Part shown: positions 1 through 46,325 of the stretch, piece after piece
How positions within the stretch are numbered: the stretch's first letter is position 1
Layout of the letters: each line of letters opens with the position of its first letter
Assembly (NCBI GenBank): GCA_017882785.1
Contig: JADGOV010000012.1
Location: 1-46,325, forward strand
From: Frankiaceae bacterium
GTDB taxonomy: Bacteria; Actinomycetota; Actinomycetes; JADGOV01
Direction of reading: 5' to 3'
DNA: 46,325 nucleotides
The notes under the pieces: generated by a model
Database searches by the model: none
The model's input: only the letters and a program-made list of their open reading frames with translations
What the model was told of the DNA's origin: nothing
Translations under genes and position numbers: made by a program

Positions 1-271
1 GCACCCACGCCCCACCCAGCCGACGGGCGTCCAACACCTCGACCTCGGCCCCCGCCGCGGCGGCGACCGCCTGCGCCGGGTCGAGGAACCGCGAGATCGC
101 GGACACCAGCCGCGCCAGCCCGGCCCGGTCCACACCCTCCGCATGCCCGAAGCTGTGGATCACCTTCGCCGTCGGCGCACCCGTCTCTGCGTGCCGCTCG
201 TTGTGCGCCAACTGCAGGTAGGACACCGTCGAGCCGTCCCGATTCCGCCGCCGCGTCTCCCGCAGGTACAC
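1..271 (-). pseudogene. IS1634-like transposase, N-terminal part, cut by window edge
   Basis: Read leftwards from a GTG at 271, the frame is open to the window edge. It encodes VYLRETRRRNRDGSTVSYLQ, followed by LAHNERH and AKVIHSFG, then DRAGLARLVSAISRFLDPAQA. This is the usual N-terminus of IS1634-family (IS4-superfamily) DDE transposases of actinobacteria. The catalytic residues would lie beyond the window, so I cannot tell whether the element is intact. A typical family member is above 500 residues and only 90 are visible. Terminal inverted repeats could not be assigned. Confidence 0.7.
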
Positions 272-1440
272 CGACAGCCAAGCACCCGACCCGTCGCGGC
301 ATCGGGCGCCACGCCACAAGCCGTGTGCCTACACGAATCGGCTTCCCGGAACCACCGTCAACCATCTAGCCAGGCACTATGCCCGCCAGGTACAGGTGCC
401 AACCAGCCGCCGAACTCCGGCCTGGCCCCGACGCACAACCCGCGGACCGTCTACGACTGTCCGGAACAGTCGAACGACGTGGGTCGATCCGTTGCGGCGG
501 CTCTTCCTCTCACGTCCCGGTGTGTCGCCGTGCGATCCGCGTGCACCAACGACTGGTTGGCACCGGTGCAGCGCGTCCACTGGCTGTCAGTCGGCGCACC
601 CAGGCTCGACGAGCCACCGCCGGACGGCGGCCGAGTCCCAACTCAGGTGCTTGTCCACCCGAAGCGCATCCGGCCCGGTGCAATGTACCGCCACTGATGC
701 GGGGTCGACACCGACGCCGACAGGGACACCCGGGGGTCGTGTCCGTCCACAACCACTCGCCGTCGGGCGCTTGCCGGCGGGCAGGAACATCGGCGTGATC
801 GGCGTGGCAGGACGACCCCGAGGTTGCGACGTACGAGATGTGAGGGTCGACGTCGTCGGAAGTAGTCACTGCTCGTGGGGAGAGGGTGCCTGCCCCGCCG
901 GGTGCCCGCCTTCGAGCGTGGCCGGTGGGCCGTCGACTGCGCTGCGCTGGCCGTCGAGGCGAATCGGCGCGTGTCCGTGGATGATTCCGCGGGCCTGGAA
1001 CTCCACCACTTTCGCGGAGCCACCCGGCAATGGCGCCGGAACTGCCCGGCGGTGAACCCGCAAGCCACGGCGAGGCGGCGAGTCAGCGCGATGGTGAACC
1101 GACTCCGCTGCCCGGAACTTCCACAGCAAGTGCCCTTGTAGTCGTGGTGAGTACATCGCCAGCAGCACAACAGAATAGCCTTCACCCTAATTGTGCCTCC
1201 GGTCACGGAATGTTCCAGGCCACCGAAGGGCTAAGTAGCAAGGCGCTCCTCCGTGACCTCGCAGGTGACAGATCAGCGGACTTAGCGTTGAACGCCTGCG
1301 TCTAAGGTCCGCAACTGAGCACCAAGGCCGCCCGCGGAGGGTCTTAAGTCCTTCATCCGATTGCGCCAGACGCTTCATCCGACTGCACCATTCCAACCCT
1401 CTGTTCAAGTTCTATCCTCAGGATAGATACAAAAGTGACG
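272..1440. other. Gene-poor stretch beside the transposase
   Basis: Open frames exist on both strands but none shows a recognisable family, a convincing ribosome binding site or a protein-like composition. A minus-strand frame around 587-790 (ending AVRRWLVEPGCAD) is the most protein-like and could be a decayed gene. From about 1150 the sequence becomes richer in A+T than its surroundings. I see no intact gene. Confidence 0.5.
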
Positions 1441-1444
1441 TGGA

Positions 1445-1675
1445 ATGAGGGACGTGATCGCTATTCCAAGATTCTTTCAGGAACGTGCCAAGCTGGCTGG
1501 AATGAGCAGAAGGCAGTCTGCGGCGACTAACGAGCAGATCGAGACGCAGCGGACGACCGTCCGGGCTGCGCGGAGCGAACTACTTCTCGACCAGCACATC
1601 GCTGCTCTGGTGGCTGATGCTCACGAGTTGACCGAGGAGCAGCGGACTCGGATCCGGCTGCTTCTACGTGGTTGA
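1445..1675 (+). CDS. Small hypothetical protein, 76 aa
   Basis: The ATG at 1445 opens a 76-residue frame. The protein is charged and mostly helical, without signal peptide or membrane segment. Its end, AALVADAHELTEEQRTRIR followed by LLLRG, resembles the C-termini of many short actinobacterial proteins (a helix with LTxEQRxRxxxLL), often encoded near mobile DNA. No function can be given. The upstream region lacks a strong Shine-Dalgarno sequence. It lies between the gene-poor stretch and a broken zinc-ribbon gene, so it may be accessory. Confidence 0.45.
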   Translation: MRDVIAIPRFFQERAKLAGMSRRQSAATNEQIETQRTTVRAARSELLLDQHIAALVADAHELTEEQRTRIRLLLRG

Positions 1676-1857
1676 CAGCCTCGTCGCCTTGATGGAGGCG
1701 AAGATCCGAATAACTCAACTGGTGATGCCGACAAGGCTCTGGGCAGATTCTGATAGCCAGGTAGTGCGGTCTCAAGGCAATCACAGGGATAGCTCGGAGC
1801 CACAGTAGTCCAGATACAACCACGTGCTAAGTGGAAAACACCAGGAAGGAAGTAATC

Positions 1858-2185
1858 ATGAAGTGCCCGGACAACCACGAGAATCCGGAAGAAGCCCACT
1901 TCTGCCAGAGTGCGGGGCCAGCATCCAGTCGGCCGAAGAGCAGACATTGGAACCGGAGTCAGCCGCAGCTCGCAGAGCAAACCGAAGGTCGGCGTGACGA
2001 CTAGTCAGCTTGAGACAAGAATATCGGGAGATGGGTGGAGCAGCAACTCCGATACCACGGCCTCCTATTGCGGCCCCCGATGTCGGATGTGCTGCACAGA
2101 CAGTCGGCCCTGATGGTTCCGGCGAATATCAATGCCGTGAATGTTGATGACAACACTTCGGCTATCTATTCCGTCACCGGATGAC
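1858..2185 (+). pseudogene. Frameshifted zinc-ribbon protein gene
   Basis: A good ribosome binding site (AGGAAGGAAG) precedes ATG 1858. The frame reads MKCPDNHENPEEAHFC and then loses one base at about 1906. Read one frame over it continues ECGASIQSAEEQTLEPESA and stops at 1995-1997. Restoring one C would give FCPECGAS, a zinc ribbon with the CPxxH...FCPECG pattern. A second cysteine-rich trace, GEYQCREC, is visible near 2115-2157 followed by stops, and may be the other half of the same gene. The N-terminal reading is firm; the link to the second part is an inference. Confidence 0.55.
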
Positions 2186-2319
2186 ACAGGCAGTTATGTC
2201 ACTTCGAGTAACATGCAGTTATACCACTCCTTGGTTCAAGGACTTCCGGAGAGCGAGCCCCTGAAGTGACGCTAAGAGGGCGACGATGCCTAAGCAAGAA
2301 GGATAGAGGGTAATACATT

Positions 2320-2979
2320 ATGAGTGATACACCCACCGAAACCATCCAGCCGGATGGAGATCCCTCCAAGAAGCAATCTGCCTTCAAGCAGCCGTGGTTT
2401 CTTGCGCTGATGGCTGTCTTGTTGATCGCCGTCGTGGCCGGCGTGATCACCAAGACCGTGAACGAAAACCAGAACGCCAAGATTGGCGCGATCCAGCTCC
2501 AGCAGAAGCAGGACAAGGCCAAGGCCGCGGCGGCTGTCGCCGAGGTAAAGCATGACGCCGCCGCAGCCAAGCAGAAGGCCGCGGCCGCCGCGGCTGCTTC
2601 AAAGACCAAGCGTGATGCCAGAGCTCTGGCCAAGGCGCAGAAGGACGCTGCGGATGCCAAGAGACTTGCGCAGCAGGCGCAGAAGACCCCGCCTAAGGTT
2701 ACCGTAGTGAATCCTCCAGCGCCGGCTCCGGTCTATGTGAATTCGACTCCGGACTATTCCAGCAACTCGCTGGGGCTGCCATCTGGACTGCTCTGCAAGG
2801 ACGTGGTCGCTCATGGCTTCGGATACTCCGACGCTGTCTCGTACTGGTACTCCGAGGGCTCACCGTCCCGTATGGACGCTGACAACGACGGCATCCCGTG
2901 CGAGACGGTATACAGCTCGTCTGACGTAATCTCGTACTGGAACGGCCAAGGTGTCTACGGCGGCTATCTCGGCAACTAG
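2320..2979 (+). CDS. Membrane-anchored Excalibur-domain protein
   Basis: The 219-residue protein has a short polar N-terminus, one membrane segment at about residues 26-47 (WFLALMAVLLIAVVAGVITK), and a long Ala/Lys/Gln-rich stretch (about 55-125) that should form a coiled coil. A Pro-rich linker follows, then a C-terminal Excalibur calcium-binding domain with the signature MDADNDGIPCE and an SYW repeat before and after it. Excalibur domains have the EF-hand-like DxDxDGxxCE loop and usually sit outside the membrane. The topology fits a cell-envelope role, but the actual function is unknown. The start is supported by an AGAGGG motif upstream. Confidence 0.75.
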   Translation: MSDTPTETIQPDGDPSKKQSAFKQPWFLALMAVLLIAVVAGVITKTVNENQNAKIGAIQLQQKQDKAKAAAAVAEVKHDAAAAKQKAAAAAAASKTKRDARALAKAQKDAADAKRLAQQAQKTPPKVTVVNPPAPAPVYVNSTPDYSSNSLGLPSGLLCKDVVAHGFGYSDAVSYWYSEGSPSRMDADNDGIPCETVYSSSDVISYWNGQGVYGGYLGN

Positions 2980-3060
2980 CAATACCAGTCTCCGACCGAA
3001 GAGATCATTAGGTGCAAGCCCTAACGGAGGCGCTCGTTAGCAATGACGTTCTAACTCAGG

Positions 3061-3340
3061 AATCGGAAAGGTGTTTCCGCCCTGGCGGGCAGGCTCGTCC
3101 GGACCGGCCGCAACTGGCAGCTGCGGCTCGACCGGGACTGGCCGTGGCCCTGGGCCCGACATCTCGCGACGGGTACATCCGGCTCCGCGCCGCTCCCTGG
3201 CCAGGCACGCCACCCCCTTCCCGAGGTCATCGCCTATAGGGCACGCTGCTCCGGCGACAACCTCGCAGCTCACCGGGCCGGGGAGGGCCTGCCCCGTTCC
3301 CGCCGTCCCCATCTGATCAGAACGCTCAGGGCGAAGTAGT
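3061..3340 (+). pseudogene. Probable transposase C-terminal remnant
   Basis: A frame without its own start reads ALAGRLVRTGRNWQLRLDRD followed by WPWPWARHLAT, and ends at the TAG at 3338. The pattern RxVRTxRxWxLRLxxxWPW resembles the last residues of IS1380/IS4-type actinobacterial transposases. Nothing upstream in frame resembles the DDE core, so this is a fragment if real. The family assignment is from pattern memory and is tentative. Confidence 0.35.
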
Positions 3341-3538
3341 TGGAGAGGTGGCGTTGCGACGATCAGCGGAGGCGGGGCCGTCGCCACTGTGATCTCCATC
3401 GCGGCGCGCTACGCCGAGAGACGACCTTGCGCACGCTGGCTGCCGATACCTGAGCCTGAAGGGACAAGGGACCTTCGACACTGGGCCGCCCACCGCCTCC
3501 GGGACCAGAGTTGAGAAGAGATTAGGAGTTGTCTGCCC
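3341..3538 (+). other. Spacer upstream of the GerW-like gene
   Basis: No recognisable gene. It should contain the promoter of the gene starting at 3539, but no clear -35/-10 pair stands out. Confidence 0.4.
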
Positions 3539-4066
3539 ATGCCTGGCCCTCTTCTTGCCCCGTCCGCCAACGGCTTCTCGGCGGCGACGACGGCGACGGC
3601 CGATACCTCGCGGACCCTCGCCTTCAGTGAGCCGTACGAGCGGGACGGCGTGACCGTGATCCCCGCTTCGACGACCCGCGCCCACGGTGCCATCAGTGCC
3701 CTGCCAGGGCGGCAGCGGCGGCGCCTCGACGCCCAGACCCGCGGGGCCCGCCCTGCCGGGGCGTTCGTCGTGCGAGACGGCTCGGCCCGCTGGCACCCCG
3801 CCATTGATCTGACCCGCGTGCTGACCACCGGCGAGGTGGTCATCGGCGCGGTCATCATCGCCCACCGGCTGATGCGGCGCCCGAGTGCGGCGCGGGCCAA
3901 CGTCACCATGGGGCCCGGCGGCTGGGTCAGCATGAAGGGCGGGGCGATGGCCGTACGACCCAGCGAGCGATTCTGGCGCAAGCCGGCACCAGCGCGCGAG
4001 GCGTCGCGGCGGCCACTGTGGGCCCGCCTGCTCGCGGCCAAGCCGCTGCAGGTACTTCTCGGCTGA
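3539..4066 (+). CDS. GerW (YtfJ)-like sporulation-associated protein
   Basis: The 175-residue product carries the GerW-family layout: an N-terminal segment SEPYERDGVTVIPASTTRAH, a low-complexity middle, then PAGAFVVRDGSARWHPAIDL and a hydrophobic segment VLTTGEVVIGAVIIAHRL. In the family the motif is typically GVTVIPVxxV...GG...PxGxxVVxxGxVRWxPAVDxxR. Bacillus GerW is involved in spore germination; actinobacterial members occur widely and are mostly uncharacterised. The C-terminal 50 residues (basic, Arg-rich) are longer than in many members. ATG 3539 has an AGGAG motif about 11 bases upstream. The glycine-rich middle typical of the family is largely replaced by a basic segment. Confidence 0.6.
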   Translation: MPGPLLAPSANGFSAATTATADTSRTLAFSEPYERDGVTVIPASTTRAHGAISALPGRQRRRLDAQTRGARPAGAFVVRDGSARWHPAIDLTRVLTTGEVVIGAVIIAHRLMRRPSAARANVTMGPGGWVSMKGGAMAVRPSERFWRKPAPAREASRRPLWARLLAAKPLQVLLG

Positions 4067-4133
4067 CAGCGCGGTGCCCCGACACCCCTGTCACGGCGCC
4101 CTTGTCCCTACGGAGCACCCGCTGGCCCGCAGG

Positions 4134-4583
4134 TCAGTCCTGGTCCAGAGGCTCCAGCAGGAACACCGGGATCTCCCGGTCGGTGTTGCGCTGATAGTCG
4201 GCGTAGTTGGGGAAAGCGGCCACCGCCCGCTCCCACCAGCGGACCCGCTCATCTCCGCTGAGCTGCCGAGCGTTCATGTCCGACCTTGTCGGACCGTCCT
4301 GCAGCTCGATGTGCGGATTCGCGACCAGGTTGTAATACCACGTCGGGTGCGTCGGGGCGCCGCCCCGCGATGCGACCGCCGCATAGCGGCCGTCGTGCTC
4401 GACCCGCATGACCGGATTCTTCCGCAGCGTGCCGCTCCGCGCTCCCCGGCTGGTCACGACGACCACCGGGAGGCCGGTGTTACGCAGAGTGGTTCCCTCG
4501 GTGCCGCCGGAGCTCTCATAGAGCTCCACTTGATCGCGGACCCACTTCTCCGGACTCGGCTCGTACTTCCCGTCAAGAGGCAC
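4134..4583 (-). CDS. F420H2-type deazaflavin-dependent nitroreductase family protein
   Basis: I start at GTG 4583 (VPLDGKYEPSPEKWVRDQVE), giving 149 residues, the normal size for the Ddn family. Upstream codons in the same open frame do not look like protein. The core TGLPVVVVTSRGARSGTLRK followed by NPVMRV, HDGRYAAVASRGGAPTHPTW and YYNLVANPHIELQDG is the classic split-barrel fold binding F420. Such enzymes reduce nitro compounds, quinones or enones with F420H2. This suggests the host makes F420. It is monocistronic and converges with the peroxiredoxin region on the other strand. Confidence 0.85.
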   Translation of the reverse strand: MPLDGKYEPSPEKWVRDQVELYESSGGTEGTTLRNTGLPVVVVTSRGARSGTLRKNPVMRVEHDGRYAAVASRGGAPTHPTWYYNLVANPHIELQDGPTRSDMNARQLSGDERVRWWERAVAAFPNYADYQRNTDREIPVFLLEPLDQD

Positions 4584-4680
4584 GCCCTGTATCCAACACC
4601 ACCAGGCGCCGCGGAGGGGGGCCAGCGCCTGCCCTTCTCGAGGACGTTCAGCCGCCGACGGCGACGGGAAAGGATCCGCT

Positions 4681-4767
4681 GTGTCCTCCATCGAGCCGGG
4701 CCTCATGGTGTACGTCAAGGTGGCCGACGCCGCGGCCGCCGTGGATGCCGGTCTGGCCCAGACGTGA
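4681..4767 (+). CDS. 28-codon ORF coupled to the peroxiredoxin gene
   Basis: A GTG at 4681, preceded by GGAAAGG, opens a 28-residue frame that includes LMVYVKVADAAAAVDAGL. Its TGA overlaps the GTG of the peroxiredoxin gene (GTGA at 4764-4767). The VYVKVADxxAAVD pattern recalls the first strand and helix of VOC/glyoxalase-like domains, so this may be the stump of a deleted gene. It could equally be a small leader ORF that hands ribosomes to the next gene. It is too short to judge by composition. Confidence 0.35.
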   Translation: MSSIEPGLMVYVKVADAAAAVDAGLAQT

Positions 4768-5336
4768 CCGACTTCACCCAGCTCCCCGGAGACCTCCCGG
4801 TGCCGGGTGACGACGGCGCCGCTGACCATCTGCGCGGCCAACCCGCACCCCGGTTGAGCCTGCCCAGCACATCCGGCGAGACGGTCGCGCTCGACGGGCT
4901 CGGCCCGGGGCGCTCGATCCTCTATCTCTACCCCTTGACGGGCAGGGCGGACGTCGACCTCCCGGACGGGTGGGACAGCATCCCCGGGGCGCGTGGGTGC
5001 ACCCCGGAGGCATGTGGCTTTCGCGATCACCACCGGGAACTGCTCGATGCGGGTGCGGCCGCCGTGTACGGGGCGTCCAGTCAGGACATCGACTATCAGC
5101 GGGAACTCGTCGCCCGCCTCGGGCTACCGTTCGCGATGCTGTCGGACACCGAGTTCTCCCTGGCTGCGACCCTGGGTGTGCCGACCTTCCAGGCCGGCGG
5201 TGTGACGCTGTACCGGCGGCTGACGCTCGTCATCCGCGACAATCTCATCGAGCACGTGTTCTACCCGATCTTCCCGCCGAATGAGCACGCGCAGCAGGTC
5301 CTGGCCTGGCTCCGGGGACCCGCTGCCACGTCCTGA
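4764..5336 (+). CDS. Peroxiredoxin (AhpC/TSA, BCP-like)
   Basis: From GTG 4764 the product has 190 residues. Its thioredoxin-like fold is marked by ILYLYPLTGRADVDLPDGWD, then GARGCTPEACGFRDHHREL, YGASSQDIDYQRELVARLG, LPFAMLSDTEFSLAATLGVP and a C-terminal HVFYPIFPPNEHAQQVLAWL. The peroxidatic cysteine should be the first Cys of CTPEAC, with the second four residues on as candidate resolving residue, as in BCP/PrxQ enzymes. The enzyme would reduce peroxides in the cytosol using a thiol donor. The open frame extends far upstream, but only the part from 4764 matches the family. The start overlaps a 28-codon ORF. Confidence 0.85.
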   Translation: MTDFTQLPGDLPVPGDDGAADHLRGQPAPRLSLPSTSGETVALDGLGPGRSILYLYPLTGRADVDLPDGWDSIPGARGCTPEACGFRDHHRELLDAGAAAVYGASSQDIDYQRELVARLGLPFAMLSDTEFSLAATLGVPTFQAGGVTLYRRLTLVIRDNLIEHVFYPIFPPNEHAQQVLAWLRGPAATS

Positions 5337-5439
5337 CGCATGTACGCAGGGCCTTCCCCGGCCACTCTCATTGCTGAGGGGCCGCGGTTGCTGAGGAGCT
5401 CCGAGCCGACGTCGCTCGACCGTGGGAGGCACGCTCAGC
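5337..5439 (+). promoter_or_regulatory. Spacer with a TTGCTGAGG direct repeat before the SDR gene
   Basis: TTGCTGAGG occurs at 5371-5379 and again at 5388-5396, 17 bases apart, upstream of the SDR gene at the left edge of the biosynthetic locus. A regulator site is possible; no known operator is recognised. The SDR ribosome binding site (GGGAGG) lies at the end of this spacer. Confidence 0.25.
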
Positions 5440-6315
5440 ATGCGCTATCTCGTCACCGGCGGTAGCGGGCTGTTGGGCCGCCGACTCGTGCAGCGGCTCG
5501 GCCAGGCGGCTGAGGTAGTCGGCACGTTCTGCTCGGCGCCGGTTGCGGGCTTGCCCCTCGTGCCGCTGAATGTCACCGAGCCGTCCCAGGTGAACGCGCT
5601 GATCGGCCCGGGTGCCTTCGATGTCTGCATCCACACCGCGGCCAACCGGAACCTCGAAGCGTGCGAGAGCAACGTCGGCAGGGTCATGCGGCTCAACGTT
5701 GAGGGCACCCGGTTCGTCGCGGAAGCGTGTCGGCGCGCGGGAACGCGCATGGTCTACATCTCCACCGATCACGTGTTCGACGGAGCACCGGAGGTCGCCT
5801 ACACCGAGGAGGACGATCCCCGACCGATCCAGGTGTACGGCTTCACGAAGCTGGCGGGTGAGTACCAGGCGCAGCGCACCGGCGGGGCGCTCTGCATCCG
5901 CGTGCCGGTACTGCACGGCGTGAGCCAACCGGATCAGCAGGAAACCTTCCCCACGCAGGCGCTGCGCCGACTTCGAGCCGGGCACACGGTCCCTGCGGAC
6001 GATCACCTTATCCGCTACCCGGTTCTCCTCGACGACCTCGTCGATGCCGTGGCCGAACTCATCGCCCAGGACGTCGAGGGCATCGTGCATTTCAGCAGCG
6101 ACCGGGGGGTGACGAAATTCGCCTGGGCCCGCCTCATCGCCGAGACGTTCGGCCTCGACTCCTCCCTCGTCCGCGCTCGCCCCGAGGGCGGTCGGGCGGC
6201 ACGACCGCGCGACAACCGCCTGCGGTCCAACCGGCTCGCTGGGCTCGGCATCCGCCCGCCGACCTCGATCGCCAACGCGACGGTATCGCTGCCGCAGTCA
6301 GCTGCCGGGACCTGA
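5440..6315 (+). CDS. RmlD-like extended SDR (NAD(P)-dependent sugar reductase)
   Basis: I choose ATG 5440 (MRYLVTGGSGLLGRRLVQRL), nine bases after GGGAGG, rather than the GTG at 5422. The 291-residue protein has the Rossmann motif GGSGLLG at the N-terminus, CIHTAANRNLEACESN, ISTDHVFDG, and the catalytic YGFTK (YxxxK). It ends with a C-terminal substrate region like dTDP-4-dehydrorhamnose reductase (RmlD). RmlD relatives reduce 4-keto nucleotide sugars, and MAT2B-like members are close in sequence. No other dTDP-rhamnose genes lie nearby, so its substrate is open. It is followed five bases later by the kinase gene, and the pair converges on the RiPP-like operon. Membership of that locus is inferred from position. 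Confidence 0.75.
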   Translation: MRYLVTGGSGLLGRRLVQRLGQAAEVVGTFCSAPVAGLPLVPLNVTEPSQVNALIGPGAFDVCIHTAANRNLEACESNVGRVMRLNVEGTRFVAEACRRAGTRMVYISTDHVFDGAPEVAYTEEDDPRPIQVYGFTKLAGEYQAQRTGGALCIRVPVLHGVSQPDQQETFPTQALRRLRAGHTVPADDHLIRYPVLLDDLVDAVAELIAQDVEGIVHFSSDRGVTKFAWARLIAETFGLDSSLVRARPEGGRAARPRDNRLRSNRLAGLGIRPPTSIANATVSLPQSAAGT

Positions 6316-6320
6316 AGCCG

Positions 6321-7388
6321 GTGGAGGAGCACCGCGATCCCGGTGATGGCGACCGCGGCGTCGTACGCGACATCCGTTGTGCCGGCGGCATCGTGACCAA
6401 ACGCGCGACGGTCGGGCGGGCGAAGCTCCTGGACGAGGTCGCCTGGCTGTCACGGCTTCCGGCGGACGTGCGCGGCTACTTCCCGCGGGTCCTGGCCACC
6501 CGACTCGGGCCAACCTGGGCCGAGTACGACATGCCGTACTCACCGTGGCCCAACCTCGCCCAGTTGCTCCTCGACGGCCAGCTGTCGGCCGACGATGCGA
6601 CCACCGCCGTCGAGCGGATTCTGTGCATGGCGTTCGACCGCATGTACCGGCGCAATACACGGCCGACTCCAGAGTGCTTCTTCCGGCGGAACTACCTGGA
6701 GAAGGTCGAGCGGCGTATGACCGTCGCGGAGGGAGCGTCCCCGCGCTTGGACCATCTGGTACGCGCGCCCACCCTCATCGTCAATGGCAGGACCGTCGAC
6801 AGTCCGCTGCGCCTGATCCGGCGGATCAGCACCGATGAGCAGTTGCTCGGGCGGCTCGCGGCGCCGCGACTTGGCATGGTCCACGGCGATCTCAAGTTCG
6901 ACAACATCCTCCTCGCGCCCGGCCCACTCGAGGCGTCGAGCTTCCTGCTGCTCGATCCGCGCGGGGCAACCTTCGCCGGTGGGGCGGAGGGGGATTATCT
7001 GGACGACATCGCCAAGCTCCGCACGAGCACCCTCGCGCTCTACGATCTCGTCCGAACCGGCCGCATGGTGGTCCAGGTCAGGGGCACGCGGATCTCAACC
7101 GCGCTCGACCAGGCAGCGTCGCCAACGGCGGGTGTGTTCGCGGCGCTCGACACAGCCCTCATGGGGTGGATGCCGGCCTGGGCCGCCGCCCGCAACGACC
7201 CGCAGTGGCGGCTCCGGCTGAGTTTCCTGACCCCGCTGCTCCTGCTCGCCAACGCGCCGTTTCAGCTGGCGCCGGTCACCGAGCAGACCGAGACCGTTGC
7301 GCTGGCGCTCTTCACGGCCGGCGCGCAGCAGCTACAGGCGGCGACGGACCCGTGGAGCCGGGGCTGGCAGCGGGCTAGCAGCAACTAG
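6321..7388 (+). CDS. Aminoglycoside-phosphotransferase-fold (APH) kinase
   Basis: The 355-residue protein has the eukaryotic-kinase-like fold. It has a catalytic loop MVHGDLKFDNILL (HGDLKFDN at about 188-195, with Asp190 and Asn195) and a metal-binding segment LLLDPRG (Asp212) in place of DFG. A likely nucleotide-binding Lys lies in the early strand segment IVTKRATVGRAK. APH-fold enzymes phosphorylate antibiotics, sugars, choline or homoserine-like substrates. Here it could tailor a sugar-like intermediate or protect the host. The GTG start at 6321 lies five bases after the SDR stop. Its own stop shares the tetranucleotide CTAG (7385-7388) with the stop of the convergent PdxJ-like gene. Confidence 0.7.
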   Translation: MEEHRDPGDGDRGVVRDIRCAGGIVTKRATVGRAKLLDEVAWLSRLPADVRGYFPRVLATRLGPTWAEYDMPYSPWPNLAQLLLDGQLSADDATTAVERILCMAFDRMYRRNTRPTPECFFRRNYLEKVERRMTVAEGASPRLDHLVRAPTLIVNGRTVDSPLRLIRRISTDEQLLGRLAAPRLGMVHGDLKFDNILLAPGPLEASSFLLLDPRGATFAGGAEGDYLDDIAKLRTSTLALYDLVRTGRMVVQVRGTRISTALDQAASPTAGVFAALDTALMGWMPAWAAARNDPQWRLRLSFLTPLLLLANAPFQLAPVTEQTETVALALFTAGAQQLQAATDPWSRGWQRASSN

Positions 7389-8113
7389 CCGACAGCCCGA
7401 AGGTAGTCGGGCAGGATGGCCACCGCCCCGGCAACGACGGCGTCGGCAATGAAGCGGTGGCCGACGGACACCTGATCGAGGTTTACCTGCTCGGTCAACG
7501 TGCGGAGCTGGGTCAGCCCGATGTCGTGGGCAGCGTGCACGGCCGTTCCCTGCCCGCGCGCGACGGCTGCCGCGGCGCGCAGGCGCTCGACCTCGGCGGC
7601 CTCCCGCTCGCCGCCGAAAGTCTCGACGAATCCTCGGCAGTTCAGCTCGACGCTGGTCGCGCCCGCGGCGGCGGCGAGCTCGATGCCCTCGGCAGCCGGA
7701 TCGCAGAACACGGAGACGAGGGTGTCCGGCCGAAGGCGCGCGACGGTGGCGCACAGCCGTTCCTGATCCTCAGCACCCGTCCAACCGCGTTGCGTCGTGC
7801 GGTGGCGGGCTTGGAACGGGGTGACGACGAAGGCGTGCACACTCTGCGCCGCCACGACGAGGTCGACCACCTCGGCGCTAAGGTCGCTACCGACATTCAG
7901 CTGCAGCTGACCGGTCCGCACCTCCTCCATCGCAGCCAGCGCCAGCACATCCTCGGGATGAACGTGGCGATGATCCGGCCACGGGTGGACCAGCACGGCG
8001 CGGCAGCCGCCGGCACACAGCGCCGCGGCGACACCCACCAAGTCGGGGTGTTGGCCGCCGCGCGAGGACCGCAGTAGTGCGATCTTGTTCAGACCGATGC
8101 ACAGTGTGGGCAT
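7385..8113 (-). CDS. Divergent PdxJ-like (pyridoxine 5'-phosphate synthase) homologue
   Basis: The 242-residue protein matches PdxJ along its length. GLNKIALLRSSRG aligns with GVNIDHxATLRxARG, VHPWPDHRHV with VHLREDRRHI, VSVFCDPAAEGIELAAAAGA with SLFIDxxxxQIxxAxxxGA, and QVSVGHRFIADAVVAGA with the phosphate-binding NIGHxxIxxAVxxG strand. PdxJ condenses 1-deoxyxylulose 5-phosphate with 3-amino-2-oxopropyl phosphate. His43, His50, Glu157 and His196 are kept. The catalytic Glu of LxLEMA is Asn73, the Glu of VPEKR is Phe100, and the DH of NIDH is missing. Actinobacteria normally make PLP with PdxS/PdxT, so this is probably a neofunctionalised enzyme acting on related phosphates. It is the last gene of the operon, six bases after the AurF-like gene. 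Confidence 0.75.
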   Translation of the reverse strand: MPTLCIGLNKIALLRSSRGGQHPDLVGVAAALCAGGCRAVLVHPWPDHRHVHPEDVLALAAMEEVRTGQLQLNVGSDLSAEVVDLVVAAQSVHAFVVTPFQARHRTTQRGWTGAEDQERLCATVARLRPDTLVSVFCDPAAEGIELAAAAGATSVELNCRGFVETFGGEREAAEVERLRAAAAVARGQGTAVHAAHDIGLTQLRTLTEQVNLDQVSVGHRFIADAVVAGAVAILPDYLRAVG

Positions 8114-8119
8114 GACTGG

Positions 8120-9121
8120 TCAGGTCAACAGTCCGTGTGCGGCGAACGCCTCGTGGGTCGCGGCGTCCTCCAGCGCCCCGACACCCCGGAAGCTGCGGAT
8201 CGTGGCCCGCGCGGCGGCCGCGATGCGATCGGTGGTCCGCGCCTCAAGGTAGGACTCGTCGAGGACCGCGGCCAGGTGCCTGTCCGGCAGCCCCTCCGCG
8301 CGCAGCGCGGCGGCGACGGCCGACAAGTCGGGTTCGAGGAAGGCGCGCACGAAATCCGGGATGCGGGGGCCGACGAGCTGTCGTTCGCGGGCGTCAACCT
8401 GCGGCCACAGAACCTGAAGGAAGCTGCGGAAATAGGCGTGGTGACGGCCCTCGTCGGCGGCATGGTCGGCCACGAGAGCGCGCAGCGCCGGCGGGAGCCG
8501 CTCGTCACGCGGGATGTCGGTGAGGATCGCCGAGACCAGGGTCTCACTGACCACGGCGAAGACGAGGTCGACGAGTCGCCGGCAGTCCGGGGGCAGGCTG
8601 TGCCGGATCTCGTCCAAGCGCCGCACGAATCGCGGCTGCACGGGAAAGAAGGGCGGGACTGCACTCGCCGTGTTGACCTGGTCGATGAAGTCATGGGAGA
8701 ACTGCGCGTGCCACGCCTCGTCCGTGGTGATGGCGAAGGCGTCGGCCTGCATCCGGGCGGGCACGGTGATGCCGGTCCGACCCAGGGAGATGTCGGTCGT
8801 CACCGGAATGACGGCGACCTGCTCGAGGACCTGGGTGAAGTGCAGGTACTGGTACAGCGACCGCACGAGCAGTCTGTGGACGGCCGACCCACCGCGCTCG
8901 GTGAGGAGCGGGTGCCGGGCGGCAGGGGCCAGCTCCGGCGGGAAGAACAGCACCCGACCGCCGTCCTCGCTGGTCACGCTCCCGTCAGCCAGGACGCGCC
9001 GTGGCTGGGTACGGACGCTGGCCCGGCCGTGCCAGTTGAGGAACCTGGAGTCATACGCCTCAGCCGGCGGACCGGTGGCGCAGCCGGGGACGGTGACGCG
9101 CAGCTCGTTCACCGTAGTCAT
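8120..9121 (-). CDS. AurF-type diiron oxygenase
   Basis: The 333-residue protein carries all seven iron ligands of the AurF (p-aminobenzoate N-oxygenase) family at nearly the same spacing: Glu100 (QVLEQVAV), Glu135 and His138 (TDEAWHA), Glu193 (VVSETLV), and His220, Glu224 and His227 (ADHAADEGRHHAYF). In AurF the ligands are 101/136/139/196/223/227/230. Family members oxidise aryl or alkyl amines to hydroxylamine, nitroso or nitro groups; some hydroxylate C-H bonds. In this operon the amine could come from the class III aminotransferase. The ATG at 9121 follows GAGGCGAGA. It sits 34 bases after the PqqD-like gene. Confidence 0.8.
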   Translation of the reverse strand: MTTVNELRVTVPGCATGPPAEAYDSRFLNWHGRASVRTQPRRVLADGSVTSEDGGRVLFFPPELAPAARHPLLTERGGSAVHRLLVRSLYQYLHFTQVLEQVAVIPVTTDISLGRTGITVPARMQADAFAITTDEAWHAQFSHDFIDQVNTASAVPPFFPVQPRFVRRLDEIRHSLPPDCRRLVDLVFAVVSETLVSAILTDIPRDERLPPALRALVADHAADEGRHHAYFRSFLQVLWPQVDARERQLVGPRIPDFVRAFLEPDLSAVAAALRAEGLPDRHLAAVLDESYLEARTTDRIAAAARATIRSFRGVGALEDAATHEAFAAHGLLT

Positions 9122-9155
9122 GTCGTCTCGCCTCAGGGTGGTCGCAGATGGGTGG

Positions 9156-9458
9156 TCAGTAGGTGAGGATTCCGGCGCGGGTGAGCGTCAGGATGAGGTC
9201 CGCGACGTCGTCGAGCGCGCTCGCCCGGTCGATGTCGTACTCGACGCACAGCGCCCCGGCTAGTTCAGCCACCGACCGCTTCCCGTCCATGAGCTTCCAG
9301 ATGAACGTGGCCGACTCGGAGAGCTCCCGCGGCTCACTCGGGCCGGCAACGAGGGTCTTGCTCCGGTAGTTGCGGACCCGGGAGTCCAGGTGCTTGCGAG
9401 GGATCCTGTCCTGGTCGGGCATGCTGTCCTGGTCGGGCATGTTGTCGAATGTCGTCAC
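9156..9458 (-). CDS. PqqD-like RiPP recognition element (RRE) protein
   Basis: The 100-residue protein has a disordered N-terminus followed by a PqqD/lasso-B1-type winged-helix domain. The signs are LSESATFIWKLMDGKRSVAE, LAGALCVEYDIDRASALDDV and ADLILTLTRAGIL. PqqD domains bind the leader of a ribosomal peptide and present it to modifying enzymes; they have no catalysis of their own. This is the strongest pointer that the 22-residue gene at the operon start is a precursor. The start overlaps the nucleotidyltransferase stop (ATGA). The first codons contain a perfect 18-bp tandem repeat that doubles the peptide unit MPDQDS/R. Confidence 0.85.
   Translation of the reverse strand: MTTFDNMPDQDSMPDQDRIPRKHLDSRVRNYRSKTLVAGPSEPRELSESATFIWKLMDGKRSVAELAGALCVEYDIDRASALDDVADLILTLTRAGILTY
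9406..9441. repeat. Perfect 18-bp tandem duplication inside the PqqD-like gene
   Basis: The unit ctgtcctggtcgggcatg occurs at 9406-9423 and 9424-9441. It is in frame and adds MPDQD(S/R) twice, so each copy also offers an extra in-frame ATG. It lies in the unstructured N-terminal tail and should not disturb the domain. Confidence 0.9.
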
Positions 9459-10237
9459 AGCTGCACCTCACCGGCAATGTGCTGGCAGACCCGCAATACG
9501 TCCTCGACCCACTTCTCCGGGGCGGTCGGGTCGAAGTCACGCATGGTCTCGATCGCCCAGTAGTCCTCGAAGGTGAGTTCGGCCGGCGCGACGTCCTCCA
9601 TCCGGCGGGCCCGCCACTTCGCCTGTTCGTTGAACTCCGCATGGCTGGCGAGCAGCGCCTCCACCGCAGCGCCGAAGGCGTAGCGGGCGGCCAGGACGGC
9701 GCTGTGCAGGTCGCCGGCCTGCACCATGCCGACGGCGTCCTCGGTCAGCAAGTCCAACTCGTAGAGCGCCCGCGAGGCGATCATCGTCTTGACCGCGGCG
9801 TCGTCGAACTGCCGTGCCCGCCGGCTCAGCCACTCGGCACCGGTCACGACGTCGGCGAAGGCGAGCCGCTGCATGAACGCGGTTTCGTGCGTGGTCAGCG
9901 ACTCGGCCCGCGCGCGCCCCGCCTCGAACGACGCCCAGGACACCAGGCCGAGTAGCTCATCGACCTGACTGTCCGTCCAGTATTCGACGTCCCAGCGGCG
10001 GCCTTCGGCGATGAAGGCGTGAATGGGCACGGTACCTGGGGCCACCGACACCGGGCCCGTCTCCCCGTCCCCGCGGTTCCACGGCTCAGGAACGATCACG
10101 TACACGTCGACGTCGCTCGACGGGTTACCCCAGCCGCGGACGAGCGACCCGGCGAGGTAGATCGCCTCCGGCGCGGCGGGCAGCAGCTCGTGCTCCGCGA
10201 GAAGCTCGAGGCAACGATGCGGCGTGACGACTGTCAT
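9455..10237 (-). CDS. Minimal nucleotidyltransferase (pol-beta fold)
   Basis: The 260-residue protein has the NTase signature LAGSLVRGWGNPSSDVDVYV: Gly30-Ser31 with Asp42 and Asp44 as the metal-binding DxD. A likely third acidic residue lies in RWDVEYW (Asp83 or Glu85). The C-terminal half is helical, like aminoglycoside nucleotidyltransferases (ANT) and DUF4111 proteins. Such enzymes transfer AMP to hydroxyl groups of small molecules. Related proteins of unclear role occur in some lasso-peptide clusters. Here it could activate an intermediate or act in self-protection. It overlaps both neighbours by ATGA (10234-10237 and 9455-9458), so its translation is coupled. Confidence 0.75.
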   Translation of the reverse strand: MTVVTPHRCLELLAEHELLPAAPEAIYLAGSLVRGWGNPSSDVDVYVIVPEPWNRGDGETGPVSVAPGTVPIHAFIAEGRRWDVEYWTDSQVDELLGLVSWASFEAGRARAESLTTHETAFMQRLAFADVVTGAEWLSRRARQFDDAAVKTMIASRALYELDLLTEDAVGMVQAGDLHSAVLAARYAFGAAVEALLASHAEFNEQAKWRARRMEDVAPAELTFEDYWAIETMRDFDPTAPEKWVEDVLRVCQHIAGEVQL

Positions 10238-12474
10238 GAGAACGCTCCAAGGTGGGCACGGTGGGCGGCCGGGACGGCCGCCGGGCTGGTCAGGAGGAGG
10301 TGGCGATCGAGTGCTTCTTCCAGGAGCGCACCGACGCTGTCGTGGCTGGTGTTACTGAGGGCGAAGACCTCGGCCAGACTCCGGCGGCCGGTGATGGCGC
10401 GGAGGAAGGCGCACCACTCGGAGTCCTCCGTGGCGTCGATCACGAACTCCAACTGTCCGTCCACCGCGAGGTACCAGGTCTCCGACTCCCCGGCGGGGTG
10501 GACGAGCAGCACGTCCTCGGCGAAGTCGAGCACCGCTTCCGGCTGAAGCCGGGGAGCGGGCCGCAGCAGACGCTGCATGTCAGCGCGGTCCCGCGACCAG
10601 TCCTCGATGGTCAATGCCGGAGGAAGCTCGCGGCGGGGCGTTTCGACGTGGGCTGCCGGCAGGTCACGCGTCATGGCTTCGAGCAGCCCGAGGTTGATCA
10701 ACCGCAGCAGGAACTCGACGCCGCCGGGTTCCGGCTGCCGCTGAAGTCGGGACAACAGGTCACGCACCCCGCGCGGATCCAGGGCGTCGACCGCAACCGG
10801 TGCGCTGAGCGCCTCCTCGACGAGCGCCGCGCCGTCACGGGCGAGCATCCGGACGAACGTGCGGTGGGTGAACTCGGCCCCCGCGCCGTGGTAGAAGGGC
10901 ACCTTGGCGCGTTGCGCGACCTCGTGGGGCAGGAGGTCGCGCACCGCGCGGCGGAGGATCCCCTTGTCCCAGAGGAGGCGCGCCCGTCGGGCGGGCGGGA
11001 TCGTCGCGAGGAGTTCGATGATGCGGTGGTCGAGGAAGGGGACCCGGGCCTCGACGCCGTTTCCGGCCGCCGTACGGTCCTCATGCCAGCAGTTGTACTG
11101 CTGGATGTCGCGATACTTCCATGCGACGAATTCCGGGTAGCGGCGCCCGTCATCTCCTCCCGTTCGCCCCGCCAGGAAGCCGTCGGTGAGGAGGGGGACG
11201 TCGTGATGACGCCACCACGGAGCCAGGTCGGGGCGCTGGCTCAGCCGGCGCTGGCGAGCGAACCCGGCGATCGAGGACTCGAAGCCCTCCCATCCGGCGC
11301 CGCCGGAGAGTTGGGCCGAGTAGCCGCCATTGAACTCGTCGCTCGCCTGTCCCAGCAGCATGCCCCGCAGTTCCGGTCGCCGCACCTTGGCGAAGCGGTA
11401 CAGCTCGTACTTGTAGTACTGCTCCGGGCCGCACATCGGTGTTTCGAGGAGCCACAGCAGCCGCTTCCACTCCTCGACATCGGGCACCCGGTCGGCATCG
11501 AAGAGGAGCTGGTGGTTGGGCAGCTGTAAGGCGGAGGCGACGAGATGCGCGTACTCGGCGTCGCCATTGGCGAACGTGCTCCCGTTGAGGACGGTGAAGG
11601 TGTGCAGGCCGCCGATTCTGGCGGCCAGCGCGGCCACGGCCGCGGAGTCGACACCTCCACTGAGGAAGAGCCCGACCTCGGCGTCGGCTGTGGCGCAGTC
11701 GGCGACGGATTCCGACAGCAGATCGCGGTAGCGCTGCACGAAGTCGGCGTCGCTCATCGAACTGGCGCCCTCGAAGGACGGCAGCTGCCAGTACCGGTGC
11801 TGCCGGCGTGCTCCGGTGGCCAGGTCGATGGTCAGGATCGTGCCGGCCGGAACGACCTCGACCCCGCGGAACCAGGACGCCACCGGCTTACGGGTGAACT
11901 CCGGGGCCGCATTGAGGCACTGGTCGGTCAGCGCGGCGTCCCAGTCGAGGGCACGCGGGCAGCGGGGATCGGCGAAGAGGGCCTTGATCTCTGAGGCGAC
12001 GGTGACGCCGTCCGCGTGGCCAGCGACATAGAGGGGCTTGATGCCAAACCTGTCCCGCGCGAGGACGAGACGGTTGCGGCGGCGGTCCCAGAGGATGATG
12101 GCGAACATGCCGTGGACCTTGTCAAGGAACGACAGCCCGTCACGCGCGTAGAGGTGCGCGAGCACCTCACAGTCGGAGCGGGTCCGCCACGGGGTGTCCG
12201 GCCCCAGCGCTGCCCGCAGCTCGCGGTGGTTGTACACCTCGCCGTTCGCGACGAGCACAACCGAGCCGCCGCCGGCCGTCAGCGGCTGGTCGCCGCCGAG
12301 TGGGTCGACTAGAGCGAGGCGGCGGAAGACGAGACCGACAGGGCCGTCCCGAAAGAGCTGCTCGCCGTCAGGGCCGCGGTGGGCGACGGCTCGGCTGAGC
12401 GCGGCAAGCACGTCGTCGCTGCGCTGGTCCAGTGGAGCCCCACCGAATCGCGCCGTGCCGGCGATGCCACACAT
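10234..12474 (-). CDS. AsnB-type glutamine-dependent amidotransferase with extra C-terminal domain
   Basis: Starting at ATG 12474 the product begins MCGIAGTARFGG, with Cys2 as the Ntn nucleophile. The glutaminase residues look complete (FRRLALVDP, VANGEVYNH, RTRSDCEVLAHLY). The synthetase half has the PP-loop LFLSGGVDSAAVAAL. AsnB converts a carboxylate to an amide through an acyl-adenylate; lasso C proteins are relatives that close a ring. At 746 residues it is about 130 longer than usual. The extra tail (VLLVHPAGESETWYLAVDGQ, then WCAFLRAITGRRSLAEVFAL and SVGALLEEALDRHLLL) looks like a second small winged-helix domain. A 10-bp duplication upstream makes the start uncertain: GTG 12480 would bury the Cys behind Met-Ile-Met. 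Confidence 0.85.
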   Translation of the reverse strand: MCGIAGTARFGGAPLDQRSDDVLAALSRAVAHRGPDGEQLFRDGPVGLVFRRLALVDPLGGDQPLTAGGGSVVLVANGEVYNHRELRAALGPDTPWRTRSDCEVLAHLYARDGLSFLDKVHGMFAIILWDRRRNRLVLARDRFGIKPLYVAGHADGVTVASEIKALFADPRCPRALDWDAALTDQCLNAAPEFTRKPVASWFRGVEVVPAGTILTIDLATGARRQHRYWQLPSFEGASSMSDADFVQRYRDLLSESVADCATADAEVGLFLSGGVDSAAVAALAARIGGLHTFTVLNGSTFANGDAEYAHLVASALQLPNHQLLFDADRVPDVEEWKRLLWLLETPMCGPEQYYKYELYRFAKVRRPELRGMLLGQASDEFNGGYSAQLSGGAGWEGFESSIAGFARQRRLSQRPDLAPWWRHHDVPLLTDGFLAGRTGGDDGRRYPEFVAWKYRDIQQYNCWHEDRTAAGNGVEARVPFLDHRIIELLATIPPARRARLLWDKGILRRAVRDLLPHEVAQRAKVPFYHGAGAEFTHRTFVRMLARDGAALVEEALSAPVAVDALDPRGVRDLLSRLQRQPEPGGVEFLLRLINLGLLEAMTRDLPAAHVETPRRELPPALTIEDWSRDRADMQRLLRPAPRLQPEAVLDFAEDVLLVHPAGESETWYLAVDGQLEFVIDATEDSEWCAFLRAITGRRSLAEVFALSNTSHDSVGALLEEALDRHLLLTSPAAVPAAHRAHLGAFS

Positions 12475-12490
12475 GATCACACATGATCAC
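12471..12490. repeat. 10-bp tandem duplication at the amidotransferase start
   Basis: The decamer acatgatcac is present twice (12471-12480 and 12481-12490). It duplicates the start region so that the GAGG motif (12492-12495) is 7 bases from an out-of-frame ATG at 12484, 11 from an in-frame GTG at 12480 and 17 from the ATG at 12474 that gives the MCGIAG N-terminus. Confidence 0.9.
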
Positions 12491-13809
12491 ACCTCTTCCA
12501 GGTCGGGGACGGGCTTCCCGTTCGGGGACGGGGTTCGGTGTCGAGCCGGCCCGATCGGGCGCGACTCGGCCGTGAGGGTGCGGGTGTGCCGCAACGGCGA
12601 GAGCAGGATCGGTACCGGCGCGAGCAGGAAGACGGCCCCCACCACCCAGAGCGCTTCGCGGTTGCCGAGCTCCTCACCGAGTGCTCCCGCGATCACGGCG
12701 CCGACCGGCAGGACGCCCCAGGACACGAAGCGGACGGTCGCGGTGACCCGGCCGAGCAGCTGCGGAGGGGTCACCGACTGGCGGTAGCTGCGGGCAAGGA
12801 CGCTGAAGACGACCGTGCTGGCGGAGATGCCCGCCGTACCGGCGGCGAAGAACAGCAAGCCCGGACCGTCCACAGTCAGCGGGACCAGCAGCACGAGGAG
12901 AGGGCCGGCGGTCGCCGCGAGAAACAGCGCACCGACCGAGCCGAGCCGGGCGCTCAGCCACCCGACGGATGCCGCGCCAGCGATGCCACCGAGTCCCAGG
13001 CCACCGAGCAACACGCCGGCCATGCCCGGGGAAACCCCCACCGTCCGGACCAGGAAGACGACGACCAGCGCTTCCAGGGCGGCTCCGGCGAAGTTGAGGA
13101 CAGCAGCGGAAAGGGTGAGTGGCCCGATCACCGGGTGGCGGCGGACGAACCGCAGGCCGGCCATGATCTGGGAAGGGAGACCGGCCGCCGAGATGCGCGG
13201 CGGCGGTTGCTCATCGCGGCGGATGCCCAGCACGCACGCCACGGACACGGCGTAGCTGCCGACGTCGGCGAGCAGGGCCACCGGGGCGCCGAGCGCTTGG
13301 ATGAGTATCCCGCCGAGAGCCGGCCCGCCGACCTGCGCGACGGACTCACTGCCCTGCAGCCGACTGTTGGCCCGGAGCAGGTCGGCAGCTGCGATGACCG
13401 ACGGCAGATAGGCCTGGAAGGCGACGTCGAAGTACACGCTGGCGGTGCCGACGAGGAGCGCCACGATGATCAGGTGCGCCAGGGAGAGCGTGCCGAACGC
13501 CCAGGCGAGGGGGATGGACAGGAGCGCGAGGCCTCGGGCGGCGTCCGTGGCCAGGATCAGTGGCCGCCGCCGGACACGGTCCACCTGGGCTCCGGAGGGC
13601 AGCCCGAAGACCAACCAGGCGACGTAGCCGGCCGCGGTGACGAGTCCGACCTGGAACGTGGTGGCATCCAGGACGGTCAACGCGACCAGGGGCAGGGCAA
13701 TGCTGGAGACAGCCGTGCCGCACGCACTGACCGTCTGGGCGCCCCAGAGCAGCGCGAAGTCCCGCCGGGCGTCCGCCGAGGCCCGATGCCGGGCTGGCGC
13801 GGATGTCAC
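12487..13809 (-). CDS. MFS exporter of the biosynthetic locus
   Basis: I start at GTG 13809 (VTSAPARHRASADARRDFAL), which follows GGGAGGCGGG. The longer open frame overlaps the phosphatase gene and is not protein-like. The 440-residue protein has about 12 hydrophobic segments and begins LLWGAQTVSACGTAVSSIAL, with the loop FGLPSGAQVDRVRRRPLILA typical of the MFS enterobactin-exporter-like/DHA3 group. A role in export of the locus product is the likely reason for its place in mid-operon. The gap to the phosphatase stop is four bases, and its own stop lies 12 bases before the AsnB-type ATG. Confidence 0.85.
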   Translation of the reverse strand: MTSAPARHRASADARRDFALLWGAQTVSACGTAVSSIALPLVALTVLDATTFQVGLVTAAGYVAWLVFGLPSGAQVDRVRRRPLILATDAARGLALLSIPLAWAFGTLSLAHLIIVALLVGTASVYFDVAFQAYLPSVIAAADLLRANSRLQGSESVAQVGGPALGGILIQALGAPVALLADVGSYAVSVACVLGIRRDEQPPPRISAAGLPSQIMAGLRFVRRHPVIGPLTLSAAVLNFAGAALEALVVVFLVRTVGVSPGMAGVLLGGLGLGGIAGAASVGWLSARLGSVGALFLAATAGPLLVLLVPLTVDGPGLLFFAAGTAGISASTVVFSVLARSYRQSVTPPQLLGRVTATVRFVSWGVLPVGAVIAGALGEELGNREALWVVGAVFLLAPVPILLSPLRHTRTLTAESRPIGPARHRTPSPNGKPVPDLEEV

Positions 13810-13813
13810 GTTG

Positions 13814-14620
13814 TCACCCGCCTCCCGCCGGCCCCAGCACTTCCCGCAGCGCCGTGACAAGCAGCGCCGGAGCCGCCACGACCCAGTCGTTCTCCTCGCC
13901 CTTCGGCACGGCCACCGACAGCCCAGCCTCGCTGGCGACCAGCGCTCCCGCCGCGTAGTCGTAGGGCGCCAGCCCCGTCTCGCAGTACGCGTCGAGCTTC
14001 CCGGCGGCCGCCGAGCACAGGTCGATCGCGGCCGAGCCCGAGATGCGGACGTCGGCGACCCATGGCAGGAGGCGGGCGATGGCTGCGACCTGCCGGGCGC
14101 GAGCCTCACGTGGATAGCAGAAGCCAGTGCCGATAACGGCCTGAGCCAGGACCTCCGTCTGCGAGCCGTGGATGCGGCCTCCGTTGGCCCAGGCACCGCA
14201 CCCGCTGGCCGCGCTGTAGGTGACGTCCAAGGCCGGCGCGTGCACGACGCCCACCAGCGGCGTCCCGCGGGACTCCGCGGCGATGGACACGGCCCACTGC
14301 GGGAGCCCGTGGAGGAAGTTGAGAGTGCCGTCCAGCGGATCCACGATCCAGCGCAGGCCGGAGGATCCACCTATGCTCGCCAACTCCTCCCCCAGCATCC
14401 CGTCGTGCGGACGCTCGGCGAGCAGGAGTGAGCGGATCAGCGACTCGCTGGCCAGGTCCGCATCGGTGACGAAGTCGGTCTCGGACGTCTTCGCCCCAAC
14501 CGGCGTCGCCGTACCCCACCTCCGCAGCAACTCCTCCCCGGCCGCAATTGCCACGCCGGCCGCAAGCTCGGCGATGCGTTCCTGATCGGCGAGCCGGACT
14601 CCGCCGTCGTGCAGGGTCAC
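13814..14620 (-). CDS. Inositol-monophosphatase-family phosphatase
   Basis: From GTG 14620 (VTLHDGGVRLADQERIAELA), overlapping the upstream PfkB stop as GTGA, the protein has 268 residues, the standard length. Family motifs are present: TDFVTDADLASESLIRSLLL, LGEELAS (metal-binding Glu), WIVDPLDGTLNFLHGLPQWA (DPLDGT metal site) and LAPYDYAAGALVASEAG, where the usual WDxAAG is YDYAAG. IMPase-family enzymes release phosphate from inositol, histidinol, fructose-1,6-bisphosphate or PAP, depending on subfamily. Together with the two kinases upstream it suggests a phosphorylated intermediate that is later dephosphorylated. Confidence 0.85.
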   Translation of the reverse strand: MTLHDGGVRLADQERIAELAAGVAIAAGEELLRRWGTATPVGAKTSETDFVTDADLASESLIRSLLLAERPHDGMLGEELASIGGSSGLRWIVDPLDGTLNFLHGLPQWAVSIAAESRGTPLVGVVHAPALDVTYSAASGCGAWANGGRIHGSQTEVLAQAVIGTGFCYPREARARQVAAIARLLPWVADVRISGSAAIDLCSAAAGKLDAYCETGLAPYDYAAGALVASEAGLSVAVPKGEENDWVVAAPALLVTALREVLGPAGGG

Positions 14621-15549
14621 GAGAGCCCGCCGCCGTTGGCGAGTGCGCACGCTGCCCCGGCCCGATCGGGGGGGAGCCTCGGACCCGCTACGCCACACTT
14701 GAGCGCGGCGAGAACAGTCCCGAACTGCAGCCGCGCCGCGAAGTCAGCACCGTTGACGAGTCCGGCGACGTACCCGGCGTGGAAAGCGTCTCCCGCCCCG
14801 GTCGAGTCCACGACCGCGCACTGTCGGCCAGGGACACGCGCAGGTGCGTCAGTCCCGTCGACGCCGACGGCCCCGTCGGCTCCCAGCGTGGCGACGACAG
14901 CCCGCGGCCCTGTGCCCTGCGCTGCGCGTAGCACGCGCAGCGGCTCCGTTTCACCCGTCAGGGTTCGCAGTACCTCCAGAGGTGCGATGAGGTCGCTCAC
15001 CCGGGAGAGGACGGGCAGGGTGCACTCGGACACCTCCTCCAGGTCCGCGACCACCGGCAGTCCCCGGGCCCGCCCGAGGTCGGCGGCTGCCGCCGCCGCG
15101 GATCCCTCGTGATTGTCGAGGTAGACCAGGCTGGCACCGGCCACGAGTTCCGGCGTGATCGTCTCAGCGGTCAGGTGGAGCCGCTTGTCCTTGTACATGA
15201 CGATGGAACGGCTGCCGGTCAGTGAGTCCACGAGGATGGCGGCCCGATGGGCCGGGCAACCGGGCACCGAGATGGACCCGGTCAGGCTCATCCCCACGTC
15301 TTCTAGCGAACGACGGGACAACGCGCTGTCCTCGTCGTCGCCGAACGCGCCGACGTACTCGACGGGAATTCCGAGAATGGCAAGCCCGTGGGCGACGTTC
15401 GCCGCCTGTCCGCCTGCGTACACGGCAAGGGACTCCGCCTGGCTCTTGCGGTCGGGGCTTATCGTGCCAGGCATCCGGAAAACGAGATCCACGGTGTTGT
15501 TGCCGATGACCAGAACCCGCCGTTGCCGGTCAAGAGTGCTTTCCTTCAC
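14617..15549 (-). CDS. PfkB-family sugar kinase
   Basis: The 310-residue protein has the ribokinase/PfkB layout. VLVIGNNTVDLVFRMPG comes first, then the substrate loop YAGGQAANVAHGLAILGIPV at about 44-63. Near the C-terminus the signature VDSTGAGDAFHAGYVAGL has the catalytic Asp of TGAGDAF. These kinases phosphorylate furanose sugars, adenosine, inosine or related polyols with ATP. It begins with ATG 15549, overlapping the P-loop kinase stop (ATGA), and ends in a GTGA overlap with the phosphatase. It may supply the phosphate ester that a PdxJ-type enzyme needs, though this is inference. Confidence 0.85.
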   Translation of the reverse strand: MKESTLDRQRRVLVIGNNTVDLVFRMPGTISPDRKSQAESLAVYAGGQAANVAHGLAILGIPVEYVGAFGDDEDSALSRRSLEDVGMSLTGSISVPGCPAHRAAILVDSLTGSRSIVMYKDKRLHLTAETITPELVAGASLVYLDNHEGSAAAAAADLGRARGLPVVADLEEVSECTLPVLSRVSDLIAPLEVLRTLTGETEPLRVLRAAQGTGPRAVVATLGADGAVGVDGTDAPARVPGRQCAVVDSTGAGDAFHAGYVAGLVNGADFAARLQFGTVLAALKCGVAGPRLPPDRAGAACALANGGGLS

Positions 15550-16166
15550 GACGCGACGGCAGCCTGGTCGAGAAGCCCGCAGTAACGCAGGATCTGCCGC
15601 GACACCTCCTCGACCGAGCAGTCCGTTGTGTCGAGGATGAGCCAGTCCTCCTCCGCGGGCAGCAGAGTGCTCAGGAAGGACTCATAGTCCTGATGCAGGC
15701 CGGGGTTGGCCCGCAGGTACCGGTCACGCGGCGATGTCGCGGCTCGCCGCTCCGCCCGCTGCGCCTTGGTGGCGGCCGTTGAGGTAAGCAGGACGTTGTG
15801 CCCGAACGGCCGGTGCGCCTCGAAAACGTACTCCCCCGGCATGATCTGTTCACCGGGGTAGAAGAACGCGTTCCGGCCGACCTGGGTCAGCCAGTGCCGG
15901 TCCTGGACCCGGTAGTCGTCGGGAGGCGTCAGCATCGACAGGTCGGCGACGAGCGCCGCGGAGTAGTAGTAGTCGCGCGTCCGCATGTCGTCGTACTTCG
16001 CAGCCTCGTTCTCGAGGAACTCCGTCAACGGGCTCGGCTGCACGTAGCAGCGTCCGAGGCTGGCCGGTCGCGCCAATTCGTTGACGAGTTGCGTCAGCCG
16101 GCGGGCGACGGTTGTCTTCCCGACGAAGTCGACGCCCTCGATGAGAACGCCGTCAATGGGCTCCAT
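15546..16166 (-). CDS. P-loop kinase (thymidylate-kinase-like)
   Basis: The 206-residue protein opens with DGVLIEGVDFVGKTTVARRL, a Walker A loop (GVDFVGKT, residues 11-18) in the style of dTMP kinases. It has a DRHWLTQ segment where dTMP kinases have the DR(Y/H) substrate motif, and a basic lid-like segment TKAQRAERRAATSPRDRYLR. The C-terminal half diverges from true Tmk, so the substrate is probably not dTMP. Similar orphan kinases occur in antibiotic clusters. The ATG at 16166 lies 31 bases after the dehydrogenase stop. Its TGA overlaps the PfkB start. Confidence 0.65.
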   Translation of the reverse strand: MEPIDGVLIEGVDFVGKTTVARRLTQLVNELARPASLGRCYVQPSPLTEFLENEAAKYDDMRTRDYYYSAALVADLSMLTPPDDYRVQDRHWLTQVGRNAFFYPGEQIMPGEYVFEAHRPFGHNVLLTSTAATKAQRAERRAATSPRDRYLRANPGLHQDYESFLSTLLPAEEDWLILDTTDCSVEEVSRQILRYCGLLDQAAVAS

Positions 16167-16197
16167 GTGCCTGCCGCCTCCGGTGGTCGTGTCGTGA

Positions 16198-17238
16198 CTA
16201 CTCTGCGGACACCCTGACGATCACCTTCAGCGCCGCGGCATTGGGGGAATACGCCTTCTGGCGCAGATCGCAGCCGAGAAGGCTCAGTGCAGCCGGGACG
16301 TCCTCGAGCGGAACAACGTGCGAGATGAGGCTCGCCGCCGGAATCTGGCCGGAGGCCAGGAGGCTCCGGGCATCATCGAAGGTGCCGAGGGAATCGATCG
16401 ACCCGATGAGGGAGATGCTCCGGTCCGCCAGGAGGCCGAGGTCGATCTCCGCTCGGCGGGTACGGAGCGCGACGAGCAGCACCTGACTGCCGGCGGCCAT
16501 GAACGGAAGGAGCGAGGCGTCGAAGTGCCCGCTCGTGTCCACGAGGATGTCGAAGTCGCCGCCTCCTTCCGCGGTCGCATCCGCCACCGATGCCCGGATC
16601 ACCCAGCCGTGGGGTGCCAGGACCTTCTCGGCGAGGGCTCCTCGATCGGCGGCCGGCTCGATGGCTGTCCCGCGTACGCCGCGCATCCCCAGGGCGAGGG
16701 CGTACAGCAGGCCGACAGGCCCCAGGCCCAGCACCATGCAGGTCGCGGCCGGCCGCACGATGAGTTGGTTGACCCCGGTCAGCACACAGCCCAACGGCTC
16801 GGTCAACGCCCCCTCTTCATAGCTCAGCTCGGGCGGCAGCGGGTGCAGGAAGCGTTCGCTGGTCACGTAGTACTCGGCAAGCGTGCCGTCGCTGCTCACC
16901 CCGGCTTCGGTGCCATCCTTCAGTGCGCAGTGGTTAGTCCGTCCCGTCCGGCAGAACCGACACGTGCCGCAGAAGAAGGTGGGGTTGATGACCACACGGT
17001 CGCCGGCGTGGAAGGAGCGCACGGCGGCGCCGGTCTGCACGACGACCCCGGTGGCCTCATGACCGAGCACCACCGGCGGACGGCTGGCGTCGTAGACATC
17101 CCTGACGATCCCGACGTCAGTGCCGCAGATGCCGCATGCCATGACCCGTACGAGGCAGTCAGTGGGACTGCTGAGCGTCGGCACCGGGCGATCGAGGACG
17201 TCCAGCTGCCAGGGCCCGCTATAGACCAGCGCTCGCAT
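16198..17238 (-). CDS. Zinc-dependent medium-chain alcohol dehydrogenase
   Basis: The 346-residue protein is a full-length MDR enzyme. It has the catalytic-zinc motif MACGICGTDVGIV with downstream LGHEATGVV, the four-Cys structural zinc lobe NPTFFCGTCRFCRTGRTNHC, and a Rossmann segment MVLGLGPVGLLYALALGMRG. Close functional classes are sorbitol/threonine dehydrogenases and the 2-deoxy-scyllo-inosamine dehydrogenases of aminoglycoside pathways. It would oxidise a secondary alcohol to a ketone, a natural partner of the aminotransferase just upstream, whose last 20 bases overlap this start. In the PdxJ context such a step would mirror PdxA chemistry; that is inference. Confidence 0.85.
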   Translation of the reverse strand: MRALVYSGPWQLDVLDRPVPTLSSPTDCLVRVMACGICGTDVGIVRDVYDASRPPVVLGHEATGVVVQTGAAVRSFHAGDRVVINPTFFCGTCRFCRTGRTNHCALKDGTEAGVSSDGTLAEYYVTSERFLHPLPPELSYEEGALTEPLGCVLTGVNQLIVRPAATCMVLGLGPVGLLYALALGMRGVRGTAIEPAADRGALAEKVLAPHGWVIRASVADATAEGGGDFDILVDTSGHFDASLLPFMAAGSQVLLVALRTRRAEIDLGLLADRSISLIGSIDSLGTFDDARSLLASGQIPAASLISHVVPLEDVPAALSLLGCDLRQKAYSPNAAALKVIVRVSAE

Positions 17239-18643
17239 GCTGTGTTCCTTCCACGTCTCGCACGCTTTCTACTTCTCGCACACTCGCGTCACACACACTG
17301 GCGCCCAGCCGATCGACGATCTCCTCCAGGTCGCTCTCGGTCGCGATGAGCGCCGGGCGAACCTTGAGGATGTGGCCGCGGCCGTATTCCGAGGAGCGGG
17401 TGATCAGGTGGTGCCGATCGCGGGCGATGCCCACCACGGCGCGCGCCGTCTCCGGGTCGGGCCTCCCGGCAGCGTCGACGATCTCGACTCCCCACATCAT
17501 GCCGACGCCGCGCACCTGCCCCACCCGCGGCTGCCGTTGGGACAAGGAGGACAGGAGCCCCCCCAGATAGGCGCCGCGCAACCGGACGCCGGCCAGGAAG
17601 TCCCTCGCGCCGACAACGTCCAGCGTCGCTTGCGCTGCCGCGAGGCCCAGGAGGTTGCCGCCACCGGTGAAGGAGTGGTCCGAAGTCTGCAGCACGTCAA
17701 GTTCCGACCGCATGAGGACTGCCCCGATAGGCACGCCCACTCCGCCCAGCCCCTTGGCCAGCACGATGATGTCCGGCCGAATGTCGAAGCGTTCGCTGGC
17801 GAGGAAGTAGCCGGTCCGGCCCACTCCCGTTTGCACCTCGTCCGCGATGAGAAGGATGCCGAGGTCGTCACACACCCGCCGCAGCGCACGGAAGTAGCCT
17901 TTCGGCGGCACGATGTTGCCGCCGTTGCCGAGCACCGGCTCGACGATCAGGCAGGCGGTCGAACCGCGACCGGCCTGCGCCGCGATATCGCTGATGCGGC
18001 GGGCGCAGAGCAACTCACATGAGGGATAGGTCTGGCCGTAGAAGCACGACGCGCAATTGGGCTCCGGCACGCGCAGAATGCCCCCCGAATTCTGCAGCGG
18101 GAAGCCCTCCCGGCGCCACGCCGGCCCCGACATACTCGTGGTCAGTGCGGTCTGCCCATGATGTCCGTGGAAGAGCGTGATGACGTCGGACTTACCTGTG
18201 GCCTTCTGCGCGATCTTGACGGCGCACTCCACTGCGGTCGACCCCGTGGCGTCCCGAATCCACCCCGCCCCCATCTGCGGTGGGGCCAACGCGAGGAGGC
18301 GATCGAGGAGGCTCTGCGCATACGGGCGGGCGAGATCGGAGCTGACGTGGCTCATCAGGCTGGCTTGCTGCTGCACCGCGGCGACCACGTGGGGATGGTT
18401 GTACCCGAGCGGGAGATTGAAGGTCCCGGAGACTGCATCGAGATACTCCGAGCCGTCCGCACAATGCAGACGCAAGCCGTTGCCTCTGGTCACCAGCGGT
18501 ATGGCCGGCATGGTGTCCCCGGACAACGGCGCACGACTGTCCGGGAGCCTTCTGCCGTGCTGGCGTCGCCGACCCGCGGCCACGTCGGCCTCGACGGGTC
18601 GGCTGAGAGCAACAGCCGGATGAATCATCGCGGGCTCAGCCAC
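17219..18643 (-). CDS. Class III PLP-dependent aminotransferase
   Basis: I start at GTG 18643, eight bases after GGAGGAC. The 474-residue enzyme has all fold-type I class III marks: YLDAVSGTFNLPLGYNHPHV, LFHGHHGQTALTT, LLIADEVQTGVGRTGYF and the Schiff-base Lys in IIVLAKGLGGVGVPIG. It has the cysteine-bearing insert EPNCASCFYGQTYPSCELLC seen in some bacterial members. Such enzymes move an amino group between omega-amines or keto-polyols and 2-oxo acids. Sitting directly after the peptide gene and overlapping the dehydrogenase, it probably aminates the ketone that enzyme makes. Daptide pathways also pair such an aminotransferase with a dehydrogenase, but their substrate is a C-terminal Thr, which is absent here. 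Confidence 0.9.
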   Translation of the reverse strand: MAEPAMIHPAVALSRPVEADVAAGRRRQHGRRLPDSRAPLSGDTMPAIPLVTRGNGLRLHCADGSEYLDAVSGTFNLPLGYNHPHVVAAVQQQASLMSHVSSDLARPYAQSLLDRLLALAPPQMGAGWIRDATGSTAVECAVKIAQKATGKSDVITLFHGHHGQTALTTSMSGPAWRREGFPLQNSGGILRVPEPNCASCFYGQTYPSCELLCARRISDIAAQAGRGSTACLIVEPVLGNGGNIVPPKGYFRALRRVCDDLGILLIADEVQTGVGRTGYFLASERFDIRPDIIVLAKGLGGVGVPIGAVLMRSELDVLQTSDHSFTGGGNLLGLAAAQATLDVVGARDFLAGVRLRGAYLGGLLSSLSQRQPRVGQVRGVGMMWGVEIVDAAGRPDPETARAVVGIARDRHHLITRSSEYGRGHILKVRPALIATESDLEEIVDRLGASVCDASVREVESVRDVEGTQHASAGL

Positions 18644-18691
18644 GGGTCTGGTCCTCCTTCGCGGATCTGATGCCGGTCATGCAGTCCTGGT

Positions 18692-18720
18692 GGGCCGTGC
18701 TCCCGGTCGGAGCACGGCCC
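18692..18720 (-). terminator. Perfect 12-bp hairpin between precursor and aminotransferase
   Basis: gggccgtgctcc (18692-18703) and ggagcacggccc (18709-18720) are exact complements around a 5-base loop. It starts nine bases after the precursor stop and ends about 50 bases before the next start. There is no U-run, so it could be a partial terminator or an mRNA-stabilising processing hairpin. Either would raise precursor dosage over the enzymes, a common arrangement in RiPP operons. Confidence 0.75.
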
Positions 18721-18728
18721 CCGAGCCA

Positions 18729-18797
18729 TCAGACCTTGAGCCCCAGGACGGCGCCAAAGCTGACCTTCGTGGCCTCCGGCTTGGTGTACTTCTTCAT
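18729..18797 (-). CDS. Putative RiPP-like precursor peptide, 22 aa
   Basis: An ATG at 18797 preceded by GGGAGGAGG at 8-base spacing, the strongest Shine-Dalgarno sequence in the locus, opens a 22-codon frame ending with TGA at 18729. The peptide starts MKKYTKPEATK and ends FGAVLGLKV. Tyr4 and Pro7 form a YxxP motif, matching the leader motif that lasso B1/PqqD domains bind. There is no Cys, Ser/Thr-rich tail or Asp ring residue; the only side-chain carboxylate is Glu8. If lasso leader numbering is applied (Tyr at -17), only the last Lys-Val would be core. The size matches PqqA (about 23 residues). It is followed by a hairpin and then the enzyme genes. Its function as substrate or scaffold is inferred. 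Confidence 0.75.
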   Translation of the reverse strand: MKKYTKPEATKVSFGAVLGLKV

Positions 18798-18977
18798 GGT
18801 TGTCACCTCCTCCCGCGTCGACGTTCAATCTGAGCGCTCGCGGTGGCGGTGATGGCCAATCGCCCATCACTCATCACCGATCCCCCCGGCCGAGGTCGGC
18901 TCGGTCGAAGGATTCGAGCGAAGACTCAGACGTCAGCAGGAGGCCGTGGGGGCTCGGGGAGATACACCAGAGACCGG
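18798..18977 (-). promoter_or_regulatory. Upstream region of the RiPP-like operon
   Basis: This spacer separates the precursor from a pseudogene patch and must hold the operon promoter, since no upstream gene on this strand is intact. Read leftwards it contains the partial repeat GGTGATGAGTGATGGGCG near 18860-18880 and the very strong ribosome binding site next to 18798. A TTGGCC (about 18855-18860) and a CAGATT about 20 bases on are weak -35/-10 candidates. No regulator gene lies in the locus. Confidence 0.35.
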
Positions 18978-19745
18978 TCAGCCGGCGCCGGCGGTCCACT
19001 CCGGAGTGCTGATGACCCGGCCGTCGTCGTAACAGAGCAGCCCCTGCAGGCCGCAGTCGTGCAGCAGCTGCAGTCCTTCCTCGGGTCCGGCCGCCTCGAC
19101 CGCCCGGGAGAGTGCCGCGGCGCGCCACGCGGTTTCGCCGACGACGGTGAGGAACACCCGTGCGCCGCTGTGGCCGCCACGGATCGTCGCGACCCCGCCC
19201 AAGCGCACGCGAAGGCCGTCGACCGCTTCCGGAAATGCGGGTGATTGACGGCGACGAGCCAGCCCTCGGGCTGTGGGGCCGGTCCGTCGGCGTGGACATG
19301 ACCGCCGACGTCCACGCAGACACCGATCGCACCGGCGTCGAGGAGGTCACTGGCGATGAGGTCGGCGGCGAGACCGTAGGCGAGTGCCTCGGGACGGAAG
19401 AGCCGGCCGGCCGACAGCCGGACCTCGCCGCGTGCCGCGTCGACCATGAGCCCGAGCCGGGGGTTCGAGGTGGTCGGGTCGGGCTGAGTCGCGTGTGTCG
19501 CTGCGGGAGTCGGGTCATACCAACCGCGGCTCTCGACGCCCGCGCGGATTGCGAGCCTGGCGAGCAGCACCGTGTCAGCGGGAGACCGCGGTGACCAGGC
19601 CGGCCCGCGCGTCGAGGCGCACCAGATCGCGGGTCGTCAGCGTGGAACTCCAGGCCTGCTCGAGCTCGTGAAGCCTTTCGCGGGCGTCTTCGAGGTCGGC
19701 GACCTCCCCGCCGACGATGCTGATCTGCGCCCACGGGCTGCCGTC
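18978..19745 (-). pseudogene. ApbE-like (FAD:protein FMN transferase) remnant
   Basis: Pieces in three frames line up with an ApbE protein. WAQISIVGGEVADLEDARER then LHELEQAWSS is an N-terminal helix region. LLARLAIRAGVESRGWYDPT and GAIGVCVDVGGHVHADGPAP then GWLVAVNHPHF give the middle with its DxGG(D/H) core. VRLGGVATIRGG and LLHDCGLQGLLCYDDGRVIS form the end. The reading shifts near 19575 (one extra base or two missing) and near 19236 (one base missing: HF|PEAVDGLRV). The true N-terminus is gone, replaced by a TPR-type fragment. ApbE attaches FMN to Thr/Ser of exported flavoproteins. With two shifts and a lost start this is a dead gene unless the shifts are sequencing errors. Confidence 0.6.
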
Positions 19746-20025
19746 CACCCCGTCGTCCAGTCGCTCCAGGCGCAGCAGCGCGCGGCCCTGACTGTGCTGG
19801 GCGAAGGCCACCAGGTCACTGTCCGCGTACCGCCGGCCGATCTCCTCGACGGACCCGGCCACGGCCAGGGCGAAGGGTCGCGAGATCGTCGGGACCGAGC
19901 CGGTCGCCGGCGTCGGCGGTGCGCAGTGCTTCGGCCGCTTGTCGCCAGGCGCGCCGACGATGAGCCGCTTGCCCGGACGTCAGAGCCTGCCCGGCCACCG
20001 GGTGCGCCGGGTGCCCTGGGGTCAC
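19746..20025 (-). pseudogene. Fragment of a LuxR/TPR-type regulator
   Basis: One frame reads ALTSGQAAHRRRAWRQAAEA followed by LRTADAGDRLGPDDLATL. After a shift near 19880 another frame reads AVAGSVEEIGRRYADSDLVA followed by FAQHSQGRALLRLERLDDGV. Both pieces are characteristic of actinobacterial LuxR-family proteins with TPR domains (YRRRDWxxALxALxxAD..LxxxDLxxL and xEIGRRFGDxDLxALAxHxQGRALLRLGRxxEG). In intact genes the two are separated by more than 100 residues, so an internal deletion has occurred. The second piece runs directly into ApbE-like sequence. Confidence 0.5.
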
Positions 20026-20322
20026 GACGACATGATGACCCGACCCCGCTGGGATGGGTAGGTCGATGCGTTCGGGCTAGCTCGGGACGTCCCGGGGTTA
20101 CCTCGCCCGCGGCGGCACGAGGGCCGACCGCGCTTCGCCGCAGCAGATGAACTGGCCGATGGTCACGCAACGCCGCATCGCCCGAGTGGGGATGCTCCAG
20201 ATGCTCCGGCCGTCGGTAGTCCCGCTTGGCAGGTTCATCCGCCTAGCATTCCCTGGTTCCGCCCATTCCGCAGGTCCACCGAGGAAACGCACGACCCGTT
20301 CACATCCGCCCGCAGCCCAGGG
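20026..20322. other. Spacer without a convincing gene
   Basis: Short open frames are present, including a minus-strand one at 20098-20292 with some protein-like sequence (GRSIWSIPTRAMRRCVTIGQ), but it matches no family I know. Probably further decay products of the neighbouring pseudogenes. Confidence 0.4.
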
Positions 20323-20793
20323 TCAGCGCACCCGCTCCGGCTCGGCCAGGCCAGCCAGCGCCATGGCGATCGCGACGGCGGCGAACAGGAGCAGGGTGAG
20401 AACGTGCACGGCGGTGCACCACAGGCAGATGGCGTCCAGGACGAACAGCTCCACGTAGACCAGGTAGATCACCATTGCTACCCCGGCAGCGCTCGCGGTC
20501 AGCCGCAGCCAACGCAGTGCCGGAGGTCGAGCTCGCCACACCGCCGGCAGGCAGAGCGCCGCCATGCCGATAAAGAACAGCAGACCGAGGAGGGCGACCG
20601 GCACGCCGAGCAGATAGGCCTGCGAACTCGTCGTCACCCGCACGCAATTGACCACCCCGCTCTCCGGGCAGGCGAGCGTGGTCGACGCGCTGAAATGCTC
20701 ATACGTCAGGTAGCCGGACACGCCGCAACCGATCAGCGCAAGCGGCAGCGTGACCGTCGCGGCCCAACCCGGCGGCTGCCAGTCAGCCGCCAA
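20323..20793 (-). CDS. Vitamin K epoxide reductase (VKOR) family protein
   Basis: The 156-residue membrane protein has four hydrophobic segments. It carries the VKOR fingerprint GVVNCVRVTTSSQAYLLGVP (Cys followed by the conserved Ser and GxP) and the active-site pair in CLWCTAVHVLTLLLF (CxxC in the last helix). Bacterial VKOR re-oxidises DsbA-like proteins using quinones and so drives disulfide formation outside the membrane. I use TTG 20793, inside the end of the upstream DUF929 gene (11-base overlap), because no later start keeps the first helix. The overlap with a thioredoxin-like partner supports a redox pair. Confidence 0.85.
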   Translation of the reverse strand: MAADWQPPGWAATVTLPLALIGCGVSGYLTYEHFSASTTLACPESGVVNCVRVTTSSQAYLLGVPVALLGLLFFIGMAALCLPAVWRARPPALRWLRLTASAAGVAMVIYLVYVELFVLDAICLWCTAVHVLTLLLFAAVAIAMALAGLAEPERVR

Positions 20794-21670
20794 TCTTGCC
20801 CCGCAGCGCAGCCACGGCCTGCGAGCTGCAGACCGCGCTGGGCTGGTTCTTCGTCAACTGGCAGATGACCGCGGTCATCGCGTTCGCCGTGCCGCCGACC
20901 CCCTTGGCGACGTCCGACGTCGGGTTGCTCAGGTCAGTCGCTATCTGGGTCATGGACTTGCCGCCCAGCACCTGGGGGCTGAAGGAGGCGCCACTCGTCA
21001 CATACCGGTTCCCGAAGTCGACGAAGGGGATGGTGCCGTCAGGCTGGTACTTCTGGAGCACCTGCTGCTGTTCCGCGGTCGGTTTGTCCAACGCCTCGTA
21101 GCCGTTCCCGGCCCTCTTGTTGGTGTTGGTCTCGGTGCCCTCGAAGGCCACATACGGACTGCTGTAGCTGGCGCCGTGGAAGGAGAACGTGGGGGTGTTG
21201 GGGTACGCCTCCGGGGCGGCCGCGGAAGTGGTCGCGGACAGGTTCTTCCATGTGCCGAACCGCGACAGCGCGACGACCACCGGCCAGCGTTCAGCCGCGC
21301 AGAACGGGCAGTAGTCGGCACCTATGTAGATCACCTTGGGCTTGCTTCCGGCGACGAGCGGTGACCCGCTCACCGCCTTCGGCAGGGTCTTCACCCCGCC
21401 CTGGCCGACGGCGTCGAGCGTGGCGGCCGGCACCGCAGTCACCTTGGCCGCGATGGCCGGATCGAGCGAGGACGCGCTCGCCGACGGGGCGGACTTCTTG
21501 TCGTTGCCGGCGAGCCGGATGCCGACCAGCACTCCGATCACCGCCACCACGGCGACCACGGCCGTCACGGCGATCAGCAGCCGCCGCCGGGCCTCCCGCT
21601 TGCGCTCCTTCTCCCGGAGCGCCGCGGCGCGGGCTCGGGCGTTCGGCCGGAGCCGTTGTGTGTCGGCCAT
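20783..21670 (-). CDS. DUF929-family membrane-anchored thioredoxin-like protein
   Basis: From ATG 21670 (MADTQRLRPNARARAAALRE) the protein has 295 residues: a basic N-terminus, one membrane anchor (LLIAVTAVVAVVAVIGVLVG), and an outer domain with VIYIGADYCPFCAAERWPVV. The CPFC motif is a thioredoxin-type active site. DUF929 proteins are found beside VKOR in actinobacteria and are thought to be its DsbA-like partner. A start at 21691 is also possible (GGGGGA upstream). TTG of the VKOR gene lies inside this gene's end. Substrates are unknown. Confidence 0.8.
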   Translation of the reverse strand: MADTQRLRPNARARAAALREKERKREARRRLLIAVTAVVAVVAVIGVLVGIRLAGNDKKSAPSASASSLDPAIAAKVTAVPAATLDAVGQGGVKTLPKAVSGSPLVAGSKPKVIYIGADYCPFCAAERWPVVVALSRFGTWKNLSATTSAAAPEAYPNTPTFSFHGASYSSPYVAFEGTETNTNKRAGNGYEALDKPTAEQQQVLQKYQPDGTIPFVDFGNRYVTSGASFSPQVLGGKSMTQIATDLSNPTSDVAKGVGGTANAMTAVICQLTKNQPSAVCSSQAVAALRGKIGG

Positions 21671-21866
21671 CGGTGTGTACGGTCCCCTCATCGGCGGCTG
21701 TCCCCCTGAACGCAGGGACCGATGGCGGCAGCCGCACTGCCCCCCCATCATAGGAACGTTGCCGCCGCCGGGGTCGATTCAGCCACCGCGACCCTCGGAG
21801 GGCGACTGACTGAGGCCGGTCCGTGATCTGGGCCCTGCCCTGGGTATGGCCTGGGCTGTGCCTGGG

Positions 21867-22475
21867 CTATGGCCGCAACAGCGGCATCAGCACCTGGTCC
21901 ACGATGGCCTCCACACTGTGCCGGGCCACCGGTGGGCCCTTCGTCATCCAGTGGTGCACCACCATGGCCGGCCCGACCTCGGCGACCAGCATGCTGACCG
22001 CGTCAGGCCGCACCTCGCCCCGCTGCGCGCCGCGGCGGAGCACGGCCACCATCATCTGCTTGCGCGGTTCGATCACCCTCGCGTGGACGGAGCGGACGAT
22101 CTCGCGGTCCCGCTGGGCGCTGCACATCAGTGCCTGCAAGGCGCACCCGGTCGGGCTGTTCATGGTCGCCGTCATGGTCGTGAGCAACAGCAGCATGTCC
22201 GTCCGGACACTGCCGGTTTCCGGCGGGCTGGCCAGAGGGGGCAATCGGTGGGTCAATGCGTCGACCACGAGGTCCTCTTTCGAGGGCCACCGGCGGTAGA
22301 GGGAGGCCTTGCCGGTACGCGCCGCGGCGGCGACCCCCTCCATGGTCAGGGCCCCGTAGCCCACGGACCCGAGCAGATCCACCACGGCATCGAAGATCGC
22401 CGCTCGCAGCTTGTCGCCCCGTCGGCGGGAACCCGGGCAGGACAGGGACGGCAGAGCCGTGACGTGATCAGGCAC
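21867..22475 (-). CDS. TetR/AcrR-family repressor
   Basis: The 202-residue protein has the N-terminal TetR helix-turn-helix: AAIFDAVVDLLGSVGYGALT, MEGVAAAARTGKASLYRRWP and SKEDLVVDAL. A ligand-binding helical domain of the usual length follows. It is divergent from the MFS drug transporter at 22607, with palindromes between them, the classic layout of a self-regulated efflux pair. The inducer cannot be inferred. The start at 22475 is the furthest upstream; a slightly later one is possible. Confidence 0.85.
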   Translation of the reverse strand: MPDHVTALPSLSCPGSRRRGDKLRAAIFDAVVDLLGSVGYGALTMEGVAAAARTGKASLYRRWPSKEDLVVDALTHRLPPLASPPETGSVRTDMLLLLTTMTATMNSPTGCALQALMCSAQRDREIVRSVHARVIEPRKQMMVAVLRRGAQRGEVRPDAVSMLVAEVGPAMVVHHWMTKGPPVARHSVEAIVDQVLMPLLRP

Positions 22476-22489
22476 CCGAAACCCCAGCT

Positions 22490-22548
22490 AGTGTACGCTT
22501 GCGTCTTCTAACGATGGCGTACGCTCTCCCTCCAGGAAACGCCATCGT
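22490..22548. promoter_or_regulatory. Nested inverted repeats, likely TetR operator
   Basis: ACGATGGCGT (22511-22520) and ACGCCATCGT (22539-22548) are exact complements with an 18-base spacer. AGTGTACGC (22490-22498) and GCGTACGCT (22517-22525) form a second, near-perfect pair, also with an 18-base spacer and overlapping the first. The 8-mer GCGTACGC (22517-22524) is itself palindromic. They lie between the divergent TetR and MFS genes. Confidence 0.65.
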
Positions 22549-22606
22549 ATCTTATGCCACGTAGACTTCAATGATCCCCACCCAGACCAGACGGCGGAAG
22601 GTCGGC

Positions 22607-24115
22607 ATGACATCTCCCACCCCCACCGTTTCCACCCCCACCGTCCCACCCGGCGGTCAGGCCAGACGGGGAAACCATCCGGGCGTTGCGCTCGCCATCA
22701 TCACCGGCTCCCAGCTGATGGTGGTGCTGGACGCCACGATCGTGAACATCGCGCTCCCGCAGATCCAGTCCGCGTTGGGGTTCTCCACGACGAGCCTGTC
22801 GTGGGTGCTCAACGCCTACACGCTGACCTTCGGTGGGCTGCTCCTGCTCGGCGGTCGGGCCGGTGACATTCTCGGTCGTCGGCGCACCTTCATGTTCGGC
22901 ATCGCGCTGTTCACGACCGCCTCCTTCCTCGCTGGTCTCGCGACGTCATCGACCTGGTTGCTGGCGGCACGGGCCCTGCAGGGGATCGGCGGCGCCATCG
23001 CCTCACCGACCGCTCTGGCGCTGATCACCACCAACTTCAGCGAAGGTGCCGAGCGCAACCGGGCCTTCGGCGTCTTCGCCGCGGTCTCCGGCTCCGGCGC
23101 GGCGGTGGGCCTGCTGGCCGGCGGCATGCTCACCTCGTGGCTGTCGTGGCGGTGGGTGTTCTTCGTCAACGTGCCGATCGGCATCCTGCTCGCCGTTGTG
23201 GCCCCGTTGTTCATCAACGAGTCCGAGCCCCATCCCGGCCGCTTCGACCTCGGCGGTGCCCTGACCTCCACGTTGGGGATGACCTCGCTGGTCTATGGCT
23301 TCATCCGGGCCGCGCAGGAGGGCTGGAAGGACCCCGTCACCGTCGCGTCGTTCGCCCTGGCCGTCGTGTTGCTGGCGACCTTCGTCTGGATCGAAACGAC
23401 GATCGATCAGCCGATCATGCCGCTGCACCTGTTCCGCAACCGCAACCGGGCGGGCAGCTACGGCATCATGTTGGCGTTGGCGGCCGCGCTGTTCAGCATG
23501 TTCTTCTTCCTGACGATCTTCGTCCAGGACATCTTGGGCTACAGCCCGCTCAAGGCCGGGCTCGCGTTCCTCCCGGTCAGCGCGATGATCATTATCACCG
23601 CCCAGATCGCGTCCCGTCGGCTGCTCGCGACCGGTCCGAAGCTGTTCATGGTCCTCGGGGCGGTGCTGGCCGTCGCGGGGCTCGGCTGGCTGGCGCAACT
23701 GTCCACCACCAGCACCTACGTGTCGGGGATCCTGGTCCCGATGCTGTTGTTCGCCGCCGGCATGGGCTTCCTGTTCGTGCCGTTGACCATCAGCGCCGTG
23801 AGCGGGGTCGAGGCCAGCGAATCCGGTGCAGCCTCGGGGCTGCTGAACGTCACCCAGCAGGTGGGCGGCTCACTCGGGCTGTCCATCCTCGTCACGGTCT
23901 TCGGGACGGCCAGCCGCAACGAGACGCACGCTCTGCTCGGGACCGGCTCGCCACCCCCGGCCAATATCAAGGAGCTCGTGCTCGCGCACGGCATCTCGAC
24001 AGCATTCATGGTCGGCACGGTCTTCGCCGTCATCGCCCTCGTGCTCAGCGTGGTCGTGATCCGGACCAAACCCTCCGACGTCGACACCTCCGCCATCCCG
24101 GGGCTCGCCGGCTGA
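22607..24115 (+). CDS. DHA2-family (EmrB/QacA) MFS drug transporter
   Basis: I choose ATG 22607 (MTSPTPTVSTPTVPPGGQAR), preceded by GGAAGG, over ATG 22571. The 502-residue protein has 14 hydrophobic segments. The motifs of 14-TM drug:H+ antiporters are present: MVVLDATIVNIALPQIQ (TM1), GGRAGDILGRRRTFMFG (motif A) and GSGAAVGLLAGGMLTSWLSW (motif C). It should export a hydrophobic or cationic drug. Expression is probably controlled by the divergent TetR gene. A strong hairpin follows the stop. Confidence 0.9.
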   Translation: MTSPTPTVSTPTVPPGGQARRGNHPGVALAIITGSQLMVVLDATIVNIALPQIQSALGFSTTSLSWVLNAYTLTFGGLLLLGGRAGDILGRRRTFMFGIALFTTASFLAGLATSSTWLLAARALQGIGGAIASPTALALITTNFSEGAERNRAFGVFAAVSGSGAAVGLLAGGMLTSWLSWRWVFFVNVPIGILLAVVAPLFINESEPHPGRFDLGGALTSTLGMTSLVYGFIRAAQEGWKDPVTVASFALAVVLLATFVWIETTIDQPIMPLHLFRNRNRAGSYGIMLALAAALFSMFFFLTIFVQDILGYSPLKAGLAFLPVSAMIIITAQIASRRLLATGPKLFMVLGAVLAVAGLGWLAQLSTTSTYVSGILVPMLLFAAGMGFLFVPLTISAVSGVEASESGAASGLLNVTQQVGGSLGLSILVTVFGTASRNETHALLGTGSPPPANIKELVLAHGISTAFMVGTVFAVIALVLSVVVIRTKPSDVDTSAIPGLAG

Positions 24116-24142
24116 CGCCGAAGCGCCCAGCCCGCTCACCAC

Positions 24143-24177
24143 AGCCCGCTGCCCTCCCACTGGGAGGTCAGCGGGCT
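24143..24177. terminator. Bidirectional terminator between MFS and folD
   Basis: AGCCCGCTG-c-CCTCCC-act-GGGAGG-t-CAGCGGGCT forms a 15-bp stem with one mismatch and a 3-base loop. It lies 27 bases after the MFS stop and overlaps the last codons and stop of the convergent folD gene. Confidence 0.75.
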
Positions 24178-25022
24178 CGGCTTTCGGCGGCCTCGACGAC
24201 GTTGCGCAGGAGCATGGCCCGGGTCATCGGGCCGACTCCGCCGGGCATCGGGGCGAGAAAGCCGGCGACGCCGGCGACGTCGGGGTGGACGTCGCCGACG
24301 AGGCCGGCTGTGGTGCGGGTGATGCCGACGTCGAGCACCGCCGCGCCGGGGCGGACCATGTCCGGCTTGACCAGCTGGGGTACGCCTGCGGCGCACACCA
24401 CGATGTCCGCGCGGCCGATGTGCGCCGCGAGATCTCGCGTGCCGGTGTGGCACAGCGTGACGGTCGCATTCTCGCTTCGCCGGGTCAGCAGCAGGCCCAG
24501 GGACCGTCCCACGGTCAGACCGCGGCCGACGATGCACACCTCCGCGCCGGCCAGCGGGACGTCGTATCGACGGAGCAACTCCACGATGCCGCGAGGCGTG
24601 CACGGCAGCGGCGCGGCCTGGCCGAGGACGAGGCGGCCCAGGTTGACCGGGTGCAGGCCGTCGGCGTCTTTCCCAGGGTCGACGAGGTTCAGTACCGCGT
24701 TCGCGTCGAGGCCCGGCGGCAACGGCAGTTGGACGATGTATCCGGTGCAGGCGGGGTCCTCGTTCAGCTCACACACGACCGCGACGACGTCGCGCTGAGT
24801 CGCCCCGACCCCCAGGTCCCGTCGAATCGAGGCAATCCCGATCTCGGCGCAGTCCCGGTGCTTGCCCGCGACGTAGGCCGTGCTGCCCGGATCCTCGCCG
24901 ACGAGGACCGTACCGAGACCGGGCACCGCACCGCCTCCGTCGCGGAGCACGCGCACCCTGCCGGCCAGTTCCGCGCGGATGGCCGCGGCCGTGCTCCGGC
25001 CGTCCAGGATCACCGCAGTCAT
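24168..25022 (-). CDS. folD: Bifunctional methylenetetrahydrofolate dehydrogenase/cyclohydrolase
   Basis: The 284-residue protein matches FolD throughout: [20 protein letters not shown] followed by [46 protein letters not shown] and [20 protein letters not shown], ending with [15 protein letters not shown]. FolD interconverts 5,10-methylene- and 10-formyl-tetrahydrofolate in the cytosol for purine, fMet and one-carbon supply. YVAGK holds the catalytic Lys. The motif usually reads GRSxxVGxP; here it is GRGLTVGRS. The gene is convergent with the MFS gene. Confidence 0.93.
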
Positions 25023-25080
25023 TCCCCGACTCTAGCTTCGGCGATCGGGCCGGGGCGCCGACGACGCAAGGAGGAGCTGG

Positions 25081-26055
25081 TCAGTCCAGCCAGTAGTCGT
25101 TGATGTACTTCTCCCCCTCGTCGCAGAAGAACGTCACCACATGAGCCACGTCCTCATGCTGCTCGCGCAGGGCCCGGGCCGCGATCAGGTGCGCGCCCGA
25201 GCTCGGCCCGACGAACAGGCCGTACTCGCGGGCCAGCCGACGCATCTCCGCGATCGCCTCTTCGCTGTCGACCGGCACGAAGGCATCGACGTCGTCGCGG
25301 TGGCGGGCGATGATGCCGGGCACGAAGCCGTCGGAGATGCCTTCGATCAGATGCTTGCCGATCTCGCCACACATGAGGGTGCAGGACTCGTTCGGCTCTA
25401 CCGCCACGACCCGGCAGCGCGGGTTGACCGCCCGGAATGCCTGCCCGACGCCGACGATGGTGCCGCCGGTGCCGACACCGCCGACCACAGCGTCCGGGAC
25501 GACGCCCTCCGGCAGCTGACGCAGCACCTCGGGGCCGAGCCAGCTGCGGTTCTCCTCGACGTTCCACTCGTTGTCGAACTGCTGCGGCGCAAAATACCCA
25601 GGCTCGTCCCCCAGCTCGCGAGCCTTACGCAGCGCGTCGTTGACGTGGAAGTCACCCAGCGTCAGGACCTCGGCGCCGAACGCCCGCGAGATCGCCGCCC
25701 GCTCGGGGCTCATGCCGTTCGGCATGACGACGAGCATCCGGTAGCCCTTGACCGCGGCCACCATCGACATCGCGTTGCCGGTGTTACCGCTGGAGGCCTC
25801 GACGATCGTGTCCCCCGGCCGCAGCAGGCCCTCACGCTCCGCCTTCTCGATCATGTAGGTGGCGATCCGCGCCTTGATCGATCCGGACGGGTTGAGGAAC
25901 TCCAACTTGACCCAGACGTCGTCGACGCGCACCAGCGGGGTGTTGCCGATGCCGCTGAGCACCGTCGCCCGCCAGGGGTCGGTCGTGACCGCCGAAGCAG
26001 GTCCGGACCCGACTCGGGCCGCGGGGGACGATGTTGGTGCGTCCACAATCGCCAT
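25081..26055 (-). CDS. Cysteine synthase family PLP enzyme
   Basis: The 324-residue fold-type II enzyme has the PLP Lys in FLNPSGSIKARIATYMIEKA. It also has the phosphate- and substrate-binding loop VEASSGNTGNAMSMVAA and the glycine loop VVGGVGTGGTIVGVGQAFR. It ends TFFCDEGEKYINDYWLD. CysK/CysM-type enzymes make cysteine from an activated serine and a sulfur donor; cystathionine beta-synthase and S-sulfocysteine synthase (CysK2) are close. The N-terminal 30 residues are a weakly conserved extension. ATG 26055 follows GGAGG. The exact sulfur substrate cannot be told from sequence. Confidence 0.85.
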   Translation of the reverse strand: MAIVDAPTSSPAARVGSGPASAVTTDPWRATVLSGIGNTPLVRVDDVWVKLEFLNPSGSIKARIATYMIEKAEREGLLRPGDTIVEASSGNTGNAMSMVAAVKGYRMLVVMPNGMSPERAAISRAFGAEVLTLGDFHVNDALRKARELGDEPGYFAPQQFDNEWNVEENRSWLGPEVLRQLPEGVVPDAVVGGVGTGGTIVGVGQAFRAVNPRCRVVAVEPNESCTLMCGEIGKHLIEGISDGFVPGIIARHRDDVDAFVPVDSEEAIAEMRRLAREYGLFVGPSSGAHLIAARALREQHEDVAHVVTFFCDEGEKYINDYWLD

Positions 26056-26224
26056 CTCTGAACCTCCGGGACCCGCCGAACGGTGTTAACGTACGCCTCT
26101 CACGGGGTCACAGCGCAGCTGCGCTGCCCGCTCCGGCGCGGGATCGCAGACCGTGACGAGCTGTCACGACCGGCGCCGGCTGGCCAGCCCCGAGCCCGCC
26201 AGCCCAGCCTGCCGAGGAGTACGC

Positions 26225-26482
26225 GTGGTGACTTGCTCGCACCTGGATGCCATCCGGGACGTCCAGCCTGACAGCCTCGACGGCTGCCCGGACTGTCTGG
26301 CAGAGGGCAGCCAGTGGGTGCATCTGCGGGAGTGTCTGAGTTGCGGGCACGTCGGCTGCTGCGATTCCTCGCCGCGCCGGCACGCCAGCGCGCACTTCGC
26401 CGCCACCGGACACCCGATCATGCGCTCGTTCCAACCCGGCGAGGACTGGCGTTGGTGCTTCGTCGACGAGGTCCTGGTCTGA
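26225..26482 (+). CDS. UBP-type zinc-finger protein
   Basis: From GTG 26225, six bases after GAGGAG, the protein has 85 residues. The Cys/His pattern CSHL...CPDC...CLSCGHVGCCDSS followed by RRHASAHFAATGHPIMRSFQ is the zf-UBP fold. In eukaryotes it binds the ubiquitin C-terminus; bacterial stand-alone copies have no known role. In actinobacteria they often lie next to a Na+/H+ antiporter, as here (convergent, 30 bases apart). A longer start at 26153 lacks a good binding site. Confidence 0.85.
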   Translation: MVTCSHLDAIRDVQPDSLDGCPDCLAEGSQWVHLRECLSCGHVGCCDSSPRRHASAHFAATGHPIMRSFQPGEDWRWCFVDEVLV

Positions 26483-26512
26483 CCGCGGGCTCATCCGGAG
26501 GCCCCGCCGGCC

Positions 26513-28105
26513 TCAGCCGCGGGCCAGGATCGCCTCCTCCAGGTCCAGGTCGCGCTGCACCCGACGAAGCACGTCGTCGGTGATCTGCCCACGGTCGCGC
26601 ATCGCCAGGAACGCGGCCCGCTCCGCGCCGAGCATCTGCAGGCGCAGCCGCCGGTAGACCGCCGTCGGCGGCTCGGACCCCAGCGTGCCGCCACCCCCAC
26701 CGCCGAGTCGCTCCCAGGCATTGAGCTGGCGGAACTCGGCGCGTTGCCGCAGCTGCTCGGCCACGCCATCGGGGGTACTGCCGTCGGCGGTGAGTTCGTC
26801 GAGCCGAACCAGCGCGGCGCTGGCCGCCCGTTGTTGGGCTGCGGCCTCCGCCAACAGTTCCTGCGTCTCGTCCCGGCGTAGTCCCGACCACCGGACGACG
26901 CGGGCCAGGGTGAAGCCTTGGCCGAGGAGGCTGGCGACGACGGCCACCAGGGTCAGGAAGATCAGTACGTCGCGATCGGGAAATGGCATCCGCGAGTGCA
27001 CGACCAACGGCAGGCTGAGGGCGGCCGCCAGAGAGACTGCGCCGCGCATGCCGGCCCAGGAGATGACGGCCGGGGTCTGCCAGCGCGGATACGGGTCGCG
27101 CGCCCGCAGCTTGGGACTGAGCCGGCGCGGCAGGTAGGTGGCCGGGAACACCCAGGCGAACCGGGCGAGGACCACCGCGGCGGTCACGGCCACCGCTGCC
27201 CCGGCCAGGTCGACCGACGAATGCCCACCGGTGTGCGCCACGATGTCCCGCAGCTGCAGGCCGATGAGGGCGAAGAGCAGGCTCTCCAGGAGAAAGTCGA
27301 TCAGTGACCAGATCGACTGGTGTTGCAGCCGGGCGGCAGGTGAGAGCAGGACCGGTGCCTCGTGACTGAGTCGCAGGCCGGCGATGACGACCGCCAGCAC
27401 GCCGCTGGCACCGATGGCCGCGGCCGGCACGTAGGCGAGGAACGGAGTGAGCAGCGACAGCGTGTTCTCGATCAGCGAGTCGTTCGTCAGCCGGCGGATG
27501 CGGGCGATGAGGTAGGCGGAGAGCAACCCGACCGCGGTGCCGCCGATCACGGCAACAGCGGCTTCGGCGCCGATCTGCAGGAGCGTGACGTGCCCGCTCT
27601 TCGCTGCCTTGAGAGCCACACTCAGCGTCACCAGTGCGGTCGCGTCGTTGAGCAGGCTCTCCCCTTCCAGCACCGTGACGATGCGGGCGGGTAGGCCGAC
27701 CCGGCGGGCGATGGCGGTCGCGGCCACCGCATCTGTCGGGCCGAGGATGGCGCCGAAGGCCACCGCCGCGAACCACGGCAGGCCGGGGATGACCAGCCTG
27801 GCCACGACCGCCACGACCAGCGCGGTGAACAGCACCAGACCCACCGACAGCAAGGCGATCGGGCGGGCATTGGCCCGTACCGCTGTCAGCGAGGAGTTCA
27901 CTGCGGCGGAATACACCAGCGGCGGGAGGAAGAACACCAGCACGAGATCGGGGTCGAGGTGATAGGCCGGCACCCCGGGCATGTAGGACAGCGCCAGCCC
28001 GGCCGCCACGAGCATGATGGGTGGCGACAGGTCGTAGCGTCGGGCCAGGCCGGCGACCGTGGCCGCGCCGGTGACCAGCATCAGTACCTGCAGCAGCGGA
28101 TCCAC
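26513..28105 (-). CDS. CPA1-type Na+/H+ antiporter
   Basis: The 530-residue protein has about 12 membrane segments in the first 400 residues and a charged cytosolic C-terminal tail. CPA1 signatures include VFFLPPLVYSAAVNSS, FGAILGPTDAVAATAIARRV (ion-binding Asp in the GPTD motif), VLEGESLLNDATALV and ISWAGMRGAVSLAAALSLP. It should exchange cytosolic Na+ (or K+) for protons across the membrane. The tail contains a Gly-rich GGGGGGT segment. It converges with the UBP zinc-finger gene. Confidence 0.92.
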   Translation of the reverse strand: MDPLLQVLMLVTGAATVAGLARRYDLSPPIMLVAAGLALSYMPGVPAYHLDPDLVLVFFLPPLVYSAAVNSSLTAVRANARPIALLSVGLVLFTALVVAVVARLVIPGLPWFAAVAFGAILGPTDAVAATAIARRVGLPARIVTVLEGESLLNDATALVTLSVALKAAKSGHVTLLQIGAEAAVAVIGGTAVGLLSAYLIARIRRLTNDSLIENTLSLLTPFLAYVPAAAIGASGVLAVVIAGLRLSHEAPVLLSPAARLQHQSIWSLIDFLLESLLFALIGLQLRDIVAHTGGHSSVDLAGAAVAVTAAVVLARFAWVFPATYLPRRLSPKLRARDPYPRWQTPAVISWAGMRGAVSLAAALSLPLVVHSRMPFPDRDVLIFLTLVAVVASLLGQGFTLARVVRWSGLRRDETQELLAEAAAQQRAASAALVRLDELTADGSTPDGVAEQLRQRAEFRQLNAWERLGGGGGGTLGSEPPTAVYRRLRLQMLGAERAAFLAMRDRGQITDDVLRRVQRDLDLEEAILARG

Positions 28106-28264
28106 GACACCTCCTGACCGGTCCCGAATCTACGTCCGGATCTCGCGCGCCCAGCGAGACGTCCGCCGCAAGCCGCCCGCACAACGGCGTGTCGCCCCCG
28201 GCAGGGTGCGAGGCGCTACCGCGGAGTACGTAGGGTTGCAGCGGACTGACCCGGTGGAGGGCTT

Positions 28265-29479
28265 TTGAGCGAGGACGTCAGCACACTGACAGCTGCCCCG
28301 GCCCCCGCCCGCACGTCACCACCGGTCGATCGACCGCCGATCGTCATCCGATCCCCGCGCCCCCGAGTCGGCCTCAGCACCCTCGCCATCGGCATCTTCC
28401 TGCTCAGCCGGCTGCTCACGACTGCCGGCATCATCGCAGCGCACTGGGTGTCCGGCCTCAGCCTGCGGCTGATCGTGGTCAAGTGGGACGCGCACTGGTA
28501 TCTGTCCATCGCCCAGCATGGCTACCCGACCGGCGCCGCACCGCTGCCGGGGGACGCGGAGTTGCGCCTCGCCTTCCTGCCGCTGTTCCCCCTGATGCTG
28601 CGACCGCTGACCGGCTCGGGTGCCAACGCCGTGCTGGTCGCCACCGCGGTCGGCACGGTCTTCGGGCTCGCGGCCACCGTGGCCGTCGCCCATCTCGCCC
28701 GGCACACGGCGCTGGTGATGGGAGCCGGCCAGACCTCGGCCCGCCGGGTCGCGCTGCGCACGACCGCCGTGTTCGCCTGCTTTCCCGGGGCCATCGTGCT
28801 GTCGCTGGCCTACACCGAAGGCCTCACCCTCGTCCTGGCCGTGGGCTGCCTGCTCGCCCTGCTGCACCGGCGCTGGCTCCTCGCGGGGATCTGCGCGGCC
28901 TTCGCCACCGCGGCGCGGCCGAACGCGCTGGCTTTGGTGGTCGCCTGCGGCTGGGCGTCCTACCAGGCCGTCCGGCAACGCGGCGAGTGGCGCTCGCTCG
29001 TGGCGCCGCTGCTGGCCCCGGTCGGATTCCTCAGCTACTTGATCTACTTACAAGTGCATGTGGGCGACTGGCGAGCCTGGCACGAGGTCCAGGCCCGTGG
29101 CTGGCACCAGAACATCGACTTCTCGCTGCGATTACTGCGTCTGCTCAGCCCACCTGAGATCGTCAAGCACGCGGCCCGCACCGACTGGCACTACTTCTCG
29201 ATCGTGGCCGGACTGATCTTCGTGCTGGTCGCCGGTCGGATCTTCCTTCGATGGCGACCACCCGGCGTGCTCACCGGCTATACCGTCGGGGTACTCGCGT
29301 TCTGCTTTCTGTCGAGCAACGTCGGACCCCGCCCGCGGATGGTCCTGCTCGCCCTGCCGCTGTTCCTGGCCTGCGGGGCTCAGCTGCGCGGCCGGCCGTA
29401 CGCGATGCTCCTCAGCTGCTGCGCGGTGTGCACCGTCGCCATGAGCTACTTCGTGTCGATGGGCCGGGTCATTCCGTAG
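28265..29479 (+). CDS. PIG-V-like membrane mannosyltransferase
   Basis: The TTG at 28265 follows GGAGGG and gives 404 residues with about 10 hydrophobic segments. The first outer loop holds VKWDAHWYLSIAQHGYPTG and LAFLPLFPLMLRPL, the WDxxWYxxIAxxGY...F(F)PLYP signature of PIG-V/GT-C enzymes, with a candidate catalytic Asp in WDAHW. Such proteins transfer mannose from polyprenol-phosphate-mannose outside the membrane. The acceptor is unknown. The 3' end overlaps by 34 bases the convergent GT87-like gene. Confidence 0.75.
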   Translation: MSEDVSTLTAAPAPARTSPPVDRPPIVIRSPRPRVGLSTLAIGIFLLSRLLTTAGIIAAHWVSGLSLRLIVVKWDAHWYLSIAQHGYPTGAAPLPGDAELRLAFLPLFPLMLRPLTGSGANAVLVATAVGTVFGLAATVAVAHLARHTALVMGAGQTSARRVALRTTAVFACFPGAIVLSLAYTEGLTLVLAVGCLLALLHRRWLLAGICAAFATAARPNALALVVACGWASYQAVRQRGEWRSLVAPLLAPVGFLSYLIYLQVHVGDWRAWHEVQARGWHQNIDFSLRLLRLLSPPEIVKHAARTDWHYFSIVAGLIFVLVAGRIFLRWRPPGVLTGYTVGVLAFCFLSSNVGPRPRMVLLALPLFLACGAQLRGRPYAMLLSCCAVCTVAMSYFVSMGRVIP

Positions 29480-30789
29480 GCCGGCAGTCCATCCCGCACG
29501 CCCAGTCCATCCCGCAGCGCCACCGCACACGCGGCGAGCAGCACGGCGTTACGCCCGGCAAGCAGCAGCGCGGAGCCGACCGCGCCGTGCACCAACCCCA
29601 CGTACCAGATCGGGTAGAGCCACTGGGTCAGCGCGCAGGCCAGCACCAGCAGCCAGGCCGTCAGCCGCTGCCGCGTCCGCGGGTCGCTGTGCACGACTGC
29701 GGCCACGCCGAGCACCCACACCAGGTATTGCGGGCTCAGCACTCGGGCGGTGACCAGCACAGCGAGCAGGCCGGCCAATCCCAGCCCGGTGGCACCCGGT
29801 CGGCGCCAGGCGAGTGCGAGATAGCCCAGGACCACCACCGCGCCGGCAACCGTGGTCACCGTGACGACGAGGGAGACCCCGGGCCCGTGCACCTGGTAGG
29901 CGCCGAACTCCCGCACGACCCGGATTCCGGGCGCGCCGAAGGCGCGGGCCAGAACGTAGGGGGTGGCCGCCAGGGTCTCCACCTGCAGCCCCCTGGCCTG
30001 CTGATTGTGCAGAAAGTCCAGGCCGGCTCCCAGCCTGCCGGTCACCGCCAGCGAGGCAAGGCCGACCAGGCCGACGGTCACCGCACCGGCCACCGCCCGG
30101 ACGCGGTTGGTCGTGACGGGGAGCATCAGCGCCGGCCATACCTTCACGGCCGCACCGGCCCCGAGCAGGGCGCCGGCCAGAAAGGGCCGGGCCGGTATGG
30201 CAAGCCCGGCGACCGCGAGCAGGGTGGGCACGCTGTCGAACCGGTTGAGCACGATCGGGCCGAGCGCAGTGGTCCCCACGATCCACAGCCAGGCCCCGGC
30301 CGCGCTGCCTGATCGCGCTCCGACGCGGAGCAGCACCAGGGTCACCAGCCCGTCGGCCAGCAGAGCCAGCGTCACGAAGGCCGGGTAGTAGCGCAGCGGC
30401 ATCAGCTCGGGCAGCGCGAGCAGGGCGCCCGCGCCCGGCGGGTACTGCCAGCTGGAATCGTGCAGCGGGAAGACACCGTGCCCCAACAGGGCACCCCAGT
30501 GGGCATAGAGCCGCACGTCCCCGGTGACCGCGCTGTGGTGCGGATAGCCCCACCATCCGGGCGCGGCGAGCAGCCAGGCCCTGGTCACCACCCAGGCGAG
30601 GACGACGCTGAGTACGCGATGTGCAGGTCGGAGGTCCAGCGGCGGGTCCGGGGTCCGCGGGGGGGTCGGCGGGCGACGAGTGACGGCGGCCTCCTCCGCG
30701 TTCGGGTCAGCCGGCCGGACGCACCGCGCCGGCGTACTGCGGCCACCACACCGGCTCCTTGCGGACGAAGGCCCCGGTGTGCGGCGCAT
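29446..30789 (-). CDS. GT87/DUF2029-like polyprenol-phosphate glycosyltransferase
   Basis: The 447-residue protein has about 10-12 membrane segments. Its outer loop GDVRLYAHWGALLGHGVFPL with SSWQYPPGAGALL fits the GT87 (DUF2029) family (DxxxY...P....YPP). Later segments ARVLSPQYLVWVLGVAA also match. Family members are mannosyl- or arabinosyl-type GT-C enzymes of cell-wall glycans. The only in-frame start upstream of the first helix is ATG 30789, which overlaps the NlpC/P60 gene by 83 bases. The first 45 residues are basic and low in order, so the real start is uncertain. It pairs head-to-head at the 3' end with the PIG-V-like gene. Confidence 0.7.
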   Translation of the reverse strand: MRRTPGPSSARSRCGGRSTPARCVRPADPNAEEAAVTRRPPTPPRTPDPPLDLRPAHRVLSVVLAWVVTRAWLLAAPGWWGYPHHSAVTGDVRLYAHWGALLGHGVFPLHDSSWQYPPGAGALLALPELMPLRYYPAFVTLALLADGLVTLVLLRVGARSGSAAGAWLWIVGTTALGPIVLNRFDSVPTLLAVAGLAIPARPFLAGALLGAGAAVKVWPALMLPVTTNRVRAVAGAVTVGLVGLASLAVTGRLGAGLDFLHNQQARGLQVETLAATPYVLARAFGAPGIRVVREFGAYQVHGPGVSLVVTVTTVAGAVVVLGYLALAWRRPGATGLGLAGLLAVLVTARVLSPQYLVWVLGVAAVVHSDPRTRQRLTAWLLVLACALTQWLYPIWYVGLVHGAVGSALLLAGRNAVLLAACAVALRDGLGVRDGLPAYGMTRPIDTK

Positions 30790-32005
30790 CGATCATCATG
30801 CCCGACCCGACGTAGAGGCCGACATGGTGGATCGGGCTGCCGAAGAAGACGAGGTCCCCCGCGACGAGGTCCGACTGGCCGACCCGGCGGCCCTGGTCGA
30901 TCTGGAACCCGGTGAAGTGGCCGAGGTAGATCCCGGCCTTGCCCCACACGTACTGGGTGAGCCCGGAGCAGTCGAACGCCTCCGGCCCGTCCGCCGCCCA
31001 TACGTAGGGTTTCCCGATCTCTCGATACGCCCAGGCGACGGCCACCGCGGCGCCGCCGGACCCACGGCCGGCCGAGCTGGGGGACGGGCCGACGTCCACG
31101 GCGCTGAGCCGGCCGTGCCGCCGGCTGTGGCTCACCTCGCCGGCGGCACGCGCCAACTGCCGCGCGTCGCTGGCTGCCCGAAAGGCCGCGGCGGCCTGCG
31201 CCTGGGCCGCCCGCTGCCGACCGAGCGCAGCCGCCCGCGCCTGGACCTGGGCCAGCGCCCGCTGCGCGAGTGCCGCCTGCACCGCCTGCTTGGCCGCGTC
31301 GGCCTTGGCCAGCGCAGCCTGCGCCTGGGCGACCAGCTGGGCCTGCGCGTCCTGGAGTTGCCCGAGCAACTGCTGCTGGCTTCGCGCAGCCGAAAGAACC
31401 GCGTCCCGCTCCCGTCGCTTGGCGTCGGTCAGCTGCCGCTGCCTGGCCAGCGCCGCTTCCGCGGCAACCTTGGCGAACGCCTGCTCGTGCCGCGCGGTCT
31501 CCAACCTGTCCAGCGTGGCCCGCTGGGAGTGGGCGAGGGCATCCAAGGCGGCCGCCCGGTCCAGGAAGCCCGCCGGTCCACCCGTGTCGGTGAGCATCGT
31601 CAGCTGGGAAAGTCCCCCGGTCTGGTAGGTCGCCACCGCCACCTCACCGGCCTGCCCGCGCAGGGCCAGCAGACGGTCCGTGGCGGCTTTTAGGCGTTGC
31701 CGGGCGGCACCCGCCACCCGGTCCGCCCAGCCCAGCCGCTCGACCGCGCCGTTGTAGGCCTCGGCAGCGATCTCCGACTGCACGTCGAGCGCGGCCAGTT
31801 GGCGCTGGACGGCCGCGATGTGCGCCTCCTCGCCAGCCACCCTGGTCCTGGCCGCACCCGCGGCGGCGGCGGCCGCCGCGGCTCTGGCCCGAGCGGTGTC
31901 CACCGAATCCGCAGTGGCCGCGCTGATCGAGACAGCGGAGGCAACACTGGCGAGGGCGCACAGCGCGGTGACTGTGGACGCCCGACGTTGCAGCGGCAGC
32001 GGCAC
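30707..32005 (-). CDS. Secreted NlpC/P60 peptidoglycan hydrolase with coiled coil
   Basis: The 432-residue protein has a signal peptide (STVTALCALASVASAVSISA), a long Ala/Gln/Arg coiled coil (about 35-290), and a C-terminal NlpC/P60 domain. The catalytic Cys is 346 (FDCSGLTQYVW), with His in SPIHHVGLYVGSGMMIDAPH. The layout is that of RipA/PcsB-like D,L-endopeptidases, which cut the stem peptide of peptidoglycan during cell separation. The coiled coil is usually the docking part for regulators. Its end overlaps the start of the GT87-like gene. The upstream 200 bases were checked for a c-di-AMP riboswitch but lack its core motifs. Confidence 0.9.
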   Translation of the reverse strand: MPLPLQRRASTVTALCALASVASAVSISAATADSVDTARARAAAAAAAAGAARTRVAGEEAHIAAVQRQLAALDVQSEIAAEAYNGAVERLGWADRVAGAARQRLKAATDRLLALRGQAGEVAVATYQTGGLSQLTMLTDTGGPAGFLDRAAALDALAHSQRATLDRLETARHEQAFAKVAAEAALARQRQLTDAKRRERDAVLSAARSQQQLLGQLQDAQAQLVAQAQAALAKADAAKQAVQAALAQRALAQVQARAAALGRQRAAQAQAAAAFRAASDARQLARAAGEVSHSRRHGRLSAVDVGPSPSSAGRGSGGAAVAVAWAYREIGKPYVWAADGPEAFDCSGLTQYVWGKAGIYLGHFTGFQIDQGRRVGQSDLVAGDLVFFGSPIHHVGLYVGSGMMIDAPHTGAFVRKEPVWWPQYAGAVRPAG

Positions 32006-32226
32006 GCCTGCTCCCGGTGCTAGGAGGCCCCCCGAACGGGCTTACGGTACGGCTCAATCGATCATCCGTCACCCAGGTGGCGGATAAACCAACGAAACAG
32101 GGTCGGGTTGAGTTGATCTGTCCGCCGCTGTTTGGCTCAGCGCGCTTCCGGGGTCGCGGGACGGGTCGCGTGGCGGGCTGCCGCAGGCACACCGGGGCTG
32201 CTCCCGGCCGCGGGTAGTTTGTCCCC

Positions 32227-32892
32227 GTGGCGAGCCCCGAGCGTCCGACCGCCGCTTCGTTCGTGCCGGAGGGCACCGATCTCGCCGGGCTGGCCGCCGC
32301 GGCCGCGGCCTGCCAGGGGTGCGGGCTCTACGAGGCCGCCAGCCGCACCGTCTTCGGCGAGGGCTCGAGCACGGCGCGCATGGTCCTGGTCGGCGAGCAG
32401 CCCGGCGACATGGAGGACCAGCGAGGCCGACCGTTCGTCGGGCCGGCGGGCAGACTGCTCGACCGCGCCCTCGCCGACGTCGGCATCGACCGGTCCACTG
32501 CCTACGTGACCAATGCGGTCAAACACTTCAAGTTCACCACGTCGGCCGGCGGCAAGCGGCGGATCCATGCGAAACCGGACGCGCTGGAGGTCACCGCGTG
32601 CCGCCCCTGGCTCAACGCCGAACTTGCCCTGCTCGACCCCGAGGTGGTGGTCTGCCTCGGCGCGACCGCGGCCCAGTCCATCTTCGGGTCGTCGTTCCGG
32701 GTCACCAGATCACGGGGCGTCCTGCTGCCCTGGCCGGCCCACGAGGAGGACGGCGTGCAGGCTCCGTACGCGCTGGCGACGATCCATCCCTCCGCCGTGC
32801 TGCGGGCCGAGGACCGCGAGAGCGCCTATAGCGGGCTGGTCTCTGACCTGCGTGTCGTCGCTGCGATGTTGCCCGACGCCGCCGCTGACTGA
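32227..32892 (+). CDS. udgX: UdgX-type uracil-DNA glycosylase
   Basis: The GTG start gives 221 residues. The family-4-like Fe-S uracil glycosylase fold shows as CQGCGLYEAA (Cys29, Cys32) and ACRPWL (Cys125). The active-site loop VGEQPGDMEDQRGRPFVGPA contains GEQPGD (56-61). The decisive mark is the insert GGKRRIHAKP (about 109-117), the KRRIH loop of UdgX, whose His forms a covalent bond to DNA at the excised uracil in Mycobacterium smegmatis UdgX. The typical glycosylase HPS motif is also present (ATIHPSAVL). It should trap uracil sites in DNA rather than turn over. It stands alone, convergent with pdxH two bases later. Confidence 0.92.
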   Translation: MASPERPTAASFVPEGTDLAGLAAAAAACQGCGLYEAASRTVFGEGSSTARMVLVGEQPGDMEDQRGRPFVGPAGRLLDRALADVGIDRSTAYVTNAVKHFKFTTSAGGKRRIHAKPDALEVTACRPWLNAELALLDPEVVVCLGATAAQSIFGSSFRVTRSRGVLLPWPAHEEDGVQAPYALATIHPSAVLRAEDRESAYSGLVSDLRVVAAMLPDAAAD

Positions 32893-32894
32893 GA

Positions 32895-33551
32895 TCAGGG
32901 TGCGAGCCGGTCGCGCCGCCAGCCGGAAGGCCTGTGCCGGTAGCGCAGGCGGTCGTGCAGGCGGTCGCTTCGGCCCTGCCAGAACTCCACCACATCCGGC
33001 CGCAGCCGGTAGCCGCCCCAGAAGTCCGGCAGTGGTACAGGGTCGGCGTCCTCATCGACGCCGAAACGGTCGGTGACCTCCGCGAGGCGCTCGGCCAGCT
33101 CCGCACGTGAGCTCAGCACCGCGGACTGGGGCGAGGCCCACGCGCCCAGCTGGGAGCCACGTGGTCGACTGCTGAAGTACAGTTCACTCTCGGCCGCGCT
33201 CGTGCGCCCGACCACTCCCTCCACCCGCACCTGACGCTCCAGGTCATGCCACGGGAACAGCAGCGCGGCCCGTGGGTTGCCGGCCAGCTCGGCGGCCTTG
33301 CGGGAGTCGTAGTTGGTGTAGAAGACGAAGCCACCCTCGTCGTACGCCTTGAGCAGCACCACTCGGGCGCTGGGCACACCGGCTGGCGTCGCGGTTGCCA
33401 GCACCATGGCGTTCGGCTCCCCCACGCCGGCCTGCACGGCGGCGCAGAACCACGCGTCGAACTGCGTCATCGGGTCGTCGGCAAGATCCTCCTCGAGGAG
33501 TCCGCTCGTCAAGTACGTCTGGCGCATCGCGTCAATCCGATCTGTAACCAC
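32895..33551 (-). CDS. pdxH: Pyridoxamine/pyridoxine 5'-phosphate oxidase
   Basis: The 218-residue protein is a complete split-barrel PNPOx: EPNAMVLATATPAGVPSARV followed by VLLK (FMN site), GFVFYTNYDSRKAAELAGNP and RVEGVVGRTSAAESELYFSS followed by RPRGSQLGAWAS. It ends FWQGRSDRLHDRLRYRH and WRRDRLAP (conserved C-terminal RLxP). It makes pyridoxal 5'-phosphate with FMN and O2. GTG 33551 is the longest start; ATG 33527 (MRQTYL) is also good. It is divergent from citrate synthase, 42 bases apart. It is also the natural downstream partner of any PdxJ product, though the PdxJ-like gene is 25 kb away. Confidence 0.93.
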   Translation of the reverse strand: MVTDRIDAMRQTYLTSGLLEEDLADDPMTQFDAWFCAAVQAGVGEPNAMVLATATPAGVPSARVVLLKAYDEGGFVFYTNYDSRKAAELAGNPRAALLFPWHDLERQVRVEGVVGRTSAAESELYFSSRPRGSQLGAWASPQSAVLSSRAELAERLAEVTDRFGVDEDADPVPLPDFWGGYRLRPDVVEFWQGRSDRLHDRLRYRHRPSGWRRDRLAP

Positions 33552-33593
33552 TCCGACTTCGTAGCATGCCGCGAGTGGTGCAACGATGTGCCC

Positions 33594-35896
<2,303 letters not shown>

Positions 35897-35955
35897 CGCA
35901 GCCGCCGGGACGCGCCGACGGTTGCCCCGGCAACGATCCGGGGTAGCTTCGCGGG

Positions 35956-36927
35956 ATGGAGTACACCCACCTCGGCCGCAGCGGTCTGTCCGTCAGCCGG
36001 CTGTGCCTCGGCACGATGAACTTCGGCCCCGAGACGTCCGAAGTCGATGCCTTCGCGATCATGGATCGTGCACACGCCGCGGGCATCAACTTCTTCGACA
36101 CGGCCAACGTGTACGGCTGGCAGAAGGGTGAGGGGATCACCGAGCAGATCATCGGGCGCTGGTTCGCCCAAGGCGGCGGCCGACGCGAGCGCACGGTGAT
36201 CGCCACCAAGCTGTACGGCTCCATGAGCGACTGGCCCAACGACACCTTCCTGTCCGCACGCAACATCCGGCGGGCCGCCGACGCCTCCCTGCGCCGGTTG
36301 CAGACCGACGTCATCGACCTCTACCAGATGCACCACGTCGACCGGTCGACGCCGTGGGAGGAGGTCTGGGAGGCCATGAGCGTGCTCCGCCAGCAGGGGA
36401 AGATCCTCTACGTCGGCAGCAGCAACTTCGCCGGTTGGCACCTGGCGGCGGCCCAGGAGGCAGCCCGCGCCCGGGGCACGGTGGGCCTGACGAGCGAGCA
36501 GAGCATCTACAACCTGCTGACCCGGGACGTGGAGCGTGAGGTCATACCCGCCTGCGAGCACTACGGAATCGGGCTGATCCCGTGGAGTCCGCTCATGGGT
36601 GGCCTGCTCGGCGGCGTCCTCGGCAAGGAGCGAGCCGGGCGGCGGCGCACGGCGGGCCGGGCACGGGAGGCGCTCGCGGCGAACCGGGAGGCCATCGAGG
36701 CCTACGAGGGTTTCTGTGCCTCCCTCGGCGCCGAACCGGCGAATGTCGGACTGGCCTGGCTTCTGCACCAGCCAGTGGTCACCGCACCGATCATCGGTCC
36801 GCGCACCACCGAGCAGCTCGACGGCGCGCTGCAGGCGCTGCAGATCGCCCTCGGCGAGACCGAGTTGGCCGAACTGGAGAAGATCTTCCCGGGGCAGAAC
36901 ACGGCGCCGGAGGCGTACGCCTGGTAG
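35956..36927 (+). CDS. Aldo/keto reductase
   Basis: The 323-residue TIM-barrel protein matches the AKR family: LGTMNFGPETSEVDAFAIMD, INFFDTANVYG (catalytic Asp and Tyr), VIATKLYGSM (catalytic Lys), IDLYQMHHVDRSTPWEEVWE (catalytic His), and a C-terminal APIIGPRTTEQLDGALQAL for NADPH binding. The subgroup is that of general stress/YajO-like reductases. It would reduce aldehydes or ketones with NADPH. No operon partner is visible. Confidence 0.92.
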   Translation: MEYTHLGRSGLSVSRLCLGTMNFGPETSEVDAFAIMDRAHAAGINFFDTANVYGWQKGEGITEQIIGRWFAQGGGRRERTVIATKLYGSMSDWPNDTFLSARNIRRAADASLRRLQTDVIDLYQMHHVDRSTPWEEVWEAMSVLRQQGKILYVGSSNFAGWHLAAAQEAARARGTVGLTSEQSIYNLLTRDVEREVIPACEHYGIGLIPWSPLMGGLLGGVLGKERAGRRRTAGRAREALAANREAIEAYEGFCASLGAEPANVGLAWLLHQPVVTAPIIGPRTTEQLDGALQALQIALGETELAELEKIFPGQNTAPEAYAW

Positions 36928-36952
36928 GCCCGCCCGCCAGTTGGGGCGGTGG

Positions 36953-37033
36953 TCACCGCACGACGGCGCCGAGAACCACCGCGAGGATCAGCCCGGCGAG
37001 CGCTATGGGGACGATCCAGTGCCGCGGCCGCAC
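36953..37033 (-). CDS. Possible 26-aa single-pass membrane peptide
   Basis: GTG 37033 opens a short frame reading MRPRHWIVPIALAGL and ending AVVLGAVVR: a basic N-terminus and one hydrophobic helix. No ribosome binding site is clear, but its position just downstream of thpR on the same strand and the clean membrane-helix profile make it a candidate small protein. Confidence 0.35.
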   Translation of the reverse strand: MRPRHWIVPIALAGLILAVVLGAVVR

Positions 37034-37067
37034 GCCGTGAGAATACGTGCCGGGTGCCCCGCTGGGC

Positions 37068-37634
37068 TCAGCCGCCGAGCGGCCAGCGCGCCGCGGGGTG
37101 GTGCGAGGTCGTGGGGGCGAGCTGACTGCGGACGAGGACGATCTCGGTTACCGGCCAGACCGGGCCCGCGTAGCCGGACAGTGCGGCCACCATCGAGGCC
37201 GCGTCGACTCCCTGCGGGTCTCGGCAACGGGCAAGGGTGAGGTGCGGACGGTAGGCCCGCGCCGGCATGGCAATACCGGTGCGCCGGGCCGCGGCACCGA
37301 CCCGGTCGGCCAGCCGCCTGAGCGCGTCGAGGGCGGACCGCTCGCCACGCACGCCCACCCACAGCACCTGACCGCGGCGTGCAGCCGGAAACGCCCCGCC
37401 ACCTGAAAGCGCGAGAGTCAGCGGTGTGGACCGCCCGGCCGCCCGGCTCAGCCGCTCACATAGCTCGCTGAGCCGATCCTGCGCCACCTCACCGAGGAAG
37501 GCCAGTGTGAGGTGCCACTGGCTGACCGGCACCGCTCGCCACGGGGCCACCAGCGGGGGCAGCCCATCGCTCACCTCCCGGGCCAGCGCATCGAGAGCCG
37601 CCGGCGGCGGGTACACCGCAACGAAGAGCCGCAC
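37068..37634 (-). CDS. thpR: RNA 2',3'-cyclic phosphodiesterase (2H family)
   Basis: The 188-residue protein has two HxTx motifs in the right places: QWHLTLAFLGEV and YRPHLTLARCRD. These are the catalytic pairs of the 2H phosphoesterases. The N-terminal MRLFVAVYPPPAALDALARE is the typical start. ThpR (formerly LigT) opens 2',3'-cyclic phosphates at RNA ends. It is monocistronic or followed by a possible small membrane peptide gene. Confidence 0.88.
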   Translation of the reverse strand: MRLFVAVYPPPAALDALAREVSDGLPPLVAPWRAVPVSQWHLTLAFLGEVAQDRLSELCERLSRAAGRSTPLTLALSGGGAFPAARRGQVLWVGVRGERSALDALRRLADRVGAAARRTGIAMPARAYRPHLTLARCRDPQGVDAASMVAALSGYAGPVWPVTEIVLVRSQLAPTTSHHPAARWPLGG

Positions 37635-37703
37635 ACCGACATCGTCGTCCCCAGGTCGCGTCGTCCACGACTCGAACGCAGCCCCGATTTCCGGGATCAG
37701 GCT

Positions 37704-39047
37704 TTAGGAGGCGCGGGCGTAGGCCGGGTCAGGGCGGGGCCGCTCCCCGGTCCCGGCGACCGGCAACGCCCGGAGATGGACGTGCGGGTGTCGGCGCAGC
37801 AGATGCGCCTCGAGGCGCAGGCTGCGGGCCCGGGCCAGCACCACTGTCGCCGCGACCGCCCCCAGCGCGGACACCGTGCCGCCGATCAGCAGACTGGACC
37901 GCGGCCCGAACGTGTTGGCCATCCAGCCGATCATCGGCGCCCCGAAGGGAGTGCCACCGAGGAAGACCAGGATGTAGAGGGCCATGACGCGCCCCCGCAT
38001 CCGCGGCGAGGTCCGGGCTTGCAGGCTGGCGTTCGCCGCCGTTGTCATGGTCAACACGGCCGCGCCAGTGGGAATGAGCATGGCGAAGAACGTCCAGTAC
38101 GTCGGCATCAGCCCGGTGATCACTTCCAGCACGCCGAAGGCGCCGGCTGCGCCGAGCACCAGGCGCTGGCGCACGGTTCGGCGGGCCGCCGCGAACAGGG
38201 CGCCGAGCAGGCAGCCGACGGCGAGGCCGGTGGACAGCAGGCCGTAGGAACCGGCGCCGGCACCGAACACCTGCCGGGCGATCAGCACGATGGTGATCTG
38301 GAAGTTCAGCCCGAAGGTACCGACGATGCCGACCAACACGATGAGTACGAGCAGGTCCGGACGAGCCCGGACGTAACGCAGTCCTGCACGCAGTTGTCCG
38401 GCTTCGCGCGGCGAGCGCTCGGCAGTCTGCAACTCTGTCGTGTGCAGCAGCAGCAGGCCGCAGATCGGCCCCAGGAAGGAGACCGCGTTGATAAGAAAGA
38501 CCGGTCCCGTTCCCCAGGCGTTGATCATGAGCCCGGCGATGGCCGGCCCGACAATGCGAGCGGAGTTGAAGGTGGCCGAGTTGAGACTGACGGCATTGGC
38601 CACCAGGTCGCGGCCGACGAGTTCGGCGACGAAGGCCTGCCGCACGGGAGCGTCCAGGACGCTGGCCAGGCCCAGGATGAAGGCGAGCGCGTAGACCTGC
38701 CACAGCTGCACGGCGCCGGTCACATCCAGCAGGCCCAGGACCAGCGCCGTCAGCGCCATCCCGCCCTGCGACACCAGCAGCAGCAGTCGCTTGGAGTAGC
38801 GGTCGGCGAGCACGCCGCCGTAGAGGCCGAAGAGCAGTGTGGGCAGAAACTGGAGGCCGGTCGTGATCCCAACCGCGGTGCCGCTGCCACCGGAAAGGGA
38901 ATACACCAGCCAGTCCTGGGCGAGCCGCTGCATCCAGGTACCGGTCAGTGAGATGACCTGCCCGCCGGCGAACAGTCGGTAGTTGCGGACCTGCATGGAG
39001 CGGAAGAGGGAGCGGAAGCCGGTGCGGAAGACGGTAGAGCCGCTCAC
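37704..39047 (-). CDS. MFS transporter (DHA3-type) in a MarR pair
   Basis: I start at GTG 39047 (VSGSTVFRTGFRSLFRSMQV), overlapping the MarR stop as GTGA; the longer frame is the shadow of marR. The 447-residue protein has about 12 membrane segments. It carries NYRLFAGGQVISLTGTWMQR near the start, FGLYGGVLADRYSKRLLLLV (motif A) and the QAFVAELVGRDLVANAVSLN region of the DHA3/MefA-like group. It probably exports drugs or lipids. Translational coupling to the repressor suggests MarR-controlled expression. Confidence 0.88.
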   Translation of the reverse strand: MSGSTVFRTGFRSLFRSMQVRNYRLFAGGQVISLTGTWMQRLAQDWLVYSLSGGSGTAVGITTGLQFLPTLLFGLYGGVLADRYSKRLLLLVSQGGMALTALVLGLLDVTGAVQLWQVYALAFILGLASVLDAPVRQAFVAELVGRDLVANAVSLNSATFNSARIVGPAIAGLMINAWGTGPVFLINAVSFLGPICGLLLLHTTELQTAERSPREAGQLRAGLRYVRARPDLLVLIVLVGIVGTFGLNFQITIVLIARQVFGAGAGSYGLLSTGLAVGCLLGALFAAARRTVRQRLVLGAAGAFGVLEVITGLMPTYWTFFAMLIPTGAAVLTMTTAANASLQARTSPRMRGRVMALYILVFLGGTPFGAPMIGWMANTFGPRSSLLIGGTVSALGAVAATVVLARARSLRLEAHLLRRHPHVHLRALPVAGTGERPRPDPAYARAS

Positions 39048-39496
39048 GCCTCGGCCAGCCTCTCCAGGACAGGAAGGGCCGCGAGCACGGCGGCTCGCTG
39101 ATCGGCGCCGAGGGCCCCCAACTGGCGGCCGAGCCATGCCTCCCGGCGGGAGCGGTCGGCGGCCAGCAGGGCCTCGCCGGCATCGCTGAGGGAGATCAGT
39201 GACTGACGACCGTCCGTGGGATGCGCCGTCCGGATGAGCAGGTTGTTGCGTTCCAGGGCCGCGATGACTCGCGTCATCGACGGCGGCGACACGCGTTCAT
39301 GCGCGGCCAGCTCACCCGGCGTCACCGGGCCGTGTCGCTCCACGGTGGCCAGGGCAGCAAGTTGGGTCAGAGTCAGGCCACTTTCCGGCCGCTCCGACCG
39401 CAGACGGCGGGCCAGCCGCATCACCGCGATCCGGACATCGTGCGCGAGCTCGACGTCAGCGGTCAGCGTCGGAGAAAGCGACGGGGAAACAGCCAT
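39044..39496 (-). CDS. MarR-family transcriptional regulator
   Basis: I use ATG 39496 (MAVSPSLSPTLTADVELAHD). The 150-residue protein has the MarR winged helix: LTLTQLAALATVERHGPVTP, GELAAHERVSPPSMTRVIAA (recognition helix) and LERNNLLIRTAHPTDGRQSL for the wing. An imperfect palindrome sits three bases upstream of the start, so it probably represses its own operon with the downstream MFS gene. Inducer unknown. Confidence 0.88.
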   Translation of the reverse strand: MAVSPSLSPTLTADVELAHDVRIAVMRLARRLRSERPESGLTLTQLAALATVERHGPVTPGELAAHERVSPPSMTRVIAALERNNLLIRTAHPTDGRQSLISLSDAGEALLAADRSRREAWLGRQLGALGADQRAAVLAALPVLERLAEA

Positions 39497-39498
39497 TT

Positions 39499-39515
39499 CG
39501 TTAGCATAGCAAACG
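39499..39515. promoter_or_regulatory. Likely MarR operator
   Basis: CGTTAGC-ATA-GCAAACG is an inverted repeat with one mismatch per half-site, in an AT-richer pocket directly before the marR ATG. Its position should block transcription start or ribosome loading of the marR-MFS operon. Confidence 0.6.
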
Positions 39516-39772
39516 ATATACCGGGCGAGCCGGGTCATACGCCCCAGGTCGACCGTCGCCTGGGTCAGTGCGCGATCGCCCGCTGGATCGGGTCGAGCCC
39601 CACGGACCTCTCGACCCGTCTTGCTGCCGCACTCGGAGATACGGACATGGCCGTCGAAGCCCCCGGTTCGTTATCCGGTCGGGGTGCGGGCGCTCACATC
39701 CGCCCACCCTGCCAGGGCCCGACACCCGATCGGCAGTCGGCATCCACGCTGCGGCCTCTGTAACCTGGACCC
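39516..39772. other. Divergent spacer between marR and the DUF5319 gene
   Basis: About 250 bases with promoters expected in both directions. No gene and no clear known element. Confidence 0.4.
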
Positions 39773-40168
39773 GTGCACCACGACTCGCCGATAGACCCGT
39801 TTTCGGGTGACCCCGCCGATCCGGCCTCAGTGCTGGGCGACGACGACATCAGCGAGCCGCTCTCCCCGGAGGAGCGCGAGGAGGTGCTGGCTGATCTTGA
39901 GGACTTGGAGATGTTCCGGGCGCTGCTCGAGATCCGCGGCGTCCGCGGGCTGGTGGTGGACTGCGACGACTGCGACGAGCCGCACTACTTCAGCTGGGAC
40001 CTTCTCGCCGGCAACCTGCGGCACCTGCTCGACGTCGGCCAGACCCGGATGCACGAGCCCGCGTTCAATCCGGACCCGGCGAGCTACGTGAGTTGGGATT
40101 ACGCCCGAGGCTTCGCCGACGGTGTGCTGGGGGCCGACGACGTCGAGGACGAGCCCGGGAAGCGGTAG
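39773..40168 (+). CDS. DUF5319-family protein
   Basis: The GTG at 39773 opens a 131-residue acidic protein. Typical family sequence includes IDPFSGDPADP at the start, LSPEEREEVLADLEDLEMFR, GVRGLVVDCDDCDEPHYFSW (paired Cys in CDDC) and NPDPASYVSWDYARGFADGV. The family is confined to actinobacteria and usually lies near bldM/groEL1/guaB-type housekeeping genes. No biochemical role is known. It converges with bldM. Confidence 0.85.
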   Translation: MHHDSPIDPFSGDPADPASVLGDDDISEPLSPEEREEVLADLEDLEMFRALLEIRGVRGLVVDCDDCDEPHYFSWDLLAGNLRHLLDVGQTRMHEPAFNPDPASYVSWDYARGFADGVLGADDVEDEPGKR

Positions 40169-40205
40169 CGCGCGGGCCTGCGCAGCACTACTACACCAGC
40201 CCGAG

Positions 40206-40826
40206 TCAGCGCACGAGACCCCAGCGGAAGCCCAACGCCACCGCCTGCGCCCGGTCGTTCACGCCCATCTTGCGAAAGAGACGGCGGGCATGAGTCTTGA
40301 TCGTGTCCTCGGACAGGTACAGCTCCCGGCCAATGGCACCGTTGCTCTTGCCCTGGCTCATGCCGCGGAGCACCTGGAGTTCACGCTCGGTCAGCGCAGG
40401 GGCGGGCGTTGCCGGGGTGTCACCGATCGCCTCGAGACGAGGGTTCGCCGACGGATACTCCACGCTCGCCACAGTGTGCGCAACGGCGGCGCAGAGCTCC
40501 TCATGGCCGACGTCCTTGCTGAGAAATCCGCGGGCCCCGGCGGCGATCGCGAGCGCCACAGCGTCCCGGTCGGCGGCCACCGTGAGCACGACGACGTTGG
40601 CATCGGGGAAGGCGTCCACGAGCCGTCGGGTGGCCTCGACCCCACCGATACCCGGCATCCGCACGTCCATCAGCACGAGCTCGGGACGGCTGATGGGATA
40701 GCGTGCCAGCGCCTCCTCGCCGCGGGTGGTGATCTCGACTCGACTCACGCCCGGGATGCCCACGACATAGGCCCGCAACCCGTCCCGGACCGGCTGGGAG
40801 TCATCGCAGATCAACACGGTGGTCAA
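40206..40826 (-). CDS. bldM: BldM-like orphan response regulator
   Basis: The 206-residue protein has a receiver domain with Asp8/Asp9 (LICDDS) and Asp54 (LVLMDVRMPG), followed by a LuxR-type helix-turn-helix: LTERELQVLRGMSQGKSNGA, IGRELYLSEDTIKTHARRLF, RKMGVNDRAQAVALG. The tail GFRWGLVR and the location next to groEL1 match Streptomyces BldM, a regulator of aerial growth and sporulation that works as homodimer or with WhiI. No histidine kinase is nearby, as expected for an orphan. A TTG start follows AGGACAGG. It suggests a differentiating actinobacterium. Confidence 0.85.
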   Translation of the reverse strand: MTTVLICDDSQPVRDGLRAYVVGIPGVSRVEITTRGEEALARYPISRPELVLMDVRMPGIGGVEATRRLVDAFPDANVVVLTVAADRDAVALAIAAGARGFLSKDVGHEELCAAVAHTVASVEYPSANPRLEAIGDTPATPAPALTERELQVLRGMSQGKSNGAIGRELYLSEDTIKTHARRLFRKMGVNDRAQAVALGFRWGLVR

Positions 40827-40963
40827 CCTGTCCTACCTCCAGTCGTCCTACGGTTCGGTGGCGACGGCGGTTGCCGCAGCCCTGCCCCCCCATCGGCAGC
40901 AACTGGTGCGGACGTGAGCGAGGAGTTTCTGACGGGTACGCCGCCCACTCACCGGCACACGAC

Positions 40964-41000
40964 TCGGGGCCGCCTCCCGTGGTGCAGGAGGCGGCCCCGA
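40964..41000 (-). terminator. groEL terminator
   Basis: TCGGGGCCGCCTCC (40964-40977) pairs perfectly with GGAGGCGGCCCCGA (40987-41000) across a 9-base loop: a 14-bp GC-rich stem 16 bases after the groEL stop. It separates groEL from bldM. Confidence 0.85.
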
Positions 41001-41015
41001 GGGACAGTGACGTGC

Positions 41016-43188
<2,173 letters not shown>

Positions 43189-43263
43189 TCTATGCCGACA
43201 GCCGGAGGACGTCAACACCGACGCGCCGAGCGCGCGACCCAAAGCCACCTGCCCCTTAGCGCG

Positions 43264-43308
43264 CGAGACGCCGGACGCCGGCCCCACAAGGCTGGGACCG
43301 GCGTCTCG
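43264..43308 (-). terminator. Terminator of the lipoprotein gene
   Basis: CGAGACGCCGG (43264-43274) pairs exactly with CCGGCGTCTCG (43298-43308); the loop can itself fold. It begins 20 bases after the stop of the lipoprotein gene and shields groES from read-through. Confidence 0.7.
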
Positions 43309-43327
43309 GTGTCGCGGGTGCCTGCGG

Positions 43328-43855
43328 TCAGCGGTTTTGGATCTTCGCCCCGGCACCGGCCGAGTCAACACCGATCTTGTTGAGCAGACTGTCGACGCCG
43401 ACCAGGTCGGTCGGATTGAAGGAGCCGCTCTTCAGGCCGGCAGCGAGCCCGGTGAGCGCGGCGGCCGCCTTCTCCAGTGGGACGCCCAGCTTGCACAGGG
43501 TGGGGTCAGAGACGGCATTGTTCTTCGCCCGGCGCAGCTGGTCGGCGACGAAGAGGCCGGAACCAGCCGCCTTGGCGAGTGCGGCCACCCGCCCGTTGGC
43601 GCCCTGCTTGAAGGAGCCGGCACGGTAGGGCTTGATGATGTAGCGGCTGAACGCGCCGTAGGCGAGTCCGGCGTTGAGCAGGAACCTGGTCTTGGCGAAC
43701 TTCCGGGTGCCCGTGCTGGCGCAGGCGCCGGTCGAACTGGTCGCGGCGGCGCTGGCTCCAGAGGTGGAGCTGGCCGACGTGTCCTTCGAGCTGCTGCCAC
43801 ACCCGACGGTGAACGCCAACAGCAGACAGGACAGGAGGAGGCTGATCCTACGCAC
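43328..43855 (-). CDS. Hypothetical lipoprotein
   Basis: The 175-residue protein has a lipoprotein signal: MRRISLLLSCLLLAFTVGCG, with the lipobox (FTVGC) cysteine near residue 19. A Ser/Thr/Ala linker follows, then a mature domain with FAKTRFLLNAGLAYGAFSRY. The mature part contains three further regions of helices and two Cys (GACAS, DPTLCKLG). No family is recognised. It should sit on the outer face of the membrane. A hairpin follows its stop. Confidence 0.75.
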   Translation of the reverse strand: MRRISLLLSCLLLAFTVGCGSSSKDTSASSTSGASAAATSSTGACASTGTRKFAKTRFLLNAGLAYGAFSRYIIKPYRAGSFKQGANGRVAALAKAAGSGLFVADQLRRAKNNAVSDPTLCKLGVPLEKAAAALTGLAAGLKSGSFNPTDLVGVDSLLNKIGVDSAGAGAKIQNR

Positions 43856-44008
43856 GCGTGCTCCAAGGGAGTCGATGGCCGGACGTGGCTCCTCGCAGGT
43901 TCCCGCACGGGGGCACGGTCACGCCGGCGCGGAGCGGAGACTACCGGTTTGTTGTCGAGCGCAGAATAGCGAAGTCCGCGCGGCGGGTACGCCCCACCGC
44001 ACTGCCGG

Positions 44009-44308
44009 TCAGGGATAGGTCTGGGCGAAGTGCCACACGTGCGGCACGCGGGCGAGGCAGGAGGTGTCTCCCGGACGGACGAAGGAGGTGTCCCGCCACC
44101 CCGATCCGGCCTGAGCTTTCAGCGCGGCCTCGTCCCGCCACCGGGTGATCATCACGAGTCGCGGCGCACCGTCGTAGGACCGGTAGACCTCACCGCCGAG
44201 GAAGCCCTCAGCGGTCTGTAGGCGGGGCCAGAGAGTTTCCGTCACGTACCGCCGGAACTCGGGCAACAGCCCGTCGGCGACACGAGCCTCCTCCATTCGG
44301 ACGATCAT
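44009..44308 (-). CDS. Antibiotic-biosynthesis-monooxygenase (ABM) domain protein
   Basis: ATG 44308 overlaps the tsaD stop (ATGA) and gives 99 residues: [20 protein letters not shown], then [20 protein letters not shown] and [14 protein letters not shown]. The ferredoxin-like dimeric alpha-beta barrel of ABM/YgiN proteins is recognisable by GFxGxExxR..DxPxxVxxxTxWxDxAALxA. The family covers quinol monooxygenases, heme degraders and proteins without known function. The link to tsaD by overlap is unusual and may only reflect compaction. Confidence 0.75.
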
Positions 44309-45360
44309 GCTAACTCCCAGGCCGGGTCGACGGATAAGTCCAGACTGTCCGGGGGCACGCCCGCGTCGACGAGCAGCGAGCCCATGGCGGCCACCATCGC
44401 GCCGTTGTCCGTGCACAGCGCCGGGCGCGGCACGCGCAGCCGCAGCCCGGCCGCCGCGCAGCGCTGCTCGGCGAGAGCCCGGAGCCGGGAGTTGGCAGCG
44501 ACGCCGCCCCCGAGCAGCAGGTCCGCCACACCGGTGTCCCGGCAGGCCAGCACCGCCTTGGCGGTGAGCACGTCGGCGACGGCCTCCTGGAAGGACGCCG
44601 AGACGTCGGCCAGCGGCACCGCCTCGCCGACCCGCTGCCTGGCCTGCACCCACCGGGCCACCGCGGTCTTCAGCCCGGAGAAGGAGAAATCGTAGGCTGG
44701 GTCCCGCGCGCCGGCCAGCGCACGCGGGAAGGCGACCGCAGCGGGGTCCCCGGCGCGGGCGTGTGCGTCGATCTCCGGGCCGCCGGGAAAAGGCAGGCCG
44801 AGCACCCGGGCAACCTTGTCGAACGCCTCCCCGGCCGCGTCGTCGATCGTGGCCCCGAGCACTGTTACCGGAGCCGTGATATCGCTGACCAGCAACAGCG
44901 AGGAGTGCCCGCCGGAGACGAGCAGGGCGACGCACGGGCTGGGCAGAGGTCCGTGCTCGAGGGTGTCCACCGCGACGTGCGCGGACAGGTGGTGGATGCC
45001 GTACAGCGGCTTGTCCAGTGCCAGCGCGTACGCCTTCGCGGCCGCGACCCCGACCAGCAACGCGCCGGCCAGCCCCGGGCCGGCGGTCACCGCAATGGCG
45101 TCGAGATCCCGGCCGCGCACGCCCGCGGTAGCCAAAGCCCGACGCACGGTGGGCACCATCGCCTCCAAGTGAGCCCGGCTGGCCACCTCCGGGACGACAC
45201 CGCCGAATCGGGCGTGCTCGGCGACCGAGGAGGCCACCGCGTCCGCGAGCAAGGTCGAACCCCGGACGATGCCGACGCCCGTCTCGTCACAGGAGGTTTC
45301 GATGCCGAGCACCAACGGTCCCTGGTCAGCACTGTTCGCGCTATTCGCCCCGTCAACCAC
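44305..45360 (-). CDS. tsaD: tRNA N6-threonylcarbamoyladenosine transferase TsaD
   Basis: The GTG start gives 351 residues: [20 protein letters not shown] at the N-terminus, the metal-binding pair in [17 protein letters not shown] (HxxxH), [15 protein letters not shown] and [15 protein letters not shown], and near the end [16 protein letters not shown]. TsaD transfers the threonylcarbamoyl group to A37 of ANN-decoding tRNAs together with TsaB and TsaE. It overlaps the rimI stop by 8 bases in the tsaB-rimI-tsaD order common in actinobacteria. Confidence 0.96.
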
Positions 45361-45832
45361 GGCGCATCACCAGCGCGTCCGCGCCGCTGGGCTGGTAGTA
45401 GCGGTGGCGGCGGCCGATCTCGACGAAACCAAACCGACAGTAGAGTGCCTGCGCCCGCAGGTTGTCGGTCCGGACCTCGAGCAGCACCCGGTGCGCGTCG
45501 CGCCGGGCCGCCTCCGCCAGGACCGCGCTCAGCAGCGCCGAGCCGACCCCCCGCCCCCAGGAGGAGCGCCGTACCGCGAGCGTCTGCAGGAATGCCTCCC
45601 CGCCCACCGCACCGCCCACCGCACCGCCACCGCCCACCCCGCAGTCCACCGCCGCCAACCCCGCGTATCCGGTGATGGCGTCGGCCGTGTGCGCTGCCAG
45701 GTAGTAGCGGGTGTCGCTCTGCGCCAGCTCGGACCAGAAGGCCGACTCGCTCCAGCCGTCGGCGCCGAACAACTCGCGCTCGATGTCCTGCAGCCCGCGG
45801 AGATCCCACCAGCGCAGCGGACACAGTCTCAC
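45353..45832 (-). CDS. rimI: Ribosomal-protein-alanine N-acetyltransferase RimI-like
   Basis: I prefer GTG 45832 ([20 protein letters not shown]), which has GAGG five bases upstream and follows tsaB by seven bases, over ATG 45880 inside tsaB. The GNAT fold shows as [20 protein letters not shown] (acetyl-CoA loop, usually RGxGxG/A; here RGVGSA) and [20 protein letters not shown]. RimI acetylates the N-terminus of ribosomal protein S18 in E. coli; the actinobacterial enzyme is broader. A Gly-rich insert [14 protein letters not shown] precedes the acetyl-CoA strand and is unusual. Confidence 0.9.
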
Positions 45833-45839
45833 GGGAACC

Positions 45840-46325
45840 TCACCGGCGGACCGCCTTCGGCGCGCCCGGTGGTGTCGCATCCGGGTGGCGCAGGTACAGC
45901 GGAGTCAGGCGGTCGCCCGGCTCGCCGCGATCGGCGCGGGCGGCGACCGCATCGGCGAGGTCGGCGGCCCGTGGCCAGGCCGAGTCGCCGGGCAGCAGGT
46001 CGGGATAGAGGTCCGTGGCCGGCCCCACGACCCGGCGACCGGCCGATGGGACATCCGCCGGCCGCGCCACACCGGGGCCGAGAAGCCGGGCGCCGTCGGC
46101 GCCGTATGCGGCCCAGTACACCTCCCGCCGCCGGGCGTCGGTGACCACCAGCACGTCCCCCCTGCCGCGCGCCAGCACGTCCAGGGAGCACATCGCGTAT
46201 GCGGGCACCCCCAGCGCGTCGGCCAGTCCGGCCGCGGTGACGAGCCCGACCCGCAGGCCGGTGAACGGGCCGGGCCCGCAGCCCACCGCCACTGCACCGA
46301 GCTCAGACGGGCACACACCGGCGGC
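45840..46325 (-). CDS. tsaB: TsaB, N-terminus beyond the window
   Basis: The visible 161 residues include GPGPFTGLRVGLVTAAGLAD, the conserved GPGSFTGLRxG signature of TsaB, and a C-terminal PLYLRHPDA. TsaB is the inactive TsaD paralogue that dimerises with it to make t6A37 on tRNA. The N-terminal part, about 70 residues including the ASKH nucleotide-fold start, lies beyond 46325. The stop is seven bases upstream of rimI. Confidence 0.93.
   Translation of the reverse strand, partial: AAGVCPSELGAVAVGCGPGPFTGLRVGLVTAAGLADALGVPAYAMCSLDVLARGRGDVLVVTDARRREVYWAAYGADGARLLGPGVARPADVPSAGRRVVGPATDLYPDLLPGDSAWPRAADLADAVAARADRGEPGDRLTPLYLRHPDATPPGAPKAVRR

Follow-up and report, generated by a model that had tools for sequence, protein, structure and literature searches.

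The window analysed here is a 46,325-nucleotide stretch of DNA from a Frankiaceae bacterium, and it carries an operon of twelve minus-strand genes that runs from a 22-codon peptide gene to a PdxJ-like gene (Table 1). All twelve genes proposed in an earlier sequence-only reading are present between 18797 and 7385 with open frames. The 4-bp overlaps described there for most junctions occur at 4 of the 11 (P-loop kinase/PfkB, PfkB/IMPase, AsnB/NTase and NTase/PqqD), and the remaining distances are -20, +4, +6, +6, +31, +34 and +85. Protein families were assigned with Pfam and NCBIfam scans of ten operon proteins each, plus PDB searches, and for the aminotransferase the PDB search alone gave the assignment. 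One oddity of the window is that six genes and 6.2 kb separate the peptide gene from AsnB, which lies downstream of it. The convergent APH-like gene possibly has an immunity or tailoring role, and its membership in the cluster is uncertain.

Table 1. Genes and features of the window locus
Feature	Position	Strand	Remarks
22-aa precursor/carrier peptide MKKYTKPEATKVSFGAVLGLKV	18797-18729	-	ATG, GGAGG ribosome-binding site
Gap with strong hairpin	18644..18728	-	~12 bp stem directly 3' of peptide stop, z -4.0, without U-run
Class III PLP aminotransferase	18643-17219	-	Alanine/serine racemase and GABA aminotransferase relatives in PDB, best E 4.9e-55
Zn-dependent alcohol dehydrogenase (ADH)	17238-16198	-	Closest NCBIfam model scyllo-inosose 3-dehydrogenase, below cut-off
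P-loop small-molecule kinase	16166-15546	-	Weakly thymidylate-kinase-like (E 0.0024, below cut-off); GVDFVGKT
PfkB/ribokinase-family kinase	15549-14617	-	Pfam, NCBIfam; GAGD intact
Inositol-monophosphatase-family phosphatase (IMPase)	14620-13814	-	Pfam, NCBIfam; DPLDGT intact
MFS exporter (predicted)	13809-12487	-	Pfam, NCBIfam
AsnB-like Gln-dependent synthetase with C-terminal RRE-like domain	12480-10234	-	Pfam, NCBIfam, profile, fold
Pol-beta-type nucleotidyltransferase (NTase), ANT(4')/kanamycin NTase fold	10237-9455	-	GS..SDVD intact
Discrete PqqD-family RRE protein	9458-9156	-	Pfam, NCBIfam
AurF-family diiron oxygenase	9121-8120	-	Ligand residues align with AurF (3chh)
Divergent PdxJ homologue	8113-7385	-	Pfam; lacks Glu at catalytic Glu site
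Convergent APH-like gene	6321..7388	+	Aminoglycoside-phosphotransferase-like by eye (HGDLKFDN); no Pfam match

The locus was compared with others in a set of 49 AsnB loci: the window itself, 34 that an AurF query retrieved, three plasmids, and another 11 from Streptomyces that were retrieved with AsnB. Thirteen duplicate loci (L096-L099, L101-L105, L108, L113, L118, L119) were left out of these counts, and loci with a weaker AsnB of ~500 bits (L046, L047, L060, L064, L066) were also uncounted. The conserved unit is smaller than the twelve-gene operon, which had been taken to be a single unit. Peptide, AsnB, NTase, PqqD and AurF are complete in 43 of the 49 non-redundant loci, spanning 10 named actinobacterial genera, and it is for this core set that the anticipated synteny across genera is conserved. 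Elsewhere, relatives of the aminotransferase occur in 6 of the other 48 loci, of the P-loop kinase in 4 (L010, L015, L016, L023), and of IMPase in 1 (L069); none of the compared stretches of these 48 holds an above-threshold relative of ADH, PfkB or PdxJ. Loci that keep the rest of the set while lacking the short ORF or PqqD, which were named in advance as counter-evidence, do exist in part. Three loci (L021, L022, L054) retain AsnB and AurF but show neither NTase nor PqqD in the stretch compared, and in L021 and L054 the short ORF could not be found even with looser motifs. Two more (L111, L117) keep only peptide and AsnB.

Judged by AsnB, 23 of the 392 Streptomyces genomes sampled have the module. 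In a survey of 24 Streptomyces loci collected with AsnB only, AurF is present in 22, and AsnB, NTase, PqqD and AurF occur all together in 21. Phylum-wide samples (396 genomes for AurF, 396 for PdxJ, 296 for AsnB) returned the window's own genome only at the thresholds used, even though the other searches gave many loci, so sampling a phylum evenly misses rare clusters.

In 46 of the 49 loci, window included, a peptide of exactly 22 residues is encoded no more than 7 kb from AsnB, and this recurrence of same-length relatives indicates that the peptide is more than a chance reading frame. No relatives were found elsewhere in the loci, a weak result because the 7 kb on either side of AsnB already takes in the bulk of each locus. 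Of 52 peptide genes, 42 end at most 150 nt from the AsnB frame and 39 are followed by a hairpin with z < -2. The single 47-residue variant preserves the Tyr-to-C-terminus distance of 19. The final four positions are among the most variable, with entropies of 2.6-3.3 bits for residues 19-22 versus 1.2-1.7 for residues 16-18. Among 63 peptide pairs, residues 19-22 differ in 51-89% and residues 16-18 in 0-6%, but the pairs were picked by identity over residues 1-18, which favors that segment, and thus the entropies are the preferred measure. Asp and Glu are absent from 25 of the 49 distinct peptides, no acidic position is conserved, and the sole acidic residue of the window peptide is E8, in its leader-like part. 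If the peptide is the substrate, the AsnB target in those 25 would be the C-terminal carboxylate only. NCBIfam has no family for the four 22-residue peptides scanned. Overall, a short precursor with a conserved leader and a variable core adjoins RRE and modifying enzymes, as in RiPP clusters.

The window AsnB is a 748-residue protein with a fused RRE-like domain at about residues 645-735, a feature that had gone unmentioned in the sequence-only reading. The C-terminus resembles RREs by profile (87% over 81 columns; 91% over 40) and also by fold. Fold evidence alone is insufficient, since a methyltransferase, GdmN and NovN, none of them known as RREs, rank level with or above RRE chains, and Z values near 7 are common; Foldseek with this domain gave no match at E <= 0.001. 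The protein scores 333 against a cut-off of 267 for the NCBIfam asparagine synthase model. Cys, Arg, NGE, SD and SGGxDS, which we take to be its glutaminase and synthetase motifs, are kept in the window and in 37 of 37 homologues examined. The enzyme therefore appears to have intact glutamine amidotransferase and synthetase motifs, as in the AS-like RiPP enzymes that amidate or nitrilate C-termini.

NTase and PqqD are found together in 44 of 44 loci, side by side in 42 of them with otherwise different neighbors, which points to an RRE-bound peptide as the NTase substrate. Both are missing from 5 of the 49 loci (two of these also lack AurF, in the stretches compared), and thus nucleotidylation may not be universal. 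The window NTase combines an NTase motif with the ANT(4') fold (6p01, E 2.6e-7, TM ~0.6), yet it reaches 13-15 bits against NCBIfam models of resistance ANTs with cut-offs of 340-505. An AurF-like gene is present in 47 of 49 loci, although 34 of these came from the AurF query. The window protein (PF11583, 5.7e-24) aligns with 3chh at the Glu and His residues that we take to be the diiron ligands, and its 35.9 bits against an NCBIfam cut-off of 620 do not make it an orthologue of 4-aminobenzoate N-oxygenase.

Other genes accompany the core less regularly. An MFS gene above 300 bits is present in 29 of 49 loci. A gene of the NDK or thymidylate-kinase (TMK) family lies within 15 kb in 20 of the 24 Streptomyces loci from the AsnB-only survey, with 14 NDK and 12 TMK matches observed versus 0.18 and 0.16 expected if genes are placed uniformly. 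This Pfam-based count is preferred to a kinase enrichment of 33/49 versus 4/32, because the HMMs behind the latter were derived from the very AsnB loci under comparison. In the window, the kinase matches TMK only weakly. Representatives of recurrent ORF clusters 4, 7, 8, 11, 13, 25 and 34 have no Pfam match, and cluster 4, which looks antisense, was left out. No peptidase is found among the operon genes or widely shared across loci (a Rce1-type protease occurs in L013, L036 and L037 only).

The PdxJ homologue is a divergent, locus-specific addition. Of the 396 genomes sampled across the phylum, the window's own was the only one with a PdxJ-like protein at the threshold used, and PdxJ, AurF and PqqD as a conserved trio were rejected, PdxJ being confined to the window locus. 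Where solved PdxJ structures have a presumably catalytic Glu, the homologue has Asn (aligned with 6w6a) or Gly (3f4n), which weakens the idea that the operon builds a hydroxypyridine unit. That the gene and its neighbors form an ordinary vitamin B6 route is very improbable and was rejected: Pfam gives a PdxJ match of 2.3e-44, but the protein falls below all six matched NCBIfam PdxJ cut-offs (best 164.6 vs 222) and lacks this Glu, and the genome, where it is the single PdxJ-family match, has a PdxS over its cut-off.

Several known systems parallel parts of this locus. No described pathway with the gene set was found in the open-access literature searched, in line with what was previously supposed. 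AS-like enzymes amidate or nitrilate peptide C-termini, examples being the nitrilobacillin (pes) pathway and the amidating enzymes TsrC and ScdTA (PMC13060819, preprint). The nitrilobacillin cluster likewise pairs a glutamine-dependent AsnB-like enzyme, acting on a C-terminal carboxylate, with iron oxygenases, but these are an MNIO and an aKG-HExxH enzyme instead of AurF. It also encodes two M16 peptidases, versus none in the window operon, and its precursors carry a conserved R(V/T)DN motif at their C-terminus, whereas the 22-residue peptides have a free tail. The main text mentions neither a nucleotidyltransferase nor PqqD, and orthologues are reported from Bacillus-related genera only (PMC13060819).

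A fold match also links the RRE-like domain to the N-terminal domain of MccB from the microcin C pathway. Microcin C uses this ThiF-like enzyme, in contrast to the AsnB and NTase here, and no ThiF/MccB-type adenylyltransferase is among the ten operon proteins scanned. Microcin C, too, starts from a very short ribosomal peptide, and its C-terminus is joined to a nucleotide (PMC6429109), as may happen here. Streptomyces also make phosphoramidate nucleotides with hydroxylamine groups, such as phosmidosine, EM2487 and A-1100-50 (PMC6429109), and AurF and NTase could produce such chemistry. In the pearlin and other scaffold-peptide pathways (ammosamide C, PMC12715798; 3-thiaglutamate), a ribosomal peptide similarly serves as a scaffold for small-molecule chemistry, and the ammosamide cluster has a putative asparagine synthetase, Amm20 (PMC12715798). 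The peptide has 22 residues here versus a reported 50 for TglA (PMC9016710).

Our preferred reading, held tentatively at a little short of even confidence, takes the operon as one form of a recurrent RiPP-type pathway, apparently uncharacterized, in which a peptide C-terminus is amidated, nucleotidylated and N-oxidized. The genes and their conservation, the RRE-like fusion, the intact motifs, the constant peptide length and the link with kinases are observed, and we infer the reactions, their order and the product as follows. The peptide would consist of leader-like residues 1-18, with a YxKP recognition motif, and four variable C-terminal residues, and would be bound by the two RRE domains. 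Guided by its own fused RRE, the AsnB-like enzyme would activate the C-terminal carboxylate using ATP and amidate it with glutamine-derived ammonia. The PqqD-guided NTase would then place a nucleotidyl (or related phosphoryl-linked) group on the peptide, most simply on the new terminal amide, and the AurF-like enzyme would oxidize a nitrogen. The activated donor would come from the recurrent NDK- and TMK-like genes, represented here by the P-loop and PfkB kinases, although the kinases could phosphorylate a small molecule instead of making NTPs. In the window locus, the aminotransferase, ADH, IMPase and PdxJ homologue would make or decorate a locus-specific donor, and the product would be exported by the MFS protein. 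Counting against this reading is the lack of an operon or widely shared peptidase to release a product. A carrier or minimal core, as proposed earlier, agrees with the constant length and the variability of residues 19-22, and the earlier interpretation as a whole is partly supported. A bolder version, which we regard as speculative and unlikely, is a RiPP class that reaches peptide-nucleotide conjugates by a route unlike that of microcin C, with AsnB-like C-terminal amidation, subsequent transfer of an unusual nucleotide by a Pol-beta-fold NTase under the guidance of a stand-alone RRE, AurF N-oxidation and dedicated kinases charging a donor, here a pyridine or amino-sugar 'nucleotide' made via a repurposed PdxJ.

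It is possible, if on the unlikely side, that the peptide is a reusable carrier outside the product, with a nitrogen or small-molecule unit loaded on its C-terminus, oxidized by AurF, modified there, and released in the manner of pearlin pathways, though with no PEARL ligase involved (no LanB-like peptide aminoacyl-tRNA ligase is among the ten operon proteins scanned). Small-molecule genes differing between loci would then explain product diversity. The fixed length, variable tail and absence of a widely shared peptidase suit this alternative, as do the locus-specific aminotransferase, ADH and PdxJ in the window. Other loci offer NDK-like and formyltransferase genes (L042-L045, L049, L052, L100), a class III aminotransferase (L045, L052, L100), an O-methyltransferase and a pyruvate-kinase-like gene (L015), or a downstream radical SAM, aldo/keto reductase, formyltransferase and others (L071). 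However, the tandem peptide copies in L008 and L040, whose tails differ, rather suggest that products are being diversified. In L070 the genes for peptide, AsnB, AurF, MFS, PqqD and NTase stand consecutively and a regulator and transposases come after them, although upstream there are PEP mutase, aconitase and lanM genes.

The NTase shares its fold with aminoglycoside-resistance enzymes and could serve in self-protection. An operon making an aminocyclitol-like antibiotic, with the NTase and APH-like neighbor as self-resistance and the peptide system as a side activity, would draw on that fold, on the ADH's nearest model and on IMPase, PfkB and the aminotransferase, but the constant pairing of NTase with PqqD makes it improbable. 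A macrolactam RiPP, lasso or otherwise, in which AsnB closes an isopeptide ring on a very short core, is hardly credible and was rejected. Lasso clusters, including that of pseudomycoidin, do share the YxxP motif, a PqqD-type RRE and an AsnB-like protein, sometimes with kinase and NTase homologues; the NTase homologue of pseudomycoidin, PsmN, is linked to hexose addition, with nucleotidylation unproven (PMC9266682). However, the system here has its RRE-like domain fused to AsnB and lacks a ring-forming Asp/Glu, which already contradicts this explanation for the peptides without either residue. Glutaminase residues are intact in all 38 AsnB proteins examined, and the window AsnB scores 183 bits versus 525 for the cyanobacterial lasso-cyclase model and 94 versus 300 for the albusnodin/ikarugamycin-type model. 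The B2 protease (PF13471) has no match in the window genome or within 15 kb of the 24 Streptomyces AsnB loci, some of whose contigs end sooner, which bears out the original description of a RiPP-like set of YxxP peptide, PqqD and AsnB without this protease.

Many soil bacteria share the core, which may yield an unstudied class of natural products. About 300 uncharacterized RiPP-linked AS-like enzymes have been counted (PMC13060819), among which the present AsnB set may form a coherent group. With its length fixed at 22 residues, the peptide lends itself to a clean test of the way in which enzymes guided by an RRE gain access to a C-terminus. Furthermore, the enzyme set could explain actinobacterial peptide or nucleotide antibiotics that contain P-N and N-O bonds.

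Gene calls in the window place all twelve genes proposed in the sequence-only reading where that reading had put them, from a 22-codon peptide gene (ATG start, GGAGG ribosome-binding site) through class III aminotransferase, Zn-ADH, P-loop kinase, PfkB, IMPase, MFS, AsnB, NTase, PqqD and AurF-like genes to a PdxJ homologue. The genes after the first were identified through Pfam, NCBIfam and PDB searches. The accompanying description of mostly 4-bp overlaps must be revised, as such an overlap occurs at only 4 of the 11 junctions. Downstream, an RmlD-like gene and an APH-like gene (the latter assigned by eye, with no Pfam match) lie convergently on the plus strand. The source genome is the sole member of its order in the collection searched, and thus the cluster stands for an isolated lineage in that collection.

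Coordinates of the features discussed
Feature	Sequence	Positions	Strand
Twelve-gene operon	window	18797-7385	minus
Redoxin (AhpC/TSA) ORF	window	4074-5336	plus
AsnB gene with 22-residue peptide	locus L117	3718-8672	

A search of species genomes with the AurF-like protein yielded 66 loci. When the window proteins were aligned to these loci, AsnB, NTase, PqqD and AurF recurred as a group, ADH and the class III aminotransferase gave only weaker, scattered matches, and PdxJ and PfkB gave none. Because an AurF-based search is biased toward AurF, AsnB was chosen as an independent query. Close AsnB homologues were found on three Streptomyces plasmids, among nine plasmid records matched, and at 24 loci spread over 23 of the 392 Streptomyces genomes surveyed; these 24 carry AurF (22), NTase (22) and PqqD (21), with all together in 21. 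After 13 duplicates were taken out, the merged set comprised 49 loci including the window. AurF is present in 47 of these, NTase and PqqD in 44 each and MFS in 29, followed by the class III aminotransferase (7), P-loop kinase (5) and IMPase (2), whereas ADH, PfkB and PdxJ each occur at a single locus, the window. The proposed operon is real, but its centre is a peptide-AsnB-NTase-PqqD-AurF module and not PdxJ.

The four proteins and a 22-residue peptide occur together at 43 of the 49 loci, a combination found, among named genera, in Sphaerisporangium, Streptomyces, Actinoplanes, Nocardia, Actinophytocola, Micromonospora, Lentzea, Aeromicrobium, Saccharothrix and Kitasatospora. In Streptosporangium (L014) the set is complete but the peptide is longer. 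Catellatospora, Symbioplanes and Nocardioides have neither NTase nor PqqD beside their AsnB and AurF; of these three, Catellatospora has the peptide too. Other AurF-like relatives (L004, L006, L019, L025, L027-L029, L031-L033 and others; 43-49% identity) have no AsnB homologue in the fetched flanks and form part of a broader AurF-like family whose members sit in different gene neighbourhoods. An AsnB-like protein that is less closely related (29-34% identity) is encoded at L046, L047, L060, L064 and L066, where 2-7 kb separate it from the AurF relative; it may represent a second, related system.

At 46 of 49 loci the peptide is exactly 22 residues long and follows MxxYx[K, once S]P (52 peptides, 49 distinct); none was found in searches of L021 and L054. 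The L014 peptide has 47 residues, and its Tyr-to-C-terminus distance stays at 19. In 42 of 52 cases no more than 150 nt separate the end of the peptide gene from the AsnB frame; the window's peptide gene is 6.2 kb upstream of it. Tyr4 and Pro7 never vary, and Lys occupies residue 6 in 48 of 49. Entropy rises from 1.2-1.7 bits at positions 16-18 to 2.6-3.3 bits at 19-22, with leader positions 5, 8 and 13 nearly as variable as the latter. The final residue is always V, A, T, R, K, P, I, C or S (52 of 52). Asp and Glu are absent from 25 of the 49 distinct peptides, so that the C-terminus is their sole carboxylate. A strong hairpin (z < -2) follows 39 of the 52 genes. At the four loci where two or three copies occur in tandem, it lies behind only the last (L007, L008 and L024) or behind neither (L040).

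The window's AsnB and all 37 homologues examined, a set preceding the 11 later loci, retain the Cys, Arg, NGE and SD residues of the glutaminase as well as the SGGxDS loop. Profile comparison of the AsnB C-terminal part with the discrete PqqD family gave 87% probability over 81 columns and 91% over 40. Its AlphaFold model (pLDDT 88) aligns with ThcOx, TbiB1, MccB, lasso B1 and PqqD chains at Z 7-9, a range also reached by other chains. Judged from profile and model, this part resembles an RRE, the peptide-recognition domain type to which PqqD belongs. By structure comparison the NTase (model pLDDT 93) matched ANT(4')/kanamycin nucleotidyltransferase (E 2.6e-7, TM about 0.6), and across 41 sequences none of its GS...SDxD residues changes. 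NTase and PqqD occur together at 44 of 44 loci and are neighbours in 42, suggesting a role for PqqD in presenting the peptide to the NTase. Residues of the AurF-like protein align with the AurF ligands.

Nucleotide kinases were surveyed with curated Pfam models in 23 and 24 whole genomes, and matches within 15 kb of the 24 AsnB loci were counted. An NDK-family gene lies in this range at 12 loci, a thymidylate-kinase-family gene at 11 and either one at 20; the 14 and 12 matches, respectively, compare with about 0.2 each expected assuming uniform placement. The window has a P-loop kinase, weakly thymidylate-kinase-like, and a PfkB kinase. Because such kinase genes recur near AsnB, a nucleotidyl donor for the NTase is the favoured inference. 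Locus L117 lacks AurF, NTase and PqqD within the fetched stretch, and its AsnB gene lies near NDK-like, OMP-decarboxylase-family, calcineurin-type phosphatase and histidine phosphatase genes.

Other neighbourhoods vary. On the linear plasmid NZ_CP109092.1 of Streptomyces scopuliridis (L070), lanM, aconitase and PEP-mutase-family genes precede a compact peptide-asnB-diiron oxygenase-MFS-PqqD-NTase module; a regulator gene and several transposase genes come after it, so that the module looks mobile. Another gene set that recurs next to the module (L042-L045, L049, L052, L100, L106, L107, L109 and L110) encodes a NagA-like amidohydrolase and a cupin-like protein, both assigned by eye and neither with a Pfam match. 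The two genes adjoin in L045, L106, L107 and L109. NDK-like genes accompany this set, as do formyltransferase, HAD and class III aminotransferase genes in some loci. The window's redoxin has relatives close to the module in both L011 and L052, the link to the module being uncertain.

The PdxJ homologue is the sole PdxJ-family member in its genome, which also encodes PdxS; in a sample of 396 genomes from the phylum, no other one had such a gene at E <= 1e-15. It scores under the cut-off of all six NCBIfam PdxJ models matched. At the position of the catalytic Glu in two PDB PdxJ sequences it has Asn (against 6w6a) or Gly (against 3f4n), with no Glu nearby, and in the HxRxDRRH stretch Trp and His replace two Arg. 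The protein is read as a probable repurposed TIM-barrel enzyme, which would belong to a locus-specific pathway part with the aminotransferase, ADH, PfkB and IMPase.

The sequence-only reading knew of no described pathway with this combination, and none was found in the open-access literature searched; novelty is provisional, as subscription journals were mostly outside the search. Published sources describe amidation and subsequent nitrilation of a peptide C-terminus by an AS-like enzyme, with a count of about 300 AS-like proteins that are RiPP-linked and uncharacterised (PMC13060819, preprint); PsmN, a lasso NTase homologue tied to hexose addition (PMC9266682); microcin C, phosmidosine and two compounds with hydroxylamine groups, EM2487 and A-1100-50, together with the acid lability of P-N bonds (PMC6429109); and scaffold peptides and RRE motifs, YxxP included (PMC12715798, PMC12710340).

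Overall, a fuller scheme that includes nucleotidylation is tentative, with the chances slightly against it. Action at the peptide C-terminal carboxylate is somewhat more likely than not, and the module very probably constitutes a genuine, uncharacterised RiPP-type system.

Follow-up and report, generated by a model that had tools for sequence, protein, structure and literature searches.

The window analysed here, the whole stretch of 46,325 nucleotides, carries a gene for a PdxJ-like protein, and the question it raises is whether this protein makes vitamin B6 or serves another pathway. The original prediction took it for a PdxJ homologue with altered catalytic residues, recruited within a biosynthetic operon to condense a different amino-ketone and sugar phosphate, perhaps to a modified pyridine. 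Our analysis points to a PdxJ-like enzyme that was probably recruited for a new ring-building step. What is new here is the operon setting of the gene, namely an azasugar signature, kinase-like genes and an AsnB/AurF pair.

Results

The PdxJ-like ORF runs uninterrupted on the minus strand from 7385 to 8113 and encodes 242 aa, with a codon-position GC resembling that of neighbouring genes; a plus-strand reading of the same interval was rejected owing to a stop inside the frame. Pfam assigned the protein to PF03740 (PdxJ) with E 2.3e-44 over residues 4-238, that is, homology over the full length. In each of the six listed NCBIfam PdxJ models it fell short of the cut-off, the best equivalog score being 164.6 bits against 222. 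The AlphaFold model had a mean pLDDT of 89.5 and a pTM of 0.87, with low pLDDT for residues 91-110 (66 and 59), a segment that covers the active-site loop; PMC10471632 places the closing loop of PdxJ at 95-105. Foldseek superposed the model on 6w6a with a TM of 0.92, consistent with the PdxJ fold, and in the VIA comparison seven PdxJ entries scored Z 29.2-33.0, with the next entry at 19.3. Pfam and the model agree that the predicted homologue is real; its strand, which had not been given, is minus. No RNA features were found in the window by Rfam at gathering score, nor any tRNA or tmRNA.

We then compared the active site with 81 other PdxJ sequences in an 83-sequence alignment. The scan behind it found at least 584 relatives in at least 597 stretches and kept the best 80 of them (28-36% identical), and both of its retrieval patterns include PdxJ motifs. 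Changes were indeed seen at normally invariant positions, but by sequence the best counterpart of E. coli Glu72, which we take to be the catalytic glutamate, is Gly75 and not Asn73 as had been proposed. Gly75 stands opposite Glu72 in a 4-sequence MAFFT alignment and the 83-sequence alignment, as well as in three MAFFT modes, three HMM alignments and the phmmer alignment to 3f4n; Asn73 takes this place only in the phmmer alignment to 6w6a. A Glu at this position, which would have argued against altered catalysis, appeared in no alignment of the protein; the answer rests on sequence alignments because structural comparison yielded no residue pairs. All 81 comparison sequences have Glu here, replaced in our protein (E72 to G75). 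Arg47 of the HxR motif, presumably a substrate-binding residue, has become Trp45, and is Arg in 81/81 others even though the retrieval pattern permitted W. Further replacements are N9 to G7, N190 to H193 and G192 to A195, all at positions invariant across the 81 sequences, and N18 to S16. His45, Arg20, Glu153, His193 and Gly215-His216, residues of the active site, are kept as H43, R18, E156, H196 and G218-H219; the glycine-histidine positions of beta-7/beta-8 are presumably phosphate-binding. T106 is also kept in the 83-sequence alignment.

A supposed shortening of NIDH to NK did not hold, since GLNK of our protein aligns with NIDH without a gap. The changes of D to N and H to K are normal in NxNK-type (class II) PdxJ (81/81 comparison sequences, a count that is partly selection because the loci were partly picked by an NKIA pattern), and only Asn9 to Gly7 is unusual within the motif. 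The reported change of VPEKR to TPFQAR was correct in outline, with Pro99 retained and Phe100 opposite E. coli Glu96, where the 81 others have Asp. As judged from the alignments, loss of the catalytic Glu equivalent could mean a loss of catalysis. The kept His and Glu would in principle suffice for proton transfer, and the next structural neighbours include sugar-phosphate barrels, for instance TrpF and ribulose-phosphate 3-epimerase (Z about 18-19), as might be expected of a PdxJ-fold isomerase or epimerase that acts on an azasugar, for example converting mannojirimycin to nojirimycin, and has lost its second substrate site. However, these matches reflect a general barrel likeness far below that to PdxJ, and we regard a putative epimerisation as quite doubtful.

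A role as the ordinary B6 enzyme was rejected. pdxS and pdxT adjoin each other in the same genome (contig C184), so that the case of a genome without pdxST, in which a normal B6 role would have been expected, did not arise. pdxA gave no match in this genome, which is 99% complete, while the control matched in 5/14 genomes. Since pdxS and pdxT are present and pdxA is absent, the PdxJ-like protein is not the B6 enzyme of its genome; the location in a biosynthetic operon agrees with this, as does the fact that among 393 genomes of the class no PdxJ passed the cut-off besides that in its own genome. In two families of the class, PdxJ over the cut-off was found in 0/394 and 0/35 genomes. Weak partial matches in two genomes (G080 and G444, 19.6 bits each) were read as chance. 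A genuine pyridoxine 5'-phosphate synthase that raises PLP supply would be in line with the family assignment, but the pdxA and pdxST results, the six missed equivalog cut-offs and the changes at conserved active-site positions make it scarcely credible.

The origin of the gene was approached by a FastTree phylogeny, as had been suggested; it yielded a placement, but with weak support (0.30 and 0.66) and on a long branch, of length 2.94; apart from the E. coli outgroup, no other tip exceeds 0.81. The closest relatives are at most 36% identical among the matches listed. Searches of genome contigs and viral contigs, which reach close relatives only, returned none, and no second genome with the same PdxJ type was found in these contigs or among the best 80 of at least 584 relatives. 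Among plasmids, 3 of 72,556 records match the protein, at 28-32% identity. GC in 3-kb windows of the operon is 0.68-0.72 and their tetranucleotide distances fall within the spread seen elsewhere on the contig. By composition we therefore rejected contamination and a foreign island, although an ancient transfer would be compatible with these values. The GC content, together with Streptomyces relatives of the operon's genes, fits an actinobacterial host. The very long branch, the lost catalytic Glu and the absence of close relatives from the sets searched could also mean that the protein is a relic or scaffold without catalytic activity, or that its gene is a passenger with no part in the pathway. 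Against this stand the intact ORF, its neighbour-like codon-position GC, its place in a closely packed operon at 6 bases from the aurF-like gene and the several active-site residues kept, and we hold it to be highly unlikely.

The operon comprises 11 genes on the minus strand with spacings of -20 to +34 bases, and the PdxJ-like gene starts 6 bases past the aurF-like gene. Gene family assignments and this tight packing bear out the biosynthetic operon that had been predicted. The genes, followed by two possible cluster members on the plus strand, are:

17219..18643 (-) GabT1-type class III aminotransferase; first gene of the operon
16198..17238 (-) GutB1-type zinc aminopolyol dehydrogenase; 43% identical to a P. 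polymyxa gene annotated gutB1
15546..16166 (-) P-loop kinase-like protein, 206 aa; weak sub-cut-off matches only
14617..15549 (-) PfkB-family sugar kinase
13814..14620 (-) inositol-monophosphatase-family phosphatase, the azasugar YktC1 family; likely start GTG 14620, our choice
12487..13809 (-) predicted MFS exporter; likely start GTG 13809, our choice, with a longer ORF to 14370
10234..12480 (-) AsnB-like glutamine-hydrolysing amidotransferase, over the TIGR01536 cut-off; C-terminal extension without Pfam match
9455..10237 (-) nucleotidyltransferase-domain protein, PF01909
9156..9458 (-) PqqD-family small protein, 100 aa; PF05402, E 2.8e-14
8120..9121 (-) AurF-like diiron N-oxygenase; EQ, DEAWH, SET and HxxxExxH motifs
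7385..8113 (-) divergent PdxJ-family protein, 242 aa; final gene of the operon
6321..7388 (+) APH (phosphotransferase) family, weak sub-cut-off match; convergent with pdxJ, possible cluster member
5422..6315 (+) RmlD/SDR-type reductase; possible cluster member

The operon holds the azasugar trio of GabT1-type aminotransferase, GutB1-type dehydrogenase and PF00459 phosphatase, genes that are described as initiating the pathway in PMC8466323. Over 83% of its length the aminotransferase shares 53% identity with the neighbour of gutB1 in P. polymyxa. Of the azasugar aminotransferase consensus, whose region was taken from PMC8382821, it matches 11/16 fixed positions with one gap, the best non-overlapping place in the same protein matching 5; the P. 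polymyxa aminotransferase matches 16/16, which counts against an azasugar reading. The dehydrogenase gene adjoins that of the aminotransferase as a direct neighbour, the ORFs overlapping by 20 bases. The phosphatase (PF00459, E 9.9e-57) is the third gene after the dehydrogenase and the fourth after the aminotransferase, and a PF00459 or HAD phosphatase was scored as lying within three ORFs. Two kinase-like genes sit between dehydrogenase and phosphatase, again counting against an azasugar reading; 'disordered' azasugar clusters, in which one to three other genes are interspersed, are known from PMC8466323, which also mentions APH domains interspersed among azasugar genes. None of the 10 azasugar-type loci compared had a PdxJ match, which counts against recruitment. 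AurF-like genes adjoin azasugar-type genes in two further genomes of the class.

The AurF-like protein belongs to PF11583, and alignment to AurF 3chh located its putative diiron motifs (EQ, DEAWH, SET and HxxxExxH), whose residues we take to be the diiron ligands of AurF. The AsnB-like protein scored 333.3 bits with TIGR01536 against a cut-off of 267.1 and contains MCGIAG, with the Cys nucleophile, and SGGVDS. AsnB/AurF pairs have been proposed or reported as hydroxamate-forming in the actinonin, matlystatin and trichostatin pathways (PMC5719088). Cassettes with the same five types (AsnB, AurF, MFS, PqqD and nucleotidyltransferase) occur on three Streptomyces plasmids (L108, L109 and L110), at 29-50% identity over the matched stretches; these are not among the three plasmid records that match the PdxJ-like protein. 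The PqqD of L110 is annotated, without a match. In the fetched stretches of these three plasmids and of genome G184 the AsnB/AurF cassettes were accompanied by no PdxJ, which counts against recruitment. The three plasmid records yielded no close GabT1-type gene, and the best in G184 is 38% identical; the GutB1 comparison with the plasmid cassettes covered the fetched stretches only. Among nine AurF loci of the class, one (L113) also has AsnB and MFS, and 8/9 have AurF only among the window's genes. AurF alone is therefore no predictor of the cassette.

Discussion

Taken together, we lean slightly towards the view that this bacterium acquired a class II (NxNK-type) PdxJ, which evolved rapidly and came to be recruited as the final gene of an azasugar-type 11-gene operon. 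The original prediction had missed the azasugar trio and the AsnB/AurF pair. With these, an aminopolyol or azasugar becomes a likelier substrate than an amino-ketone, and the reaction may be a two-substrate condensation but also a ring reaction within one molecule or an epimerisation. The strict form of the original prediction, a two-substrate synthase of altered substrate choice that still forms a pyridine from an amino-carbonyl compound and DXP or a different sugar phosphate, draws on the PdxJ fold, on the kept H196, E156, T106 and G218-H219, and on a PfkB kinase and P-loop protein that could provide phosphorylated partners. Yet the Glu72 and Arg47 equivalents and loop residue 96 are changed, no PdxA family match was present among the operon proteins scanned, and the aminotransferase-dehydrogenase-phosphatase systems described so far yield an aminopolyol and not an amino-ketone. 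We consider this strict form rather unlikely.

Our best reading is a PdxJ-fold enzyme that would form or modify the nitrogen-containing ring in a product of azasugar or pyridinol type, with substrate and reaction put forward as inferences. The aminotransferase, dehydrogenase and phosphatase would supply an aminopolyol carbonyl compound of mannojirimycin type, which a kinase may phosphorylate. The PdxJ-like barrel, having kept H196 and E156 and lost the Glu72 and Arg47 equivalents, might then carry out Schiff-base or enamine chemistry on the nitrogen ring, closing it, dehydrating it towards a 3-hydroxypyridine or linking it to a second unit, and would not form pyridoxine phosphate. A hydroxamate or N-oxygenated group would come from AsnB and AurF, perhaps with PqqD, and export of the product would fall to the MFS protein. 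In its full form, with a PdxJ-fold enzyme outside B6 metabolism converting the aminopolyol aldehyde (azasugar) made by GabT1 and GutB1 into a novel nitrogen ring system, for example a 3-hydroxypyridine or a carbon-extended azasugar, followed by hydroxamate formation through AsnB and AurF, the proposal is possible, though less likely than not.

If true, it would describe a natural-product class combining azasugar and B6-type chemistry, and a specialised-metabolite role for a ring-forming barrel enzyme; the PdxJ-like enzyme could supply a late azasugar step. The open-access literature, judged by titles and abstract starts, gave no account of a PdxJ-like protein from a cluster of this kind, nor of the role of Glu72. 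It likewise gave none of PdxJ together with AurF or with nojirimycin, and no azasugar report of a gene cluster with asparagine synthetase and N-oxygenase. One survey (PMC9997740) used pdxJ presence to recognise the DXP-dependent B6 pathway. A PdxJ with an altered site, in an azasugar-type operon of a genome with pdxST and without pdxA, would be an exception to this rule, and annotation of this kind would get it wrong. The operon's 11 genes form a defined set for heterologous expression.

Comparison with known systems

With class II PdxJ (S. maltophilia 6w6a and Bacteroidota PdxJ) the protein shares whole-length homology, the NK of the first motif and the kept residues, and its predicted structure has the same fold as 6w6a (Z 33.0, rmsd 1.8 over 238 residues). 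It differs in an identity of at most 36% among the matches listed and in the replaced equivalents of Glu72, Arg47, Asn9, Asn18, Asn190 and Gly192; moreover, its host has pdxST and no pdxA, and its gene lies in a specialised-metabolite operon. Like the hydroxamate pairs ActJ/ActI, MatC/MatA and TsnB9/TsnB7, the operon combines, at the level of gene types, AsnB-like and AurF-like genes, whereas no PKS or NRPS was present among those of its proteins that were scanned and PqqD and nucleotidyltransferase genes occur instead; PqqD is only a candidate for a TsnB6-type helper role. The azasugar clusters (GabT1/YktC1/GutB1 of Bacillus, and those of P. polymyxa and Streptomyces) have in common with it the aminotransferase with its consensus region, the zinc dehydrogenase and the PF00459 phosphatase. 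In contrast to these three-gene clusters, the present operon places two kinase-like genes between dehydrogenase and phosphatase, and adds genes for PdxJ, AsnB, AurF, PqqD and a nucleotidyltransferase.

Genomic setting of the PdxJ-like gene

The PdxJ-like gene ends a run of eleven minus-strand genes extending from 18643 to 7385, with successive gaps of -20, 31, -4, -4, 4, 6, -4, -4, 34 and 6 bases, figures that depend on the putative starts chosen for the phosphatase (14620) and MFS (13809) genes.

Genes of the operon and its convergent neighbours
Gene 1, minus strand, class III aminotransferase
Gene 2, minus strand, zinc dehydrogenase
Gene 3, 15546-16166, minus strand, P-loop protein, 206 aa, weak matches only
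Gene 4, minus strand, PfkB kinase
Gene 5, minus strand, inositol-monophosphatase-family phosphatase
Gene 6, minus strand, MFS
Gene 7, minus strand, AsnB
Gene 8, minus strand, nucleotidyltransferase
Gene 9, minus strand, PqqD
Gene 10, minus strand, AurF-like
Gene 11, 7385-8113, minus strand, PdxJ-like, 242 aa
Neighbour, plus strand, convergent, RmlD-type reductase
Neighbour, 6321-7388, plus strand, convergent, weak APH match below cut-off

The P-loop protein found no match among 72,556 plasmid records and no convincing relative in the PDB; it is a candidate for a new, small pathway kinase.

A diverged PdxJ outside B6 metabolism

The product of gene 11, P0001, matches Pfam PdxJ over residues 4-238 (E 2.3e-44), and its best solved structure by sequence is PdxJ 6w6a from Stenotrophomonas maltophilia (E 2.8e-28). 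It fell under the cut-off of all six NCBIfam PdxJ models listed, with a top score of 164.6 against 222 bits. An AlphaFold model made from 42 sequences (P0001 and 41 of the best 80 relatives' loci) had a mean pLDDT of 89.5 and a pTM of 0.87. This model matched 6w6a in Foldseek (TM 0.92) and in VIA (Z 33.0, rmsd 1.8, 238 aligned), where 1ho1 (Z 31.4) and Campylobacter PdxJ (29.2) were followed by an entry at 19.3. The predicted fold is that of PdxJ.

P0001 is the only PdxJ of the source genome (3.2 Mb, 230 contigs, 99% complete, 1.56% contamination). PdxS (1.6e-106) and PdxT (1.4e-56) adjoin on contig C184 of the same genome, and PdxA had no match anywhere in the genome; P0001 is not its B6 enzyme. 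Across overlapping samples, PdxJ exceeded the Pfam cut-off in a single one of 393 class genomes, which was the source genome, with a 19.6-bit partial match under the cut-off in a second, and in none of 394 and 35 genomes from the families of genomes G355 and G055, respectively. With P0001 as query, the sole matches among 396 phylum genomes were P0001 itself and one partial match of 19.6 bits. The DXP-dependent B6 route is described in the survey PMC9997740 as almost exclusive to Gracilicutes, with Cyanobacteria as the exception.

Active site

P0001 and E. coli PdxJ were aligned with 81 comparison sequences (6w6a and the best 80 of at least 584 relatives' loci); these are a sample, the loci having been picked by two motifs from among at least 584. 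The original prediction of altered catalytic residues was borne out: P0001 differs at seven positions uniform in all 81 (E. coli numbering first): Asn9 is Gly7, Asn18 is Ser16, Arg47 is Trp45, Glu72 is Gly75, Thr156 is Cys159, Asn190 is His193 and Gly192 is Ala195. In PdxJ, Glu72 is catalytic and Arg47 binds substrate. Gly7 and Trp45 have no counterpart in any of the 81, though the retrieval patterns permitted both. Position 96, Asp in 81/81 and Glu in E. coli, is Phe100; position 155, Tyr in 80, Phe in one and His in E. coli, is Asn158. Retained are Arg20 (R18), His45 (H43), Thr102 (T106), Glu153 (E156), His193 (H196) and Gly215-His216 (G218-H219).

None of the sequence alignments made placed a Glu at the Glu72 position. 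The residue named in its place, Asn73, appeared there only in the phmmer alignment to 6w6a; Gly75 did so in the 4-sequence and 83-sequence alignments, three MAFFT modes, three HMM alignments and phmmer to 3f4n. The motif NIDH had been read as shortened to NK, but GLNK pairs with it without a gap and "shortened" is therefore wrong. The N and K of the first motif are usual for this PdxJ type (81/81, partly by selection). The prediction had found a real, diverged PdxJ, partly as described.

Origin

In a FastTree phylogeny of 83 sequences (P0001, E. coli as root, 6w6a and the best 80 of at least 584 relatives), P0001 grouped with L070, L041, L082 and L080, four class II sequences from Proteobacteria (weak support, 0.30; next node 0.66). 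Its terminal branch is 2.94, where the next longest, outgroup excepted, is 0.81. This fits a class II PdxJ that was gained and then changed fast, with any placement of the donor tentative. A passenger or dead gene is a less probable reading; the reading frame is intact, and its codon-position GC (0.78/0.49/0.84) resembles that of neighbouring genes.

Azasugar-type genes

The hallmark of azasugar clusters is an aminotransferase, a phosphatase (PF00459 or HAD) and a dehydrogenase, according to the part of PMC8382821 used here, which also gives an aminotransferase consensus of 16 fixed positions. The operon aminotransferase matched 11/16 with one gap, and the Paenibacillus polymyxa protein 16/16; elsewhere in the operon protein, outside the matched region, the best stretch reached 5/16. 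The top-ranked plasmid matches of the operon aminotransferase (53% over 83% of the query) and dehydrogenase (43% over 99%) are adjoining P. polymyxa genes, the latter annotated gutB1, 2-amino-2-deoxy-D-mannitol dehydrogenase. PMC8466323 describes "disordered" Streptomyces clusters, in which APH, ROK and other genes are interleaved. The main text of PMC8382821 holds no word starting "pyridox", "Pdx", "asparagine" or "kinase".

Ten azasugar-type loci (L123-L125, L136-L142) gave no PdxJ match at E 1e-3; two, L136 and L137, had an AurF-like match adjoining the azasugar-type genes, with Pfam confirmation for L136 only. These stretches (L136 10074-18269, L137 4409-11758) lie in two other class genomes and, by eye, share a similar gene order. 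L136 further holds a ROK/APH fusion, a gene resembling an intradiol dioxygenase and a weak match to class II tRNA synthetases, and its aminotransferase match is split in two. L141 is source-genome contig C215 (3196 bases), with a second azasugar-type set: an aminotransferase of the azasugar GabT1 type (44% to the operon enzyme) that reaches the end of the contig, followed by an ORF that is a phosphatase candidate by position alone, and also an APH-like kinase (30% identical to the 6321-7388 gene). The source genome may hold two azasugar pathways.

The AsnB/AurF pair

The operon AsnB retains its Cys and SGGVDS, and the AurF-like protein retains the motifs whose residues we take to be diiron ligands. 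In the part of PMC5719088 used here, the hydroxamates of actinonin and matlystatin are proposed to arise from AsnB-like and AurF-like enzymes jointly; for trichostatin, TsnB7 is reported to hydroxylate glutamine with helper TsnB6, of which the other two clusters are said to lack a homologue, and TsnB9 to transfer hydroxylamine.

Three Streptomyces plasmids (L108, L109, L110) carry cassettes of AsnB, AurF, MFS, nucleotidyltransferase and PqqD, and AsnB, AurF and MFS stand together in genome G184 (L113, C1). Among nine AurF loci retrieved for the class, L113 alone had AsnB and MFS matches; in the other eight, AurF was the only match to window genes. None of these four cassette stretches had a PdxJ match. 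The plasmid records, all three, yielded no GabT1-type gene; in G184 the best match reached 38%.

All three plasmid copies have transposases annotated nearby; L113, by eye, stands alone between apparent housekeeping genes. The AsnB-AurF-MFS cassette may be a mobile N-oxygenation/hydroxamate module. The C-terminal part of AsnB (10234-10650, minus strand) had no Pfam match, falls within matches to the plasmid homologues and looks by eye like a second PqqD-like domain.

Proposed function

We propose that the azasugar genes would make an aminopolyol that, once oxidised at one end, closes there onto its nitrogen, and that the derived compound might be phosphorylated by a kinase. The PdxJ-like barrel, which lacks the Arg47 and Glu72 equivalents but keeps other active-site residues, would act on the nitrogen ring or its open form, and AsnB and AurF would install a hydroxamate or N-oxygen. 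The parts are compatible with dehydration to a 3-hydroxypyridine, with coupling to a second unit and with epimerisation; we prefer ring formation or modification.

In summary, P0001 is a diverged PdxJ that was probably recruited away from B6 metabolism, a single example known from its sequence. Its setting among azasugar and hydroxamate-type genes adds to the original prediction. Both gene sets are known and lack PdxJ in the loci compared; the PdxJ gene is therefore an unusual addition, and the open-access literature yielded no description of this combination with a PdxJ-family member. What appears new is a PdxJ-family variant inside joined azasugar and hydroxamate gene sets; the enzyme family itself is already known.

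Follow-up and report, generated by a model that had tools for sequence, protein, structure and literature searches.

Few metal-binding groups of natural inhibitors are as strong as hydroxamates. In the trichostatin A/benzohydroxamate module, TsnB7-TsnB9(-TsnB6), an AurF-type amidooxygenase and an AsnB-type hydroxyamidotransferase are encoded in one cluster and the acceptor is a small carboxylic acid; benzohydroxamic acid has been made in E. coli with SaAmOx, SaHAT and SaAmOx-AS (PMC13418202). An AsnB-like and AurF-like pair without the TsnB6 helper (ActI/ActJ, MatA/MatC) is the proposed maker of the hydroxamate in actinonin and matlystatin (PMC5719088), which follow an acyl-CoA/NRPS-PKS route with no ribosomal peptide. 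Asparagine synthetase-like enzymes such as PesC and TsrC act on peptide C-termini (PMC13060819); in the nitrilobacillin (PesC), TsrC and ScdTA systems the C-terminal carboxylate (of a ribosomal peptide for PesC) becomes a nitrile or amide. Among ribosomal systems, pearlins grow on PEARL scaffolds (TglA, AmmA), carriers whose C-terminus is built on with residues added from tRNA and then cut off. Lasso leaders with a B1-type RRE bear a YxxP motif and are served by an AsnB superfamily enzyme, and PqqA and MftA are very short precursors with a PqqD-type partner. No hydroxamate RiPP and no cluster joining AurF, asparagine synthetase and PqqD proteins was found in a literature search whose coverage lay largely outside subscription journals.

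The window analyzed here is a stretch of 46,325 nucleotides from a Frankiaceae bacterium, whose 3.2 Mb genome has no close relative within the genome set. A 22-codon open reading frame on its minus strand (18797-18729; ATG at 18797, TGA at 18731-18729) encodes MKKYTKPEATKVSFGAVLGLKV. The Shine-Dalgarno sequence GGAGGAGGTG (18804-18813, approximate bounds, minus strand) spans the stretch from 16 to 7 nt ahead of the ATG. Behind the gene lies a hairpin of 29 nt with a perfect 12-bp stem (18692-18720, minus strand); attenuated read-through or mRNA stability is proposed as its function. The peptide gene is the first of an enzyme operon, in which genes on the same strand follow from 18643 to 7385 with short gaps or overlaps. 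An earlier sequence-only reading had described a precursor-like gene with a strong Shine-Dalgarno sequence, a hairpin and enzyme genes behind it, and all three were borne out at exact coordinates, on the minus strand.

Conservation of the reading frame was surveyed with the diiron oxygenase, not the peptide, as query. The search of 85,000 species genomes gave 66 loci, and three plasmid loci were added by tblastn of the peptide consensus against plasmids, for a total of 70 loci including the window; because they were retrieved with the peptide consensus, the plasmid loci do not count as independent support for the peptide. A close AsnB relative is present in 38 of the 70 loci and the 22-mer in 35 of these 38 (the exceptions are L033, L040 and L073), and it occurs in 0 of the 32 loci without a close AsnB, a distribution beyond chance. 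The oxygenase-seeded survey alone placed the same peptide gene in 31 actinobacterial loci besides the window. All 41 copies of the 70-locus survey are exactly 22 residues long. In two loci without a nearby AsnB, a whole-genome search located an AsnB at another site of the same contig, accompanied by a peptide of its own, MKKYSKPAAKPVTQGTVLRETA (22 residues) and MKKYLKPRPVDHKNVLRGPS (20 residues), bringing the count to 43 copies in 37 loci, 42 of them of 22 codons and one of 20. The shorter peptide (L099; G754, Paractinoplanes ferrugineus) lacks two residues between Pro7 and Val12 and keeps the spacing from Val12 to the end; the AsnB gene beside it carries one in-frame TGA.

The leader consensus, residues 1-18, is M-K/R-K-Y-x-K-P-x-x-K-x-V-x4-V-L. 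Among copies recognized as reading frames starting M[KRTQ][KRQ]Y.[KS]P, Tyr4 and Pro7 are invariant and Lys6 nearly so, Val12 and Val17-Leu18 are strongly conserved, and residues 19-22 vary freely. Pairs of copies agree on average at 66% of nucleotides in codons 1-18, at 41% in codons 19-22 and at 29% in the 66 nt past the stop. Conservation had been anticipated for Tyr4, Pro7 and the C-terminal LKV; the first two are fixed, and LKV belongs to the variable part. A synonymous bias had also been anticipated, on which pooled pN/pS, being saturated, gives no decision (codons 2-18 have a value of 0.78 and codons 19-22 one of 1.71, against 0.74 in one wrong frame). The sequence-only reading allowed almost no core, Lys21-Val22 alone; the core is indeed very short but is better read as residues 19-22 (GLKV in the window, after a leader of residues 1-18), since variation begins directly after the conserved V-L. 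Asp and Glu are absent from 19 of the 41 copies (14 loci), among them those of L029 and L045. Tandem copies occur in L026 and L043 (three each) and in L027 and L059 (two each). Hairpins follow many copies, with a mean longest stem of 10.4 bp compared with 6.0 bp in shuffles, and in three of the four arrays (L026, L043, L027) only the last copy is followed by one. The median gap from peptide to asnB is 103 nt, the window (6.3 kb) and L059 (4.9 kb) being exceptions.

The 22-residue reading frame is thus a real gene of an overlooked, widespread actinobacterial precursor family. As in RiPP precursors, a conserved leader and a variable core are encoded beside an RRE protein and modifying enzymes, which agrees with the earlier description of the peptide as precursor-like; the YxxP motif noted in its leader is kept, and a PqqD/B1-type RRE protein is encoded in the cluster. 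Annotation had been expected to miss so short a gene, and the plasmid records, although annotated, have no feature at any of the three peptide copies.

Four proteins make up the conserved core of the clusters. Profile searches of the 35 peptide loci detected AsnB in 35, the nucleotidyltransferase in 34 and PqqD in 34; the diiron oxygenase is found in all, trivially so where the oxygenase was the query. The window AsnB (10234-12474, minus strand; 746 residues) has an intact Cys2 and SGGVDS loop, and Cys2, the glutamine pocket and the SGG(V/I)DS loop are present in every aligned relative except L073, whose AsnB lacks the Cys2 start and whose locus also lacks the peptide. The last 100 residues of AsnB resemble the PqqD family (hhalign 90%, E 1.4e-6; 0.3% for the remainder, used as control), placing a PqqD-like domain at about residues 650-735. 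By profile, the closest solved relative is the hydroxyamidotransferase 7YLZ (E 3e-71), with asparagine synthetase B 1CT9 also matched (E 4e-66), and the AlphaFold model (mean pLDDT 86.9) retrieved TsnB9, the trichostatin hydroxyamidotransferase, first in Foldseek (E 5e-30). Identity to SaHAT is only 29%, so that sequence cannot separate hydroxyamidotransfer from plain amidation.

The AurF-family diiron oxygenase (8120-9121, minus strand) is 35% identical over near-full length to the amidooxygenase SaAmOx of S. angustmyceticus (WP_313772112), which is encoded on a plasmid with SaHAT (WP_313772113) two genes off and SaAmOx-AS also adjoining. Residues E100, E135, H138, E193, H220, E224 and H227 are invariant in the family and align with the metal site of AurF. 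The protein is therefore an AurF-type diiron enzyme with a complete metal site and homology to an amidooxygenase. In a midpoint-rooted oxygenase tree, SaAmOx groups with L077 and L079, outside the peptide-linked rows. The separate PqqD-family RRE protein (9156-9458, minus strand; PF05402, E 2.8e-14) has PqqD 3G2B and the lasso B1 proteins TfuB1 and TbiB1 as its nearest solved relatives by profile. The nucleotidyltransferase (9455-10237, minus strand) is modeled with the ANT(4')/kanamycin nucleotidyltransferase fold (mean pLDDT 94.6), and its catalytic GS...SDxD is invariant across relatives.

Compared with the TsnB module, the acceptor proposed here is the C-terminus of a ribosomal peptide, the AsnB has an extra PqqD-like domain, and a PqqD protein and an adenylyltransferase are added. 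A TsnB6-type helper was not detected in any peptide locus, and a search of the window's genome, run without a positive control, gave no match. The absence of a TsnB6 homologue is shared with actinonin and matlystatin, as is the proposed hydroxamate. MatC was sought in L082 (Actinomadura atramentaria, the matlystatin organism according to PMC5719088), and no AsnB match was found in its 20 kb, so that this locus did not serve as an anchor.

A LanM-type enzyme adjoins the peptide cluster in L026, L031, L037, L045, L088 and L126, and its kinase/lyase and LanC zinc motifs are intact in all five that were aligned. Thr21 is found in all six LanM loci and in 2 of the remaining 31 (Fisher p 1.2e-5, with relatedness ignored; the sixth LanM locus came to light once the pattern was already apparent). 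Peptides of the LanM loci contain no Cys; together with the constant Thr21, this suggests dehydration without lanthionine formation. The association points to residue 21 as the putative site of modification within the very short core.

On balance, the evidence leans towards a pathway in which the leader guides conversion of the peptide C-terminus into a hydroxamic acid, followed by release of a short peptidyl hydroxamate, a chemistry that we infer from the enzymes encoded. The PqqD protein and the C-terminal domain of AsnB would bind the leader so that the C-terminus comes to lie in the synthetase site, where AsnB would adenylate the C-terminal carboxylate. If AsnB acts on the peptide, this carboxylate is the sole target in the 19 copies devoid of Asp and Glu, and a C-terminus that is the AsnB target would account for the fixed length of the peptide despite its free C-terminal tetrad. 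The glutaminase half might supply hydroxylamine, drawn from a glutamine that the diiron enzyme has N-hydroxylated, in the manner of trichostatin and benzohydroxamate, or ammonia, in which case the diiron enzyme would then N-hydroxylate the amide as proposed for actinonin and matlystatin. The adenylyltransferase may cap or activate a hydroxyl, either the newly formed N-OH or a different one. Locus-specific enzymes may tailor the core or attach a second building block, and LanM, where present, is expected to dehydrate Thr21. Cleavage behind Leu18 or residue 19, followed by export, would yield a tri- or tetrapeptide hydroxamate, which for the window would be (G)LKV-NHOH, further modified. Several observations tell against the pathway: the low identity of AsnB to SaHAT, the missing TsnB6-type helper, the position of SaAmOx in the oxygenase tree and the three loci that have a close AsnB but show no 22-mer. 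In addition, no protease was assigned in the window, and only part of the relatives have a candidate (Rce1-like, M28). An MFS exporter (12487-13810, minus strand, start approximate) is encoded in the window, and similar exporters are found in 20 of the 35 peptide loci.

A more speculative and rather improbable extension is that the nucleotidyltransferase adenylylates the hydroxamate oxygen and the O-AMP hydroxamate then rearranges enzymatically in Lossen fashion, the peptidyl isocyanate so formed being trapped by water or an accessory-made amine so that the peptide ends as a chain-shortened amine or a urea; in a weaker version, the AMP-capped hydroxamate would be a self-protected pro-inhibitor. 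Overall, the family most likely represents a new type of RiPP, one that draws on the known hydroxamate module. If so, it would be a widespread actinobacterial RiPP family with at least 37 loci, some of them plasmid-borne, a precursor of only 22 codons and a product predicted to be of a ribosomal kind not yet described, carrying a hydroxamate at the C-terminal end. As the four-residue core is free to vary, the warhead module would then be programmable by DNA. Furthermore, the peptide and its partners provide a searchable signature for a cluster class overlooked by gene callers.

Other chemistries at the C-terminus were weighed against the hydroxamate pathway. AsnB could instead amidate the C-terminus with ammonia from glutamine, possibly on to a nitrile as PesC does, with the diiron enzyme oxidizing another site (an amine to a hydroxylamine or nitro group, or a side chain). 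The intact glutaminase of AsnB and the accessory aminotransferase of the window fit this scheme, and AurF itself makes nitro groups. Precedent is offered by PesC and TsrC (PMC13060819), but the nearest characterized relatives of AsnB and the oxygenase are a hydroxamate pair, and an amide or nitrile end point is considered rather unlikely. The PesC, TsrC and ScdTA systems contain, to our knowledge, no diiron enzyme of the window's type and no ANT-fold partner. Less likely again is that the locus-specific genes (in the window the aminotransferase, inosose-dehydrogenase-like protein, kinases, phosphatase and PdxJ-like enzyme) produce an amine for AsnB to couple to the C-terminus, the adduct then being tailored and cut off. 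Amine-forming enzymes are indeed encoded in the window, and accessory genes differ strongly between loci around a constant core; yet this scheme leaves the universal diiron enzyme without a role, and the conserved Cys2 and glutamine pocket suggest glutamine (or Glu-hydroxamate) as nitrogen donor. Like the pearlin carriers, the peptide would be built on at its C-terminus and cut, but its residues are genetically encoded, and no PEARL (LanB-dehydratase-like) enzyme is among the ten cluster proteins of the window, LanM being present in six relatives. The scaffold with a C-terminal adduct suggested by the sequence-only reading came closest among its options: modification of the C-terminus is likely, and -NHOH installed by a trichostatin-type module is the most probable adduct.

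Readings that would make the peptide a lasso precursor, a cofactor precursor or a regulatory element fare worse. The YxxP leader, a PqqD protein related to lasso B1 and an AsnB that also matches the lasso cyclase model, below cut-off, would suit a B1-like RRE and an AsnB-like cyclase forming an isopeptide ring. A macrolactam is nevertheless impossible here: four variable residues are too few for ring and tail, and no acid is conserved where Asp or Glu would stand (ring position 7-9), 19 copies having none at all. The B2 protease family PF13471 was not found in the window's genome, the window AsnB has the glutaminase active-site Cys2, and the lasso reading, scarcely credible, was rejected on core length, the missing acid and the missing protease. 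PqqA and MftA share the small size and the PqqD partner, and their last residues become a small redox cofactor by radical SAM chemistry; a product of this type is unsupported, and the reading was rejected as very improbable, because a Pfam scan of ten cluster proteins of the window found no radical SAM enzyme and the C-terminal residues vary across relatives. The earlier analogy to PqqA/MftA thus holds for size and C-terminal modification but not for product chemistry. An attenuator, in which the reading frame is a regulatory leader and not a substrate, would explain a short frame and a hairpin ahead of asnB at the median gap. Such a role sits poorly with tandem copies that have a hairpin only behind the last in three of four arrays, with a conserved RRE-type motif, with the distance to asnB in the window and L059, and with the link between LanM and Thr21; on these grounds it too was rejected, with very little probability left to it.

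The remaining operon genes of the window, all on the minus strand, are accessory. They encode a class III aminotransferase (17219-18643; PF00202, E 4.9e-76), a zinc-dependent dehydrogenase (16198-17238) whose nearest NCBIfam model, scyllo-inosose 3-dehydrogenase, falls below cut-off, a P-loop kinase of distant dTMP-kinase type (15546-16166, weak Pfam/NCBIfam evidence), a PfkB-family sugar kinase (14617-15549, Pfam) and an inositol-monophosphatase-family phosphatase (13814-14698, Pfam). The operon ends with a PdxJ-like enzyme of the pyridoxine-5'-phosphate synthase family (7385-8113), probably a vitamin-B6-type synthase recruited to secondary metabolism; the genome that carries it also has PdxS. 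A convergent pair on the plus strand (5422-7388, by eye), an SDR (5422-6315) and an aminoglycoside-phosphotransferase-like kinase (6321-7388), is possibly part of the cluster.

Copies of central-metabolism genes lie near several peptide clusters: enolase (by eye) in L058, L060 and L086, pyruvate-kinase-like proteins in L029, L034, L035, L042 and L049, and pgi (glucose-6-phosphate isomerase), aconitase and an isocitrate lyase/PEP mutase in L088. Hydroxamates mimic enolates, so that these copies could be resistance genes; they are possibly self-resistance or building-block enzymes. In L053, L056, L061-L064, L068 and L071, the recurrent families c7 and c12 occur with NDK-like and HAD proteins; neither c7 nor c12 has a Pfam match, and c12 also has no PDB sequence match. 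The AurF-like proteins of L065 (about 9743-10915) and L085 (9920-10954) share a Cys-rich segment, MCGTVGLF-x-GCAAAAFCP, before the oxygenase domain. Finally, a second, more distant AurF-type oxygenase lies in or near the cluster, with a class III aminotransferase nearby, in L064 and on the contigs shared by L053/L080 and L056/L087.
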